Assembly (NCBI GenBank): GCA_038501625.1
Contig: JAZAYU010000128.1
Location: forward strand, 496,001-560,000
Reading direction: 5' to 3'
Length of the DNA: 64,000 bases
DNA from: Corbicula japonica
Taxonomy: Eukaryota; Mollusca; Bivalvia; Venerida; Cyrenidae
In this document: in pieces, positions 1-64,000 of the stretch
Layout: every line of letters begins with the position of its first letter
How positions within the stretch are numbered: position 1 is the first letter of the stretch
Made by a program: the position numbers and the translations under genes
Notes under the pieces: generated by a model
Databases searched by the model: none
What the model was told of the DNA's origin: nothing
Seen by the model: the letters and a program-made list of their open reading frames with translations, nothing else

Positions 1-1184
1 GTCAGCTAGATGGTTCTAGTTTTAATTACTTTCAATAATAGTTAGAAATCAGTAATTTTCTTAAAGGTAAATAAATCCCAACTTTCCTGTATGTTTTAAA
101 TAGATGAAATAATTTTGTTTACTGAACATTGAATATTGGGAATTAAACATTGAGGTCTATTGGTATTAGATTTACCAAAATTTGGTTCAACCTCCATTGC
201 CGAAGTAAATATTGAAATACAAAACTGAGTACTTAAATCAGTGTTCCATCACAAAAGCATACATAGTCTGGAAGTTACTACGGAATTCATTTAGGGCCAT
301 CACCATTTTCGACTATGACGCTGAACGCGAAATTACAAATTACGATGACAAAAAAAAACGCGAAAAACGATGGTGATAATGCGAAATAATCTCACGTTTT
401 CGCCATCCTATCTTTCGCTTCGTAATTGTAATTTTTTTAATTCATGTTTCCTCATATTCGTCTTCGTATCTCCTTGTTTTCGCCTTCCGGAGCATACTAT
501 AAAGCTCTTTTACGTTCAAAATGTCGGATCCAGTGTTTTTTATCCTCAATTTTTGTAACGGATAGTGTTTATTTCACAATCCTTATTCCTAGAATTAGTT
601 TTGCAATGTACAGCTTATAAGCCGCCAATCGGTCTACAATTTGAATATTTACTGATGAATCAAGGTTGAATTCATATTTACCGAAATTAAGAATTCTATG
701 ACATAGGTCGGACAATAAAATGAACATTGAAAAAAAAACTGCTGGTCTATAGCTTTGAAAACACGCATGTGAGTTCCGAGTATATTGTTTATATAGTTGT
801 CGTAAAGAATATTTAATTGTGTGAGATATATCTTATGTAAAGTAATGCAGAACTTTGGCCGATATTAACGTACTCGTCAGGTAAAAATGACTCAAATTTT
901 CATTGCGACATTTATGCCTAATTTTATCAATACTGACACAAAATATTGGTTCATCTTAAAGTAATATTAAATATGTGTATGTGGTAGCTTCCCAAATCAA
1001 TTAATGTGAAATTTCACTCAAATTTGAAGTATGGTTATTGATACATTTCGGATAAACCGCAAAAAGTGACAGAATTAAAATACTCAGCCATAACATTATC
1101 CAATGCGTACGCGGAAAGGTGGCCCGAGATGTGGGGGGCTGAGATGGATTGGGTTCTGGAGAGTTGTCACCCCCTGCAGTTCAG

Positions 1185-1395
1185 TAAATTTTATAATAGA
1201 TGAAAGGGGAACTTTGAAAGCCACCGAACACGACAAATATGAAAATAGTGCAGACTCGGTTTTGATTGACCATGTTCATGGGCAGTAATGGAAATGCATA
1301 TTACTGCCCGCACCGCCTAGCCCCGGGTAGAGCGCAACTCAGTATTTACACCAATAAACAGTAAAATTTTGATCCATCCCAAACGATGGTATGCA
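1185..1395 (+). repeat. Interspersed repeat family R2, copy 1
   Basis: Contains AACACGACAAATATG, then a hairpin GGGCAGTAAT ... ATTACTGCCC (1280-1309), then CCGCCTAGCCC and ATCCATCCCAAACGATGG. Related copies are at 22.3 and 32.3 kb. The frame at 1103-1288 belongs to this repeat. Confidence 0.65.
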
Positions 1396-1894
1396 TATGA
1401 CGGTGAACATGGAACCTTCAATGCGGTATTTTCAGATTTATTTTAATATCATTCCATGTTCAGCGGCGTATGATCCCCAGATAAAAGAAAGGGTTTGAGA
1501 AAACAATGGGCGGAACTAAACAAAACAGAATTTTGACAGGGGATCTGAGAATATAAATCCTGCATATCACAGACACCGCCAAAGGCAAAATTTATAAAGC
1601 AGGAAGTATATCCTTGGGGTGATTCAACAATATCCGAATCTATATTGGCTGGGATATTGAAACCACCCATATAAAAACTGGCCGTTTGTGTATGTTTCTT
1701 TTTCCGGGGCGCATAGGGGCAGTCTTATTAGGTTGTACAATTTTAAGCCGTATAATGTCTTGTGCGTTGTTAAATATTGACATCTGAGTGACATGTCATA
1801 TTCGTCTACTGGATTTGACAGTCAAACCTAAATGTAAATGACATATACGTTGTGATATAAAATAAATAGAATTGAAAATTATAGCAAAATCAGA

Positions 1895-2400
1895 TACATC
1901 ATCATCATCGTGTGACAAAAGACATATGTCCATCATCACCAATATCATCATAGGGAGAACCAGCACTCAGACCATTATCATCATCATCGTTATTATCATC
2001 AATAACACGGAAAATATAAATGTGCTTATCACCATTATCAACAACAATTCTTTTTTCAATTATTAAGAAGACCCGGCATTGTCATAGGGAGAATCACCAT
2101 GATCACCATCATCATCATTATCATCATGTCATAAATCACGTTATGTTAAATTGTTGCACGAATACATAAAACTAAACTTGTATTTTATCTGGTGTTTTGT
2201 CCTATGAAAGATAGAATGTAAAATCATTATGTGATGATGATGACAATCGTGATGCACATTGTAATGATGATGATAAAAGTGGCAGTGGTAATCGCGTGCT
2301 GGTGTAATGATGTGAGGTCGTTATTTAAAGATAGATGTGTTAATGATGATGATGATGATGACGATAGTGATGATGGTGTTGATGATGATAATTAAGATAA
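1895..2400. repeat. ATC/GAT-rich low-complexity block
   Basis: Many short ATC runs (1895-2130), then GAT runs (2230-2400), that is, opposite strands of the same trinucleotide. Frames here are low complexity. Confidence 0.85.
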
Positions 2401-2681
2401 TGGTGATTATGAAGATCATTATATCCGCCATAAATTTATGTCATAAATAAGGTGTTCAATAAAATATAATTGTTAAAAAATAAGTTTTCTGTCAAAACTT
2501 ATGACAAAAGTAATTTATTCGTTTCCAGGTTCGTTTTTCTTTTTCCGCCTTTTCTGTGTTATAAATTCATTTTAGTTTGCAAATACAAACTAAAGCCAAA
2601 CGAATATACAAAATAATGTACCACATTTTAAGTATCATATGTTTTATTCCGCTAATATCACTTTTATACATATTCTGTTAG

Positions 2682-2880
2682 GTTTTTCACTCATATTTCA
2701 TAGCGGATCTTCATGCACAGTGTATAGAAGAAGTTGAAACAAAACGTTTGCATTCATTTTTTGAGTTAATGAAAAGTTTTATCTGCAACATGGGTTATAG
2801 TTTTGACAAAGTGAAACTGAACTTGAGCGGCGCGTGGCTGAGGGTGGTGGTATTCCAGCGCAAATTGCTTAAATTTACTG
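2682..2880 (+). CDS. Probable internal exon of an unrecognised gene
   Basis: An open stretch from acceptor ATTCTGTTAG (or CATGCACAG at 2720) to a strong donor ACTG|GTAAGG. The 199-base form runs phase 0 to 1. It encodes ADLHAQCIEEVETKRLHSFF, then ELMKSFICNMGYSFDKVKLN, then LSGAWLRVVVFQ. The composition is protein-like: mixed charged and hydrophobic, not low complexity. No family is recognised. It joins in frame to 4120-4307. Confidence 0.5.
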
Positions 2881-2929
2881 GTAAGGCTATATATTTGCTG
2901 TGTATTTACATGTATGATGTCTCTAGATT

Positions 2930-3305
2930 AGTTTTCACAAAAAGCAGATTTCAAGACATTGACTCAATAGCTTAGTTAGATATGAAGCTTTGCTGGGAGT
3001 CTATGGGAAATGAATTGCTGTAGTCTAACCTAAATTCACCAACTATTCAGCCAATGAAGTGCTGCAAATCAAACCTTTGAACAATGAATATAATGACACC
3101 GACAGCTTAAATAGTTTTAACAAAAAAGCAGATTTAAAGGCGTTGGCTCGATAGCTCATTTGGAATAGGATATTTGAACCTTTACTAGGAGTCTACGGGA
3201 GTTAAATTACTGTAGTCAAACCTAAATTCACAACTGAACATACACCAACTGCTATTTAGCCAAGAAATTGTTACAAATCTGACCTTTGAACAATTAATGA
3301 AGAAT
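2930..3305. repeat. Diverged tandem duplication, about 183-bp period
   Basis: AAAAAGCAGATTTCAAG ... GGGAGTCTATGGG ... AACCTTTGAACAAT is repeated from 3113 as AAAAAAGCAGATTTAAAG ... AGGAGTCTACGGG ... GACCTTTGAACAAT. Confidence 0.7.
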
Positions 3306-3521
3306 TACAGGTTGAACTATTGGCAAATCTAGTAAGGGTAAGGATTAATAATCAAAATACGATCTTAAGTAGAATGTGATACAAAAAATAATTTATTGTC
3401 ACTTTTAATAACGTTTAAATCACGATTAGAACGAACTGAGAAAAATATTATTTCATTCACTTTTAACACAATAGAAAATCTTCATCATGTATTCCAACGT
3501 ATTTCTAAACTATTAGATGCC

Positions 3522-3524
<3 letters not shown>

Positions 3525-3564
<40 letters not shown>
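3525..3564. repeat. GA dinucleotide microsatellite
   Basis: Twenty uninterrupted GA units. Confidence 0.95.
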
Positions 3565-3566
<2 letters not shown>

Positions 3567-4119
3567 TAGATTACATGGCTTATCAGATACAGGCAATTTA
3601 TTCTCTTTTTACATTAACCGATTCGATACAGATATTGGAAATTACACAAAATGAACTTTGTTTGACCTAAGAATAGCCAGCTTCTAGACTTGCTCCCGTC
3701 CCTATATTTTGTTTTATTTCCTCCGTCATCCAAAAATATATCAAGAAAATTTACCCTGCAATTCGTTTTTCTGTTTTTACATTTTCCATAGCTCCCAAAA
3801 CTGCGACAGAAATCAGAATTAGAAACTAAGAACTATAAAATAATAAAACAAAATAAATCTAAAAATACTAAAACAAGTAACTAAAATAGAACCATCTAGC
3901 CGTCTGCCAGGCTAGCCTACTACCCTCAAACTAAATGTTCTGTGATTGTGTTGTAAATGCAAGAAAAGTAGTCACGTGATGGAAGTGTGTTCAAACTTTC
4001 TGGAATTGCAGAAATTAAGCTGAAGTGGGTTATTATTGCAAATCACTTACCGTAAGAAGTTATTGAGCGAAAAAATTATTACATTTTGAATCTAAGCAGA
4101 GGCTTCTCAAGACTTGTAG

Positions 4120-4307
4120 GCTGTTTAGATGACTGTCTTTATAACAAGACAATTATTCAAAATATGAAAGCGAGTCATGTTGTTAAGTTCGGAGTTGAAA
4201 CACTAAGTCTTTGTGAATATCATGTTCAGTTATCGAAGTTCGGATATAATTTTTCAGATGATAAAGATTTGGTTTGTCGCAAATTTGTGGATGGTATCTC
4301 TCAAATG
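4120..4307 (+). CDS. Probable internal exon of the same unrecognised gene
   Basis: 188 bases from acceptor AAGACTTGTAG to donor CAAATG|GTAAGC, phase 1 to 0, compatible with the exon ending at 2880. It encodes CLDDCLYNKTIIQNMKASHV, then a stretch with LCEYHVQLSKFGYNFSDD and CRKFVDGISQM. No domain is recognised and no continuation was found downstream. It is on the opposite strand to the IgGFc gene, whose 3' end should lie to its right. Confidence 0.5.
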
Positions 4308-5626
4308 GTAAGCTTTATATTTTTATAACAATAACATTAAATTTGTATTATGTTTGTTATCTTTTCCAAAAATCTCATTTACTTTTGATTGTTTTGAAAG
4401 CGCAGTCTTAAAGCCGCCAGCGTTATCAATCGTCAAAATTTGTAATAACTTAATATTCTAAAATATCTTTATTAGTTCTGGTCACATGTATGTTTCTTAT
4501 TACGTATTATACTGAAAACATACTATATTTGTGATGTTTAAAACTCAGACTTACTAGGTTTATAAACTTTTGTTAACACAAAAAAATCGAGATTGAAGAA
4601 AAATGGGCCCGCTGACCAATGCTTATATGATTGGAGAACATGTTCCTTTATTTCCGTCATTTTCATATTCGTTAAGTGATTTGCTTGTTATTTGCTTGTG
4701 ATATGCTGTTATTTTGTGTTGAAATATATATTTACGTTTTAGATATGAGAATGTAGAACACAAACATAAGTTGAAGCATATACAGATCAGGTCAACTTTT
4801 CGTATAAACGCTGATAGGTAAGTATTCCGCTAACATTTATATTTTATCAGTAATAAAGATGTTCTTTTGTTTATAATCGTTTAATGTGTATCGCTGTAAA
4901 CAATTGGGTTGTTTACAGTATGCATTTATTTTAAAAGGTAAATAATGAGCTTAAAATTCTTGAAAGTATTATGTTTCAATGACGGGTAAGGGCCTTTATA
5001 ATAAATCATAAATCATTTTTAAAAAGCGCGAGGTAAAGGTCTCTGATATGTTCTTTAAGAGCGAGTAATTTTCCAACACATTCGTAGACGTTGAAGTATT
5101 CTTTAGATAGAACCCGTTCCTCCAACAGTCATTACAATTCTTGTACCTATTACTATTTAAAGAGTTGAAACTTGATATTTTAAAGAAGTGATAGCACGCA
5201 TATTCATAGAACAATTATTAATGATCATAAACACAGTCTCATATATTTTGAAGTCACACTATGTCTTAGATATGTTTGTTAATATATGTTTTTTATAAAC
5301 TTTATTTATCTTTTAGAATATGGTAGATGGTTAACAGATTAAGAAAGTGAAATTAAATATTATAACATAAGTAAAACCATATTAATTTAATAGGACATTT
5401 CTTTTGAAAAATCTTACTTGTCGCCAGGCTAGCCATTTAATTTTTTGCAACATATAACATGTCGTTTTCTTCGGATTCTAATGATGATTGCTTGATTATT
5501 GCAATGCAACAACATTTATAAAAATGTGCAGTTAAGTTCTCTTTATCTATTTGATGCCGACAACTGATTTATAGCTAACACCCAGATTTAAATTCTGCAA
5601 GCTACCCTAATTGTGGATTATGTATA

Positions 5627-5723
5627 GGTTATAGTTCAGAATGTGAAAATTTAACAAATTAAATTCGACCGAACGAAGTTAGGGAGAATTTAATGTTAAA
5701 TTTTCTAATTCTGAACTATAACC
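5627..5723. repeat. Short hairpin element
   Basis: GGTTATAGTTCAGAAT at 5627 pairs with ATTCTGAACTATAACC ending at 5723, and an AAAATTTAACA stretch also pairs further in. Stem of about 30 bp, non-coding. Confidence 0.7.
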
Positions 5724-8020
5724 TTCTTACAGTTCAACTGACCCATTAATTTGCCATTATCAACAAGTTGTTAGAAAAGATCTATTGATTCTCAGGGAAA
5801 CTCATCCTGTTTTGGATCATTATTTTCTAATTTGTATGGCACTGTAATAAATGAATCAGTGTTATGTCTGCAGGCTTTGTGATTCTAAACAAAAGACCCC
5901 TGTTGAATTCCCAAACCTACCCTGACAAGAAAATTCAAAGCTCATTCAGGCTTCATTTTTTTTGTAAACATGGATTTCCGTTTAACAGATGATGCATTAT
6001 TCTTAAACATATTCTTAGATTTGTCAGAAACTGCAGAATTAAGTGCAACTCAACTGTAAGCAGTAAGCACATAAGATTTGTGTAAATCATAAAACTACAT
6101 TGAAAACGGATGTTTAGAATTATTTATTAATGATTTATTATGATAATATATTGAAAGTACTTTTTTGTAAAAAGATATTATATACAACATTAAACTAACA
6201 TTAAACTTCCTAAAAACATGCTTAATTTGATCGTATTCTGAAAACAAGTGGGTAATTGAGATATTAATTAATATTTTTACTGTATTCGTCAAACATAACA
6301 ATACGAGATTGTACACTTATCCGTAAAACTCTTCAATTAGAATTTCGAACTTCCAACTTGAAGACGCTTAGCATATACATGTAACACAATGATGGGTTTT
6401 AGCATAAAATGCACTATGAAAAAATAAAGGTTTTTGTCTGCTCCTCCTCTGCACTCTTCCTTAATAAATCGTGGTTAAAAGAATTGTACAATATCTTGAA
6501 TGAAAACATGCTGGTTGTTTGAAATTAAGAGAACGTTTAGAAAGTACAGTAAGCTTAATTTGTTAAAACGTTGTTTGTTTTGTATTTTTTCTCATTTTAT
6601 ATTTATTCTCTAAGTTACAATTCTTATACACATATCAATCTGTTTAGAGCAAAACGATTTACCTTGATTAATATTACTCAATTCAGTAGCTATTACCGGT
6701 CTCCTGATGGTCAGATAAGAAAGCATAGCTTTTATTTGTTTATCTATTTAGAACTCATTGATCATTTTTTGTGTGTGAAATTAAGGTTAGAATATAACAC
6801 ATTGTGTTGATAACGCGCGCTGCTCTATCATCTGACTGTGTAATCGTTTTACACCATAATTTTGTTGCAAGTTGCTATATACTAACGCTATATCTACCTT
6901 TCTATTAAATGATTCGCAAGTCTGCGTTTATTTTACTATAACATTATATAATCATGTACCCGAAATATGTGTTTTCTTGAGGAGGGCTTTCCCGTTTCTG
7001 GGAATCTCATCTTAGAAAAGATATGCCACTTTCTGGCAGTTTTTACATTTTACTTAAAAAACACTTATGGAACACAACCGAAAATATAAAGATTTAAACA
7101 TTACTAGTTTGTTTCAACAGATTATAGGCATTGATCATGTGTTCTTTTTCTTTTTATATGTCGCAATTCTAAAGACCGTAAATATCGGTCTTAACTGATT
7201 TTTCTGAATTAAGTAGATATCAATCTTGAAAAAAAACCTCTGGTTTTGGTGCTGATCGTTATTTAGTTACACATGTTTAACCATTTATTCTGTCAACCGT
7301 GAGGTATGTGCACAATAGCACCTTGTTGTAAACACACCCAGCGGAAAAATTATTTAACACAGACCATTTCAAGGCGAAAATCCATTAGATTCTCTTGATT
7401 TTGCTCACTTTATAGGTTATATATTACTTGCATTTCTAAACTTTTTTTTCTGTGGCTATTTGAATTTTATCTATTGCTAACTGTCATGTCTTTTTATATT
7501 TAATATTAGGTACATGAGTGATCACTACTGAACCTGGAATCACGGAATAGTTAAAACAATACAAGCAGATGTGAAAGAGAAAATGTTATTGGTATCACCG
7601 TTCATGCTGTGAAATGGTCGCTATAATTTTCCCGGAGTCTACACCTATGATTTCTAGATTTCGGATTTTACAGTGTTTAAACATGGAAAAGACAAAGTGC
7701 CAACTAACCAACGCTATATATTATAATACATAAGTATATTAAAACAAGATTTAAGTTATCAGTGAGTTGTTCGAAAAAGCGAATCATAAACGGTTCAAGT
7801 GTTTATGACATTTAAAGACATTTCAGTAGCTGTGTGTTCATAATAAAATACCCAATCTGGAGTAAGTCCGAGTAACTGTTCACCTGATTTTTAAAGTAAA
7901 ATCTTGAGAAATAATAAAATAAAAACATAATATTGTTAAAGAATATAAATTTAAAGCGGCTTTGAAAAGATGATATTAAATTGCTTAATGTTACACGAAT
8001 AAGATTTTAAATCATTCTGG

Positions 8021-8217
<197 letters not shown>

Positions 8218-8790
8218 TGAAAAGTACTGAATAAAATGTTGTTAATTAAAATTAATATACAATTTTACTAGCTAATTTTATATTGTTCTTGGGGACTTGA
8301 TTTGATTAAGATACATGTATGATACATTTACTGAATTACTGATATGATCCGGAGTTTGATAAGCGAAAAATATAATATATATTATGTCTTTCTTGAATAT
8401 GTATGATCATCAGCAAAACACATTAATCACAGTATTTTTGCAAAGGATTAAAACCGGTAAAATAAATAATGTTTTCTATAAATGCTATTAGTTTTTTTCA
8501 AGATTTGTTCACTCAGTATTTTAGCTTTTTTACAAATATGTTGACGGAAAATATGCATCACCTTGATGTTCACTCCCCATCTTTAAAAATTAAAAAACAA
8601 AACAAATATATACTTATTTTTTATATAAAAGATTCGGTTGTTTTTGAAATCAGACTTATTATATTTTAAAAATTAAACGTCTTAACAATATTGTGAAAAC
8701 ATTGATAACCAGCCGATGCCCATTGAATATTTTTGCCAACTGCCGATTCTCATATAATCGTTAACAAATATGTGTTATGTTTTGAAATCT

Positions 8791-9250
8791 GACAGACGGT
8801 AGATTCAGTAACAGCGAACAGAGATGTTAACAAATTATTGTTAACCTATTTTCTTTCTCCATCTTTGTCAAGGAGAAAAGTATAAGCTTTAACAAAGATT
8901 TGTTAAACTCCCATGACTGACGGTAGATTCAGTAACAGCGAACAGAGATGTTAACAAATTATTGTTAACAGTTCGGCCGATTTTCTTTCCACATCTCTGT
9001 CACGTGCAGAGAATAGTATAAACTTTAACAAAGATTTGTTAAACTCCTACGACTGACAGTAGATTCAGTAACAGCGAACAGAGATCTTAACAAATTATTG
9101 TTAACATTGCGGCCGATTTTCTTGCCACACCTCAGTTAAGTGACGGGAATAGTTTAACAAAGATTTGTTAAACCCCGATGTTCAAGTGAAATAGTGACAT
9201 AGTGTATGCAGTTATTTAGTACAAGCTTTAACAAATATTTGTTAAAGACG
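8791..9250. repeat. Tandem repeat of about 125-135 bp carrying paired dyads
   Basis: Three copies (AGATTCAGTAACAGCGAACA at 8801, 8925 and 9061) plus a partial fourth near 9225. Each copy holds two dyads, TTAACAAATTATTGTTAA and TTTAACAAAGATTTGTTAAA. It begins about 130 bases past the donor of the 9377-9477 exon, inside the IgGFc gene's intron. Confidence 0.8.
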
Positions 9251-9376
9251 CTATTTCTTGAAACTTTGTTGAAATAAAAAAAAAACTCAAAAAGTTGTAG
9301 AAACTTACAACTTGATCACGTGGAAATGATCAAACACAATTGGAAGCTGTTTACCTTGTAAAATTGTAAAACTTAC

Positions 9377-9477
9377 CTGGTTTGAACGACACATCTGGAC
9401 AGTTTGGCAGATTTCAGAACCGCCATGGTGTTCGCAGTCAAAGCAGATTGGTCCTCTGTTCTCAGAGTTTGGAAGTC
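9377..9477 (-). CDS. Three-finger module 2, first exon
   Basis: 101 bases, acceptor CATGTTTAAG, donor ACCAG|GTAAGT, phase 1 to 0. It encodes LPNSENRGPICFDCEHH, then GGSEICQTVQMCRSNQ. It has the same four-cysteine layout as 12660-12748 with about 30% identity. A longer open frame here (from 9576) is in a different reading frame and is misleading. The middle and last exons of this module should lie to the left but were not identified. Confidence 0.78.
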
Positions 9478-9822
9478 CTTAAACATGAAATGACCGATAA
9501 TCATGAACAGCTCATTCAAAAATCGAATTTTACGTGGTAATGAAAAATCAAGGACTGATTTTTGGTAAAATGGCATTAAAAGTGTGTACAGAAAACAATT
9601 GACCAGTGATAATCACAATAATATTAGATCTAGCTTCAACAAAATTTTGCGCTAACGGTCTTTTCTAATTCTTTTAAGGCCTTTTGAAAGTGTCTTATAC
9701 ATCAAAACTTAACAATAGTAAACAAGACACGATAAACTTAAAAAGGTGAAATATGCATATCAGGAATTGCCACATTTAGAAAAAAAAACAGCCTCGCTAA
9801 ACAGTCAAGAAGAAGAAGAAGA

Positions 9823-9882
<60 letters not shown>

Positions 9883-12800
9883 ATGGTTAATAAAATATCA
9901 GTTTAAAAATAGACACCACAAACATTAAACAAAAATGAGAACCCGAGGGGCTACCGCCTTGGAACGGTCAGTGGAAAAATTAAATTGCAAAAAGCTAATA
10001 GCATTGCCAAGCCAAAGGGCGGGAACTCAATGATCTTACCGAGACCAGAGCTCCTGGAGTAAAATCAGCAAGAACTCGATGACAGCGATAAAAGAAACAA
10101 ATAGAGCTTCTAGGTTCTGTTAAGAAAAGATTTCCCTATAAACCTTCATAAACTCTTAAACCCCTGCCACCGTCGTGCAACCAAAGAGGTTAGCATAATG
10201 ATCAACTGTAGATAGGATAATAACCAGGCCTGCAGAGCGCTGTTGAATATCATGTTGGTAACCTTTCTAAAAGCTGAATAACTAATTAACAACTGACATT
10301 TGAATGCGATAGAGCGTTATGAGAGTTAATATTAGACTATATAGGAATATGTAAACTGCAAAGCAAACAATCATGTAAATCTTGTGGAACTTTTCACAAT
10401 AAATCTCCTTTTGTTTTCATTCAATGACATGACGAATTGAGAAAAGTATGTTATTTCGAGTATGTTTTCCCCAAACCTTCATCTCCGCATCCCACAGAGT
10501 TACAGAAACTTCCGCTACAACACTCCTGACAATCGACCTGGTCACCGTATGTCCGGCAGAGCTGTAAAAACACAACTGTTGAAAATGTATAAATCGTTCT
10601 GCTGCGAAGGTACTTTTTAAATGTTTAAAGTAAAAAGATAAATGGTTTTATTATTAAATGCAAACTAAGCAATTAATAATGTTCAAACAAATTAGAAATA
10701 ATGACATGTATTTGAATTGTGTAATTCATTCGAGACTTTGATAGAATATATGGAGAAAAACATTTTTACTTTAACGATATCGTCTGAAGACATAACCGTT
10801 ATCAAATATAATTCTTTTTTTAAAATGGAGGTTTTCTTTAATTTTGCATAGGTGAAAGGGACAACACAGTTGATATTTTATGTGACATTTTGTTTTCATT
10901 ATTATTTTAATAAAATGTGCTAATACTGCTCTTTTACATTTGGTTTACCGAAATAAAAGTTTATAAACCACTTAACGTAAGCGAACAGACTTGTCGGTTA
11001 CGAATTTCCGACGAATGTCTCGTAAATTTCTCATCTTTTAGGTCGCCTTTAGCTCTCGGATTTTAACTCATCATTGTTTAGGAATGAGTAACACTCAGTT
11101 ATGCAAAACAGTTTTTCCATTATGAAATTATCGCTAACAATTACGGGAATCTTAAAACAAATGTGATGCTCATACCGAACAAAGTAATGGCAATGGTTTA
11201 TCATTCACATATCATATCTTACATGCCATCATAAAACTTATTTATCCTGTGACTGTTTAGTTATGAAAAACGTTCTATACATCAGATAAATACATTTATT
11301 AAATTATTTTACTTGAATAAATTAGTTATCATATAGTCATAATCGTTATACAGTATATACATCTAGCACCGGCACATGTGAATATGTAGAGACAATTTAA
11401 CTTTATCGCCTCTTAAGATAACCTAAATCATAATTATAAGCATTACCTAGGAGGAATTGTTAGGGGCCGAAAATAACTGATGTTCACTTACAGTTTTGTT
11501 CATACAACCAGATCTGTACAACTGGACATTTTCACTTCTGGTATACCGTTGAACAAAGCATTCCTAACATAAAGATAATGCAAAATGAACACTATTTGTG
11601 TGGATAAAATGATTATGGAAAACATTTCTTTCAGAAATAAAATGATAAATAGTAGTCTCATTTAACAGTCAAAATGTATTAGGTATCAACAATGTATATT
11701 TGATCCCGTTTCGTCTAAATGATGAAACGAAAAAAAAAAACAACAAAAAGGCTAGCAGGGCCAAGATATGAACGAAATAATACACAAACATGCGAAATAA
11801 AAATAATACATATAATATGAAAGAACGGGTATTGTGAGCGAGAATAGAGAGTGAGATCGATCAAAAACCATAATAATTACGTACGGTGATAACTCAAACC
11901 ACATTATGATTTTCATGTTCGCTCTCTATAAAATAGTGAAAACATTATAAAAGAGGTTCTCCGAATGTTGTCACATGACCTATCGTCGGTATTCGGATTT
12001 CTTACGAAGTGTTTTCACCCCCCCACCCCCCCCTTCCGTGAAGAGCGAACAAGAGAAACTTTACTGTAGTTGGACAATAAAACTTTGTGCTTCGGCCACA
12101 CTTATTTAACTTGAACTCACACAGAGAGTGTTTAATACAATAGAATTTCGCAAAGCGACCTAGCCATTAACTTGCTGGTTGTTGATTGTGTAATTGAAAC
12201 ATCCTGGTTACCAAATGCGATAATTTCATCAGCTGAAAAGCTTATTGAAGTGTGACCAGAATATGTCCTGGAGACAGAATTAACAATTAAACAGAATAAA
12301 CACAAAAAGTCTTTCAACCAATGTCATAATATATCATCCCTGATAGATGTCGACACAAACCCTTCATAGAAACTGTTCTTGTCATTCGACTACTGTTACC
12401 ACACAATGGTCAGGACATCTAAAACAGAGATCTTATTACATTTTTTTCCAAATTAAGGTTCGTTTTAATGTTAAAGACTATTTATATTATTATTAAAAAG
12501 GGAGTTCATACGGACAATTTATAAATTCGTAGTATTGTATTGTTGATAGTATATGAGTAACCTATAATTCTTTTAAGGTTTGTTCATGTAACATGAAGTG
12601 ATAAACTTGACAGTAAATGTGTTGTTGTTTTTTGTTGTTTTTTTAAAAAAAAGCCTTACATCATTTTCGGTCTGGCATCTAGTCACCTTATCACAGTACT
12701 GCAAATGTGACATATTTTCACAGCTGAAGCACCATGTTCCGTTTCCAGCTACACAACATAATTATATACCGGTAATTATATTAATTTATGGCTTTACCAA

Positions 12801-15800
12801 ACACACACAAACATTAAAAGATAAACAATTGCAACAACTAGAAAACTCAAATAATAAAGTGATAGATCGATATGTGTCAATAATGACTATCATCACTTCT
12901 GACATTAAAATAAAAAAAATAATATTATTACCGTATACATTCAGTAATAGTCAGCCAAGATAATTTGTCGACGTTTACAGTTATTAATAGAATGTTAACA
13001 CTGGTAAAGGCAAATGTACGCTTTAAAAGTATTAACTTGCCATCTTCATATCACATTGCCTCGAAAGCGCAGTGGTGCTACAACGCGCCCAACTTGGGAA
13101 GTAGAACAGTGACCGATATTTCCTATTTTGGAGTTCGGTAAGTTCCGCAGAGTACCGAAAAATTACTATCAGAATAAACAAAGTTGTACGTTGTTATGAC
13201 GTCGCATGTAATAAGATACGGAATCTGAAAACCATGTTCGGCATGTTGGACCCAGTCAAACCCCCTTTCCCTCACACTACTACCCTCCTTTGAAGAATAA
13301 AAAGCTCTACAGAATTTTTTTTTCCTTTATATATACACTGTATTTTTAACAAGGTAGATATCTTCACTATTGAAAAATGCATATCTATCTGCTTTGAACC
13401 CAGTAACTCTTTGAAATACTGCTCAATTGTCACAAACTATGGCTCATATTTCGTGGGATATATGTATTAGCACATACAATCACATAAATCATTTACTTTT
13501 CGTGACATTTGGTAGCAAACACTTCGCTAACTCTCGAAATGATTTGGTCGGCTCTCGTCAGACCGATCCGTAATCGCTTAATTTACATCAGTAAAACCAT
13601 ATATGTACACGTCTTTACGTACAATCTATGCATTATTTTGAAGAAATACAATGTATTGGTTCACTTACTACTAGTTTAATGATGGATTTTCGCTTCCTGT
13701 AAGCAGCGCAACCGATATTTCAGAAATTAAATCTGGTAGTGTTCATTGATCTTTGTCATTTCAAGCGCTTGCAAAACGTCCTTGACTTTCCGTCTCTTCC
13801 CGTTATCCGAATGAGACACACCTCCACGACCTTCACCTTTTCAAGCGTCTAGATGATGTGGCTGAATTTCAGTTCAACCAAAATTCGAGGATAAATTTAT
13901 TGAAATCCTTGAAAGTTCACGCAAAAACAACGGTATTGCGATCTGGTGAGTGAACCAATACATTGTATTTCTTCAAAATAATGCATAGATTGTACGTAAA
14001 GACGTGTACATATATGGTTTTACTGATGTAAATTTAGCGATTACGGATCGGTCTGACGAGAGCCGACCAAAGCATTTCGAGAGTTAGCGAAGTGTTTGCT
14101 ACCAAATGTCACGGAAAGTAAATGATTTCTGTGATTGTATGTGCTAATACATATATCCCACGAAATATGAGCCATAGTTTGTGACAATTGAGCAGTATTT
14201 CAAAGAGTTACAGGGCTCAAAGCAGATAGATATGCATTTTTCAATAGTGAAGATATCTACCTTGTTAAAAAATATATATAAAGGAAAAAAAAATTCTGTA
14301 GAGCTTTTTTTTCTTCAAGGGAGGGTAGTTGTGTGAGGGAAAGGGGGTTTGACTGGGTCCAACATGCCGAACACCTGTGCTGAAAACCACACTAAGGGAT
14401 ATTGATTAATTGATCTGATTCGTTGTATCAAGCTTGTGGATATACGCTGTATTATGCTAATATTATTCATTAAGGGAAATAATAAGTAAGTTTATACCTT
14501 CATATCCTTGATGACCATGGGGATGAGAAACGGTGCTACCAAAATGAACTGGTCCAGTCGTCGGCCTAGCGAAAGAACTGCAATCTGGAACATTTTTAAA
14601 TCTTGATAAGCAAAAGTTGATTTTACAACATCAATACTAAGTTTAACTTTAGTGACGTAAGTTTAAAATCTAAACATATAAAAAATAATATTTGAACATA
14701 TTTTCTCGCTTATGTAGGGACTTCCCGGATCAGCATACTGGAATCGAGTAAGCTGGAATAAGTGCGAACATTTATCAGGACACTTAGTTATACCCAATCC
14801 CTGTAAATCTAATCTTGGAAACTGTAGTAATTTTGAATTTGGTAAAAAAAAGTTCAATAACAGTTATATGTTTCCTAAACTATATACTGAACAAAAAAGT
14901 ATCCAATTTTTTATGCATATATTCCCAGTAAGATATTAAAATTTAATGAGGAACTTTAGGGAGAGGGGTAATTGCAAACAGTAGGAATCTCTAGGGTTGG
15001 TCATCAAGGACGAGTTGTTTTATTAATGAATGTTTTGTGATTTTATTACTTTCTTGAAGTATCAGTAAACTACTGAGAAGGAAAAAAATACGAAAGCAAA
15101 TCGCAATAAGAAGATACGTTTTCGTTCGTCGTTCGTTCATTCGATTCACTCTAGCAGCTAAGGAATGTTATTTTCTTGACAGAAGAGTGTTTTCCAGACG
15201 TGTGCTTCATATCGAATCATTTAGAAAGGTTATACAAAAACGGTTAAAGTTATGACCGAACAGGGAAGCGAAAGTCATATCAGACCACATAATTAAACAA
15301 GCAAATAGCGTATTGCTACATGTTTGCAATGCATTTCCTCTACCGACTAGGTAAAGAGCTTGAATTTCTTGAAAACCCTAACATTGTTTTGACGAATTGG
15401 CACTAAATATTGTAGACCAGCAAATACTTATTTCAGATATGGGTTGCTTTGGTATATTGCCAATGAATTTCAGAGTTCTCATGCAAACAGTTTTTCTTTT
15501 GTTTCAGTATGTGCACTGTAATAAACATTGTTTTCTGGTTGGGATATGGGATTTCACCTTTTACCACCCAGCCCTGAAAGAACTTTTGTCGGTTTGAGTG
15601 TAAAAATTAAAAAATGGAAAAAAATTGGGGAGGGGTAAAACCACCCACGCCAAACCTACCCCACCTATAAAGACATGTTTGTCCGTCTGGTACCCACATC
15701 ACACTCTCGCCTATTTTTGTACTTAGTCCATCCCCACTACAACCCTTTTTTTCCACCTGATGATTTTGTTAACACTTCTTATACTATATGTGTCTATTAA

Positions 15801-17686
15801 CAATTTCAGGCAAAGCTATCCTGTTACAATGATTTGAGATACTACTATCGCTTGTTTAGCTTAATAATTTGAAAGCGATATTTTGATTCTGCTTTTGAGT
15901 TTTATCACTTAACAGTGTGTCTTTAACCTTTGATGTAGGGTATTCGTTTATACAATCCGTCTCGCAAAGGGGAACGTTTGTGGTAAGCCAATATGACTGA
16001 AAAAAATGGTCTAGACATAGGCATTCTGTCAAAATTTTGGCATTGAAAGTCTATGTGTGACCTTGATCTTTTATGTATGGTCATAGTTCTTACACGGGAC
16101 ACTTCGTCATTTGTGGTAATTTTTAAATCCCAAATAAATGACTGAAAAATGTTCCGGACATGGAAAGTGGTAGGACGGACGGACGGACGGACGGGAGGAC
16201 TGAATGAAGGACAGATGAAAAGCAAACCTATAGTTAACCGGTAAGGGACTAAAAACCGGAATGTTCTAGTTTTCATAGCACAGATATTTGGGACGTTTTG
16301 TTTTAAGAATGATTGAAACTCGATTGCAAAAGAAACTATAGGTAAATCACTGTACAAATGCAGCCATCTTAAGGATCAACAATTTTATGTTTTATACTGT
16401 ATAATTCGTAATCATTTGGGAGAATAATAATGGAGAACCAGCAGATATATCAATAAATGTAAAAAAAATTTTACCTGAATGTGTAAACGTCATCTGCAAC
16501 GGATATCCATAGGCGTATGTAGGGTTGAGAAGTCCATATAATACAGCTCCAAATTTTAGTCCGTTCGTATGACGCAGATAGAATAAGCTGTTATATGAAA
16601 TGTTCACAAAGACTGTCACATAATCTTCCATCGGACGTGCCACGGGTACAGTATAAGCTGTCCAGGACGACATGCTTTTTAAATTGAGCAATAGTCCACT
16701 TACGTTTGCCTTTTTGATAGTTATGGCAACGGTGCTTACATCACCATCATAAGGGTTCGTGGCAAATTTATAAGAATCAACAAATTGACTCTCTCCTTGC
16801 ACTACTGACATGTAAGGGTTACCGTACATATTTTCATTATCCACCAAGTACTGTACTAGGTATATTGGTTTGTTGGAAACAAAAACAGCTGGATCTGAAC
16901 CGAAAAGCACCTCAAACATTGCACCCCTATCCATAAATACAGCTACATGATTACTACTATTGTAATAATGTACTTCGGTGTCATCTTCGTCAACAAAAAC
17001 TCTGACAATATAGTAGTTGTGCGGATATATAGGTGGAACAATATATTTCGATGTCCAATATTTAGGAGGAACCATTTGTTCAACGAGATAATTGTAATTT
17101 CCAATTCCTACCGGAATGTAGCTATATTGTGAGCCTGAAAATACGGCAACAGGCTTGGTGCTTGTAACAACAGCTCCACTGATGTCATGATAGGGTACAA
17201 CCAACTGATATGTTTCATATTTCTGCAAACGATTGTTTACCGTCGTATATGTTTGTCCATTGGTAGTGGTGTAGTTGACTGTTATATCAGTATTGCTGTC
17301 AATCCCAACTACAAGAATCTCATTCGGATATGAACTGTAGGGATGGTACAAAGCAGTAACATATCGTGTAGAAAGCGCAGAGGTCGGTAAAACCAAAAAG
17401 CCCTCTGTTTCATAGGAACTCCCAGCCACAAGTACTGCGACGGTGATATTTTTGTCTGAATTAACTTCTATCCCCTTGAACTGAAGACCAGACTCTGATT
17501 GCATGAGGGATGTTGCTATTGATTGGGATGTGTGGTTACTTACAGTCAGTGTGGTGTCATAGTTGTTAAACGGCGCGGTTATTCGTACTTTTGCTTGTGT
17601 TTCATCCTGAACAGTGATTACTACATAGAGATAGTCAACTGAAGGAACACCAAGAACTCCAAACATGAATTCCGTACCAGCTGTAG
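9377..17686 (-). CDS. Partial gene: IgGFc-binding domain followed by three-finger (Ly6-like) cysteine-rich modules
   Basis: Minus-strand exons 17686-16475, 14584-14498, 12748-12660, 11563-11492, 10561-10477 and 9477-9377 join in one frame with matching phases (1-1, 1-1, 1-0, 0-0, 0-1, 1-0), all with GT-AG borders. The product is a secreted or surface protein. It has a 404-residue IgGFc-binding domain as in FCGBP-type mucin-associated proteins, a 28-residue linker, one complete cysteine-rich module of about 82 residues (12 cysteines, C-terminal CC....CN signature of the Ly6/uPAR fold), and the first third of a second module. The signal-peptide exon and the 3' end were not found, so this is partial on both sides. 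A role in mucosal or immune binding is known for the family and only inferred here. Confidence 0.8.
9739..10275 (+). repeat. Interspersed repeat family R1, copy 1
   Basis: Contains GAAATATGCATATCAGGAAT, GGAACGGTCAGTGG, CCGAGACCAGAGCTCCTGGA and CCTGCAGAGCGCT in an order shared with copies at 30.0, 32.2 and 33.4 kb. It lacks the middle CACTGGGGGTTTAAAC block. An AAG then GA microsatellite (9808-9881) has expanded inside it. The frame at 9746-9928 is this repeat, not a gene. Confidence 0.75.
9808..9881. repeat. AAG then GA microsatellite inside R1
   Basis: About seven AAG units followed by about 26 GA units. The same place in R1 copy 2 has only a few. Confidence 0.95.
10477..10561 (-). CDS. Three-finger module 1, last exon (CC....CN signature)
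   Basis: 85 bases, acceptor GTGTTTTTACAG, donor GAAG|GTTTGG, phase 0 to 1. It encodes LCRTYGDQVDCQECC, then SGSFCNSVGCGDE. The ECCSGSFCN string is the C-terminal hallmark of Ly6/uPAR-type domains (paired cysteines, four residues, Cys-Asn). The donor is weaker than its neighbours. Confidence 0.83.
11492..11563 (-). CDS. Three-finger module 1, middle exon
   Basis: 72 bases (24 codons), acceptor ATCTTTATGTTAG, donor ACT|GTAAGT, phase 0 to 0. It encodes ECFVQRYTRSENV, then LYRSGCMNKT. The two-cysteine pattern (CF/YVQR ... GC) is the expected middle strand of these modules, and it fits in frame between its neighbours. Confidence 0.8.
12660..12748 (-). CDS. Three-finger module 1, first exon
   Basis: 89 bases, acceptor TTGTGTAG, donor GAT|GTAAGG, phase 1 to 0. 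It encodes GNGTWCFSCENMSHLQYC, then DKVTRC. The WCFSCE start and the later two cysteines match the corresponding exon at 9377-9477 (ICFDCE...ICQTVQMC) in spacing and phase. That agreement between two independent exons supports both. Confidence 0.82.
13235..14373. mobile_element. 1.1-kb foldback element with about 430-bp arms
   Basis: Left arm 13235-13665 and right arm 13949-14373 are near-identical inverted copies starting TGTTCGGCATGTTGGACCCA and ending at GTATTGGTTCACT. The spacer is 283 bp with no clear gene. It lies in the intron between the linker exon (14498) and module 1 (12748) of the IgGFc gene. No target duplication was confirmed. Confidence 0.85.
14498..14584 (-). CDS. Linker exon after the IgGFc domain
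   Basis: 87 bases, acceptor ATGTTCCAG, donor GAAG|GTATAA, phase 1 to 1, so it joins the IgGFc exon in frame. It encodes CSSFARPTTGPV, then a His/Gly-rich end (SHPHGHQGYE). One cysteine could pair with the module that follows. The acceptor has a weak pyrimidine tract and another frame of this stretch is also open, so the call rests mostly on phase agreement. Confidence 0.6.
16040..16200. repeat. Interspersed repeat with GGAC microsatellite
   Basis: GTGTGACCTTGATCTTT, GTTCTTACACGGGACACTTC, then a GGAC tetramer run (16172-16195). This layout is typical of a dispersed repeat in molluscan genomes (recalled, not searched). The 144-codon minus frame at 15923-16357 is a read through it, not a gene. 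Confidence 0.5.
16475..17686 (-). CDS. Exon encoding an IgGFc-binding (FCGBP N-terminal-like) domain
   Basis: A 1,212-bp exon (404 codons, phase 1 to 1) with acceptor TTATTTCGTTTCAG and donor ATTCAG|GTAAAA. The domain starts GTEFMFGVLG and shows family landmarks in order: EGFLVLPTSALSTRYVTALY, KPVAVFSG, YLVEQMVPPKYW, KPIYLVQYLVD, a GNPYMSVVQG..QF block, and YGYPLQM near the end. The whole exon has no cysteine, although family members such as FCGBP carry a pair around the SGxxC...CxHxVEQ region; here those places read SGSQY and NYNYLVEQ. It has several N-X-S/T sequons. The open frame runs on into the flanking introns, but the splice sites and domain limits agree on these borders. Confidence 0.9.
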
Positions 17687-18574
17687 CTGAAACGAAATAA
17701 TTTTGCAAACATGCTATTCACTGTCTCACACTTTTTTAAAACTAGGCATACAGACTTTAAAATGTTTTTCCTAAAGTAAGCATACATGAATATCCAGTTC
17801 ATAGGTCCAGAGTAAAATACTGATTTGAGTTGAAATGTATGTATGACGCGCTTTTGTTATGGGTTATTTAGAGTCATATTGTATTATATTGTATTATACG
17901 TTTTAAGGGAATAATCTCTTTCAAATTTGGTATGTATTGGTTACCCTACCATTTACGTTGAAACACTCCTTTAAAGGCTACAGCGTAGCAATAATGCAAT
18001 CCTAAAGTTGTTTTATTAATGTTTTATTAAAGTAAGAGCTCCTTTTGAATTAAGCTCCTCGGAAGCTTTATTTGATGATACATTGATAAAACTCCACTGT
18101 ATTCGAATCATGTACACACTTTTTCGATAAGAATTTCTTTGTTTGATCTGACAGACGATTTTACGGATGAATATAATAAAAGAAATTCAAAGGACTTATT
18201 GTCCACAAACGACCCATTTACCCTTTCTATTCTTCCAAATATCTCGTACGTATTTGCATATTAACTTACAACTTCATCATGCCACTTAACGTTTTAGAAA
18301 TGTAATATTTCCGCCAAACATCGACTTATGCCGTCACTAATTTGTTTTTTTCCGAACGCCGATTCGTACGTTTCCGGTTGATACTATTTTTCGTAAAAGG
18401 AGTCTACTCTTTAGGTGTTTTCCGCGATTATGACGTTATTAATAACTAAATCAAATAATAACAAAGTGCGGATATAAAATTGATGTAAAGTAAACAAATA
18501 TTTTCATAACAAATACTCAAAATAAGTCTTTAGACGAACAACACTCAGTAATGAATAGAGCTTATATGAAATTG

Positions 18575-18670
18575 ACCACCGTCAATCCTCCGTGTCGTAG
18601 TGTTAACGCCCAGGACTCTTCATTTTTGACGGACCCGGTTCAATCCTCGGGAGAGGAACCTTTTTTCCCC
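18575..18670 (+). repeat. Possible tRNA-derived SINE remnant
   Basis: GTGTCGTAGTGTTAACGCCC resembles an A-box region, and 40 bases later CCCGGTTCAATCCTCGGGAG resembles a B-box and T-arm. It is followed by a T/C-rich stretch. It does not fold as an intact tRNA. Confidence 0.35.
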
Positions 18671-21315
18671 TTTTTCTTCTTTATTTTAAATTATTGTGAG
18701 GAAATTTTTGGAGAAAATAGTATAATCAATAGGTTTAAAATTCGGAAATAATTGTTATTATTCTTCATCTTCATTTAGTAGCCATGAAAACTGAAATATT
18801 GTAATGATATTATTACAAAATACTGACTCGTTTATAATACAGCAACAGAATCACGACATGAAACTAAAATGATTATGGAATCTGTACTTTCATTTAGGAA
18901 AATGTTGCTATTTTATTGTTTCTATAATTGAACAGTAATTTTGTGATACTTGTCTTATAAAAACTAATTTTATGTGTTTGCACGATGATTTTTTCCTTTA
19001 AAAGAATGCTTTGGTTACTATGGTTACCGTTGCCAAAATTACTTTTTTGAGGTTAAATTTTAACCAGCATAGCTGATTGCTTGCGTATTTCTTGTTTTTC
19101 ATAAAATTTGAGGGGGTATAAAAAATCACCATTGGTAAACCAAGCCCTTTGGTTTTTGTGGTTTTTAACCGTTTAGTCTGGGCCATAGGTACCTATTTTG
19201 TAGGCCAATAAAATGAAAACGAAGACGGTGAGGTGCTCTTTTTTTTAAATATTTGATTCTATACACATTGCAGATAATTTTAATGTATAACACAATTATT
19301 TACTGCATTAAACATGCACAAAAATCACAGATAAAAACTTGCTTAATTTTTGCAGATCGGAAAAATGTGCATTTCCGAAGATGGGGTACACTTTAAAAAA
19401 GTCAATTTATAAAGTGTTAGAAATAAATTCTAAACATAATGCTTGTTTTTTCCTGTTCAGATATGATGTCCTTAAACAATTAGCCTTAAAGTTTATTTTA
19501 CAAAATTTTACAAGGTTTCAAAGAAATAGAGATAAATTTGGCTTCTAGTATGTTTGATTTTACAGCCCATTTTCCGAAACAGAGGGTCCCCTTCTAAAAT
19601 ACTAAATTTCTCGAGTTACGCACGGTAAATGTTTTTTAAAACTCGTGTTTAGATGTCTAAATGGATGTACTTGGAAATGAAAACAACAAAATCCCAATCT
19701 GCAAAAGTGCATATTACAGTTCTAAAACCTTAAAGTGTCAAAAGATACGTTTCACAGAATATTTGAATATTCTTAGGATGTGATCAGAATTGTTTTGTGT
19801 CTTTGATCTGTGTGATATGTGTTACTTTGAAATTAATTGATGACTCTTAGCATTGGTTGAAACTCCATTAAATTAAGAGCGTATCAAACACAAACCGTGC
19901 ATACTTTTTTCTCCTTCTTTGCTACTTAAAACTATAGAAACAATAAATAAGTAGCAAATAATTGAACTTTTCCCTTCAAGTTCGAATAAGTCACTTTTGG
20001 TACAGCATGCAGAATTGCAGTTTATTCATTACGAAGATGTTTCATATTGTCCTTCTTTGAAACATGCCCCATAAAATGCTTCCGTAAAATGTTACCTTTA
20101 AAGGAACCCAAATCTGCAATTCAATGTTGCGTTTCATAAAGAATTGTTACATCATTTACAAAGTACGGACTGACTATTTATTTGGAGCACGTAAACAAGA
20201 CCATAAAGATAAAAACATAAATCTAATAAATTTCCTTACCTTTTATCCTAAAAAGTACATTAATTTCCGAATGATCTACTTACATGATTCGTCTGGGCAT
20301 TTGACCGATAAGGCTGTAGCTAGTAGGCAAACAACTGTTGTCTGTAAAACGTCAAAAGACACTATTGATAACTATAAAACAGTTAATTTATACTTCGAAA
20401 TAAAGCTAAAGCCTCTAATAGTTTTAAATATGATTAAGTAACAGTAATATCTCATTCATATCCAGTACATAATTACATTCTAAAAGAAATTCAATTTGAC
20501 GGGTTTATCTTTAAATTTATAATTCATAAAAGACCATTTATTGCGAATCTGTCAAATTACTTCATTCAGCGAAAAAGCGATTTGCGCTTATGGAGGCCAA
20601 AAAGAATACCGAATATAATAAGATATGAGTTAACTTACGAGTTTCACACATAAAGTCGCCATTTCAAATTAGAGCTACTGCCGAACTCTAAAAACAAAGC
20701 CGAAAAATTCTTTTATAGCAATCGACTGTCCTAAAATAAGCTCACCAGACTGGGCTATTCCAGTTATGACAACCTAATTCTTTAAAAAGTCACAGGCGTA
20801 CGAGGACAAAAGCGATAATGGAAATTAAATTCCTCCATAAGTACATGCAAGTCACACTTGTATGCCTAGCAAATTTCAGCTGAAAAGGATCGGTCCTGTA
20901 AATTCCAAATATTTGTAATTCAGTTTGGATGTTGTTTTTATATATCACATAGAGGATACAACATGAGTGATCATTTTATACTGAAATTATTAAACGAGTC
21001 GTCTAAATCGATATAAAACGAGGCTTTTGCGAGAAAATTAACTGCGCTAGAGTCTAGATAAAAGAATCTACCAGTTATAGGTTTCTGAAGTAGTTTTTAA
21101 TTTAAAAAATAAATCGATCTTTTGTATGACGTCATTTGTGTAAACTTTCATAGCGGCATATGACAGCATTAAAATTTGCTGGATATAAACTCATAATTTG
21201 GATTGATAGTGTGTTTCTAGCGTTTTTATTTTGTTCCTGGGATGTTGTAAGATCATACCGACGATGTTCTGAAAACGGTGTTAGCGTTTGGGTCATTTTG
21301 TTTTCGATTTAAACG

Positions 21316-21490
21316 ATGAAAATGGCTTTGCTGCTTTTGTTAAATTTCATCATATACTTTCGGCGTATTGCTATCTTACGGAGTAATCAAGATGTCAGAA
21401 AGTTATATTTTCCGTTGAAATTATCAATATTAAGGATGCTTAAGTTACTTATAGAAGTTGATTGCTTGCCTGAAGTGTCAGATGGCAAAA
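21316..21490 (+). CDS. Possible first exon of a secreted or membrane protein
   Basis: ATG, then MKMALLLLLNFIIYF (a signal-peptide-like start), then a basic Leu/Lys-rich stretch to VDCLPEVSDGK. It ends at a consensus donor AAAA|GTAAGT in phase 1. A TATA-like GGATATAAAC lies about 135 bases upstream. No partner exon was found, so it may be chance. Confidence 0.28.
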
Positions 21491-22274
21491 GTAAGTCATT
21501 TTCATAAATTTGTTTTGAACGCTGATAACGCGGATGAATATAACGGGTGTTATTACACTCCCACACCGGAAGGTATGTGATAATTTAATATATTAAATTA
21601 ATATGTTATCGTTTCTTACTAAATATTTAGGACTAACATTCAACGATGTATTGTTTTCCCAGTTCTCGGTGTAAATTAAGATTTATGCACCGTGAAGACA
21701 GCACAACAGGATAAATATAAAGTAATTTATTCGTGGAAATCATCCCTCTTTAATTACTCTTCATCTTTATCAATTAAAGTATACACACTGGACTGAAACG
21801 TAAAATCCGTTCATATTTTTAAATTTTCATTTAAGGAAATTAATATTTATTGTACATTCATTGTTCACTATATATTTAAAATATGTTTTAGTCAAATACA
21901 GTTCAACCTGCCTTAACAACCACTTGCATTCACTTGCATTCGTCAACCGCCTGTCTTAAATTTCCAGTTTGAATATGTTTTGTTCTAATTTTATACCTGT
22001 CTTAAACAGCCACTTGTTTTACATGTAAGCAGCCACTTTTTGTTATTCTTTGGTGGGGGTTACTCAATACAGGTTTGAATGAATATGTTTTTATGTTTAA
22101 CATGCATGTTGCACGTGGCTGAATTCATGATAATATTAAATTTCTTAACAACTTGTAAAATCCATAAACATTTAGTTTACAGTTATCATGTAATGCTAAT
22201 AGATATAATACGACATGACCGTTTTATATATGCTTTTATATCAACTGTTGGTTTTATTTTCTTACTTTTTCAAT

Positions 22275-22425
22275 AGATGAAAAGGCAACCGAATACGACA
22301 AATATGATTAGAAGATATTGCATGCTTGTTTTATTGAGCCTGGTCATGAGCAGTAATTGAAATGCATATTACATGTACCGCCCACGCCGTCTAACACTTA
22401 ATAAAGCGCTTCTCAATATTTAACT
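22275..22425 (+). repeat. R2 copy 2
   Basis: Shares GCAACCGAATACGACAAATA, GAGCAGTAATTGAAATGCAT and CCGCCCACGCCGTCTA with copy 1, same orientation. Its hairpin is partly degraded. Confidence 0.6.
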
Positions 22426-24646
22426 TAAGGGGCCGGGGATAGTTTCGCATTTTTGTCCCTGTGGATTTTTAAATATTTAGGGTACCCCAGAATAAAGTGC
22501 ATTTAAATAATTGTTTGAATTAAAAATGCAATAATTTAATTTAATTTGTAAAGTTAATACATTAAAATATTTGATACTGGTGGCTAAATTGCATGGGTGG
22601 TAGCTTTGTATGTTCCAAGTTGAACAGCAGTCGGATGAAAATACAGTTTACAAAGGTGAGCAATTGTAGAAATGGAGATGAGGTATTTCAATTACAAATG
22701 CTGATATAGGGCACAGTTGAAATATTAACAGAAACAGGGTTGCATTTGGAAAATGATTGCAGGATTTTTTTTCAGGTCCCCTGATTTGTTCAGATTTAGA
22801 CACATTTTTAAAGAAAATCAGGACAGCGGCTTAAATTTAAATGTCTCATGGTTTCGGAATGATATGTAATTTGGTACGGTGGGACATAATTTGCATGGAG
22901 CCATGTTCATCTAACACAGAAACAATAACAACAAAATTGTAGTGCAACAGTTTTTATTTTTTTAGAGCAATTAAGTTCGCAGGCAAGCGCGTAGCCCAGA
23001 AAATGCCTCTGAAACTGTCCCGTATGCGCCCTTATATCTGACACATTGACCATTTCGAAATCAGTGTCTAAGCAACGGAAGTCGGTATTTCCGTACAATC
23101 GGTCAGAGGGATACGCGTATGTATAACGACATAGCAGCTATATTTATTGAAAATCAACAAACCTTTCAGAAGATAGTTACTGCATTTGTTAAAATATACT
23201 AAAAGACACCACACCAAAAATAATTTCATTTTATGTTACTTTATTATGTTTCTCAGTTTAAAATTGTGATAACGGCGTAAGCTTTGTCTGTAAAGGTTGA
23301 TAAAAAACATCTACGTACCAGCATTAGACAATTTTTATGAAAAGTTACAATTTATTGCTAAATCAAATAACATATTTTAAGTTTTCTCTAATTTTAATGT
23401 TTATATATACAAATGTAAATCATTGAAAAACGTGTTTCTTCTCAATACGCTCTATACATCGCCATTATCTGACCAAAATACGATCAGAACTGGAAAAAGG
23501 AAAAAAGAGGTAATTTCGAAATCGAGAATACACGTCCTTCAAAGATAACTGATAGCAACACCGATTGAATATACATAAAGATTTTATTTACAGACGCCCC
23601 ACGTCAAAAACAACTCTACAATCAATTAAGAGCGTTGAACCTTCTTAAAATAAATAGGAATAATTGTTTAACTTAAATTTGACTACGAAGACCTGTATAT
23701 AAGTCTTACCACGCTCATAAATATTAAATCATAACGCATTGCTCTGTGTCGCCAACGAAGTGTTTTTACAGTTAAACTTCGAAAACTTGGAGCGCTGGAA
23801 TTTTGAAATGTTCGAGTTTTCCATGGTGCTCGAGTTTCAAGGTTTTACTTTATAAAGTTCGATTTTTTTCAGTCAAGTCTTATGATCGCGCACTGTACTT
23901 GTCAATATTACATGGATCGAGCTTTCGTTTGACGCCCGATTTGCCTGATGCAGATTGTTAAGGCTTATGACAAATTTGAGATTATGAAGTCTGACAATTT
24001 TGAGAGGTACATGTAGTGATTTGACAATTTTGAGAAGCAGTTGTCTGACAATTCTGAGCGGTGTTCCTATGATCATCATTGTATGACGTGGGTGTTTTTT
24101 CATCGGTGGTGCTTGATGTCTTCAAAGACATCTTGATTATCTAACGCTAATTTGTTGGCAGTGATTTCTCCGATCCAGCTATCCTCTCAAAAATGAGCCC
24201 TTCACTGGATTGCTCAGAGTAAAACAATTAGCGTACGAATTAAATGTTAAATTAAAACGTGAAGTTTATATTGTTGCAGATAGTTCTCATACTTGTTATT
24301 ATTTTCATATATTAATTAAAATCTCATAATTATCGTCTCAACATAGCTGTATACCGAGTGGTCATAAAATTATTTTCTTCGTCAGAATCTGGTTTTGAAT
24401 CGGATGAATTAAAGCACAATAGGCGTTGAGAATAGACAATTAACTGGCAATATAACCAGTTACAACGGGTCGCTTATCAATCGTGTTTTCCAATTGAAAC
24501 AAAGAAGAAATATGCTTCAAGTGACCGACACCTGTCCTCGAGAGTTCAAATATTCGAAGTTCGAGTTTTCCATGTTCAAGAGTCGAAAATTATTGTATTT
24601 TTAATGCTTTGCGGTGAATGATAGAATTTTCTCGATGAAATAAAAG

Positions 24647-24680
24647 TGGTATTTCACTGTTTTCAAACAGTGGAATATCA
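24647..24680. repeat. Short hairpin
   Basis: TGGTATTTCACTGTTT and AAACAGTGGAATATCA pair at 14 of 16 positions with a two-base loop. Confidence 0.5.
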
Positions 24681-27474
24681 TTTTTATTTTCACTGTTTTT
24701 TTTTTCATTTTGGTACCCCAACGCAAATTAATCTACGAGAAGAACGTTTAAAAACGGGTTCAAGTTTGGGTATATGACGTTATGACGTAAAGCAAATTTT
24801 CTGTCAAATTCACGCAAATTGTGTACTCAAAGCACAAACAACTAATTCCGTAAATTTCTCATTGAGGCTTATCGAGGCAATAAGAAGTTTATCTCACATC
24901 CATTTTCTTGTCTGTCTTCTATTCAATATGGCGTTTTAACATCTTGTTTCTAAGTTCTAAGTTTTACGACCGTAAGTTTTTAGATCTAACATCTAATTTC
25001 GAATCGTTGCCTTCTAACTTTTAACTCAAAACGGCCTCAATGGGCTTCCGTAAATTCCCTTTCAACCGGTGTTCTCGAATTATAGCAAAGCGTAAAAAAT
25101 CGGAGTGTTCAATGTCCGCTTGAATGAGAGTATCAGGCGAAGTAATCGATCCATAACCGTGCAGAAAGATAAAGAAGAGCTGAAGGGTTACTTAATTTGC
25201 AATAAAACAGGTATTTAATCATATTCAAACTAGTTACCAACTTTTTGAATAACCCTCTATTCAACAAAACTGTAGACTGTCGTACTTGATGTCTGCCCAT
25301 GTGTGTCATCAGCGCTTTGACACAGTTTCGTGTAGTCTATCAAATTGTCAATCTTTTTATCTTTCATTTTTAAACCCTTTAAAGTGGAATAAATACACTT
25401 TATTATCAGAGAGTACATGACTTCCCGTCAATCCGTCTATGTTTCGATGTTGTCAATTATCACACAATAAAATCATGTCCAATTTTGTAAAATTCTTATC
25501 GTATGCGTGTTCATCTGAAATATTCAACACCATTTGTAAATCTAAATGATATTCCGACCATTTTCAACGGTACATTTTTATTCATTTTCAAAATAAGTGA
25601 TTATCACGTCGATTTTCTTCCCAACCCTCCCCGCAAAAAAGATTCAAAATTCATTAAATCGCATTATAGTCATACCGTATTCATTCTTCTTGCGGTAGGT
25701 CAGACAACAAAATCTTCCACACAATCCCTTCCAACTCATGACCAGCACAATGTTAGATTACATGCCCATTTTTTATTTCGATAAGTAATTCATCATTTTC
25801 ATAGACTAATGGCTGGTAACGTGTCTGCTCCCACCCTCTCCCCCTTTTGGAATTTTGCTGACAATAATTTTCGAAAAGCTTAATATGTCCCGTTATTTTG
25901 CAGTTCGTTTGCACTCAGGCGAGTTGAATATAAGGGAGTAACATAGTTTTGTAAATGTTACCACTAAAATTTGTAGATAAATATATGGAATTTGAACCTT
26001 TAATTATGTTATAATCTAGTTATGATTAAACAAAACTTCTGTTTTTAGTATAGTTTAATCATAGACCATCTCTAAATTCAAAAAGAAAGGTTACCAACAT
26101 ATTTGCTTATATGATCTTTTGTCAATGAATATTTAAGCATTTAACCCATATCTAATAAAATACTTGATAAAAATCAATTAATAATATCAACTGATAGAAG
26201 AGTTATCTTTATTCTCTGAACTGGACTGACAATATTCCAATATTAATAAATAGTAAGTGTTACACAATAATGAGGAACCAACCAAACACTCCTACTCTAC
26301 GCTACTACATTTGAAAGTAAAAACAACTCCTAAAATTTAGCTACATTACAATCATTACTGATCTTGTTCTCAATTTTACACATATATATTTTCGGTCTGA
26401 AGTCTATTCACGCTTTATATTTGAAGCCGATTTTCAATCGCGATGCCTGTTTTCAGGATTCACGAATCCTCAGTTAAAATGATTATGCATACGACAATAA
26501 TTTTACTCGGCATAGGGTTGATTTCATGGCGTCTTTTCATATGATTTGACCATCAGTTTATGCCACCCCAATGATCTTCTCTTCATTTTTATGTACATAC
26601 CGAAGTTTTTCCATACATTTGAGTGGTAGAGTATTAAAGCTTACACGTTCTTTTACGCAGGCGAATCAGCGACATCTGTAATTAGAGCTAGGACTGAATA
26701 TTTTAAATAGCACGGATTTCCTAAAATAATACTTGGATAACTTTGTTAAAATATTTGAAACCTTTTTTATTTTCGTAACGTGAACATTTATACAGAAATT
26801 GTTTTGATGACTATCGTCCAAATCTAAACTAAGGCGAACTCATCACCGGCCACGTGAACAAAATCTCTCTGTCAGCTTGATGGCCCGACCGCTAGTTCTA
26901 GAATTAACAAAAATGACATTTAATCTTGTTTATTTTCTGGTTCAATTTTTTGGAAAAAACATTGTTTAAATCACTTTATAGATCTTTTTTGGTTATATTT
27001 AATAATAATTGCTGCACAAATGTTGAAAAAAAGATCGCGATTCAACGATCTTAGCAATGGCGAATATTCGTATCCGTTTTTCTGATAAGATTCTTTGATA
27101 TCCGAGTACTTGGATATTCGCCGCCGCACTAACTGTTTTATATGAACCAAACGTGTATGGTACCACCTTTTAATCGTGGAAGTTAAATGGAACTCTACTT
27201 ATGATCAATTTTGAGCCAAATGATTTGATTGTTAAAGACAAATGTGACATAATTAGTTTTAAGATGTGGCATAACAGTGTTCATGAATTTTTGCTACATC
27301 TCGATGTTGTACTAAGTTACCACTAGAAATATTTTTTTTGTAAATTTAAAGGATGTCTAGTAAGAAAGCCTATTTCCTATTTAGTGACGTGTTTTAGTTC
27401 TTAGTTTTAGTGATGTTGCAATTAATTTAGTGAATAAATAATTGATTTACTCACGATACTGTGAGTACCAATAA

Positions 27475-27620
27475 GCAAGGTAGAAAATCCCACTGGATTG
27501 AATTAAGTCAGTGTCAAAACACAATATCACAGAGAGTTTAAACGAGGTTCAATGATGCAACAACCTCACAAATACCCACTGTATATGTGCGAACAAATTC
27601 TGAATTCTTAAGTTCGTTCT
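27475..27620 (+). repeat. R1-like remnant
   Basis: GTTTAAACGAGGTTCAATGA then CAACCTCACAAATACCCACT resemble the GTTTAAACCAGGTTCTAGGG / CCAACCTCACACT block of R1. Confidence 0.35.
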
Positions 27621-29989
27621 CAAGAATTCCCCTTTGCCTTCATACACCTTTAAATTCACGCAAATGACTTGAAAATAAAACTAACAAAGCACTCAACATA
27701 TTTGATTTTTGTAAGGTCTCACCTAACATATAATCAGCACTGTAAACCTTGCAACCGTTTTGGGAGTTGTCCCGGATAGTTCATTAAAAAGCGTGTTCGA
27801 AGTTGCATGGCTAGGCCCTGTCGCCGCACAGTACAGGTTGATTAATACCATAGGGGAATATCATCTGAAATTCACAGAACCGCTATTTGTGCAGTATGGC
27901 GTTCGTTAACGTCTTCCTGCAAATATACACAGTATGGTTATCAGTACAAATTAGTTACCGATGTTATGAAATGATGATCACGTTTATCAGGGTTAGCCGC
28001 GCAGCATGTGTGGGGTTGTTTCAGCTACCTCGCTGTTATCATGCTCAAAGTTGCATAGCTTGGAGCTGTGGCCGACTATACTGGTACGATTTTTACTATG
28101 GGCAATATGATATTTAAGCTTTTCTGTTATATGAGAAGGGAGAGTGAAATGAAGAATAGGCATCCGTGGATAAATGATTTGCATTAGGGATTTTAACGGA
28201 CCTTCAAACATTCGAACGTTCGGAAAAGATTATAAACACTCAAATGCATTTGAAGCATTCGAATGTTCGAGAACAATTCAATTATAATGACTGTTTGAAA
28301 ATCCTCCTTTTTTCATTTTTAAAGTTCATTTTCTGTATCAAGAATGGCAATCAAAATGTTTGAAAATCATACTCTCAAGATAATTGATTTTCCGTAAACA
28401 AAGTACATGTAGATTATATTATATTGTATAGTACGCGCGATCTTTTTTAACATTCGGCTAAAATGTAAAATGCGGATTACAATAATTGGGGTACACTTGC
28501 ATAACCAAATTTTAAAGTTAGTACATATACTAGAATATGAACGTGATAAAAATATAAAGTAATTATTAAAAATATTTTATTATTTACTGCATATTTCAAC
28601 GATGGTTCAATTTTTAAATCAATAGAGCCATTCAGTAATGAAAATCAAGTTATTCTCATCTATCAATTAGTAACTATCAATTATTTTGACACGGAAAGGT
28701 AGGTGGTCAGCATTGACTCGTTTTTATTAAAATATCGAACAATTCTTTATAAAACGTGGAACATGTTTCGATGCGTATTGGATTTATTTACATGCTGATA
28801 TAATATGAGACCAATATACCCATACGTCGTTAAGTTATGACGATCGGAATGCCTCTCAAATGAGCGAAATTCAATGTGAGGTAAGTTTTTTTCATTGTTC
28901 CTGCAGTATTTAGTTGTTTTTTCCGTCCTGTATCACTGCAGGAACAAAGTATGTGTTCCATTGTTTATCCCGACCTAAGTTAAATAATGAAAAAATACAT
29001 AGAGTTCAGAAGCAATTTCGACGCACACTTGACCAGAAGAGCGTCACGTGCAATATTTGTATCGTTACACTTTCATACATTAGTACTAATAGTAATCTAC
29101 GTTATCACCTTCGAAGAATGTTTTTTCTTTGATATTTTGCTAAATAAAAGTTATAGAGGTAACTCCGTAGACAAACTCGTGCTGCTTTAAATAAACAACT
29201 ATAATTACAATTTTAGAACACTCGGAAATTATAGACAAAGTCAAATAGACAAGTATGACAAGTTTGTTGTATCGGGGATACTGTGGAGCTCAGTTTGTTT
29301 CATGATTAATGTGATTGTTTGTGAATAATTCGAACGTTCGAATCCAAACTGATTCGAATACTCGAATGGTGAAATAGGTGAAAAATGCAATCCCTTATTT
29401 GCATTAACGCGACTTTGATGGGCTTTATTCGTTCTGTGGTGATAATTTGTATTTCCCTATGCACTACTTACGTGAACTCTTGTTCCACTTTGGTGTTCTA
29501 TTTCATGCTTGAAAGTTTGTAACTAGTTCAACACATGCTTGTTTTCCATTTAGAGAAATGAGGTTTTTAACTAAAAGTTTTGAACATCACGATATTAGTT
29601 CCTCTTGTTTTTATCATGTCATTTGTAACCCTACGACGCAGTAATTTTGATAGTACATTTCGGCCACATTTAAAAGTGCAATTTTTTGTCATTATGTAAC
29701 TGTTCATATTGCCTTTAGTGCTCAGATGTAGCCTACATGGAGCAAATGCTTAGAATGGGAAAATATTAGAACATCAAAAAAACAATTCTTACGTACCTAT
29801 CACAATATACAGATGTATTAAGTTTTGTGCACATGTATTTTGTTCGTAAATTCAATGTCTAATATATTCGCCGAAGTTACTCCATATGTTTGTGTAACTG
29901 TTCACAATTTACCTTACATTTAGCATTTATATAACAATTTTCAATAAAAGTTAACACTTTTCAATTATGAGAAAGTTTATGAAATGAAT

Positions 29990-30345
29990 TTAGAAAAAGG
30001 TGAAATATGCATATCAGGAATCGCCACATTCAGAAAAAAACAGCCTCCCCACACAGTCATGAAGAAGAGAGGGAGAGAGCATGGTTAATAAAATAATAAG
30101 TTTCAAAAGAGACACCACTAACAATTAACAAAAATGAGAACCCGAAGGGTTACCGCTTGGAACGGTCAGTGGCAAATCAAATTGCCACTGGGGGTTTAAA
30201 CCAGGTTCTAGGGTGCACCAACCTCACACTGCCCCAACAGGTTCTCTTATCACAAAACAAATACAAGTAGTCTTGGTGAAACAACTCCAACCCACTTATT
30301 GGCTCAACAATGTTGCATGCAAAAGCACACAAACATATAAAACAG
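29990..30345 (+). repeat. R1 copy 2
   Basis: Shares the 5' part of copy 1 and the block GGAACGGTCAGTGGCAAATC ... AGGTTCTAGGGTGCACCAAC ... ATATAAAACAG with copy 4. Truncated before the CCGAGACCAGAG block. Confidence 0.75.
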
Positions 30346-31509
30346 TTTGGTGGGTTTGTTTCTAACTAAACTATGGCGACGTTAAGTGTATCATGTGGAA
30401 AAATCAAAACAAAGAATACCTAACACATATTTGATTCAATCGTCTTTTTAACGTTACGGTAACATGAGATTCCAGGCCAACTTTTTAGACAGAAATCGAT
30501 TTTGCCAGTGGTTTCGAAAAGCTTTACGCAGTACTTAATTGCATGTTATTTAATAGCTATAAGACAATTGTGTAAGGGGCGATAAATCTTGCTTAATTTG
30601 GTGTTTTGTGCATTAAAGGTAACAAATTAACAGTAGATTCCTTATCTTGTTTTAGCTCAAAACTGATTTTAAAATTTGTAATATGTAGTGAGTGCAGTAA
30701 CAATATCATTCTCTGATTAAGAAATAATTGTATAAACATGATTACTATAAAGCTCTTTAATCTGAATGTGATTAAAGTGAATCCGTCACACTATAATTAC
30801 ATAATTTGAATTTTAAATGATGTTTTATATGTGGGGCCATTAGGAATTAAATGACGTATTCTAAAGTTTTTGATAGTACATGTATGAAGATAACAGGTAA
30901 TGATATGATCGGCAGGCTGCTAATAAAATGTTTGCATTTAATTTCTTATTTATTTTTTTCTGTAAATCAGAGGTAGTTTTGTTTTAATTGTTTTAATTAA
31001 AATTGATTTTCCAGTTGGTTTGTTGCATTCATAACTAACGACTTTTGTTATGGCAACTTCAAAAAATATTGTGATTCTTGGAATGTAAAATAAATTTAGA
31101 TTCTGTAGATGCTACTTGGAAAGAGAAGGCAACCGTAATTATAGCATAACACGGTATTTTCCCATTTACATTATGTCTAATCATGGTAATAGTTTTTGAG
31201 AAAGTGTTTTAAGTTCGATATTACTGTCTGTTAGTTACATGACAGCCTGTCATCATACGCCACTAGTTGATTTCTCAAATTATGTTTGAAAGAGTTATTA
31301 CAAACTATACCGTTTGATCTAATTATTCAAAGGACAGTTTTTGGTTTGACATACAATAAAATATTCATTATGCTATTAAATAATATATTTTCAAATATAT
31401 TTTTATTACAGCAGTAACTTTATGTTTAAAGAAACTGTTTTTGCCATCTTAACATTAACGGTGTTATTTATATCTCAAGCGTTGACTTTTGTCTAAATAC
31501 GTTATTAGG

Positions 31510-31945
31510 AAATGTATAGATAACTCTAAAGCCATACAAATACGACGTCAGCGCCTAGTCAACCATGCACAGTTAAACCACCAGTTTCCCGCAAAAGGAT
31601 CAATCAAATATGCCTTTATACTGCCACCAAAAAATTATTTACATTCTGTATGGTTATAAATTCACATATTTTCATCTGGGTATGTAACCGAGACTGATAA
31701 CTAAAGTTCGGGTTGACATTCAATAGCTGTCACACAGCACTTAACACCAGTCTGTTGTAGAAATATATTAAATGTAAAGTTAACCTAAAGCCATACAAAT
31801 ATTGTGAAAGAGCCTAGCCAACTATGCAAGAGACAGATAAAGTACATATCATTAGTATCCTCAAAGAACGATACTTCAAGTATAGCAATATAACTGCCAT
31901 CCACAATGATCAACATTCTGAAGAGTTCGAAATTTGGTTAGTAAT
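31510..31945. repeat. Diverged tandem duplication, about 258-bp period
   Basis: TAAAGCCATACAAATA followed by GCCTAGTCAACCATGCA at 31528 recurs as TAAAGCCATACAAATA with GCCTAGCCAACTATGCA at 31787. The downstream ACTGCCA and ACATTCTG words also recur. Confidence 0.65.
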
Positions 31946-32149
31946 TTGCAAAAGTAAATGATCATCGGAAAATGAAAAATGGTAACAAGTAGCCACATAT
32001 TTTCCAACAAACCAGTTGGAAAAAGAAAACACATTTAACTATGGCAGGCAACTACCCTAGTTTATGTAGATAGTTTCCTATTGTTTCGACGTTTAAACAT
32101 TTTATTTCTCTTTTGCGAAATCACAGTTTGTTGTTGGAATTGTAAGGCG

Positions 32150-32640
32150 AAGTGTGTTGAGTGGGTTGGTACCTAATGACTTTAGTAAGACCAGAGTGCT
32201 TGCAGGTAAATCAGCAAGATACGGTGACAGGAATGAAAGGAACTGAGCTTCTTCGTACATTTTCCAAAATTTTCCTTGAATCCTTTATAGCGTCGTTTGG
32301 GATTGATCGAAATTGTACTGTTTATTGATTCAAATATTGAGTTGTACCCAACGCAGGGCTAGACGGTGTGGGCAGTAATATGAATTTCCATTACTGCCCA
32401 TGAACAAGCTCAATCAAACCGAGCCTGCAATATGTTCATATGTGTTGTGTTCGTTGGCGCTTTCAAAATTCCTTTTTCATCTTTTTATATACAAATATAT
32501 GATTAATCACTTGCCATTGTTGTGCAAGTATAAGTGCAAGCAAAACTGTCAACAATAGATGAATTAATCACCAATAATACAGAGCGCCGTAATGGATTAC
32601 CATGGAAGCAACCTTTCTTTTAGAATTTTCAAACTTTTGG
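32150..32640 (+). repeat. R1 copy 3, interrupted by an R2 element
   Basis: AAGACCAGAGTGCTTGCAGG ... GAGCTTCT matches the R1 3' half. R1 resumes near 32515 with TTGTGCAAG ... GATGAATTAATCACCAATA. The segment between is an R2 copy in the other orientation. Confidence 0.6.
32290..32510 (-). repeat. R2 copy 3, inserted in R1
   Basis: Reverse orientation to copy 1: GTCGTTTGGGATTGATC, GGCTAGACGGTGTGGGCAGT, then TTACTGCCCATGAACAAGCT. Its edges fall inside R1 copy 3. Confidence 0.6.
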
Positions 32641-33359
32641 TTTTACGAATAAATTTACAACGGAATGTATTTTGCCTTTATTTGCTTTTGATTTTCTTCG
32701 ATAAGTAAATCTCATTAAAAACACTGGTCGCAGAAGTTATTTTAAACTTCAACTGTATTTGGACATCGATTTCGGTATCTGCAAAACGGTTTATTTCTTA
32801 ATATTTGGTACCGATACCCGTATTTTTAAAAATTTTCTTGTTATGCAAAGGTTCAGTTCATTTTAAAATCTTCGAAATTTTATCATTGTTAGGTGTTGAA
32901 CGCAGGACATAATCCTCCAAAATTGAAATAATATTTAAAGCAAAATTATCTCGTATCACATGTTATAGTAGTTGCGAAACTTTTGAGGTGAAGAAAGTTT
33001 ATTCGATTTCCTCAAGTACATGTATTTTGTTTACATTGTTAACATTAACTTTATTCTTATTTAATTGTCATTTTGATATTTTAAAAAAGAGATTACATTT
33101 ACTCTCTTTCAATACAGTTTGAAAACAGATTAACATGGGTGAACAAATGGTACTGAAATTCACAGAACTGTGTGGGTCAGTATGATGGACATATACGCCA
33201 TTTCAAAATATGTTTTGGTCAACATTTTCTATAATTCGAAATGAAACGAAAAATAAGACATTTTTATACCAACATTTTTATCATTCAGACAATATTAGCG
33301 AAAATCCCCCTTATGTCAACTTATGATATTTCCGCATGAAACACTTCACCTCTTTTTAA

Positions 33360-33980
33360 TGAACAAGAGACAAGTACGCAAGTCAAATTTACAAAAAAAT
33401 GAGAGCATGCTTGTTATAAGTATGTCAATTCAAAAAGGACGCCACAAACAATTAACGAAAAAGAGATACTTTGGGAATACCGCCTTGGAACGGTCAGTGG
33501 CAAAACAAATTGCCACTGGGGGTTTAAACAAGGTTCTAGGGTGCACCAACCTCACACTTGCCCCAACGGGTTCTCGTATCACAAAACAAGTACAAGTTGT
33601 CTTGGTGAAATAACTCCAACCCACCATCGGCTCAACAATGTTGTATTCAAAAGCACACAAACATATAAAACATAAGAATCTAATAGCATTGCAAAGCCAA
33701 AGGGTGGGTACTCAATTATCTTACCGAGACCAGAGCTCCTGGAGTAAAATCAGCAAGAAAACGATGACAGGGATAAAAGAAACAAATCGAGCTTCTAGGT
33801 TCTTTTAAGAAAAGATTTCCCCATAAACCTTCATAAACTTTTAAACCCCTGCCACAGTCGTGCAACCACAGATGTAAGCATAATGATCAACTGTAGATGG
33901 GTTAATCACCAAGCCTGCAGAGCGCTTTAAAATATCATGTTGGTAACATTTCTTCTTAAATTTACTGATGGTTTTACGAA
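33360..33980 (+). repeat. R1 copy 4 (longest)
   Basis: Carries nearly all R1 blocks in order, from the ATGAGAGCATG start through GGAACGGTCAGTGGCAAAAC and CCGAGACCAGAGCTCCTGGA to GATCAACTGTAGATGGGTTA. The overlapping frames on both strands (33323-33660) are repeat-derived. Confidence 0.75.
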
Positions 33981-34136
33981 TAACCGGGAGAAATTAACAT
34001 TGCCTTTTATCTTCTTAAGTTTGTAAATTAAATCTCCATAAGCCGGCTGTGAAATACCTTGTTGCAACGTTTGCAAGAGAAAATAAAACTTTTATTTCTT
34101 GTTATGAATTGTAACATTTTAACAGATATGTTTATT

Positions 34137-34300
34137 CTATGATAAATTAAAAAGGATACCATAAACAATTAACACACATGAGAACCTTACGTGGTAACGC
34201 CGTGAAATGGCAAGAGGTAAAAGATTTTGCCACTTTTCGTTCGAATCAGGTTCAGGGGCTAAGCATCATCATTATTGCCCCATAAAGTTTTCACATGATC
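34137..34300 (+). repeat. R1 copy 5, partial and diverged
   Basis: ACCATAAACAATTAACACAC, then GAGAACC ... GAAATGGCAAGAGG ... TTGCCCCATAAAG follow the R1 order with many changes. Confidence 0.5.
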
Positions 34301-35979
34301 AAGCAAGTACATTCATTTTTACCGTTATATGAAAACTGAGTGATGGTTAGTGTAGTATTGACAAACTTCAGGTATTTACATTTTTATTCATTTATTTTGG
34401 TCTATGGATAAAAAACCCATAAATATTATATGTCACCCTTAATTTTGAACAAAGTTTGATGAGAGTCTAGGACTTTTTGTTATATACCATACTAAAATAA
34501 GGGCAGTAGACATGGCTTAGGAAATGGATGAACAGGAATAAAAATTACAAATAACGAAGAACCCAAATTGAAATTCGCAAAAAAGAATTTACAGTTCAAG
34601 TTGATATTATTTTGGGTAGATCTACATGCATGATATGGATGCTTTTCACAACGAACAGGAGATAATTATTTGCTAATATAGCAAATAAAAATCACAGCTG
34701 AATGAAACAAAATAACCATGATGAAATGTAGTTAAAAAGGATAGTTTTAACATGTTACAAAAAAACCTTCAGATCTTTACCATTCTCTTATACTATAACT
34801 TGAAGTTTTACATGTTCATCTCTCAATGGGTTATGTCCCCTAGATGGTAACTAGTACTTTGGCTTGAATCCATTTATGTAACTAAAAAGTGATAAAATAT
34901 TGGAGTCTTTATTTTTGAAAAACAAAACCTACATGTAAAGACTTACGTGCGCTTGAAGAGGAACAACTATGCCAGTGCAGTAGGTGTGTGGATCTTCTTC
35001 AAAATTCACAGGTTACTCTCCTATTGCCGCTGAATTTGTTTTATTTACTATTATTGTGGGCAGCAATAGATGGAGGGATGCAGCATTTGGTGTTATGTGC
35101 CCATTTTCTTCTGTTTTCTTGCGTTGTTTGTACAAGATGGCATCACTAAATTCAACTTTCGCCAATCAAACTCAAAGGCTAAGGTGACAACACTTGGGTA
35201 AAAACTCATGTTCAGACAGAACAATTCCAGCATCTTCAGTTGGCAAAACCAACAATTTTACTAAATTTACTGTACAAATGGTGCCTTATGACAGTTAAAA
35301 TGGCATTATTCTGAAAATTGCATATCAAATGCTGTTTGTATTTGGAGCCATGGAGTCATTTCCTGTTTTTGTTTCCAACTTCTTTGTAGAGAGTTTAGAA
35401 AGCGGAGTTAATTTGTGTGTTGCTAATAGGAGTTGCATGGGAATTATAATTAGCTGTACTGACAATATCATGCCAGATCCCAAAGTTTTCTTAATTGTAA
35501 AAACATTCTATATGTTAGAACTACCTAATATTTAATTTTCATGAGAAAAAAATAGGGCATCCATGTTTTGTCACTATCTAAAAAGTCACAATTTCGGCAC
35601 ATCTTTTTACATAAGGTTAGGTTTCGACTTCAGTGATCTTAGCAGTTCTTAAAGTTATGCCCATGCAATCATATACAATTTTTCATAGGCATCTTTAGGA
35701 AAATAATTTATATAAACATAACCAAACAATCACAGAAAAAGCCTCCTATAACATAATTATTTCCACTGTATGCACTTTTTTCACTAGGTCCTAAATAATC
35801 GAAATTGTAAAGCTGTTGCCATGGTTACCATTTTCTGACTTTCACAACTTGCGACAGTTTTTGTTATCTCTAAGTATGTTTAAAGTAAACATACCAGAAA
35901 AATTAAATTTTGAGTCAGGTCATTTCCAGCCGATTGAAGTGCTTATAGAGAATAGGTGCTACTATTATATAGCCTCAAG

Positions 35980-37588
35980 CAGTGTTTCTTAAATTTTAAA
36001 ATCCCAATCGGACACCTCAAAATGAAATATTCTCCGACTTCCGGTTCGCGCGAACAGCGACTTCCGATCCCCGCATTCAGCGCATTTCACTGTTCGGACC
36101 CCATGTCCATTTCTCCCTTACGACTAGTCTCAATAATTCGACTGCAAGCAAAGACCCATTATCATACTGACTTTTTACAGATGTCTGTCCTTTACGTCTC
36201 AAGGAGTTACGATCAAAACTGTGGTGGAAATTCACCCGATTTAAATTCTGTTATTTATCGATAAACGTGAGTCAGGTAAACTTTAAGCGCGGAAATCGAA
36301 ATTTGTTGACATGGGTTGAGGTTTAAAAGAGTTTTGCATAAAAAACGAAACCGTTATTTATAAAGGATTACATATATTGATTCTACTTTAATGTGGCTTT
36401 TCAGGTATGTAAATTTTTTAAAGATACATTTGGTTTAAGATGCTTTATGGAGCCGCCAAAGTTGCGATCAAATTCCGATCGGCGGCATATAGAAATAGAA
36501 GGAAGATTTTCCGCATTTATTTGAATAGTAACTGGGTTGTGCGCCATGGACGAACATCACATATATAGAAGAGTCCATGTCGCGCACAACTAGTTGTGCT
36601 ACCCTTACGACATAATTTCTCACGGGCGATATCCTACAACCTCCCAACAGATTAATGATTTTCAAGTTGTAGACAGAAAAATTCTTTGATAGATTTATTA
36701 GAGCGGCATGCGACATTTGAAGTTAATGGTGGTCGGCGTCTTTGTTGTAATACACAAGCATCCCATGCATTTCAAATGTGACATAATAGTTCAAAACATT
36801 AATCGACAGCAGTGCTCATATAGATTGTTAAGTGGATAATTTTGTTCATTAAACATGTATTTACTCTCGGATTTTTGGAAGGCAACTATTAGCTTTACAT
36901 AAATGCTGATAACGTCGATCATATCATGCTGTGTAACACGATATTATATTTGTTGGAAATATTATTCTATTCTTTAAGGACGTGGTAATTCTTGAATCTA
37001 CACGAACTTGCATGAGTATACGTATGCAACATTTATTTCTGAGTCGAAAATAAATGTTGCTTGTGTAGATTTTTTGTAAATTCGTAATTTATTTGAATGT
37101 ATATGCATAAATAAGCATACCGGTCACTCGATTTAAAAAAAAATAAAAATCATATTCATTTTAGCCAACTCAACTATGCTGTGAAAACAATTTAAGTGCG
37201 CATGATTTAAGTTTTCTTTTAATTTGAGAAACAGCAATTCTACATTTTACTCGGTCATCAGTCATTTAGAATTACGCACATTGGACTTACACTTCTTTCA
37301 ATAAAATCAAACTGTTTTATTGTTAACCGACCACATCTCGTTTCGTCTATGCCGCAGGCTATTCACGCGACGTGTATTCGTGGTAGTCTTGGAAGCAGAG
37401 TTGTGAATTCTATAATTGACATGTTAATTGCTGATTAAGCTGTGAAAAATTGTACATGTACGTAATTTTTGTAACAATTTATGGGCCACTATTCATGACC
37501 GATATTTTTACCAATTGTGAAATTTCAATCGGACATTCTTCCAGAAAATCGGTCAATGATCGGCCTGCCGAAAATTTTAGAAACACTA
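35980..37588. mobile_element. Possible hAT-like element
   Basis: The left end CAGTGTTTCTTAAATTTT and right end (complement) TAGTGTTTCTAAAATTTT resemble hAT termini. Flanking octamers GCCTCAAG and GCCTCTAT agree at six of eight places. No transposase frame is recognised inside. Confidence 0.4.
36536..36590. other. Strong short hairpin
   Basis: GTTGTGCGCCATGGAC pairs with GTCCATGTCGCGCACAAC, about 16 base pairs with a two-base bulge and a loop of about 21 bases. It is inside the possible hAT-like element. Confidence 0.6.
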
Positions 37589-38378
37589 GCCTCTATGTAT
37601 GGATAAAGTGACACAAATCAGTGACGTAGCTACAATTAGGCCCTGTAGGCCCGTGCCTACAAGTTGGACAAGAAAAATGAAATTTTCATAAGTCCCAAAA
37701 ATACATTAAACACAGGAGGGGGGATGGTAGGAGGTTCAAGCAGTGTGGTCCAATCAAGTATGTCTTCGGTGTCGATTTGCCTTTTGAGGGAAAGTTTTTT
37801 GCGCGCGGATGTAAATGCAGGCCTGCATTCGAATTTGCGCATTTTGCTATGTTTAATCTCTAATTGTTTCCGGCTTCTGGAGGGCAACCCTTACCAAGGG
37901 CTAACCGCCCCTTGGAATCCCTGTTATGGGCCTACAACTTAAAAAAAGCTGGCTATGCTCCTGCAAATTACCAGGATGCTTATTCTAACCAGACAACTAC
38001 AGTAAAATGATTCTTGCTAACAAGAGTTTACCACATAAGTCTATCAGGTGCACAGTTTTCTTTAAGAATAAACTTGAAGTGGGGATAAGAAATGTTTGAA
38101 AAGAAACGGACAAAGAAGCGTTTTTCGATTTTATTTAAAAAAAAAGACAATCCTGGAAACACTCCGCTCAATTATTGCCATAGATTAAACATAAGCCTTT
38201 CATTAGTTGAATTTCTCGAGTTTGATTGTTTGACAAACTTCATTAGCACAAGAAAAAAACTGAGGCCTGTTTTTGTATTCTCTTTTAATTTAAGCCACAA
38301 ACAAAACAATCGAGTTACATTTTGCTATTAAAGCCTGACTAGATATGCTCTTTCAGGATCGATCAATAGTAAATTATT

Positions 38379-39102
38379 ACCGTATAATGGACTGTTTTCG
38401 CGGCCATTTATATTTTCGCAACTTTCGCGAAGTGCACTATATCGCAAGACTGCACTGTAGGCTTGATTAAAACTGACGTTGCTATTTCTTTATGTTCTGG
38501 GTTAATCAAGTATAGCTCATAGTGCACAAACTAATGCTTCGGATACAGAGTATATAGCTACCGGTACAGTTAAATGTTCGGGAGTCGAAAACATTGGTAT
38601 TGATAACAAAACTTTCAAAATTTGCTGCATATACTATGCTTTACAAACAATGCAGATGAGCGCTCAGTAACTTAATAAATTGTTTGAAAAAGCTTAATAT
38701 TCTCCCCAGCGGGCTAAAGGTTAATAATCGCTTCATTACGTTTATATTTGCGGTGGTCACTGTTTTTATCCCGTCGATAAAAACATAAACACCATTGTTA
38801 TAAAAACGGATGTCAATTATGTTACAGGCAATTTGGTTTATAACAGTTTGATAAAATACCACTGTTAAATGCACAGCTTTCAGTACATTATAGCAAACAC
38901 TTCTTCTAAAATACTTTTTACAGGTACATTTGCTGGTGCCAGATTACAAGAAATATAGCAATATGAATGTACTGCAACAGTAAACAACGCGAAAATTAAT
39001 TAATTTCTGCAGGAGCAAATTCGTTAAAATTACAACCGTGAAAATTAAAATTATGACAAAATGGCAAAAATTTTCGATCGCGAAAATAACCCATTATACG
39101 GT
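38379..39102. mobile_element. 724-bp MITE with ACCGTATAATGG ends
   Basis: Left ACCGTATAATGG and right CCATTATACGGT, followed inward by related TTTTCGCG-rich sequence. Flanked by ATT on both sides. It contains no gene; the minus frame at 38641-38874 has no recognisable product. Confidence 0.7.
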
Positions 39103-39807
39103 ATTAAATAAAAGATGGTAAAACGCAAAATAATTTTCGTATGGTTCATTAGCCTAAATTATTTTAGATTCTACTTGGTTTCTTCTGTTCCTGAAATGAG
39201 CACTTGTTCTAATCTAATAAACGGAATTATTTTGCATAATAAATAATTTCGTTTTTCCTTGCAAACTCCATGTGTGATTATGGATATACACCAAAACACT
39301 TTTTGGGTCCAAATACTTAAAATTTTAAAGAAATTGGGTCAAGAGTACATAATTAAACCCATAGCATTCGCTATTAATATGCAAGTCGGCATACGGCGCC
39401 TCGTTCTGAAATCGCATTTCGATAAAAATCGGAAAACCCGTTCCAAAACAGAGCAATGTGAAAAGAAGCTATTAATTGGTATTTGAAAATTTATTTATAT
39501 TTCACAGTCCAAATTCCAATAGTTTGTGTTGAGCTTTTGTATAAATGCCTGGGTCCAGATGTTTTGAGTCTAAAAATTATCTTATGATCGCTCACTAAGA
39601 AAATAAATAAAGCCATTGGAAAGTATATGCATGCATTGGGCAAGTAATATTGTTTATAATTTTTTTTTTGTAATTTGTATTTCAGTTTGAAGTAATCATA
39701 TGAAAGATGTGTGACAAATCTGGTTCAAAGAGAATGAAACTGGAATAGGAAAAAAAGTAGACTACTGGAGAGGTAATTTTAATTAAATTTACCCTGAAGG
39801 TCTTCTA

Positions 39808-40488
39808 CCACACTCCTCCCAATCATTTTCATCAATAAAAGGAAAATTATCAAAATCTCAACAATGGCAAAATTTCGTTAAATGAAACTTTGGACAAATG
39901 TATGTTATTAATGTATCTTTATTTTGCATTTAGAACAGTAAAGAAAAATAGCGAGATCTAAACATTCCCTCAACTTCTATTACACAAATTCACAATAACT
40001 AAACAACACAAGCATAATTTTGAATGCCCACATGAGTAATATGATACTGACAACAATTTATTATGTCCTCATACATGTAACTAACATATGTAAACTTTAT
40101 GAGATATTAGTAAAAGTGTGTTTGACCGTCAATTTCCTGGTCGCTTCCTGGTCGCGTAAATGGATGACAATCACTGATTTCTCTTTAAATAGTTGAAAGT
40201 TTTTTTACAAAGTACAAAACATTTTCTTATCAGTATCATTACACTCGCATTGGAATATAAAATAATGTTTTGTATCGCTTAGTTTTTGTGAATTTATGTA
40301 AATAGAATTTTAAGGAAGTTTTAGGTCTAGCTTTTTTTTCTTTACTTTTCTAACGTGTCTACCTGTATGCAAAATAAAGATACATTAGTAACATTCATTT
40401 GTGCAAAGTTTCATTGAACGGCATTTTGCCATTATTAACATTTTGATAATTTTCTTTTTATCGATGAACGTGATTGGGAGGAGTGTGG
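39808..40488. mobile_element. 681-bp inverted-repeat element
   Basis: Ends CCACACTCCTCCCAATCA and its complement. The pairing continues inward about 125 bp and includes AATGTATCTTTATTTTGCAT against its complement near 40370-40395. A diverged half copy is at 47264-47400. Confidence 0.7.
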
Positions 40489-40769
40489 AGCCCCTTAATA
40501 TACAGTACTAACAGTGCAGAATTTCCCTTCTTTTACATGGTGTACCAAAATCACTGGCATGTTTACACACCATCACCTGAACATGCCAAATTTTTGGCAG
40601 ACACTGAATCAAACACCACAAAGTTTCTCTGAGGATCATGTTGTACATACATGATGGGTCCCTGTGGTCACTTATTAAATCCTTTTTTAGTGGGTTAATC
40701 TTATAATCTTGTTCATTTTTTTTAAATAAAAGCATTGTTGTTTCAGTTTTCACAGTTAATAACTTAACC

Positions 40770-40890
40770 TACTTCATGGACACACCTTTTTACCACATGG
40801 GCAGCCCATGTAAATCCAGATCAGATGGCAGAGATGTAGATTCAGATCAGCTGGAACATCTTTGTGGTCTTTAAAATGTGATAACACTCT
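40770..40890. repeat. Short diverged relative of the 59.6-kb MITE
   Basis: Shares CACACCTTTTTACCACATGG and TCCAGATCAGATGGCAGAGA words with 59621-59841. It is truncated. Confidence 0.5.
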
Positions 40891-41514
40891 GGTTGTGCTA
40901 ATCTTGTGTAGGAATTGAAGACGGCATAAATCTTTCATCCTTGCCATCTTCCTTTTATGTGTTTTTTATAAAAAGACCCTACATGTAATAAATAAATTAT
41001 GGCAACAGTATGAATTGTTCACTGTTAACTGCAACTGCAATTTATGTACATCTTCATAAGCCACAAAAGGTACTGTGTAACTGACTTACTAGTTATCAGA
41101 GATGACTTAAAATAAAACATTTATTTTCAGAGATGTGTATCACCAAGCTAATGAAGGCTACAAGTTTTAGCTTTCCAAAAAGCTAGTCGGTCATTAGCAT
41201 GACATTTAAACAAAAAGACGGCTCTGAAGTTTACACTTCTCTAGAAAAATTTCGTTAGAATGTTGGTATTTATTTAGAATTTCCGCCGTGTAATTTATAT
41301 GCTAGCTCTCGTCACACTTTTTTGCTTCGATTTTTAATGATGTTAAATTCATTGTATGACATTGCTTTTTTTTTGTTTCACCCTGCAATAGCATATGGAT
41401 CATATTGTCCGCCGGCGGCGTCGTTGGCGGATGTGTTGTCCTTTAGCCCCTAAACTTAAATGTGAAACTTTATGTAGCCTCATACGTTTGTGGTTATTTG
41501 ACCTATTAACTTAA

Positions 41515-41830
41515 TAATTAGAATATATAATCTGCATGAATAAAGCCATCTCCGACAACATAAATGATCACTTTTGTTATATTATTTTTTGTTATGCCAA
41601 CATAATACTTGAAATATATAATCATTTGCATAAACAAAGCCATCTCTGACAACAAGATCGATAACCCCTGTTTTAATACCTTTGAGTAAAAGACTTAAAC
41701 ATGAAACATAACGTTGCTTAGAAGTTTGAAAGTTCTTGTTCTATGATCATAATTGTTTGAATACATTATCTGCATGAACAAAGCCATTAGTGACAATAAG
41801 AATGATAACTTTTATTTTGTTATTGTAAGA
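41515..41830. repeat. Irregular tandem repeat
   Basis: Three copies of ATAATCTGCATGAATAAAGC followed by CATCTCCGACAACA-like words, near 41527, 41618 and 41766. Just upstream (41408-41432) is a GC-rich CCGCCGGCGGCGTCG patch. Confidence 0.6.
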
Positions 41831-44284
41831 GTTATGTTCCTTTCAAATGGCTTTAATATGGAACTTTATATATAGGTTCAACCTAAGTATTTCTAATTCC
41901 CATGGGGCTCAAATTCCCAATATTCAATGCCTATTAAATATGATTTCTATCATCTTAATTCATAGACAACAATATATTGGTGCGAAGATCTGCATTCCAT
42001 CTATTCTAAAAACACACAGGGGTTAACTAATTTGTAAGAAAATTACTGATCTCTTACCGAACAGACCATACTTTAAACGCGGAATCGCAAATACTGTTCC
42101 ACAAATATATATCCGCTGTTCCGGCACTAGTCCACTTCTATCAAACAAGATATAGGCTTGAACAAACAATATATAGGGATGAAATTGCTTTCGTTTCTTT
42201 TCCTGACATGTAATCCCTGCAAAGAAGAGGCCCTCGGATAAAGAGAAAAACTTCTCATATATTAAAACGGACTATATGGACCACGGAGGAATACTGCGTT
42301 ATTTTGGTGTAATGCAACCTTTAAATGAAAATTCGAAGTGTCAATCCTCTTCATTCAGCAAAAAAGAATACAGTACACAAGGTAGTGCTAATCAAGTACC
42401 ACTGCACATGTTTGTTTTACAAGCTGGCAACAAAGAATGCATTTTGCAAGTGTCTTTTTCGTTTAAATATCTTAAATCTCGACTGCTAGTTCAAATTTAT
42501 CTCCAGCATAAAATTAAATAATGCATCCCAAACAAAGCCGGAAAATGTACTGATTCACATTTTTATATAAAGACTGCTAGTCTGTTGAAAATGTCTCAGT
42601 TTTACCATATCACTTGGGTAATATTTGGAGAAATGATGCAGATAACCACTAAAAGTATTATTAACCGTTTTAACTTTTGGATAGACAGCTTAAGTGAATA
42701 ACAATATCAGTTTAAACTTTAGAATACTTGAAATAATTGTAGAATACTTGGAATAATTGTATTTCATGGAATTCGTTATCTTCGACCTGGTCTGTGGACT
42801 ATAGCATGAGCTTAACCTTGGCTGTCGGCAATTTATAAACTGATCTCTTAAAAAGCTGCAGTAGCATTGTCTGTCTTCTCAATCTCGTGCATGCAGGTAG
42901 ATTTAAATTTACAGGAGAGGGGCGCGAACAGGCCAGTCCCGACTCGGCCATAAATTATCTTATCACTCACATGGAATACGTCCAGGTTATTCCCTTTGCA
43001 TGATTGATAAAATATGGAAATTCTGTAGGCTTCGCTTATTTGGATTACTGGTGGCGTCGATAACGCAAAAATAAAACAACAGTTACTGTTTCGCCATTGG
43101 CAAATATTTGTCTGAAACGCAAACTTGCAAAAGAAAATATTTGTATTTCAGGTTTCTGTTTGAGTTATTGTTTCGTCAGCTTGTAAATAAAGCTCAATCA
43201 CCTTTATACTTTAAATATTTTTCTTTTTCCCCTGTTCAAACGAAAGTTTACATAGTTTTGTTATTCGTGAATAAATAGATCGTCTATTATTGAGAGTTAC
43301 ACGAACGTACCCATGAGTGAAATCAAAACTGAGCCTAAACGTGTAAAGCATTTCCCGCGAAACCCTTAACCCTAATGTCTGACCCGACATACACAGGAAT
43401 ACTTGTGAAACACCTTTAAAACAGTGACATAATCCCAATATTTTGATCATAGAATTAATTAAAAACAAATAACTTTTCGTTGTCACAGTTTCAGAGAAAA
43501 AAACGTCTTAACAATAACAAAAACAATCAATGTGATCAGCACAAAGTTCAAGGGAAAATAATAAATGCATCAACATACGAATACATTTCTTACCGTCTCC
43601 TCACGGTCACTTACCTGATTTGACCTGGTTTGCGGACCTAACTAGAACAACACTATATGAACGTTGGTAAATAATACTGTCTATGTAAATAAGCGTCGCT
43701 TGTCTGCTAAGTGTACAAAAACGCATCGACTGTGGAAAGTTCTATGGTACCGCTATGACCTAGGATGCATTCATTTTAGTACATATGCTTCCAGTTTGAA
43801 GATACTTAAACAACTGCATTATTTCTATACGTCCTGAGTAAAATTATAAATTAAGTATACAAGAAACATGATTATCTACATAATGTCTTTTCCGGTAAAC
43901 GTCTTCTCTATATATCAAGCAATCAAACATCAGCCTCTACACTGTCCTTTTGCATGCGTCTTAGGAACAGGTGGCGTAGTCTAAATTATCCGTTCTGGAC
44001 CGTGAGTCACTGTTAATCGGTGTTCAGGCTAAAGAGCTCAAGTTTGGTCGATTATAATATGTCGGTTATCAGGATGACCGACAATAATTTGATACTTGTG
44101 CAGAATTGGTAGACAGCTATGGCACAGAATATGAACATTATCATAGTAAACAGATACATGGTTTGCATAAATTTTCTTTATTTTCATGTATTAGAGCTGC
44201 ATGAACGTATAACACTAATACAGAGACATCACACTGAATCTGCCAGTGAATGAATATAAGTTATTGTGTTGGTTTCTTTTGACA

Positions 44285-44490
44285 TTTTACTCCATGAATA
44301 CACCCTTTATCACATTAGTGACCAGTGTATATCCAGTTCAGCAGGCTTATATGTGCAGTTTGATCAGGATCTATACTGCTAACATTTAGATGTATGAGTT
44401 TATTTCTGACCAAGAGGCAAACAGTTTAGATCCAGATCAGACCCCAAATATGTTCAGCTGACGTGGAACTATACTGTTGTCCTTGTGATA
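44285..44490. repeat. Diverged relative of the 59.6-kb MITE
   Basis: Shares the ACACCCTTTATCACATTAG start and the internal GATCCAGATCAGA / GATCAGGATCTA words in the same order as 59621-59841. The ends are degraded. Confidence 0.55.
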
Positions 44491-46935
44491 AAAAAGTCTC
44501 CATAGAGTAAGTCAAAGAGTCAGGATACATGAAGTAATTATCAGAGCATAAAAAATCAATGTATTATAGTTTAAATCAATTTTGACTGTCAACAAATAAA
44601 TATATAAAATTATTCTTGAAAGTAAATTAATTGGCTGTTGAATTTAATATTTCAGGAAAACAGCTTCACATGGAATGCTGTGGGGAGATCAGTTTAACAG
44701 TTCTAGACAGTATAGGGAGCATACAACCTACATATTTATTTCTTCAACCACTAATTCCTGCAATAGAAGGTGCTGCTTGGGATGTTTATGTCAATGAACA
44801 AGAAAAATAATTGTCAATACAATTATACTGTGTGATTGTGATATCAAATAATACAAAAAACGTTTTACTGTAGATCTCATTGACGAACAGTGGCTGAACA
44901 ACACCATCAGTATAATTTTGTTTTGAATATAGTTTGCTGTTTAATGGAACTATAGAAAATATGAATAGACACATTCAGCATTTGCTTTTGTGTTCATGGA
45001 CTAATTTGAATGTTTCATTCTATTCGGACAATAAATTGCTCTACTGTCACTCACAGTATTATCTTAAGTCCTCAGACCCAAAAGTATGTTTGTTGATTTC
45101 AAGTATGCAAAGAATATGACAAGCTTTGCTTCTTTCTCTGTCATTGGTGTCACCATATTCCAACTCAGAATTTTAGGTGTTGTGGAATGATGTTTTACAA
45201 TCTACCTTGTTAACCAGATTTTTCTGAGTCTATATTTCTAATACAGTCAGCCTTGCATTTTGATCACATTTTGGTGCTGTTTAATAAGAGTTTACAGGCA
45301 AACTGGTGTATTTAACTTCTCACCGGGATTTTTCAAACTTCACTTAAGAATTCACCTCATTAAGATATAGTGTTTAATCTTAAAATCTTGACCATTTTTG
45401 GTTCAAAAGTAAAACAACAACTGATGACTTGTTTCTTTGTTTACTGTTAAACATACGATATCCATCACTTTTGATTCGTCGATTCCGAGAGAGGCACTGC
45501 CTTAGTTCATATTATATTTTGAGTACCTATTATGTTACAATTTTATTTTCTTTTGCTTAGTTTATATAGAATGTATAAATTATAGCAACACGTGCTTTAA
45601 TATGAAAATTGAAAATCGTCTCAAAAAGAGTTTTATATAAACAAACAAAGACATAACTTAACCGGAAGCACTCTTTACAGCTGAATCAACCAGGGTATTA
45701 AACAATTATTCGAACGTGTACATGTATATTATGAAGATGACAATGCCACACGATATAAAGTCTAAAACAATCAGACAAATGGGCTTTTCATAAGAACTCG
45801 AATTGCTAATAAGTTAAAGTTCGAATGTCAGGTATGAAAATGTTCGTAAAGTTCAATTTCTAACCAGAAGAAGAAAATTCCTGTCGTTAATAAGTAGCAG
45901 TCGAATGATAAGAAGAAAAGTCAATGTCAATGTCAAATATATGACAGCTGATAAAGAATCGATAAAATGTCAAATAAGTAAACGTTGAATATCAAACATG
46001 GCATGGAAGAATGATAATCGAAGTAGAATAACGAATTTAGTAAAACGCAATCTGGTTACAAATCATATTCTGAAAACCGCTTTGCTCATGTTTTGTAAGA
46101 TCTGACTGTCGTTAGATTGAGTAAGAAGTTAAAGATGTAACATTTACATAAACAAATGAGTAAGGTCGATTTTCTAAACGTTAAAAGGTGATATAAAGTG
46201 AGAAAATGACGAATCATTAAAAGTAGAAATAAGAAACTAGTAAATAAGCGCTTATATGGTTTCACATTGCGCATAGCAAAAAGACAGATAATCCAAATGT
46301 CCATATACCATCTGAGGGAACGGAGTTACTTCTCTTTATAAACATTACATATAAACCTATACATGCCTCAACAATAACAATAACATTTATATATAAACCT
46401 ACCGGTATGGCTTCATATGGCCTGTCGTATTTTAAGGCGTCAGCAATCAACAATTATTTAATTTAAATGTAGCAATTTTAATTTGAAGAAAACATTTATT
46501 ACAAGAAGGTATTATTTTTGCTGGAGTATTATCTTTGGTAATTGATGGACTCTACATGTATGCATTTTCGTATACCTGGGCTTAAAACTCTCTCCTTTTT
46601 ATATAAGGAAGACTCAAGAAACAGTCAAAGATATCTACATTTCCCCAGGAAAGATTGTTGTTAATAAAATTGTGTATCGATACTTATATATCGGATGTTG
46701 CAATGTATGTGTCAACTGTTAATCAAGCTTATCAACAACTTTAAAAAGTTCCGTTACTGTGACTTCGTTTATCCCAGCCCAGCCTTACTCCTACTGTACT
46801 GTCAATGTCTCTACTACTTTCGTAATCGCAAGCGGAATCATTTTATGACCAATATTTAAACGTCAGGTGGTTGTCTTTTATTTCGGGAAACCTCGATTCT
46901 CTGTTATCGTATGTTAGTATCAAATTTGAATATTA

Positions 46936-46954
46936 CCCCCCCCCCCCCCCCCCC
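46936..46954. repeat. Homopolymer of 19 C
   Basis: Uninterrupted C run. Its length is likely unreliable in the assembly. Confidence 0.9.
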
Positions 46955-47263
46955 ACCTTAAAAAAGCCCGATTCTGCATCGATTGAAACTGACTATTGAT
47001 TGTATATGTAATGTCGAAATAAAGAATCGAGGGACCACGTATAGCACGCACGTATGGAATCTTGCAAGTATTTAGCGAGACCGACTCAGAGTCCAGAATT
47101 TTTATCAACAGCTAATCCAACAAAAATTAATTAATTGCTGTGTACAAAACAAAGCTAACCGACTCAAGCTGGCAATGTTTTACTGCTAAATATTATGGCG
47201 TTGCTTCTTACGTCATGGGACTGTCATCGATAAAAAATAAATTCGCAAATCTCTCTAACGGCG

Positions 47264-47400
47264 AAATGCAGTTCAACAAAACTTTGACCAAATAACTTAT
47301 TAATGTATCTTTATTTTGCGTCTGCTAAGACAAGGTAGAACAGTAAAGAAAATAGCTTTACCTAAAATTTCCTTACAATTCTATTTACATCCAAACACAA
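47264..47400. repeat. Partial relative of the 39.8-kb inverted-repeat element
   Basis: Shares AATGTATCTTTATTTTGC, then GAACAGTAAAGAAAA and a TTCTATTTACA-like end with 39900-39990. Confidence 0.6.
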
Positions 47401-48668
47401 AAACTAAGGAGCACATAACAATTTGTTGCGAACATATACATGTAAGTAGTATGGCATTAATGACAAAAATATACTGATTTGCGGCATTTCCAATTTTCAG
47501 GTCAAAATCCCTTTGAAAATTATATATTGCTACCCAAAAACGGCATTCGAGCAACCCTACTGAACTACCTCTGGATCCTTCCCTGTTGGTAAATACGGGG
47601 GAAAAACCGCTTTGGAATGCAGTACCAACGTATTTACCTACAATTAAAACACGGTTAATAATGTATGTAATAGATGGTAAATCTATTACTGTTTGCAGAT
47701 TAAAAGTCAACAAAGTGACATTTTAGGACTTATAAATAGCGCCTTATCAATAATAAGACCATCAAAGGACCAACGTAATCTATGTAAAAGTTATTATAAC
47801 TAATTGTTTAAATTCGCCAAACTGCTTCACGCTCTACTCCATATCTCCAACGTTCTACACTCGCTTATTATTCACATCCTAGCTTTATTTTAGTGTTTGT
47901 TTTTGTCACATGACACCTGAAGAAATAATGTGCAATAAGTAGTATATTATTTCATACTAAACAATATTATCACGTCAAATAACTTTGACATTGTAATTTT
48001 TAAAGCAAATTCATTTAAACTTGCATTTGTTCTATTTAACCTCTTGTTTTTGAAATAATGAAGTCTGAATTGTTTACGTTCCATTCTAGTCAAATCCAAA
48101 AGATTGGAACTCTAAATTCATATTATGAAAACGTTTTTATCATTTTTATCATCAGTTTGTTTTTACGACATGTGATGCCATTTTGTTTGAAACGGAATTT
48201 TCAATATCGTTCAAACAAAATAAAGAACAAGATAATCGTTGGAGAAACCCCTGTACAGTTTTAGACATCTAGTTAACGTTTTGACTTTTGGCAAATGTCA
48301 CAGGTGTTTAAGGCTTTGACCGATGTTAGGTATTTAAATGCTTTGTGTGCACCGAAACATGAATTTCTATCCCCCTAAACTGATACCAAGACCACTTTAG
48401 TTTTGTTTCCGGTTAATACAAAAGGATACACTGATGTTGTTAAAAGCAGCCTTTTTAGTTTTAATAAATAAACTGATGTATTTTTTAATTTGTAACTTAA
48501 ATGACATTTACAGAACTGTTACATGATAATCTGTGCATTTGCAATTCACCAATTTAGTTCCTGATATTTTTGGCACCCTTTACCAAAACGATAAGATTGC
48601 TGCGGTGTTTTCCCTAGTTGGCACCCTTTACCTTTTCGGTGTTTTACCTAAGCATATACTGAATCAGT

Positions 48669-48680
48669 AAATATATATAC
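48669..48680 (+). promoter_or_regulatory. Possible TATA element of the membrane-protein gene
   Basis: An AAATATATATAC stretch lies about 60-70 bases before the ATG at 48741, and a TTCAGTG initiator-like word lies at 48721. AT-rich words are frequent here, so this is only suggestive. Confidence 0.25.
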
Positions 48681-48740
48681 CCTGTACTACGGAAATAAAA
48701 AGCAAACTGTTGGTGTAAAATTCAGTGTGACTTCAATAAC

Positions 48741-48810
48741 ATGATTCTTCTTAAGTGTTGCAGCTATTGTTTAGCGTACATTGTGATTATTTTTGTGACC
48801 TTCCGAGAAG
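48741..48810 (+). CDS. Exon 1: signal peptide
   Basis: ATG at 48741 opens 23 codons plus one base, ending at a GAAG|GTAGGA donor (phase 1). The peptide MILLKCCSYC is followed by a strongly hydrophobic run (LAYIVIIFVTF) and then RE, a typical signal-peptide layout with cleavage probably near the exon junction. A phase 1 intron straight after a signal peptide is common in secreted animal proteins. This ATG was chosen because it alone gives a signal peptide in phase with the next exon. Confidence 0.8.
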
Positions 48811-51800
48811 GTAGGACAGCTAAGCTAACGTGTTACCCAACGTTCTTGTTAAACGATGAGATATCCATTAAAATAATTGCATTGTTTTATTAAAATACGT
48901 CTTTTTATGGTTATGATTTATTTTGTGCGATAATAGTTACTAAATTCGATTTTGTCAGTAGGTGATCAGAAGATCGCCAACTATACTTGATTTAACTTAG
49001 AAAATAGAACTTTTAACAAATAAATTAAATTTATACATTTACATCCGGCAATTTGATAAAAAGTCGTTTCATCTATTTATATCGTCTCTGATTTCATATT
49101 GTTTGTTAAAACAAAGTGAATGTGTTATGCAAACATGTTTGTGAGGGTACTTTCAAACTAAATCATTTTAATCAGTGATGTTTGGAATCGGCAAGATAAG
49201 CTCAATTTTATATGGCGAACTAATTTTGATGTATCGTAGTAATAAATATACATTGTAGTACCATATTTGAGGAATATTGTATGCAAGCGTAGCTTATACA
49301 AATAAATGTATATCTAATAATATTTTAATAGAATTTAGAAATGAGTTAGTCCAGCGTTTATTTTTTAAACAAACATTTTATTTCTAAACGATAATTTTTT
49401 ATAGCTGGCTCGTCATCGTTGGCTTCTGAACATGCAGCGAATAACAAGTCGAACGTGCAGGAGAGCAGAGAAAAAAGAAGCGACTGTTTCTCTGCGGGTC
49501 AGACTGGAAAATTTCATGTAGATTGTGCCTGCAGCCATCCGAAATGCACGGTATGAGCACCGACATCTCGACACTGAGACAGGAAACCAGTTTGCTTTAT
49601 ACATTGTTTTTTAATGTGGGCACGTAAATAGAGGTTTCACATATCACAGTCAAGTTCTCCAGTTTCTGTTTTATAATGGTGTGCCTCAGCTTTTTTATTT
49701 TTTGACTATCGTCACAGAACCTAATGCGGCTAGTGTGCGTTTAATTAGCCCATTAGAAATAGACAGTGTTACCACGTTATTGATATTTGCTTTTATGTGA
49801 GAAAAGAAAACATAGAATATCTGTATAAATTATTTCTTCCATTTTTCTGCATGGCTCCCGACTGATTGCTTCAAACATATTTTTTAAGTTATTTATGTTC
49901 AATATCTATACAGAAATGAAAATTTTTACTGATCAAATACATATTAAAATCGTTAACCAGATTTTCTTTGGAAAATCCTGGTTATAAGAGTGGGGTATGA
50001 TGTTGGCAGGCGTCAACATAACCTTAAGTTGTTTTGTTTAAGTACAGATTTTCTCAGTAACAGTTTACGGTAGAGCTTTGAAAATTATCATAGTTGCCCT
50101 ATATCACAATAGCATTTATCAGGACAAATTTCTTAACGCATTACTGTATTCTGTCGTCGGTTGTCCCCTTTTCCCTTAAAATTTGAGGAGCAAGGTTGGT
50201 TTCGTCGTTAATTATACTAATAGTATACACTTATTTGTAAATTTATTTGTTAATACGTATTCAATCATTACTATCCAAAACTGTCAACAGTTGTTTCAAT
50301 GTTTTAATAAATTGTTTTGGGTTAGTACTCACATGGATAACTTGTTGTTTATTTTCGAGTAAACATTCTTTATATCATTTTATGATGTATTTAAGAGCGG
50401 TAAAAACTAATTATTTTATTCAAATTAATTAATTTTATTCTCAATTCTTGCGTTTAATTCCAGGCGGAATCATTTCGCGAAGCATTTTCTTCTGTGTGTA
50501 ACAAAGGCCAACCTTGTTACCTATCCAATAAAGACTCAGCCTACTGGTCGCCATATAATCAAGGTAGGAGCCGTTAGGCACTTTAAAGTATTGTTAGACA
50601 TTTAGGTGGTAGGGTACATATGGAAACGTATAGGGTCTCCCCTGTTAATTTAGATCGCTATATTGTTTACGCATCATAACATCTTATTATCACGCATAGA
50701 GATGATATTTGTCACATGAATAGCCAAATATACACTCAACCAAAGTTCTAATTGGTCACTTTTTGTCCGTATTTTTTGTCAGAAAGACATTGAATTCACT
50801 TTATGCCAACAACAGTCTTCAACTTAAGCTTCAATCTTGTAATAATTGATTTCGGAACAGTTTGGCGAGAGTTATCTTTAATTTTGCTAAAAATACATTT
50901 AGTTGCATAAAAAGGTCAAGCCAACATAAATTTGCTCTTGATTTCTTGTTTTGTTTAATATGAACCCTAATTAGTAGGAAAAACTTAAAACCTTATTAAT
51001 CAACAGCACATTTGTCTAAATAAATCCTCTTCAAAGTATCCAATTTTAAAATTACCTCCCTTTCAATTAAAGACTGTTCTAATTTTGACCCTGCGGTGTA
51101 CGTAAACGGTATTTGATTCTTTGAAGAAAACAATCAATGAAGATTAAAAAGACATTGGATCATTGATTTCAAGACAAAACAGTTCTTTCCAAAACCTCTC
51201 TTGACGTAGGGAAGAAACGAAACTAGCATATATTGTAAACATATATAATTGATGACCAATAATTAGAACTTTGGTTGAGTGCATCTTTGTTTGACGTAAA
51301 AATAACTGTGCAGACAGAACTGATATTTTTACTGTTATTCGCGAATTGATTTAAACCATACCAAAACTTTCTGCGAAAGATGATATTTAAATCTTGTTAA
51401 ACATGAAAAAATGAATAGCATTAATTATTATTGGAAAGTAGGTAATAATTTTCACCATGTTTCCTTACAAAAGGTTAAGGGTAAAGACATGCCAAAGTGT
51501 TTTTTTTTACTTTTTCTTTGGTTGGTAACAACTTTTAATGGTAATAGTATTAACAATGTCAAAATAAATGTTCAGTTACAAGTCATAGTGATTGTTTTTA
51601 TGAGCAAACCATAGTTTTCTATTTGAAGAACAACCGATGGCTGCATTTATCTGCTCCTGGTCAAAACTTTGTTGACTGTTCTTACTTTCCCCCATCAGTG
51701 CCGAATGTTCCAGTCTAACTGGAACCTAGAACTTCCATGTGTATATAATAATTATTGCTATAGGATCCTCGTGGGGGATCTTAATAAGACTCGAAACGTT

Positions 51801-54800
51801 GGGTGTACAGTGCGGTTTCAGAATACACTGCCTTGCCCCAGTTGCTCTAGTCTCGAGGGGTCATAATTGACCATCTATTACCTTCTCATATTTTGTGTAC
51901 TTTCGAATTCATAATTGTCGAGCTGATATGTTGGTGGAATTAATTCATTAAGACAACGTGTACTTGTTCACATGAGAAACTGTTGGGGCAAGCGAAAGGT
52001 TGGTCACACTTAACCTAGCTGTTACCCCCAAAGGAGTAACCCTTTGTAACCACAGGTTCTGATTTTCCTTCTTTGTAGTGTCCTGTTTGAAATTGATTAC
52101 AATGCATTTAAACCTATGTTGTTTCTTTTAATTTTTGACCGTGTGGGAAGACTATGTATTCTGAATGGAGGATTTTGGGTTATCGCCATGCTTTTTTAAC
52201 TCTCTATTGGCTGTCCAAACCTTCAACATAATAGAGCTAGCAGCCATTTCACCACTTTCAGAGAGAACGTTCATGATGACGTTATATATCGAAAGAAATT
52301 TGGCGCGAAAAATATCGCGTAAAACAAAACATTACGCCCAACTATGGAAACGCATAGGGTCCCCCCCTGGTAATCTAGATCGCGATAATTGTTTTAACGT
52401 CAACAAGTCTCATTTTTAAACAGTTCACGAGATATTTTTACCGTTTATCTGCAATATTTTATTGGTTAAAAACAGATATTTAACAAGAGAACATAGATAT
52501 GTTTGGCGTAATTTTTGTTTTACGCAATATTTTTCGCGCAAAACATCTTTCGATGTTACGTCATCATGAACATGCTCTCTGAAAGTGGTGAAATGGCGGC
52601 TTAGCTCTATTATGTTGAAGATTTGAACAGCCAATAGAGAGTTCTAAAAAAGCATGGAGATAACCCAAAATCCTCCATTCAGAAGACATAGCCTTCCCAC
52701 ACGGTCAAAAACATATTAGGAAAAAATATAGGATTACATGCATTATAATGAATTTCAAACAGGACACCACAAAGAAGGAAAATCATAATCTGGGGTTTTA
52801 ATTTTAGGGTTACCGCTTAAGGGGTTCAGCCAGGTTTAAGTGTAACCAACGTTATACTTGCCCCAACCTTTTCTCATGTGAACAAGTACAAGTTGTCTTC
52901 ATGAATTGACTACGCATACATATTAGCTTGACAATGGTGAATTCGAAAAAAACCCACAAAATATGAGAAGGTAATACAATGGTCAGTTATGACCCCTCGA
53001 GACTAGAGCAACTGGGGGAGGGCATTTATTCTGAAAAACGCACAGTACACCCAACGTTTCGATCACCTTAAGTTAAAAAGGGTCACACGTATTGTTGTGG
53101 GAGTCTTATGAAGATTCCCATAAAGATTCCATAGCAATAATTATAATAATATACAAATGGAAAGTCTAGATTCCAGTTAGACTGAAACATTCGGCACCGA
53201 TGGGGGAAGTTATGAACAGTCAACAAAGTTTTGACCAGGAGCAGATAAATGCAGCCATCGGTTGTTCTTCAAATAGAAAGCAGTTGGTTTGCTCATAAAA
53301 ACAATTACTATGACTTGTAACTGAGCATTTACTTTGACATTGTTACCATTAAATGTTGTTACAAACCAAAGAAAAAGTAAAAGCACTTTGGCATGTCTTT
53401 ACCCTTAACCTTTTGTAAGGAAACATGGTGAAACATATTACTTACTTTCCAATAATAATTAATGTTTTATTATACATTTATCACAAGATTAAAAAACTTT
53501 CGCAGAAAGATTTGGTATGGTTTAAATCATTTCGCGAATAACAGGAAAAATATCAGTTCTGTCTGCCCAGTTATTGCACGCTTTACAAAGATATATTTGG
53601 CTATTCATGTGAAAAATATCTATTCATGCGTGACAATATGATGTTATGATGCGTAAAAAATATAGAAATCTAGATTAACAGGGGGGACCCTATGCGTTTC
53701 CATACCCAACATATCCATGTTCTCTTGTAAAATATCTGTCTTTAACCAATACAATCTTGCAGATAAACGGTAAAGTATCTCGTGAATTGTTTTCAAATGA
53801 GACTTTTTGACGTTAAAACAATCATCGCGATCTAGATTACCAGAGGGACTCAATGCGTTTCCATAAATACATGTTCCTTTCTAATTCTATTTTGACGTCA
53901 AATAAATAATTTTGTCTCAATGTTATGCAATTTTGCAAGAATGATGAAATAGTCGTCTTTTATTTAATTGTGTTAATATTTCGACTGCCGACGTCGGTTA
54001 TTGCGAAACGCACTGCCTTTAAAGGCAACTGTGTTTCCTCTGGTTCTTCCTAAATTGAGCCATGAAACCATTACATTATGATATGAAATTTGCTTTGAAT
54101 ATAAATTAGAACAAGTATAACATATACATTATCTTAAAATGAGACATCATTGCTTTAATTTACATTTCTTTTATTTTGATGTTAAATAACGCCAAACTCT
54201 CATAGTTCATTTTACATTTCGAAAATTTAAAAAATGGCTATAACAAATTAACAAATAGCCATCCTTACGAGGTTATTTAACACACCGCAGTTTAATTTTC
54301 GACAAAGAACTTCCTTTAATTAAATTGAATCTATAAGGTAGTATTTTTTTTACTAACAAAAAGAAATGTTATTTCATATGACACTTTAAATACTCACGTT
54401 GTATTACAAAATGTTCTAAATTTGTTTTAATAATAATATAGGAGTTATTGGTAAACATATTCCGGTCCTTGGTTATTGTTTAACCTTTAATGTTATAACA
54501 TAGTATAACAAAAGTTTGTATGGCTCGAAATCAATAAAGGTTCAGGTTACGATGTCATATAATCTAAAGTATTAAGAATGGCTTATTTCTTTCTTTAGTA
54601 ATGTATACGCTCTTTTGACCAGTTTTAGGATCTTACCTTAACGTTACTCTAACAGTGCTTGTATTTGCAGAAGATACATTTCTAAGCGCACATTGCTCTC
54701 CGACACAAGGCTGTGGAGATGGGATGGGTGATTATAATTGCACGTGTCAGAGGGGCTTCGTCGAATCAGATAGCGGTAATTTATTATCTGCTTTTATGTT

Positions 54801-57800
54801 TAGCCCCATCCAGTTTACCATATGTGTCAACAAAGTGAATGTATTTATGCGTGTACTTCCTATTCAAGTCAAACGTCAAGTCAAAATCCTTTTATTCTCT
54901 CATGTCAAAAGACAAAATGAGGTCAACATATTATAATAACAAATGAGGCTCACAAGTATAATAAAAACAATTTTGTTTATCATAACCACATATTTGATTG
55001 TTATACGATATAAATAGCAATCAAGCATATGATATATAATTAGCGGTAACTAGCGATAACAAATATTATTTAATGCAATGTAACTGTTAACAAGTATACT
55101 CACTAGCATTGAGCCCGTTAACAGAGAGTCAATTTAAGACCACAGACTTCCATTTCGGTTTGCAGTTTCTAAGTAATTTTTCTGAAGATCCAAATTGTAC
55201 GTAAGGTGAACAGAAACAGGACTGAAAGGTTATTACAGTTATACGAGGTGTGTTCGTAAAGTTCGTGGACAAGTAAGAAAAACAAACTAATTTTTATCCG
55301 ATTTCAAAATATTTTATATCGTTGAAATCAGCAAAGCATCTTCTAATTACAATGAAATTTTTACAAAAATATATAAAACTATAGAAATATCACAATAAAA
55401 CAAGTATAACAGCTAACGCCCATACGCGGCAGTTTAACGTCATTTTTGTCTATCACACGACGTTAACGTCACATTTTTTCAAAATACTCGCCGTCACAGT
55501 TAACACATTTACGGTGACGTGCTACCCACTTATTGAAAGTGTCCCTAAACCAGCCTTTCTCGTAGCCACCAATCACAGTGCGCACGGACAAGCGAAGCTC
55601 ATCCAAATCCTCAAAACGCTGCCCACGTAGCTCGCTCTTCAAACGCGGAAAGAGCGCGAAATCCATCGGCGCAAGGTCCGGGCTACACGGGGCGTGCTCA
55701 AGTCGCTCCATGCCGAGGAAGTCGATCGTCTCCAGTGTGTCAGTTGCTCGATGGGATGGGGCGTTGTCATGTTGGTATATGATGTCCTCGATTTCCATGC
55801 CGGGACGTTTACGTCTGAGGGCCTTTGTTAGATCTCGACGAATAACCTAAACAATGGAAAGAACATGATTATTTTTTAATTGATTTAACATTTTTAAAAT
55901 TTGTATTTTTGTCTAACGAGTGTTTGAAACCGATTTTATCGAATAACTTTTGATTTTAAATAACACCAATTCATACTGTTTTAAAAACCGGGCATCATAC
56001 CTTCTGATAGTAGGCAGCGTTGACCGTGATTCCCTGTGGTACCGCATGCTGCAAGATCATCCCGTGCGCATCCATGAAAAACATGAACATAAACTTCCCG
56101 GATGACTTGCATGTTCTCGCCTTCTTAGGTGGTGGAGATCCTGGGTGCTTCCAGACCATTGATTGTTGCTTTGATTCAGGCTCATATAGGTAAAGCCACG
56201 TTTCGTCCATCGCGCTGCTTTCTGGTCTTGTTGAAGTAGTCTTGGCACCCACCGAGCACACACCTTGTTCATTTTAAGGGTTTCTGTCAATGTTCGGTAA
56301 ACAACATTAACGCAGATACTCGTCATGTCACTGACCTCTCGTACCGATCTCCGCCTGTCTTCACTTATGGCATCGCGAATCCTCCTGACGTCTTGTTCGC
56401 TACGCCCAGGGCGCCCGGTGCGTGTTCTGTCACTGACGTGTTCCAGTCCGTCTCTAAACTTCTTGTGCCAGCCAAACACAAGACTTCTGGATACATTAGA
56501 ATCTGCTTTCTGCATAAATTTAAGAGTATCAGTTGGTGTCATGTTCGCATTGACGCAGAACTTGATGACGCAACGGTGTTCAATTTTCAACGGTGTAGCC
56601 ATGCTGTGTTGCTTGATATGCGTTTCCGTTATAACGGCTCGTCAACTGAACAATTGACGTAAAAATGAACAAGAATGACGTCAAAAATTATTGTTGCTAC
56701 ATTTCGCGCGTTTTTTGACGTTATGTAAGAAAGGTATTTCAAGAAACTAAGATTTATTGGCTTTTTTTTTAAAGTGCCCTGTAAATTCTTTGGTGTGTTA
56801 CCATAACGACGGGTATATTTTCGGTCCATCAGTTTACGCCAAAATATTAAATATTTTGTAACATATGAAGAAAATCATATCAAATGATATATATTTTATA
56901 ACATTAACTTTAAAATTGATTGAACTACGAGGCTGTCCACGAACTTTAAGAACACACCGTAATGCAACAAAAGTTCATCAAATTTACAAAACACAGACTA
57001 AAAATCGAACCTGTGTGTAAGGATAATTCTAACAAATTTAGATGATTTCAAAAATATCGGCTTAGTGTTAGTGTTAAATAATTGATCCATTTTTAAAATA
57101 CTTGGTCTTTTAAAAATAAGGTTATTTCAAAAATTGTAATGGAATAAAATCTGAAATTCATTTCATAATTGATTTTGGCATGGGCTACACACTCGCAAAT
57201 TAATATGTATTTGTGTCCAGCCACCGGTCTCTACCGGTAACCGATGATTACGGGTTAAAAACTTTATCATGTAAAATAAATATAATTTAGTGGTATTGCT
57301 TATTAATAAATAGCCTCCCAATCCAAACTATTTAAATATTCTACATGTGATAATTTTGTTAAAGTTTTCTACACACGCAAACCATTCATTAATGAATAAG
57401 TCTTTAAGCTGATGTTGCACTGATAATTTTAGCCATTTAATATTTAGACAATTTTGTGAATCCCAAACATTAGATAAACAAGTTTTTAATAGAATTGTTT
57501 TAAGAGCATATATCCAAGGAAACGGCTTTTTAAGATATAATATACATTATTACCGAGAGTTTACTTGTTTGGGCATTTTCAAATGTATAAAGGTGAGACT
57601 AAAAAGATATTATTCGTTCCTCTATGTCATTGGTAAAGGTAGCAACCGATTTCGCCGTATACTATAATATTAGGTGTCGAGATTTTTCATTTTTAATATG
57701 TGTTTAGAAAACGAAGTTGTATTTTCTCTTAAACATCTAAATAACCATACCCCCATATTTCTGCGCCAAAAAAGAATGAGTTTGACAGTTACATGTATAT

Positions 57801-60800
57801 CAAATAAAAACTATTTGCATGTACATTTAGGAAGATCGAGTCAATTCACGTTTCTAATCAGACTGTTCATTGCCCTGGTTGCTTATTAATAAGCTGCAAT
57901 CATACTGCAAAAACTACCTCACCGGGTTATCCGATAAGCGAAATTTTCGATATATAGAACAAAGAAGGCACAGGTTTAATGTGCATAACTTTTTTTCTGC
58001 TCATCTCAATCCTTAGGTGCAAACGGTTTTATAAAATTGAATCTTTGCTTGACATTTATATATTTATTTCATAAATATTGAAGTATATTGCGATAGTCTG
58101 TTTTGAGGTTAAAGTTAACCATCTCAGCCTCCTATATACTCTATTGAAAATCGTGCAAAATCGGCGATTTGTTCGTTTTTAATGAATTAATTACACTATT
58201 TCTATTGAAATAAAAGCTTAGGTGCAAACGGATCCAAAAAGAAGACAAATTTATCTTTCAAGTGATATATTTTTTCCTTTGGAAAAATTATGTTGCGATA
58301 GTCTGTTTTGAGGTTGAAGTTAGACTATTTTTTAATTTTCTCAAAAGGAGGGAGACGATACATATTGCGCTGAATCGATAATCGTTCTCGCGGCATTTAC
58401 CTTATTTCGCGGTTGAATGGAGACGGTTTAACTAGGTGCCATTTCAGCATTTAAATAAAACTATTTTACTCTAGCTGTAAAATGAAAAAAATCCAAATTC
58501 GTAAAATCACACGATCATGTATAATTTTTGTGAGTTATAGAGATTAGACTCAATCAATGCTTTGTGTTTTACCTTCAATATGATTTGGTGTTGTTGTTTT
58601 GCTAGTGATAGTAAAGTTATGATAAATTTCGTAAAGTCAAAATTGTTGTTGCTGTAATATTCATAAAAATATAGAATTTACATTTTAAGGCACCGAAGCT
58701 TCAAACGTGTCCAACCAGAAACGAAACAAATTCTGAATTTATTAAAGTCATCGATATGCATTTATCTATCGGAGGTTGCGAATCATCATTTTTGTCCTTA
58801 AAAAGTATGAAATTTCACACCAGGTTCTGAGCGAAGTGAATGCAAACGGAGAATATCTCTCAGGAGTTTTTTCCTGTCAGTGAAAGATTCGAATCCACAT
58901 CTTTTTGACATATGTCCACGGTTCAGCACCTGTCATTTAGTAACTGACACAAATTCGGAGGATGGATTCTTCTCAGCGAAAAAACAACAACAACAAACCT
59001 GACATAAGATTAAGTTAAATAATCTTAACAAACGTATAATACCGAATTTGCGTAACCTAACAAGATAGTTAATTTATATTCAATTACAAAGTATTGTCGA
59101 AATGATCGAGACAGAACAGTAAATTTACAGAATATAATCAACACTAATTCCTAAAGTATTTAATATTCTGACTTCAATATGACTGAACTAAATTCATTGA
59201 TGTGAACACCATTTTGCCTTATTTGTTTGATGGATTTATAAAATTAACAGTAGATTTATTTTAACTTTTTACATTTCTGTATTATTTTAATTGGCTTTTA
59301 AAACGAAACAAAAATCTGCCCTTAGGTATTAAATATACGTCAACTGGTGTTTTATTGCACATGATTGTAGTTTAATTGTCCACATCCGGATTAAGTGCCC
59401 CGTTAAGCAGGAAATAATTACGTACACTGACCATCCAATTTGATTTGTTTTACTTCCCTGGTAAAAAAGCATGAGACAGGTACAAACCAGAAGAATTATG
59501 CAATTTTAAGTATGCAGAAAGCATTTTACGTCCTGAAAAAAATTGCTAAATTAATATATTCTTTGAGAATCCATTATCAACTTAAATTGCCGAAGTGTAA
59601 TTTTTTAATTCAAATATTAATCCTTTCCTCCATACACACACCTTTATTGCATTGGCGAACAGTGTAGATCCAGATGAGCTGGCACATCCGTGCCGTCTAC
59701 TGTTCGCTCTTTGATTTGTTAGGTTATCTCTGACCAAAATGTGACCAGTTCAGATCCTGATCAGATGGCACAGATGTGCTGGCTGATCTGGATCAACACT
59801 GGTCGCACATGCGTAAAAATATGTATATATGGAGGAAAGGGTTAAGACTGTAGAGTAAAAACGTTAAGTCTTGATAAATGATCAACGTTACACGCAGTAT
59901 AGTCTGCAATTCTGTTGCTTAATCGGTACATGTTTTACCTATTTAGATTTCTTTAAAAATCTTGTGTGTATCACCTTTATTCTAAATGATTTCGCGTCAT
60001 TACACGGGTTTATAATTTATTTGGGTCTACTCGAACTCGGGTCACAAAATTATTGCTATACTCGGTTCCTGATATTACAGGTTAATTATAGTATTGTTAT
60101 ATGAATATGGATTTAATAAATTAAACCAAACTCAGGAAAGAAAGAGAGAAACTGCTGGAGTTGCTGAACTCTAAAGTGAACATTTCAGCGCAAACAGACC
60201 CCATTCCCGCCCCAGCCCAGTTTTACTGTAACCAGCAAAGCAGAAACAAAAGGGTGCACGCTGTTTTAAATGAAATCGTTAAACATACGTCTTTCTTTCC
60301 TAACATATAGCTTTAATTTTATTATGATTAAATGAACTGTTTAAAAATAGTTGGTTGATGATATTTTCTGCTAGTTACTGTAATGCATGTGTTGAAGTAG
60401 ACTTAACGAAAACTAAAATACGGATATGAATACACGTGTGTTTTCTTTTAAATAATTAACATATTCTTTTTTTTAACTTATTTAAAACAGCATCTTAACC
60501 CCACAATCCATATTATTTTAGTTAAATAAAAATACCTTAAGAATGTGCACACTATTATTTTATCGATTTTTGCCTTAAGGGTATATCGGTTAAATAATCT
60601 ATCGCTCTGCCGAAGATCTTATCAAGAGTTATTGGTTTTCTAGGTGCCAACAGTCCAGTGAGGTAGTTTTTGCAGTATGTTGATTTTTGGCATTAAGGAA
60701 TAAACAACTTCTAGAGAATACGATTCTGAGATATTAAAATTCATCGACAGTTTCAATTATTTAATTTTACTGTAATGTATAATCATTTCGTAAAACTCCT

Positions 60801-63071
60801 TAAGAAAAAAATAACAATGTTAGTTTTAGAAAAAATAATATTAAGTTTCTATTGCTCACAATAGTTTACATACATATTAAGTGCATTTTGGAAATCTTGC
60901 TCACTCTCTGACATTAATGACCGTATCATCAGCATATAAAAGAATAAAGATTTTTAAAAAAAATTGTATTATTTATTTAGGGTTTTATCGTTTGCTATAG
61001 TGACATCTTGTAAGTTTGCTTCTTCTGTAGTAAAAGTAATGAAATAAGTTGTTCAAAAATAATGAAAATAAAAGAGTTGATATTTTTTTCCTTGTCGAAC
61101 GCCAATGTTGCTCGTAAAAAAATTGAGCATGTTGAATTTATCCGAACGCACGATTATATATTTTAAACATGTTTTTAATTAATTATATTAAGACATTTTA
61201 CATTGATATTTGTTATTAAGAGTTTATTCCAAAGACCTCTCCAGACCGTGTCAAATGCTTGTTTAAGATCTACAAAACAGTTTCTTTCTCCAATTATTTA
61301 AATTATTAATTAAACTATTTAGTACAAATACATTATCAGTTGTCGACTGCCCTTTTCGAACACCCGCTTGACTATTATGTAGAATGTTATTGGTTTCTAT
61401 AGACTTAGTGATTTGGTTTTTCATAAATGACGTAAACAATTCTCCTAAGCAACTTAATAAAGTTATTGGACGGTAATTTTCTGGCTTAGACATGTCATCT
61501 TTTTTCCTGTATATTGGGCTTATATTCAAGTGGTTCAATGTAAACTAAAGTACGTGTTCATTAAAGGTACTTTTGGCATAGAGATTTTAGTTTGAGTTAT
61601 TCCCAGACAACTTTGTGACCCGCGCAAAGTTATGCACTTAATATAATTTAGTTTTAGTTTCATTCTTATTCCGAATACAATTTTCATTGTAAGTCGGGTG
61701 TTCCAAGTACTGAGAACCGAAGTTTTGAAGGTCGACGAACATAATGAAAGGTTGGGCTGGTTCTGTGATATAATAATAAATGTTTCTGGAACCTTAATTA
61801 AAGCTACATTTAACAACTTTTGTGATTTCTGATATAATCAATACAAAAACTGTGTAGCTCGAATGGAATGTAAACAAAATTAAACAGTTATTTCAATAAT
61901 CGTTGACTGGCATTCATTACCTACATCCTTTATGTAGTTTTATGCTTGCATACTTATCACTCAATTAACTGTATAGTGTCTCTTCTTGTTTTAATTTAAA
62001 ATAATATTTTTTAAATACATTCAGATAATTTAAACACAGATAAATAGTTTCTTTAATAATAATTTGCGTTTTAATGGTTTCATCGAATCAAAATGAAGCT
62101 TTAGTAGTTAAACTCGAAACAAAATGATTTTGCGTCAACATCCTAAAGTATTTATGTTGAATATTAATAAATTATATCTTTTTTATTAGTGCTGTTGTTT
62201 TCTTTTCAGATCTTAAGGTCATCTTGCCGGCAACTATTGTACCTGTGGTGGGAATAGTTCTCCTGGCGTTAGCCGCATTTCTGGCTTACAGATGGTATAA
62301 ACGAAGAACTAAACAAGTGTAAGCTCTGTTCACATGCTTGTCATAACATATAAATTTCACCAGTACTTTCATAAACAAAAAATTACCAATCCACATTGCC
62401 ACAAGTAGCTATTATTTCTACCTGAAAATATTTCAAAAGACAAGGTACTAACTTTCAGAAAGTACTGATAACCATTGGTAGCTGCCAGCATTTAAGGATT
62501 GTATATACATTTGTTAAATCTGGATAGAATTATGCGCCTTTGAAGTTGCATTACACTTAATTTAGGAACGGAGAATCCTGTTAGTGTCATAATCTTAAAC
62601 TACCTTTTGGTTGTAACTCATGGACTCAGCAGTATGAATCCCTGTGAAAATACTATGTGCTAGATCGGGAGTAATTTTAGAATAAAGGGGAAATTAACAG
62701 GTATAACAAAAATTTGATTCATTCCTGATTGTGTATTTCTTCAAATTAGACGTGTTAATGAAACATATTCCAGTATACATTATTCTTACAAAACTTATGT
62801 TTTTCAGTGTTAAACTGATATTTTCGTTAAAAATTCTCAAAGCGATATGCTTATCTTTAGCTCTAACAGTACTGTACATGTACATGTATATGTCATTTCA
62901 TTTTACTAACCCTATGTAAAGCACCAAAGTGTGATTAAATGCTTTAGTTAGTACTCTTTCACTTCCACTTCTTCCATTTTCAGTTCTCCAACAGAAAATC
63001 ACCATGCAGCAGAAAATGCAGACAGCATGCCCAGCAACACGATGTATAAAAATAGAGTTCTACTTCAGTAA
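48741..63071 (+). CDS. Six-exon gene for a 205-residue type I membrane protein with a cysteine-rich, EGF-like ectodomain
   Basis: Joining 48741-48810, 49405-49550, 50464-50563, 54671-54775, 62210-62318 and 62984-63071 gives one open frame of 205 codons plus stop. Every intron is GT-AG and every phase matches (1, 0, 1, 1, 2). Predicted order: signal peptide (about residues 1-23), a polar linker with a furin-type REKR site, a ten-cysteine ectodomain whose membrane-proximal part looks EGF-like (NCTCQRGF), one hydrophobic segment (about 21 residues) followed by a basic stop-transfer stretch (YKRR), and a short cytoplasmic tail ending NRVLLQ. This fits a cell-surface receptor, adhesion protein or shed ligand precursor, but no named family is recognised. 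Sequons are NKS (linker) and NCT (EGF-like part). Introns 3 and 4 are full of transposons. An AATAAA follows 107 bases after the stop. The splice pattern is seen directly; the function is inference. Confidence 0.85.
49405..49550 (+). CDS. Exon 2: linker with furin-type site and first four cysteines
   Basis: Acceptor TTTTTTATAG, donor ACG|GTATGA, 146 bases, phase 1 to 0. It encodes a polar Ser/Asn/Glu-rich stretch with an NKS glycosylation sequon, then SREKRSDC, which matches the R-X-K/R-R furin consensus, then a cysteine cluster (DCAC, KCT). If cleaved, the mature ectodomain would begin just before its first cysteine. There is no stop in the chosen frame. Confidence 0.82.
50464..50563 (+). 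CDS. Exon 3: ectodomain segment with two cysteines
   Basis: Acceptor TTTAATTCCAG, donor CAAG|GTAGGA, 100 bases, phase 0 to 1. The 33 codons read AESFREAFSSVC, then a KGQPC segment, then an aromatic, polar stretch (SAYWSPYNQ). Only this frame is open and it joins exons 2 and 4 without a break. The following 4.1-kb intron holds the nested inverted-repeat element. Confidence 0.82.
50619..53865. mobile_element. Nested long inverted-repeat (foldback-like) element
   Basis: The arms 50619 to about 52340 and about 52500 to 53704 are inverted copies over more than 1 kb. Examples are the TATGGAAACG terminus at 50619 and its complement ending at 53704, and the TGACCGTGTGGGAAG word near 52137 pairing with 52691-52710. 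The spacer (52343-52500) starts with the same terminus and is itself repeated inverted at 53705-53865. The terminus therefore occurs four times (50619, 52343, 53704, 53865). Short open frames in the arms are mirror images of each other, not genes. The element fills most of intron 3 of the membrane-protein gene. Confidence 0.8.
50733..51281. mobile_element. Tc1/mariner-type MITE inserted in one arm of the foldback element
   Basis: A 549-bp insert with terminal inverted repeats CACTCAACCAAAGTTCTAAT. The left flank is TA and the right flank is CA, consistent with a TA duplication with one change. The matching place in the other arm (near 53590-53605) is uninterrupted, which shows the empty site. 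Confidence 0.8.
54671..54775 (+). CDS. Exon 4: EGF-like membrane-proximal segment
   Basis: Acceptor CTTGTATTTGCAG, donor AGCG|GTAATT, 105 bases, phase 1 to 1, the class typical of shuffled EGF-type exons. It encodes AHCSPTQGC, a Gly/Asp-rich loop, then DYNCTCQRGF. The last part matches the C-X-C-X2-GF core of EGF domains. Only four cysteines lie in this exon, so a standard six-cysteine EGF fold would need partners from exon 3 or would be truncated. The NCT sequon could be glycosylated. Confidence 0.85.
55469..56602 (-). pseudogene. Mariner transposase, split by a probable intron and broken by a deletion
   Basis: The N-terminal part from ATG at 56602 (MATPLKIEHRCVIKFC) has the paired helix-turn-helix region and a TGRPGRS linker. 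The catalytic part shows MDETWLYLYEPESK (first Asp), HDNAPSH (second Asp) and SPDLAPMDF (third Asp), with exactly 34 residues between the last two. Between QDQKA and MDETW, about 30 residues usual in mariners are missing and the frame changes near 56215, so the gene is inactive as it stands. A 154-base GT-AG segment (55847-56000) interrupts the frame at YYQK/VIRRDL in phase 0. The C-terminal part from 55846 is open to its stop. Confidence 0.88.
55847..56000 (-). other. Probable spliceosomal intron inside the mariner transposase
   Basis: GTATGATGCC ... TCCATTGTTTAG, AT-rich and 154 bases, between codons for YYQK and VIRRDL. Removing it restores the expected mariner reading without a shift. Confidence 0.6.
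58012..58330. repeat. Diverged direct duplication, about 205-bp period
   Basis: CTTAGGTGCAAACGG (58013, 58218) and GCGATAGTCTGTTTTGAGGT (58089, 58295) occur twice in the same order. Confidence 0.7.
59621..59841. mobile_element. piggyBac-type MITE with TTAA target duplication
   Basis: 221 bp between two TTAA copies (59617-59620 and 59842-59845). Ends TCCTTTCCTCCATA and (complement) CCCTTTCCTCCATA. The inner arms also pair (GTGTAGATCCAGAT against ATCTGGATCAACAC). No coding capacity. TTAA plus CCCTTT-type ends are the piggyBac hallmark. Confidence 0.75.
60630..61548 (-). pseudogene. Degenerate non-LTR retrotransposon reverse transcriptase
   Basis: Read on the minus strand through several frameshifts and stops: ISPIYRKKDDMSKPENYRPI, then TLLSCLGELFTS, then QAGVRKGQSTTDNVF, the motif A region CFVDLKQAFDTVW (about 61220-61270), GVRQGK (61090-61103) with STLLFSLFLNNL, and the catalytic YADDT (60922-60936) followed by a VDEF.YL-like end. 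The order is that of an RT domain of the jockey/CR1-like group. There is no intact frame; this is an old 5'-truncated fragment in intron 4 of the membrane-protein gene. Confidence 0.85.
62210..62318 (+). CDS. Exon 5: transmembrane segment
   Basis: Acceptor GTTTTCTTTTCAG, donor AAGT|GTAAGC, 109 bases, phase 1 to 2. It encodes DLKVILP, then a hydrophobic helix of Val, Ile, Leu, Ala and Gly residues ending FLAY, then the basic stretch RWYKRRTK. This is a textbook single-pass segment with positive residues on the cytoplasmic side. A stop falls just inside the intron if the donor is read through, so splicing is needed for the tail. Confidence 0.87.
62984..63071 (+). CDS. Exon 6: cytoplasmic tail and stop codon
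   Basis: Acceptor CTTCTTCCATTTTCAG, 88 bases including TAA at 63069-63071, entered in phase 2. It encodes SPTENHHAAENADSMP followed by SNTMYKNRVLLQ. The tail has one tyrosine and a C-terminal LL pair that could act in sorting, though neither is a strict canonical signal. The other two frames either stop early or break the join to exon 5. Confidence 0.82.
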
Positions 63072-63177
63072 AACTGACAGATATCAAAATATAATGCAAA
63101 TTAAAATTTTAAGATTTTACTAGGAAAGCCCCTAGCAACTCAATGTACTACTCCAAATACACTGTGAGATATCACAA

Positions 63178-63183
63178 AATAAA
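63178..63183 (+). terminator. Polyadenylation signal AATAAA
   Basis: Canonical AATAAA 107 bases after the stop codon of the six-exon membrane-protein gene. This is a plausible short 3' UTR end, but the cleavage site itself cannot be seen. Confidence 0.5.
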
Positions 63184-63674
63184 GGAATATTCAAGTTAAA
63201 GATTTGGGATAGCCGTGAAGAAAAGAAATCGGAATACATGCATGAGTTATGATGGCTTTGTACCATGTTTAATATTAAACGAGCTGGCTTTTCCGCTTCT
63301 CAATGCCAACTTCACGTTGCATTGTCTGTTAATTAACGCTCTATCACCAATACTACTTTGATTTCTTATCACGTTGCTAAATTCAAACACTAAGTATATT
63401 GTTGATTTTCTTCAGAGAAACTAAATTTTTTGTTGACAGGAGTGCTCGGATGGTGTATACAATCATAAAACACTACTTTTAACTATATACGTTTTGATGC
63501 TGTGCACAAATGGACATGAAATGACTTATTTTGCTCAAGGGTGCCTTGCTATAAATATTTATAAAAGATAAATATTCCTATTTCCTGCTTAATGTATTCA
63601 ATGGCAGATCATCATATTCATGGTGGCCATATCACGTTGTTTGTGACTTAATTTTTCGGTATTACCACAAGAAA

Positions 63675-64000
63675 AACGCATCGATTTAAATCTTCAAAGC
63701 CTTGAAAGGATTTTATATGGTTACCATTTACGACGAAATTTAGCGCATTCTAGGGAGAAAGTTGAACACTACCCACGGTTGTCAGTACATTTGACGCCTT
63801 GTGTTTACTTTTGTCTGGGCAAATACTAAAATTGAATGCTAAAATTTTATCAGTATTTGCCCCGAATCAGACAAAGGTAGACAAATGGCAAACATGTTTT
63901 GACCACCGTGGGTAGTGTTCCCCCTAGAATGCGCTAAATTTCGTCGAAAATGGTGAACTAATAAAATACTTTCAAGGCCACAAAGACTTAAATCGATGTT
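63675..64000. mobile_element. Foldback element reaching the window edge
   Basis: Left arm 63675-63828 and right arm 63852 to about 63998 are inverted copies. Shared words are ATCGATTTAA at the outside, GACGAAATTTAGCGCATTC in the middle and GGGCAAATACT at the inside. The outer end may lie beyond the window. Confidence 0.75.

Follow-up and report, generated by a model that had tools for sequence, protein, structure and literature searches.

The PRRG proteins are short transmembrane proteins. Transmembrane Gla proteins of the PRRG/TMG group carry a propeptide with a basic cleavage site and have a small ectodomain (PMC5578492). These two features are shared by the light chains of clotting factors and by the protein encoded in the window (the whole stretch of 64,000 nucleotides analysed here, C128:496001-560000); however, the PRRG/TMG proteins and the clotting factor light chains possess a Gla domain, and none was found in the window protein. 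A further comparison is offered by EGF domains, including EGF1 of factor X and those of Notch and fibrillin, which have the same C-x5-C-x8-C-x-C core, an aromatic residue before the CxC, and a phase 1-1 exon, but also the cysteines C1 and C6, both of which are missing from the window protein as well as from its homologue in another clam, Mercenaria mercenaria. The window gene is of an ordinary kind, encoding a small, predicted membrane protein that has so far been seen in clams only.

Judged by the sequence comparisons described below, the window gene is almost certainly genuine and protein-coding, and belongs to a small clam family. It comprises six exons on the plus strand within positions 48741-63071, which join to 618 nt in a single frame and encode 205 amino acids followed by a stop codon; all five introns have GT-AG ends, with phases 1, 0, 1, 1 and 2. 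Exon 1 (48741..48810) contains the ATG, which is preceded by an in-frame stop at 45 nt with no intervening ATG, and encodes the putative signal peptide, namely residues 1-23 and the first base of codon 24. The predicted propeptide, the furin-type site REKR (residues 45-48) and ectodomain cysteines 1-4 are encoded by exon 2 (49405..49550), and the middle of the ectodomain by exon 3 (50464..50563), whose boundaries are the same in a second gene copy (copy B, see below) and whose cysteines 84 and 90 both occur in the Mercenaria homologue. Exon 4 (54671..54775), the phase 1-1 exon with the C-x5-C-x8-C-x-C pattern, has boundaries common to copy B and a third copy, A. Exon 5 (62210..62318) encodes the juxtamembrane segment, the membrane helix and the basic stop-transfer sequence, as assigned by hydropathy, and includes DLxVxLPATIVPVVG, also found in the Mercenaria protein. 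The predicted cytoplasmic tail and the stop codon lie in exon 6 (62984..63071), and residues 178-205 are identical in copy B. A candidate polyadenylation signal, AATAAA, is located at 63178..63183 on the plus strand, about 107 nt 3' of the stop, as read from the sequence only.

The splice sites had been described as strong in an initial sequence-only reading. In a ranking based on assumed splice frequencies, the donors are among the top 0.6-4.6% of all GT sites of the window and the acceptors among the top 0.2-2% of AG sites, with the exception of the weak exon 2 acceptor (15%).

Taken by itself, the single sequence points only weakly beyond chance to the window gene. The joint GC content of the exons, 0.443, was matched or exceeded in 19 of 100,000 random draws. 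A simple, home-made gene finder, which combined assumed splice frequencies with an amino-acid background, was applied after removal of a stretch with transposase pieces that we take to be mariner-like. At the six penalties, 21, 24, 31, 55, 53 and 57 of 100 shuffles reached the plus-strand score, i.e., the ab initio score of the window gene was indistinguishable from that of shuffled DNA, and the best minus-strand chain scored higher than the plus-strand chain at all six. The plus-strand chain contained exons 3, 5 and 6 exactly, together with the correct donor of exon 4, at the two lowest penalties, and the correct donor of exon 2 at the lowest penalty only. With that stretch left in place, the best plus-strand score was above all 25 shuffles for every one of three penalties, but each time the chain took in mariner-like pieces, and the minus strand outscored the plus strand here as well. 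The gene is accepted because of the comparison (paralogues, homologue and selection) and not because of an ab initio score; short, widely spaced exons that look like noise to simple scoring belong to a selectively maintained gene, which was recovered via paralogues within the genome.

A search of the 1.07 Gb assembly with the window protein yielded 22 matches, 18 of which represent the six exons, in order, of three copies on the same contig: copy A (C128:425994-432022), copy B (C128:436734-440920), which is intact, and the window gene (C128:544741-559068), the coordinates being the match ends. Copies A and B start 119 and 108 kb upstream of the window gene, respectively. The remaining four matches, on C1313, C330, C442 and C610, were weak (E 0.55-7.2), and no convincing paralogue was found inside the 64-kb window, where every further match had an E-value of 3.5 or worse. 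The boundaries and phases of copy B are those of the window gene, and its protein of 204 residues is 83% identical to the window protein. Copy A is probably a pseudogene, because a GTG takes the place of the ATG seen in the window gene and copy B, an in-frame stop is present at the end of exon 3, a cysteine of the EGF-like core is changed to tyrosine, and the C-terminus is altered.

Comparison of the window gene with copy B resulted in a dS of 0.360, a dN of 0.086 and a dN/dS of 0.239 (bootstrap range 0.15-0.39, with none of 500 resamplings at or above 1). The ratio is 0.09 for the membrane segment and tail and 0.34 for the propeptide and ectodomain. Exon 6 contains six silent changes and no replacement (neutral chance about 8e-5), and exon 3 alone has a ratio of 1.21, based on two silent and eight replacement changes. 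It should be noted that low ratios were also obtained for the pairs that include the broken copy A (0.42 for the window gene versus A, 0.36 for A versus B), so that part of the selection signal reflects shared history. Between the window gene and copy B, the exons show a single 3-base gap, in contrast to 27.8 gap openings per kb outside them (a count that omits one non-collinear match at window positions 52830-52964), and identity is 0.873 in the exons versus 0.824 outside. The comparison thus supports the six-exon structure, the frame and purifying selection. The claims that the six exons form a complete gene, and that they join in one frame with matching phases, are supported by the intact copy B, which repeats the boundaries and phases, and the former also by the Mercenaria homologue.

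When the window protein was used as the lone query in a protein search, none of 197 candidates reached E <= 1. A profile built from the window and copy B proteins was searched against 5.8 billion proteins with a word-limited method, which reaches relatives that have short exact words and fall within a length band. It returned one protein at E <= 10 among 4694 candidates, the uncharacterised LOC123524836 of Mercenaria mercenaria (P0014, 216 aa), with an E-value of 8e-26. The profile search that had been suggested as a check led to a homologue; the designation of the protein as unrecognised is apt in that the family is uncharacterised, but not in that a member had already been annotated. LOC123524836 was not mentioned in the literature searched. 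Three loci join a family for which this single profile search brought up one annotated, uncharacterised clam relative.

The Mercenaria protein resembles the window protein in its hydrophobic N-terminus, in SRxKR followed by xDC (also present in copies A and B), in all ten ectodomain cysteines, whose spacings differ by no more than three residues, and in the common membrane segment. Overall identity is 40-41% (ectodomain, 36 of 86 residues; juxtamembrane and membrane segment, 18 of 34). The ectodomain alignment score was 182, a value reached by none of 2000 shuffles with fixed cysteines, the maximum of which was 82. By homology, cysteines and basic cleavage site, the window protein belongs to a clam family of ten-cysteine membrane proteins of the LOC123524836 type. 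A shared cytoplasmic tail, which the family definition does not require, was not found in the two proteins: past the exon 5/6 junction the C-termini are unlike, with 5 of 23 aligned residues identical, perhaps owing to another last exon or to the annotated end of the Mercenaria protein. As the tails are unrelated, the tail motif of the window protein is seen in this genome alone. The ten-cysteine pattern is likely to be ancestral, because all ten cysteines are kept in Mercenaria. Two additional cysteines, at positions 67 and 140 in the numbering of the window protein, are common to copies A and B; they would be gains and may pair with each other.

The window protein has a hydrophobic N-terminus, REKR at residues 45-48, ten cysteines between residues 51 and 131, and, according to hydropathy, one membrane helix at about 145-167, followed by the basic flank RWYKRR. 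Hydropathy and this flank fit a cleaved signal peptide and one helix with its basic side inside, and the predicted type I topology is highly probable; a cytoplasmic C-terminus fits because of the basic residues after the helix. The signal peptide, furin-type site, ten-cysteine ectodomain and single helix proposed initially are all present as predicted features, in agreement with copy B and the Mercenaria protein. Structure prediction, also suggested as a check, was run twice with low confidence (mean pLDDT 53.2 and 52.1) and was of no help in interpretation.

In the proposed scheme, the signal peptide would take the product into the ER, and furin or a relative would cut after SREKR48, so that the mature chain would begin with SDC. 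A compact ectodomain of about 93 residues would contain ten cysteines, probably in five disulfides, and the last four would form an EGF-like hairpin adjoining the membrane. Next would come a single helix and then some 38 residues of cytoplasmic tail, and the constrained membrane segment and tail would couple the receptor inside the cell. The tail contains YKNR, a motif of the pYxN type, which the Grb2 SH2 domain recognises. Altogether, we favour a type I protein at the cell surface that furin would process and that would act as a receptor or in adhesion, encoded by a gene of a small clam family, and assign this reading a probability of roughly 0.6. That its function is that of a cell-surface recognition or adhesion receptor is a tentative guess from the anatomy of the predicted protein.

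The main rival explanation turns on the module encoded by exon 4. Its YNCTCQRGF corresponds to the C4-x-C5 hairpin of an EGF domain on a phase 1-1 exon, but the six-cysteine pattern is absent, with F and S at the C1 and C6 positions of the window protein; the C1 position lacks a cysteine in copy B as well. Pfam EGF scores were below the curated cut-offs (16-17.6 versus 28.5 bits for EGF_3, 16.4 versus 27 for EGF_CA), and no EGF family was listed for copy B or the Mercenaria protein. Because C1 and C6 are missing, the predicted module is an EGF-like half module and not a canonical EGF domain; the label EGF-like, given initially to the NCTCQRGF core, is partly right. The product might be a membrane-anchored EGF-type growth factor, whose module is released and stimulates a receptor on cells nearby, as would fit a single EGF-like hairpin directly before the membrane helix, a furin-type site, and the matching of factor X, Notch and other EGF domains to a three-sequence profile over residues ~109-142. 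Yet neither the window protein nor its Mercenaria homologue has these two cysteines, the Pfam results are as given above, and constraint is stronger on the membrane segment and tail than on the propeptide and ectodomain (0.09 versus 0.34), whereas the active part of a ligand would be on the outside. A growth factor is thus unlikely, and a furin-processed receptor or adhesion protein is preferred.

Slightly less likely still is a genuine family whose window copy has fallen silent or is in decay, its length having more than tripled through insertions. About 10.1 of the 14.3 kb of the window gene are absent from copy B, the whole of which covers 4.2 kb. These lie in intron 3, where a stretch of 3.4 kb without assigned strand (50602..54005) contains a large imperfect palindrome, and in intron 4, where a stretch of 6.65 kb, likewise without assigned strand (54870..61522), contains a reverse transcriptase fragment in addition to the mariner-like transposase pieces. 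Pfam HTH_32 matched one transposase piece below its cut-off, and a scan of the window with Rfam at gathering scores gave no match. Decay would be in line with this additional sequence and with the broken state of copy A. However, the window copy has kept its frame, all its splice sites and the ten-cysteine pattern common with Mercenaria; the pairwise dN/dS of 0.24 also argues against decay, yet recent silencing would leave no trace in such numbers.

A transmembrane relative of Gla-EGF light chains, homologous to the vitamin K-dependent clotting factors, was considered and rejected. In a phmmer search of PDB sequences, the light chain of factor X was matched by residues 59-141 (E 8.5e-5), with YW..Y of the window protein aligned over the FW..Y aromatic stack of factor X, and two- and three-member profiles also placed factor X at the top (E 1.2e-5 and 3.3e-5). 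These profile matches mostly cover residues 92-144 (61-142 for one chain), and Notch and other EGF domains score lower. When the query was split, the EGF-like core with the YW..Y stretch alone gave the factor X signal (E 2.6e-5), but the Gla-like half found no Gla protein, its only match being a collagen (E 1.6). No Gla domain was listed by Pfam at E <= 10, the aligned Gla stretch retains only two of eight factor X glutamates, and YW..Y is lacking from both copy B and the Mercenaria protein. The latter, used as query, did not find factor X, and its matches were chance-like (E 0.15 or worse). A genome-wide search with PF00594 gave no matches, as did its controls, and is therefore given no weight. 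We read the ranking of factor X as similarity of the EGF-like core, and homology to the clotting factors is very improbable; the literature on Gla domains, including that on molluscs, did not alter this view. Chance assembly of unrelated open segments, with which gene-finder scores within the shuffle range would agree, is refuted by the two further six-exon copies and the homologue in another clam.

A more far-reaching version of the preferred receptor reading, which we regard as a long shot, is that of a family of recognition receptors, restricted to clams and having a novel fold with five disulfides, which has duplicated locally, evolves together with the interleaved IgGFc-binding genes and can rewire its disulfides, as the cysteines 67 and 140 of copies A and B might indicate.

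On the contig, the six-exon family alternates with IgGFc-binding genes on the opposite strand. The neighbourhood was read over C128:404001-494000, the window and 560001-590000. Partial IgGFc-binding matches lie near 433.5 and 450 kb and, near the end of the stretch read, at 589.6 kb, and larger copies at 505.4-513.7 and 561.2-575.5 kb. The IgGFc-binding open frame in the window matches 13 proteins, six of which are named by species, four from Mercenaria and two from Ruditapes.

In the third exon of the window gene (50464-50563), the similarity between copies is unusually high: relative to copy B, the intact upstream six-exon copy, dS is 0.09 in this exon and 0.36 overall, and the exon is 96.6% identical over 87 nt to that of copy A, a further upstream copy. 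Gene conversion may account for this high similarity among the copies. Copies A and B have in common two additional cysteines that are absent from the window protein and from its Mercenaria homologue (copy B, L022 3466-3608 and 5140-5244; copy A, L021 3415-3560 and 4663-4767), and this pair perhaps forms one new disulfide. The coding sequence of copy A (L021 1991-8037) is altered: GTG replaces the ATG start codon, exon 3 ends with a stop codon in frame, and the C-terminus is changed; judged by its sequence, it looks like a pseudogene.

Intron 3 of the window gene carries a stretch (50602-54005) that holds a large imperfect palindrome (centre at about 52.43 kb, arm complementarity 78-95%); this stretch is absent from copy B and looks like a foldback-type element. 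Intron 4 contains mariner-like transposase pieces and a reverse transcriptase fragment (55469-56602 and 61263-61538, both -).

Several copies of an IgGFc-binding gene alternate with the ten-cysteine genes. One lies at 9374-17690 (-) in the window and another at C128:561164-575534 (-; loci L030-L031), the latter convergent with the window gene, tail-to-tail, about 2.1 kb away. The Mercenaria proteins matched by downstream exons of IgGFc-binding genes also bear PF00021 (uPAR/Ly6). A tandem array of three copies of a 136-base unit lies at 8790-9180.
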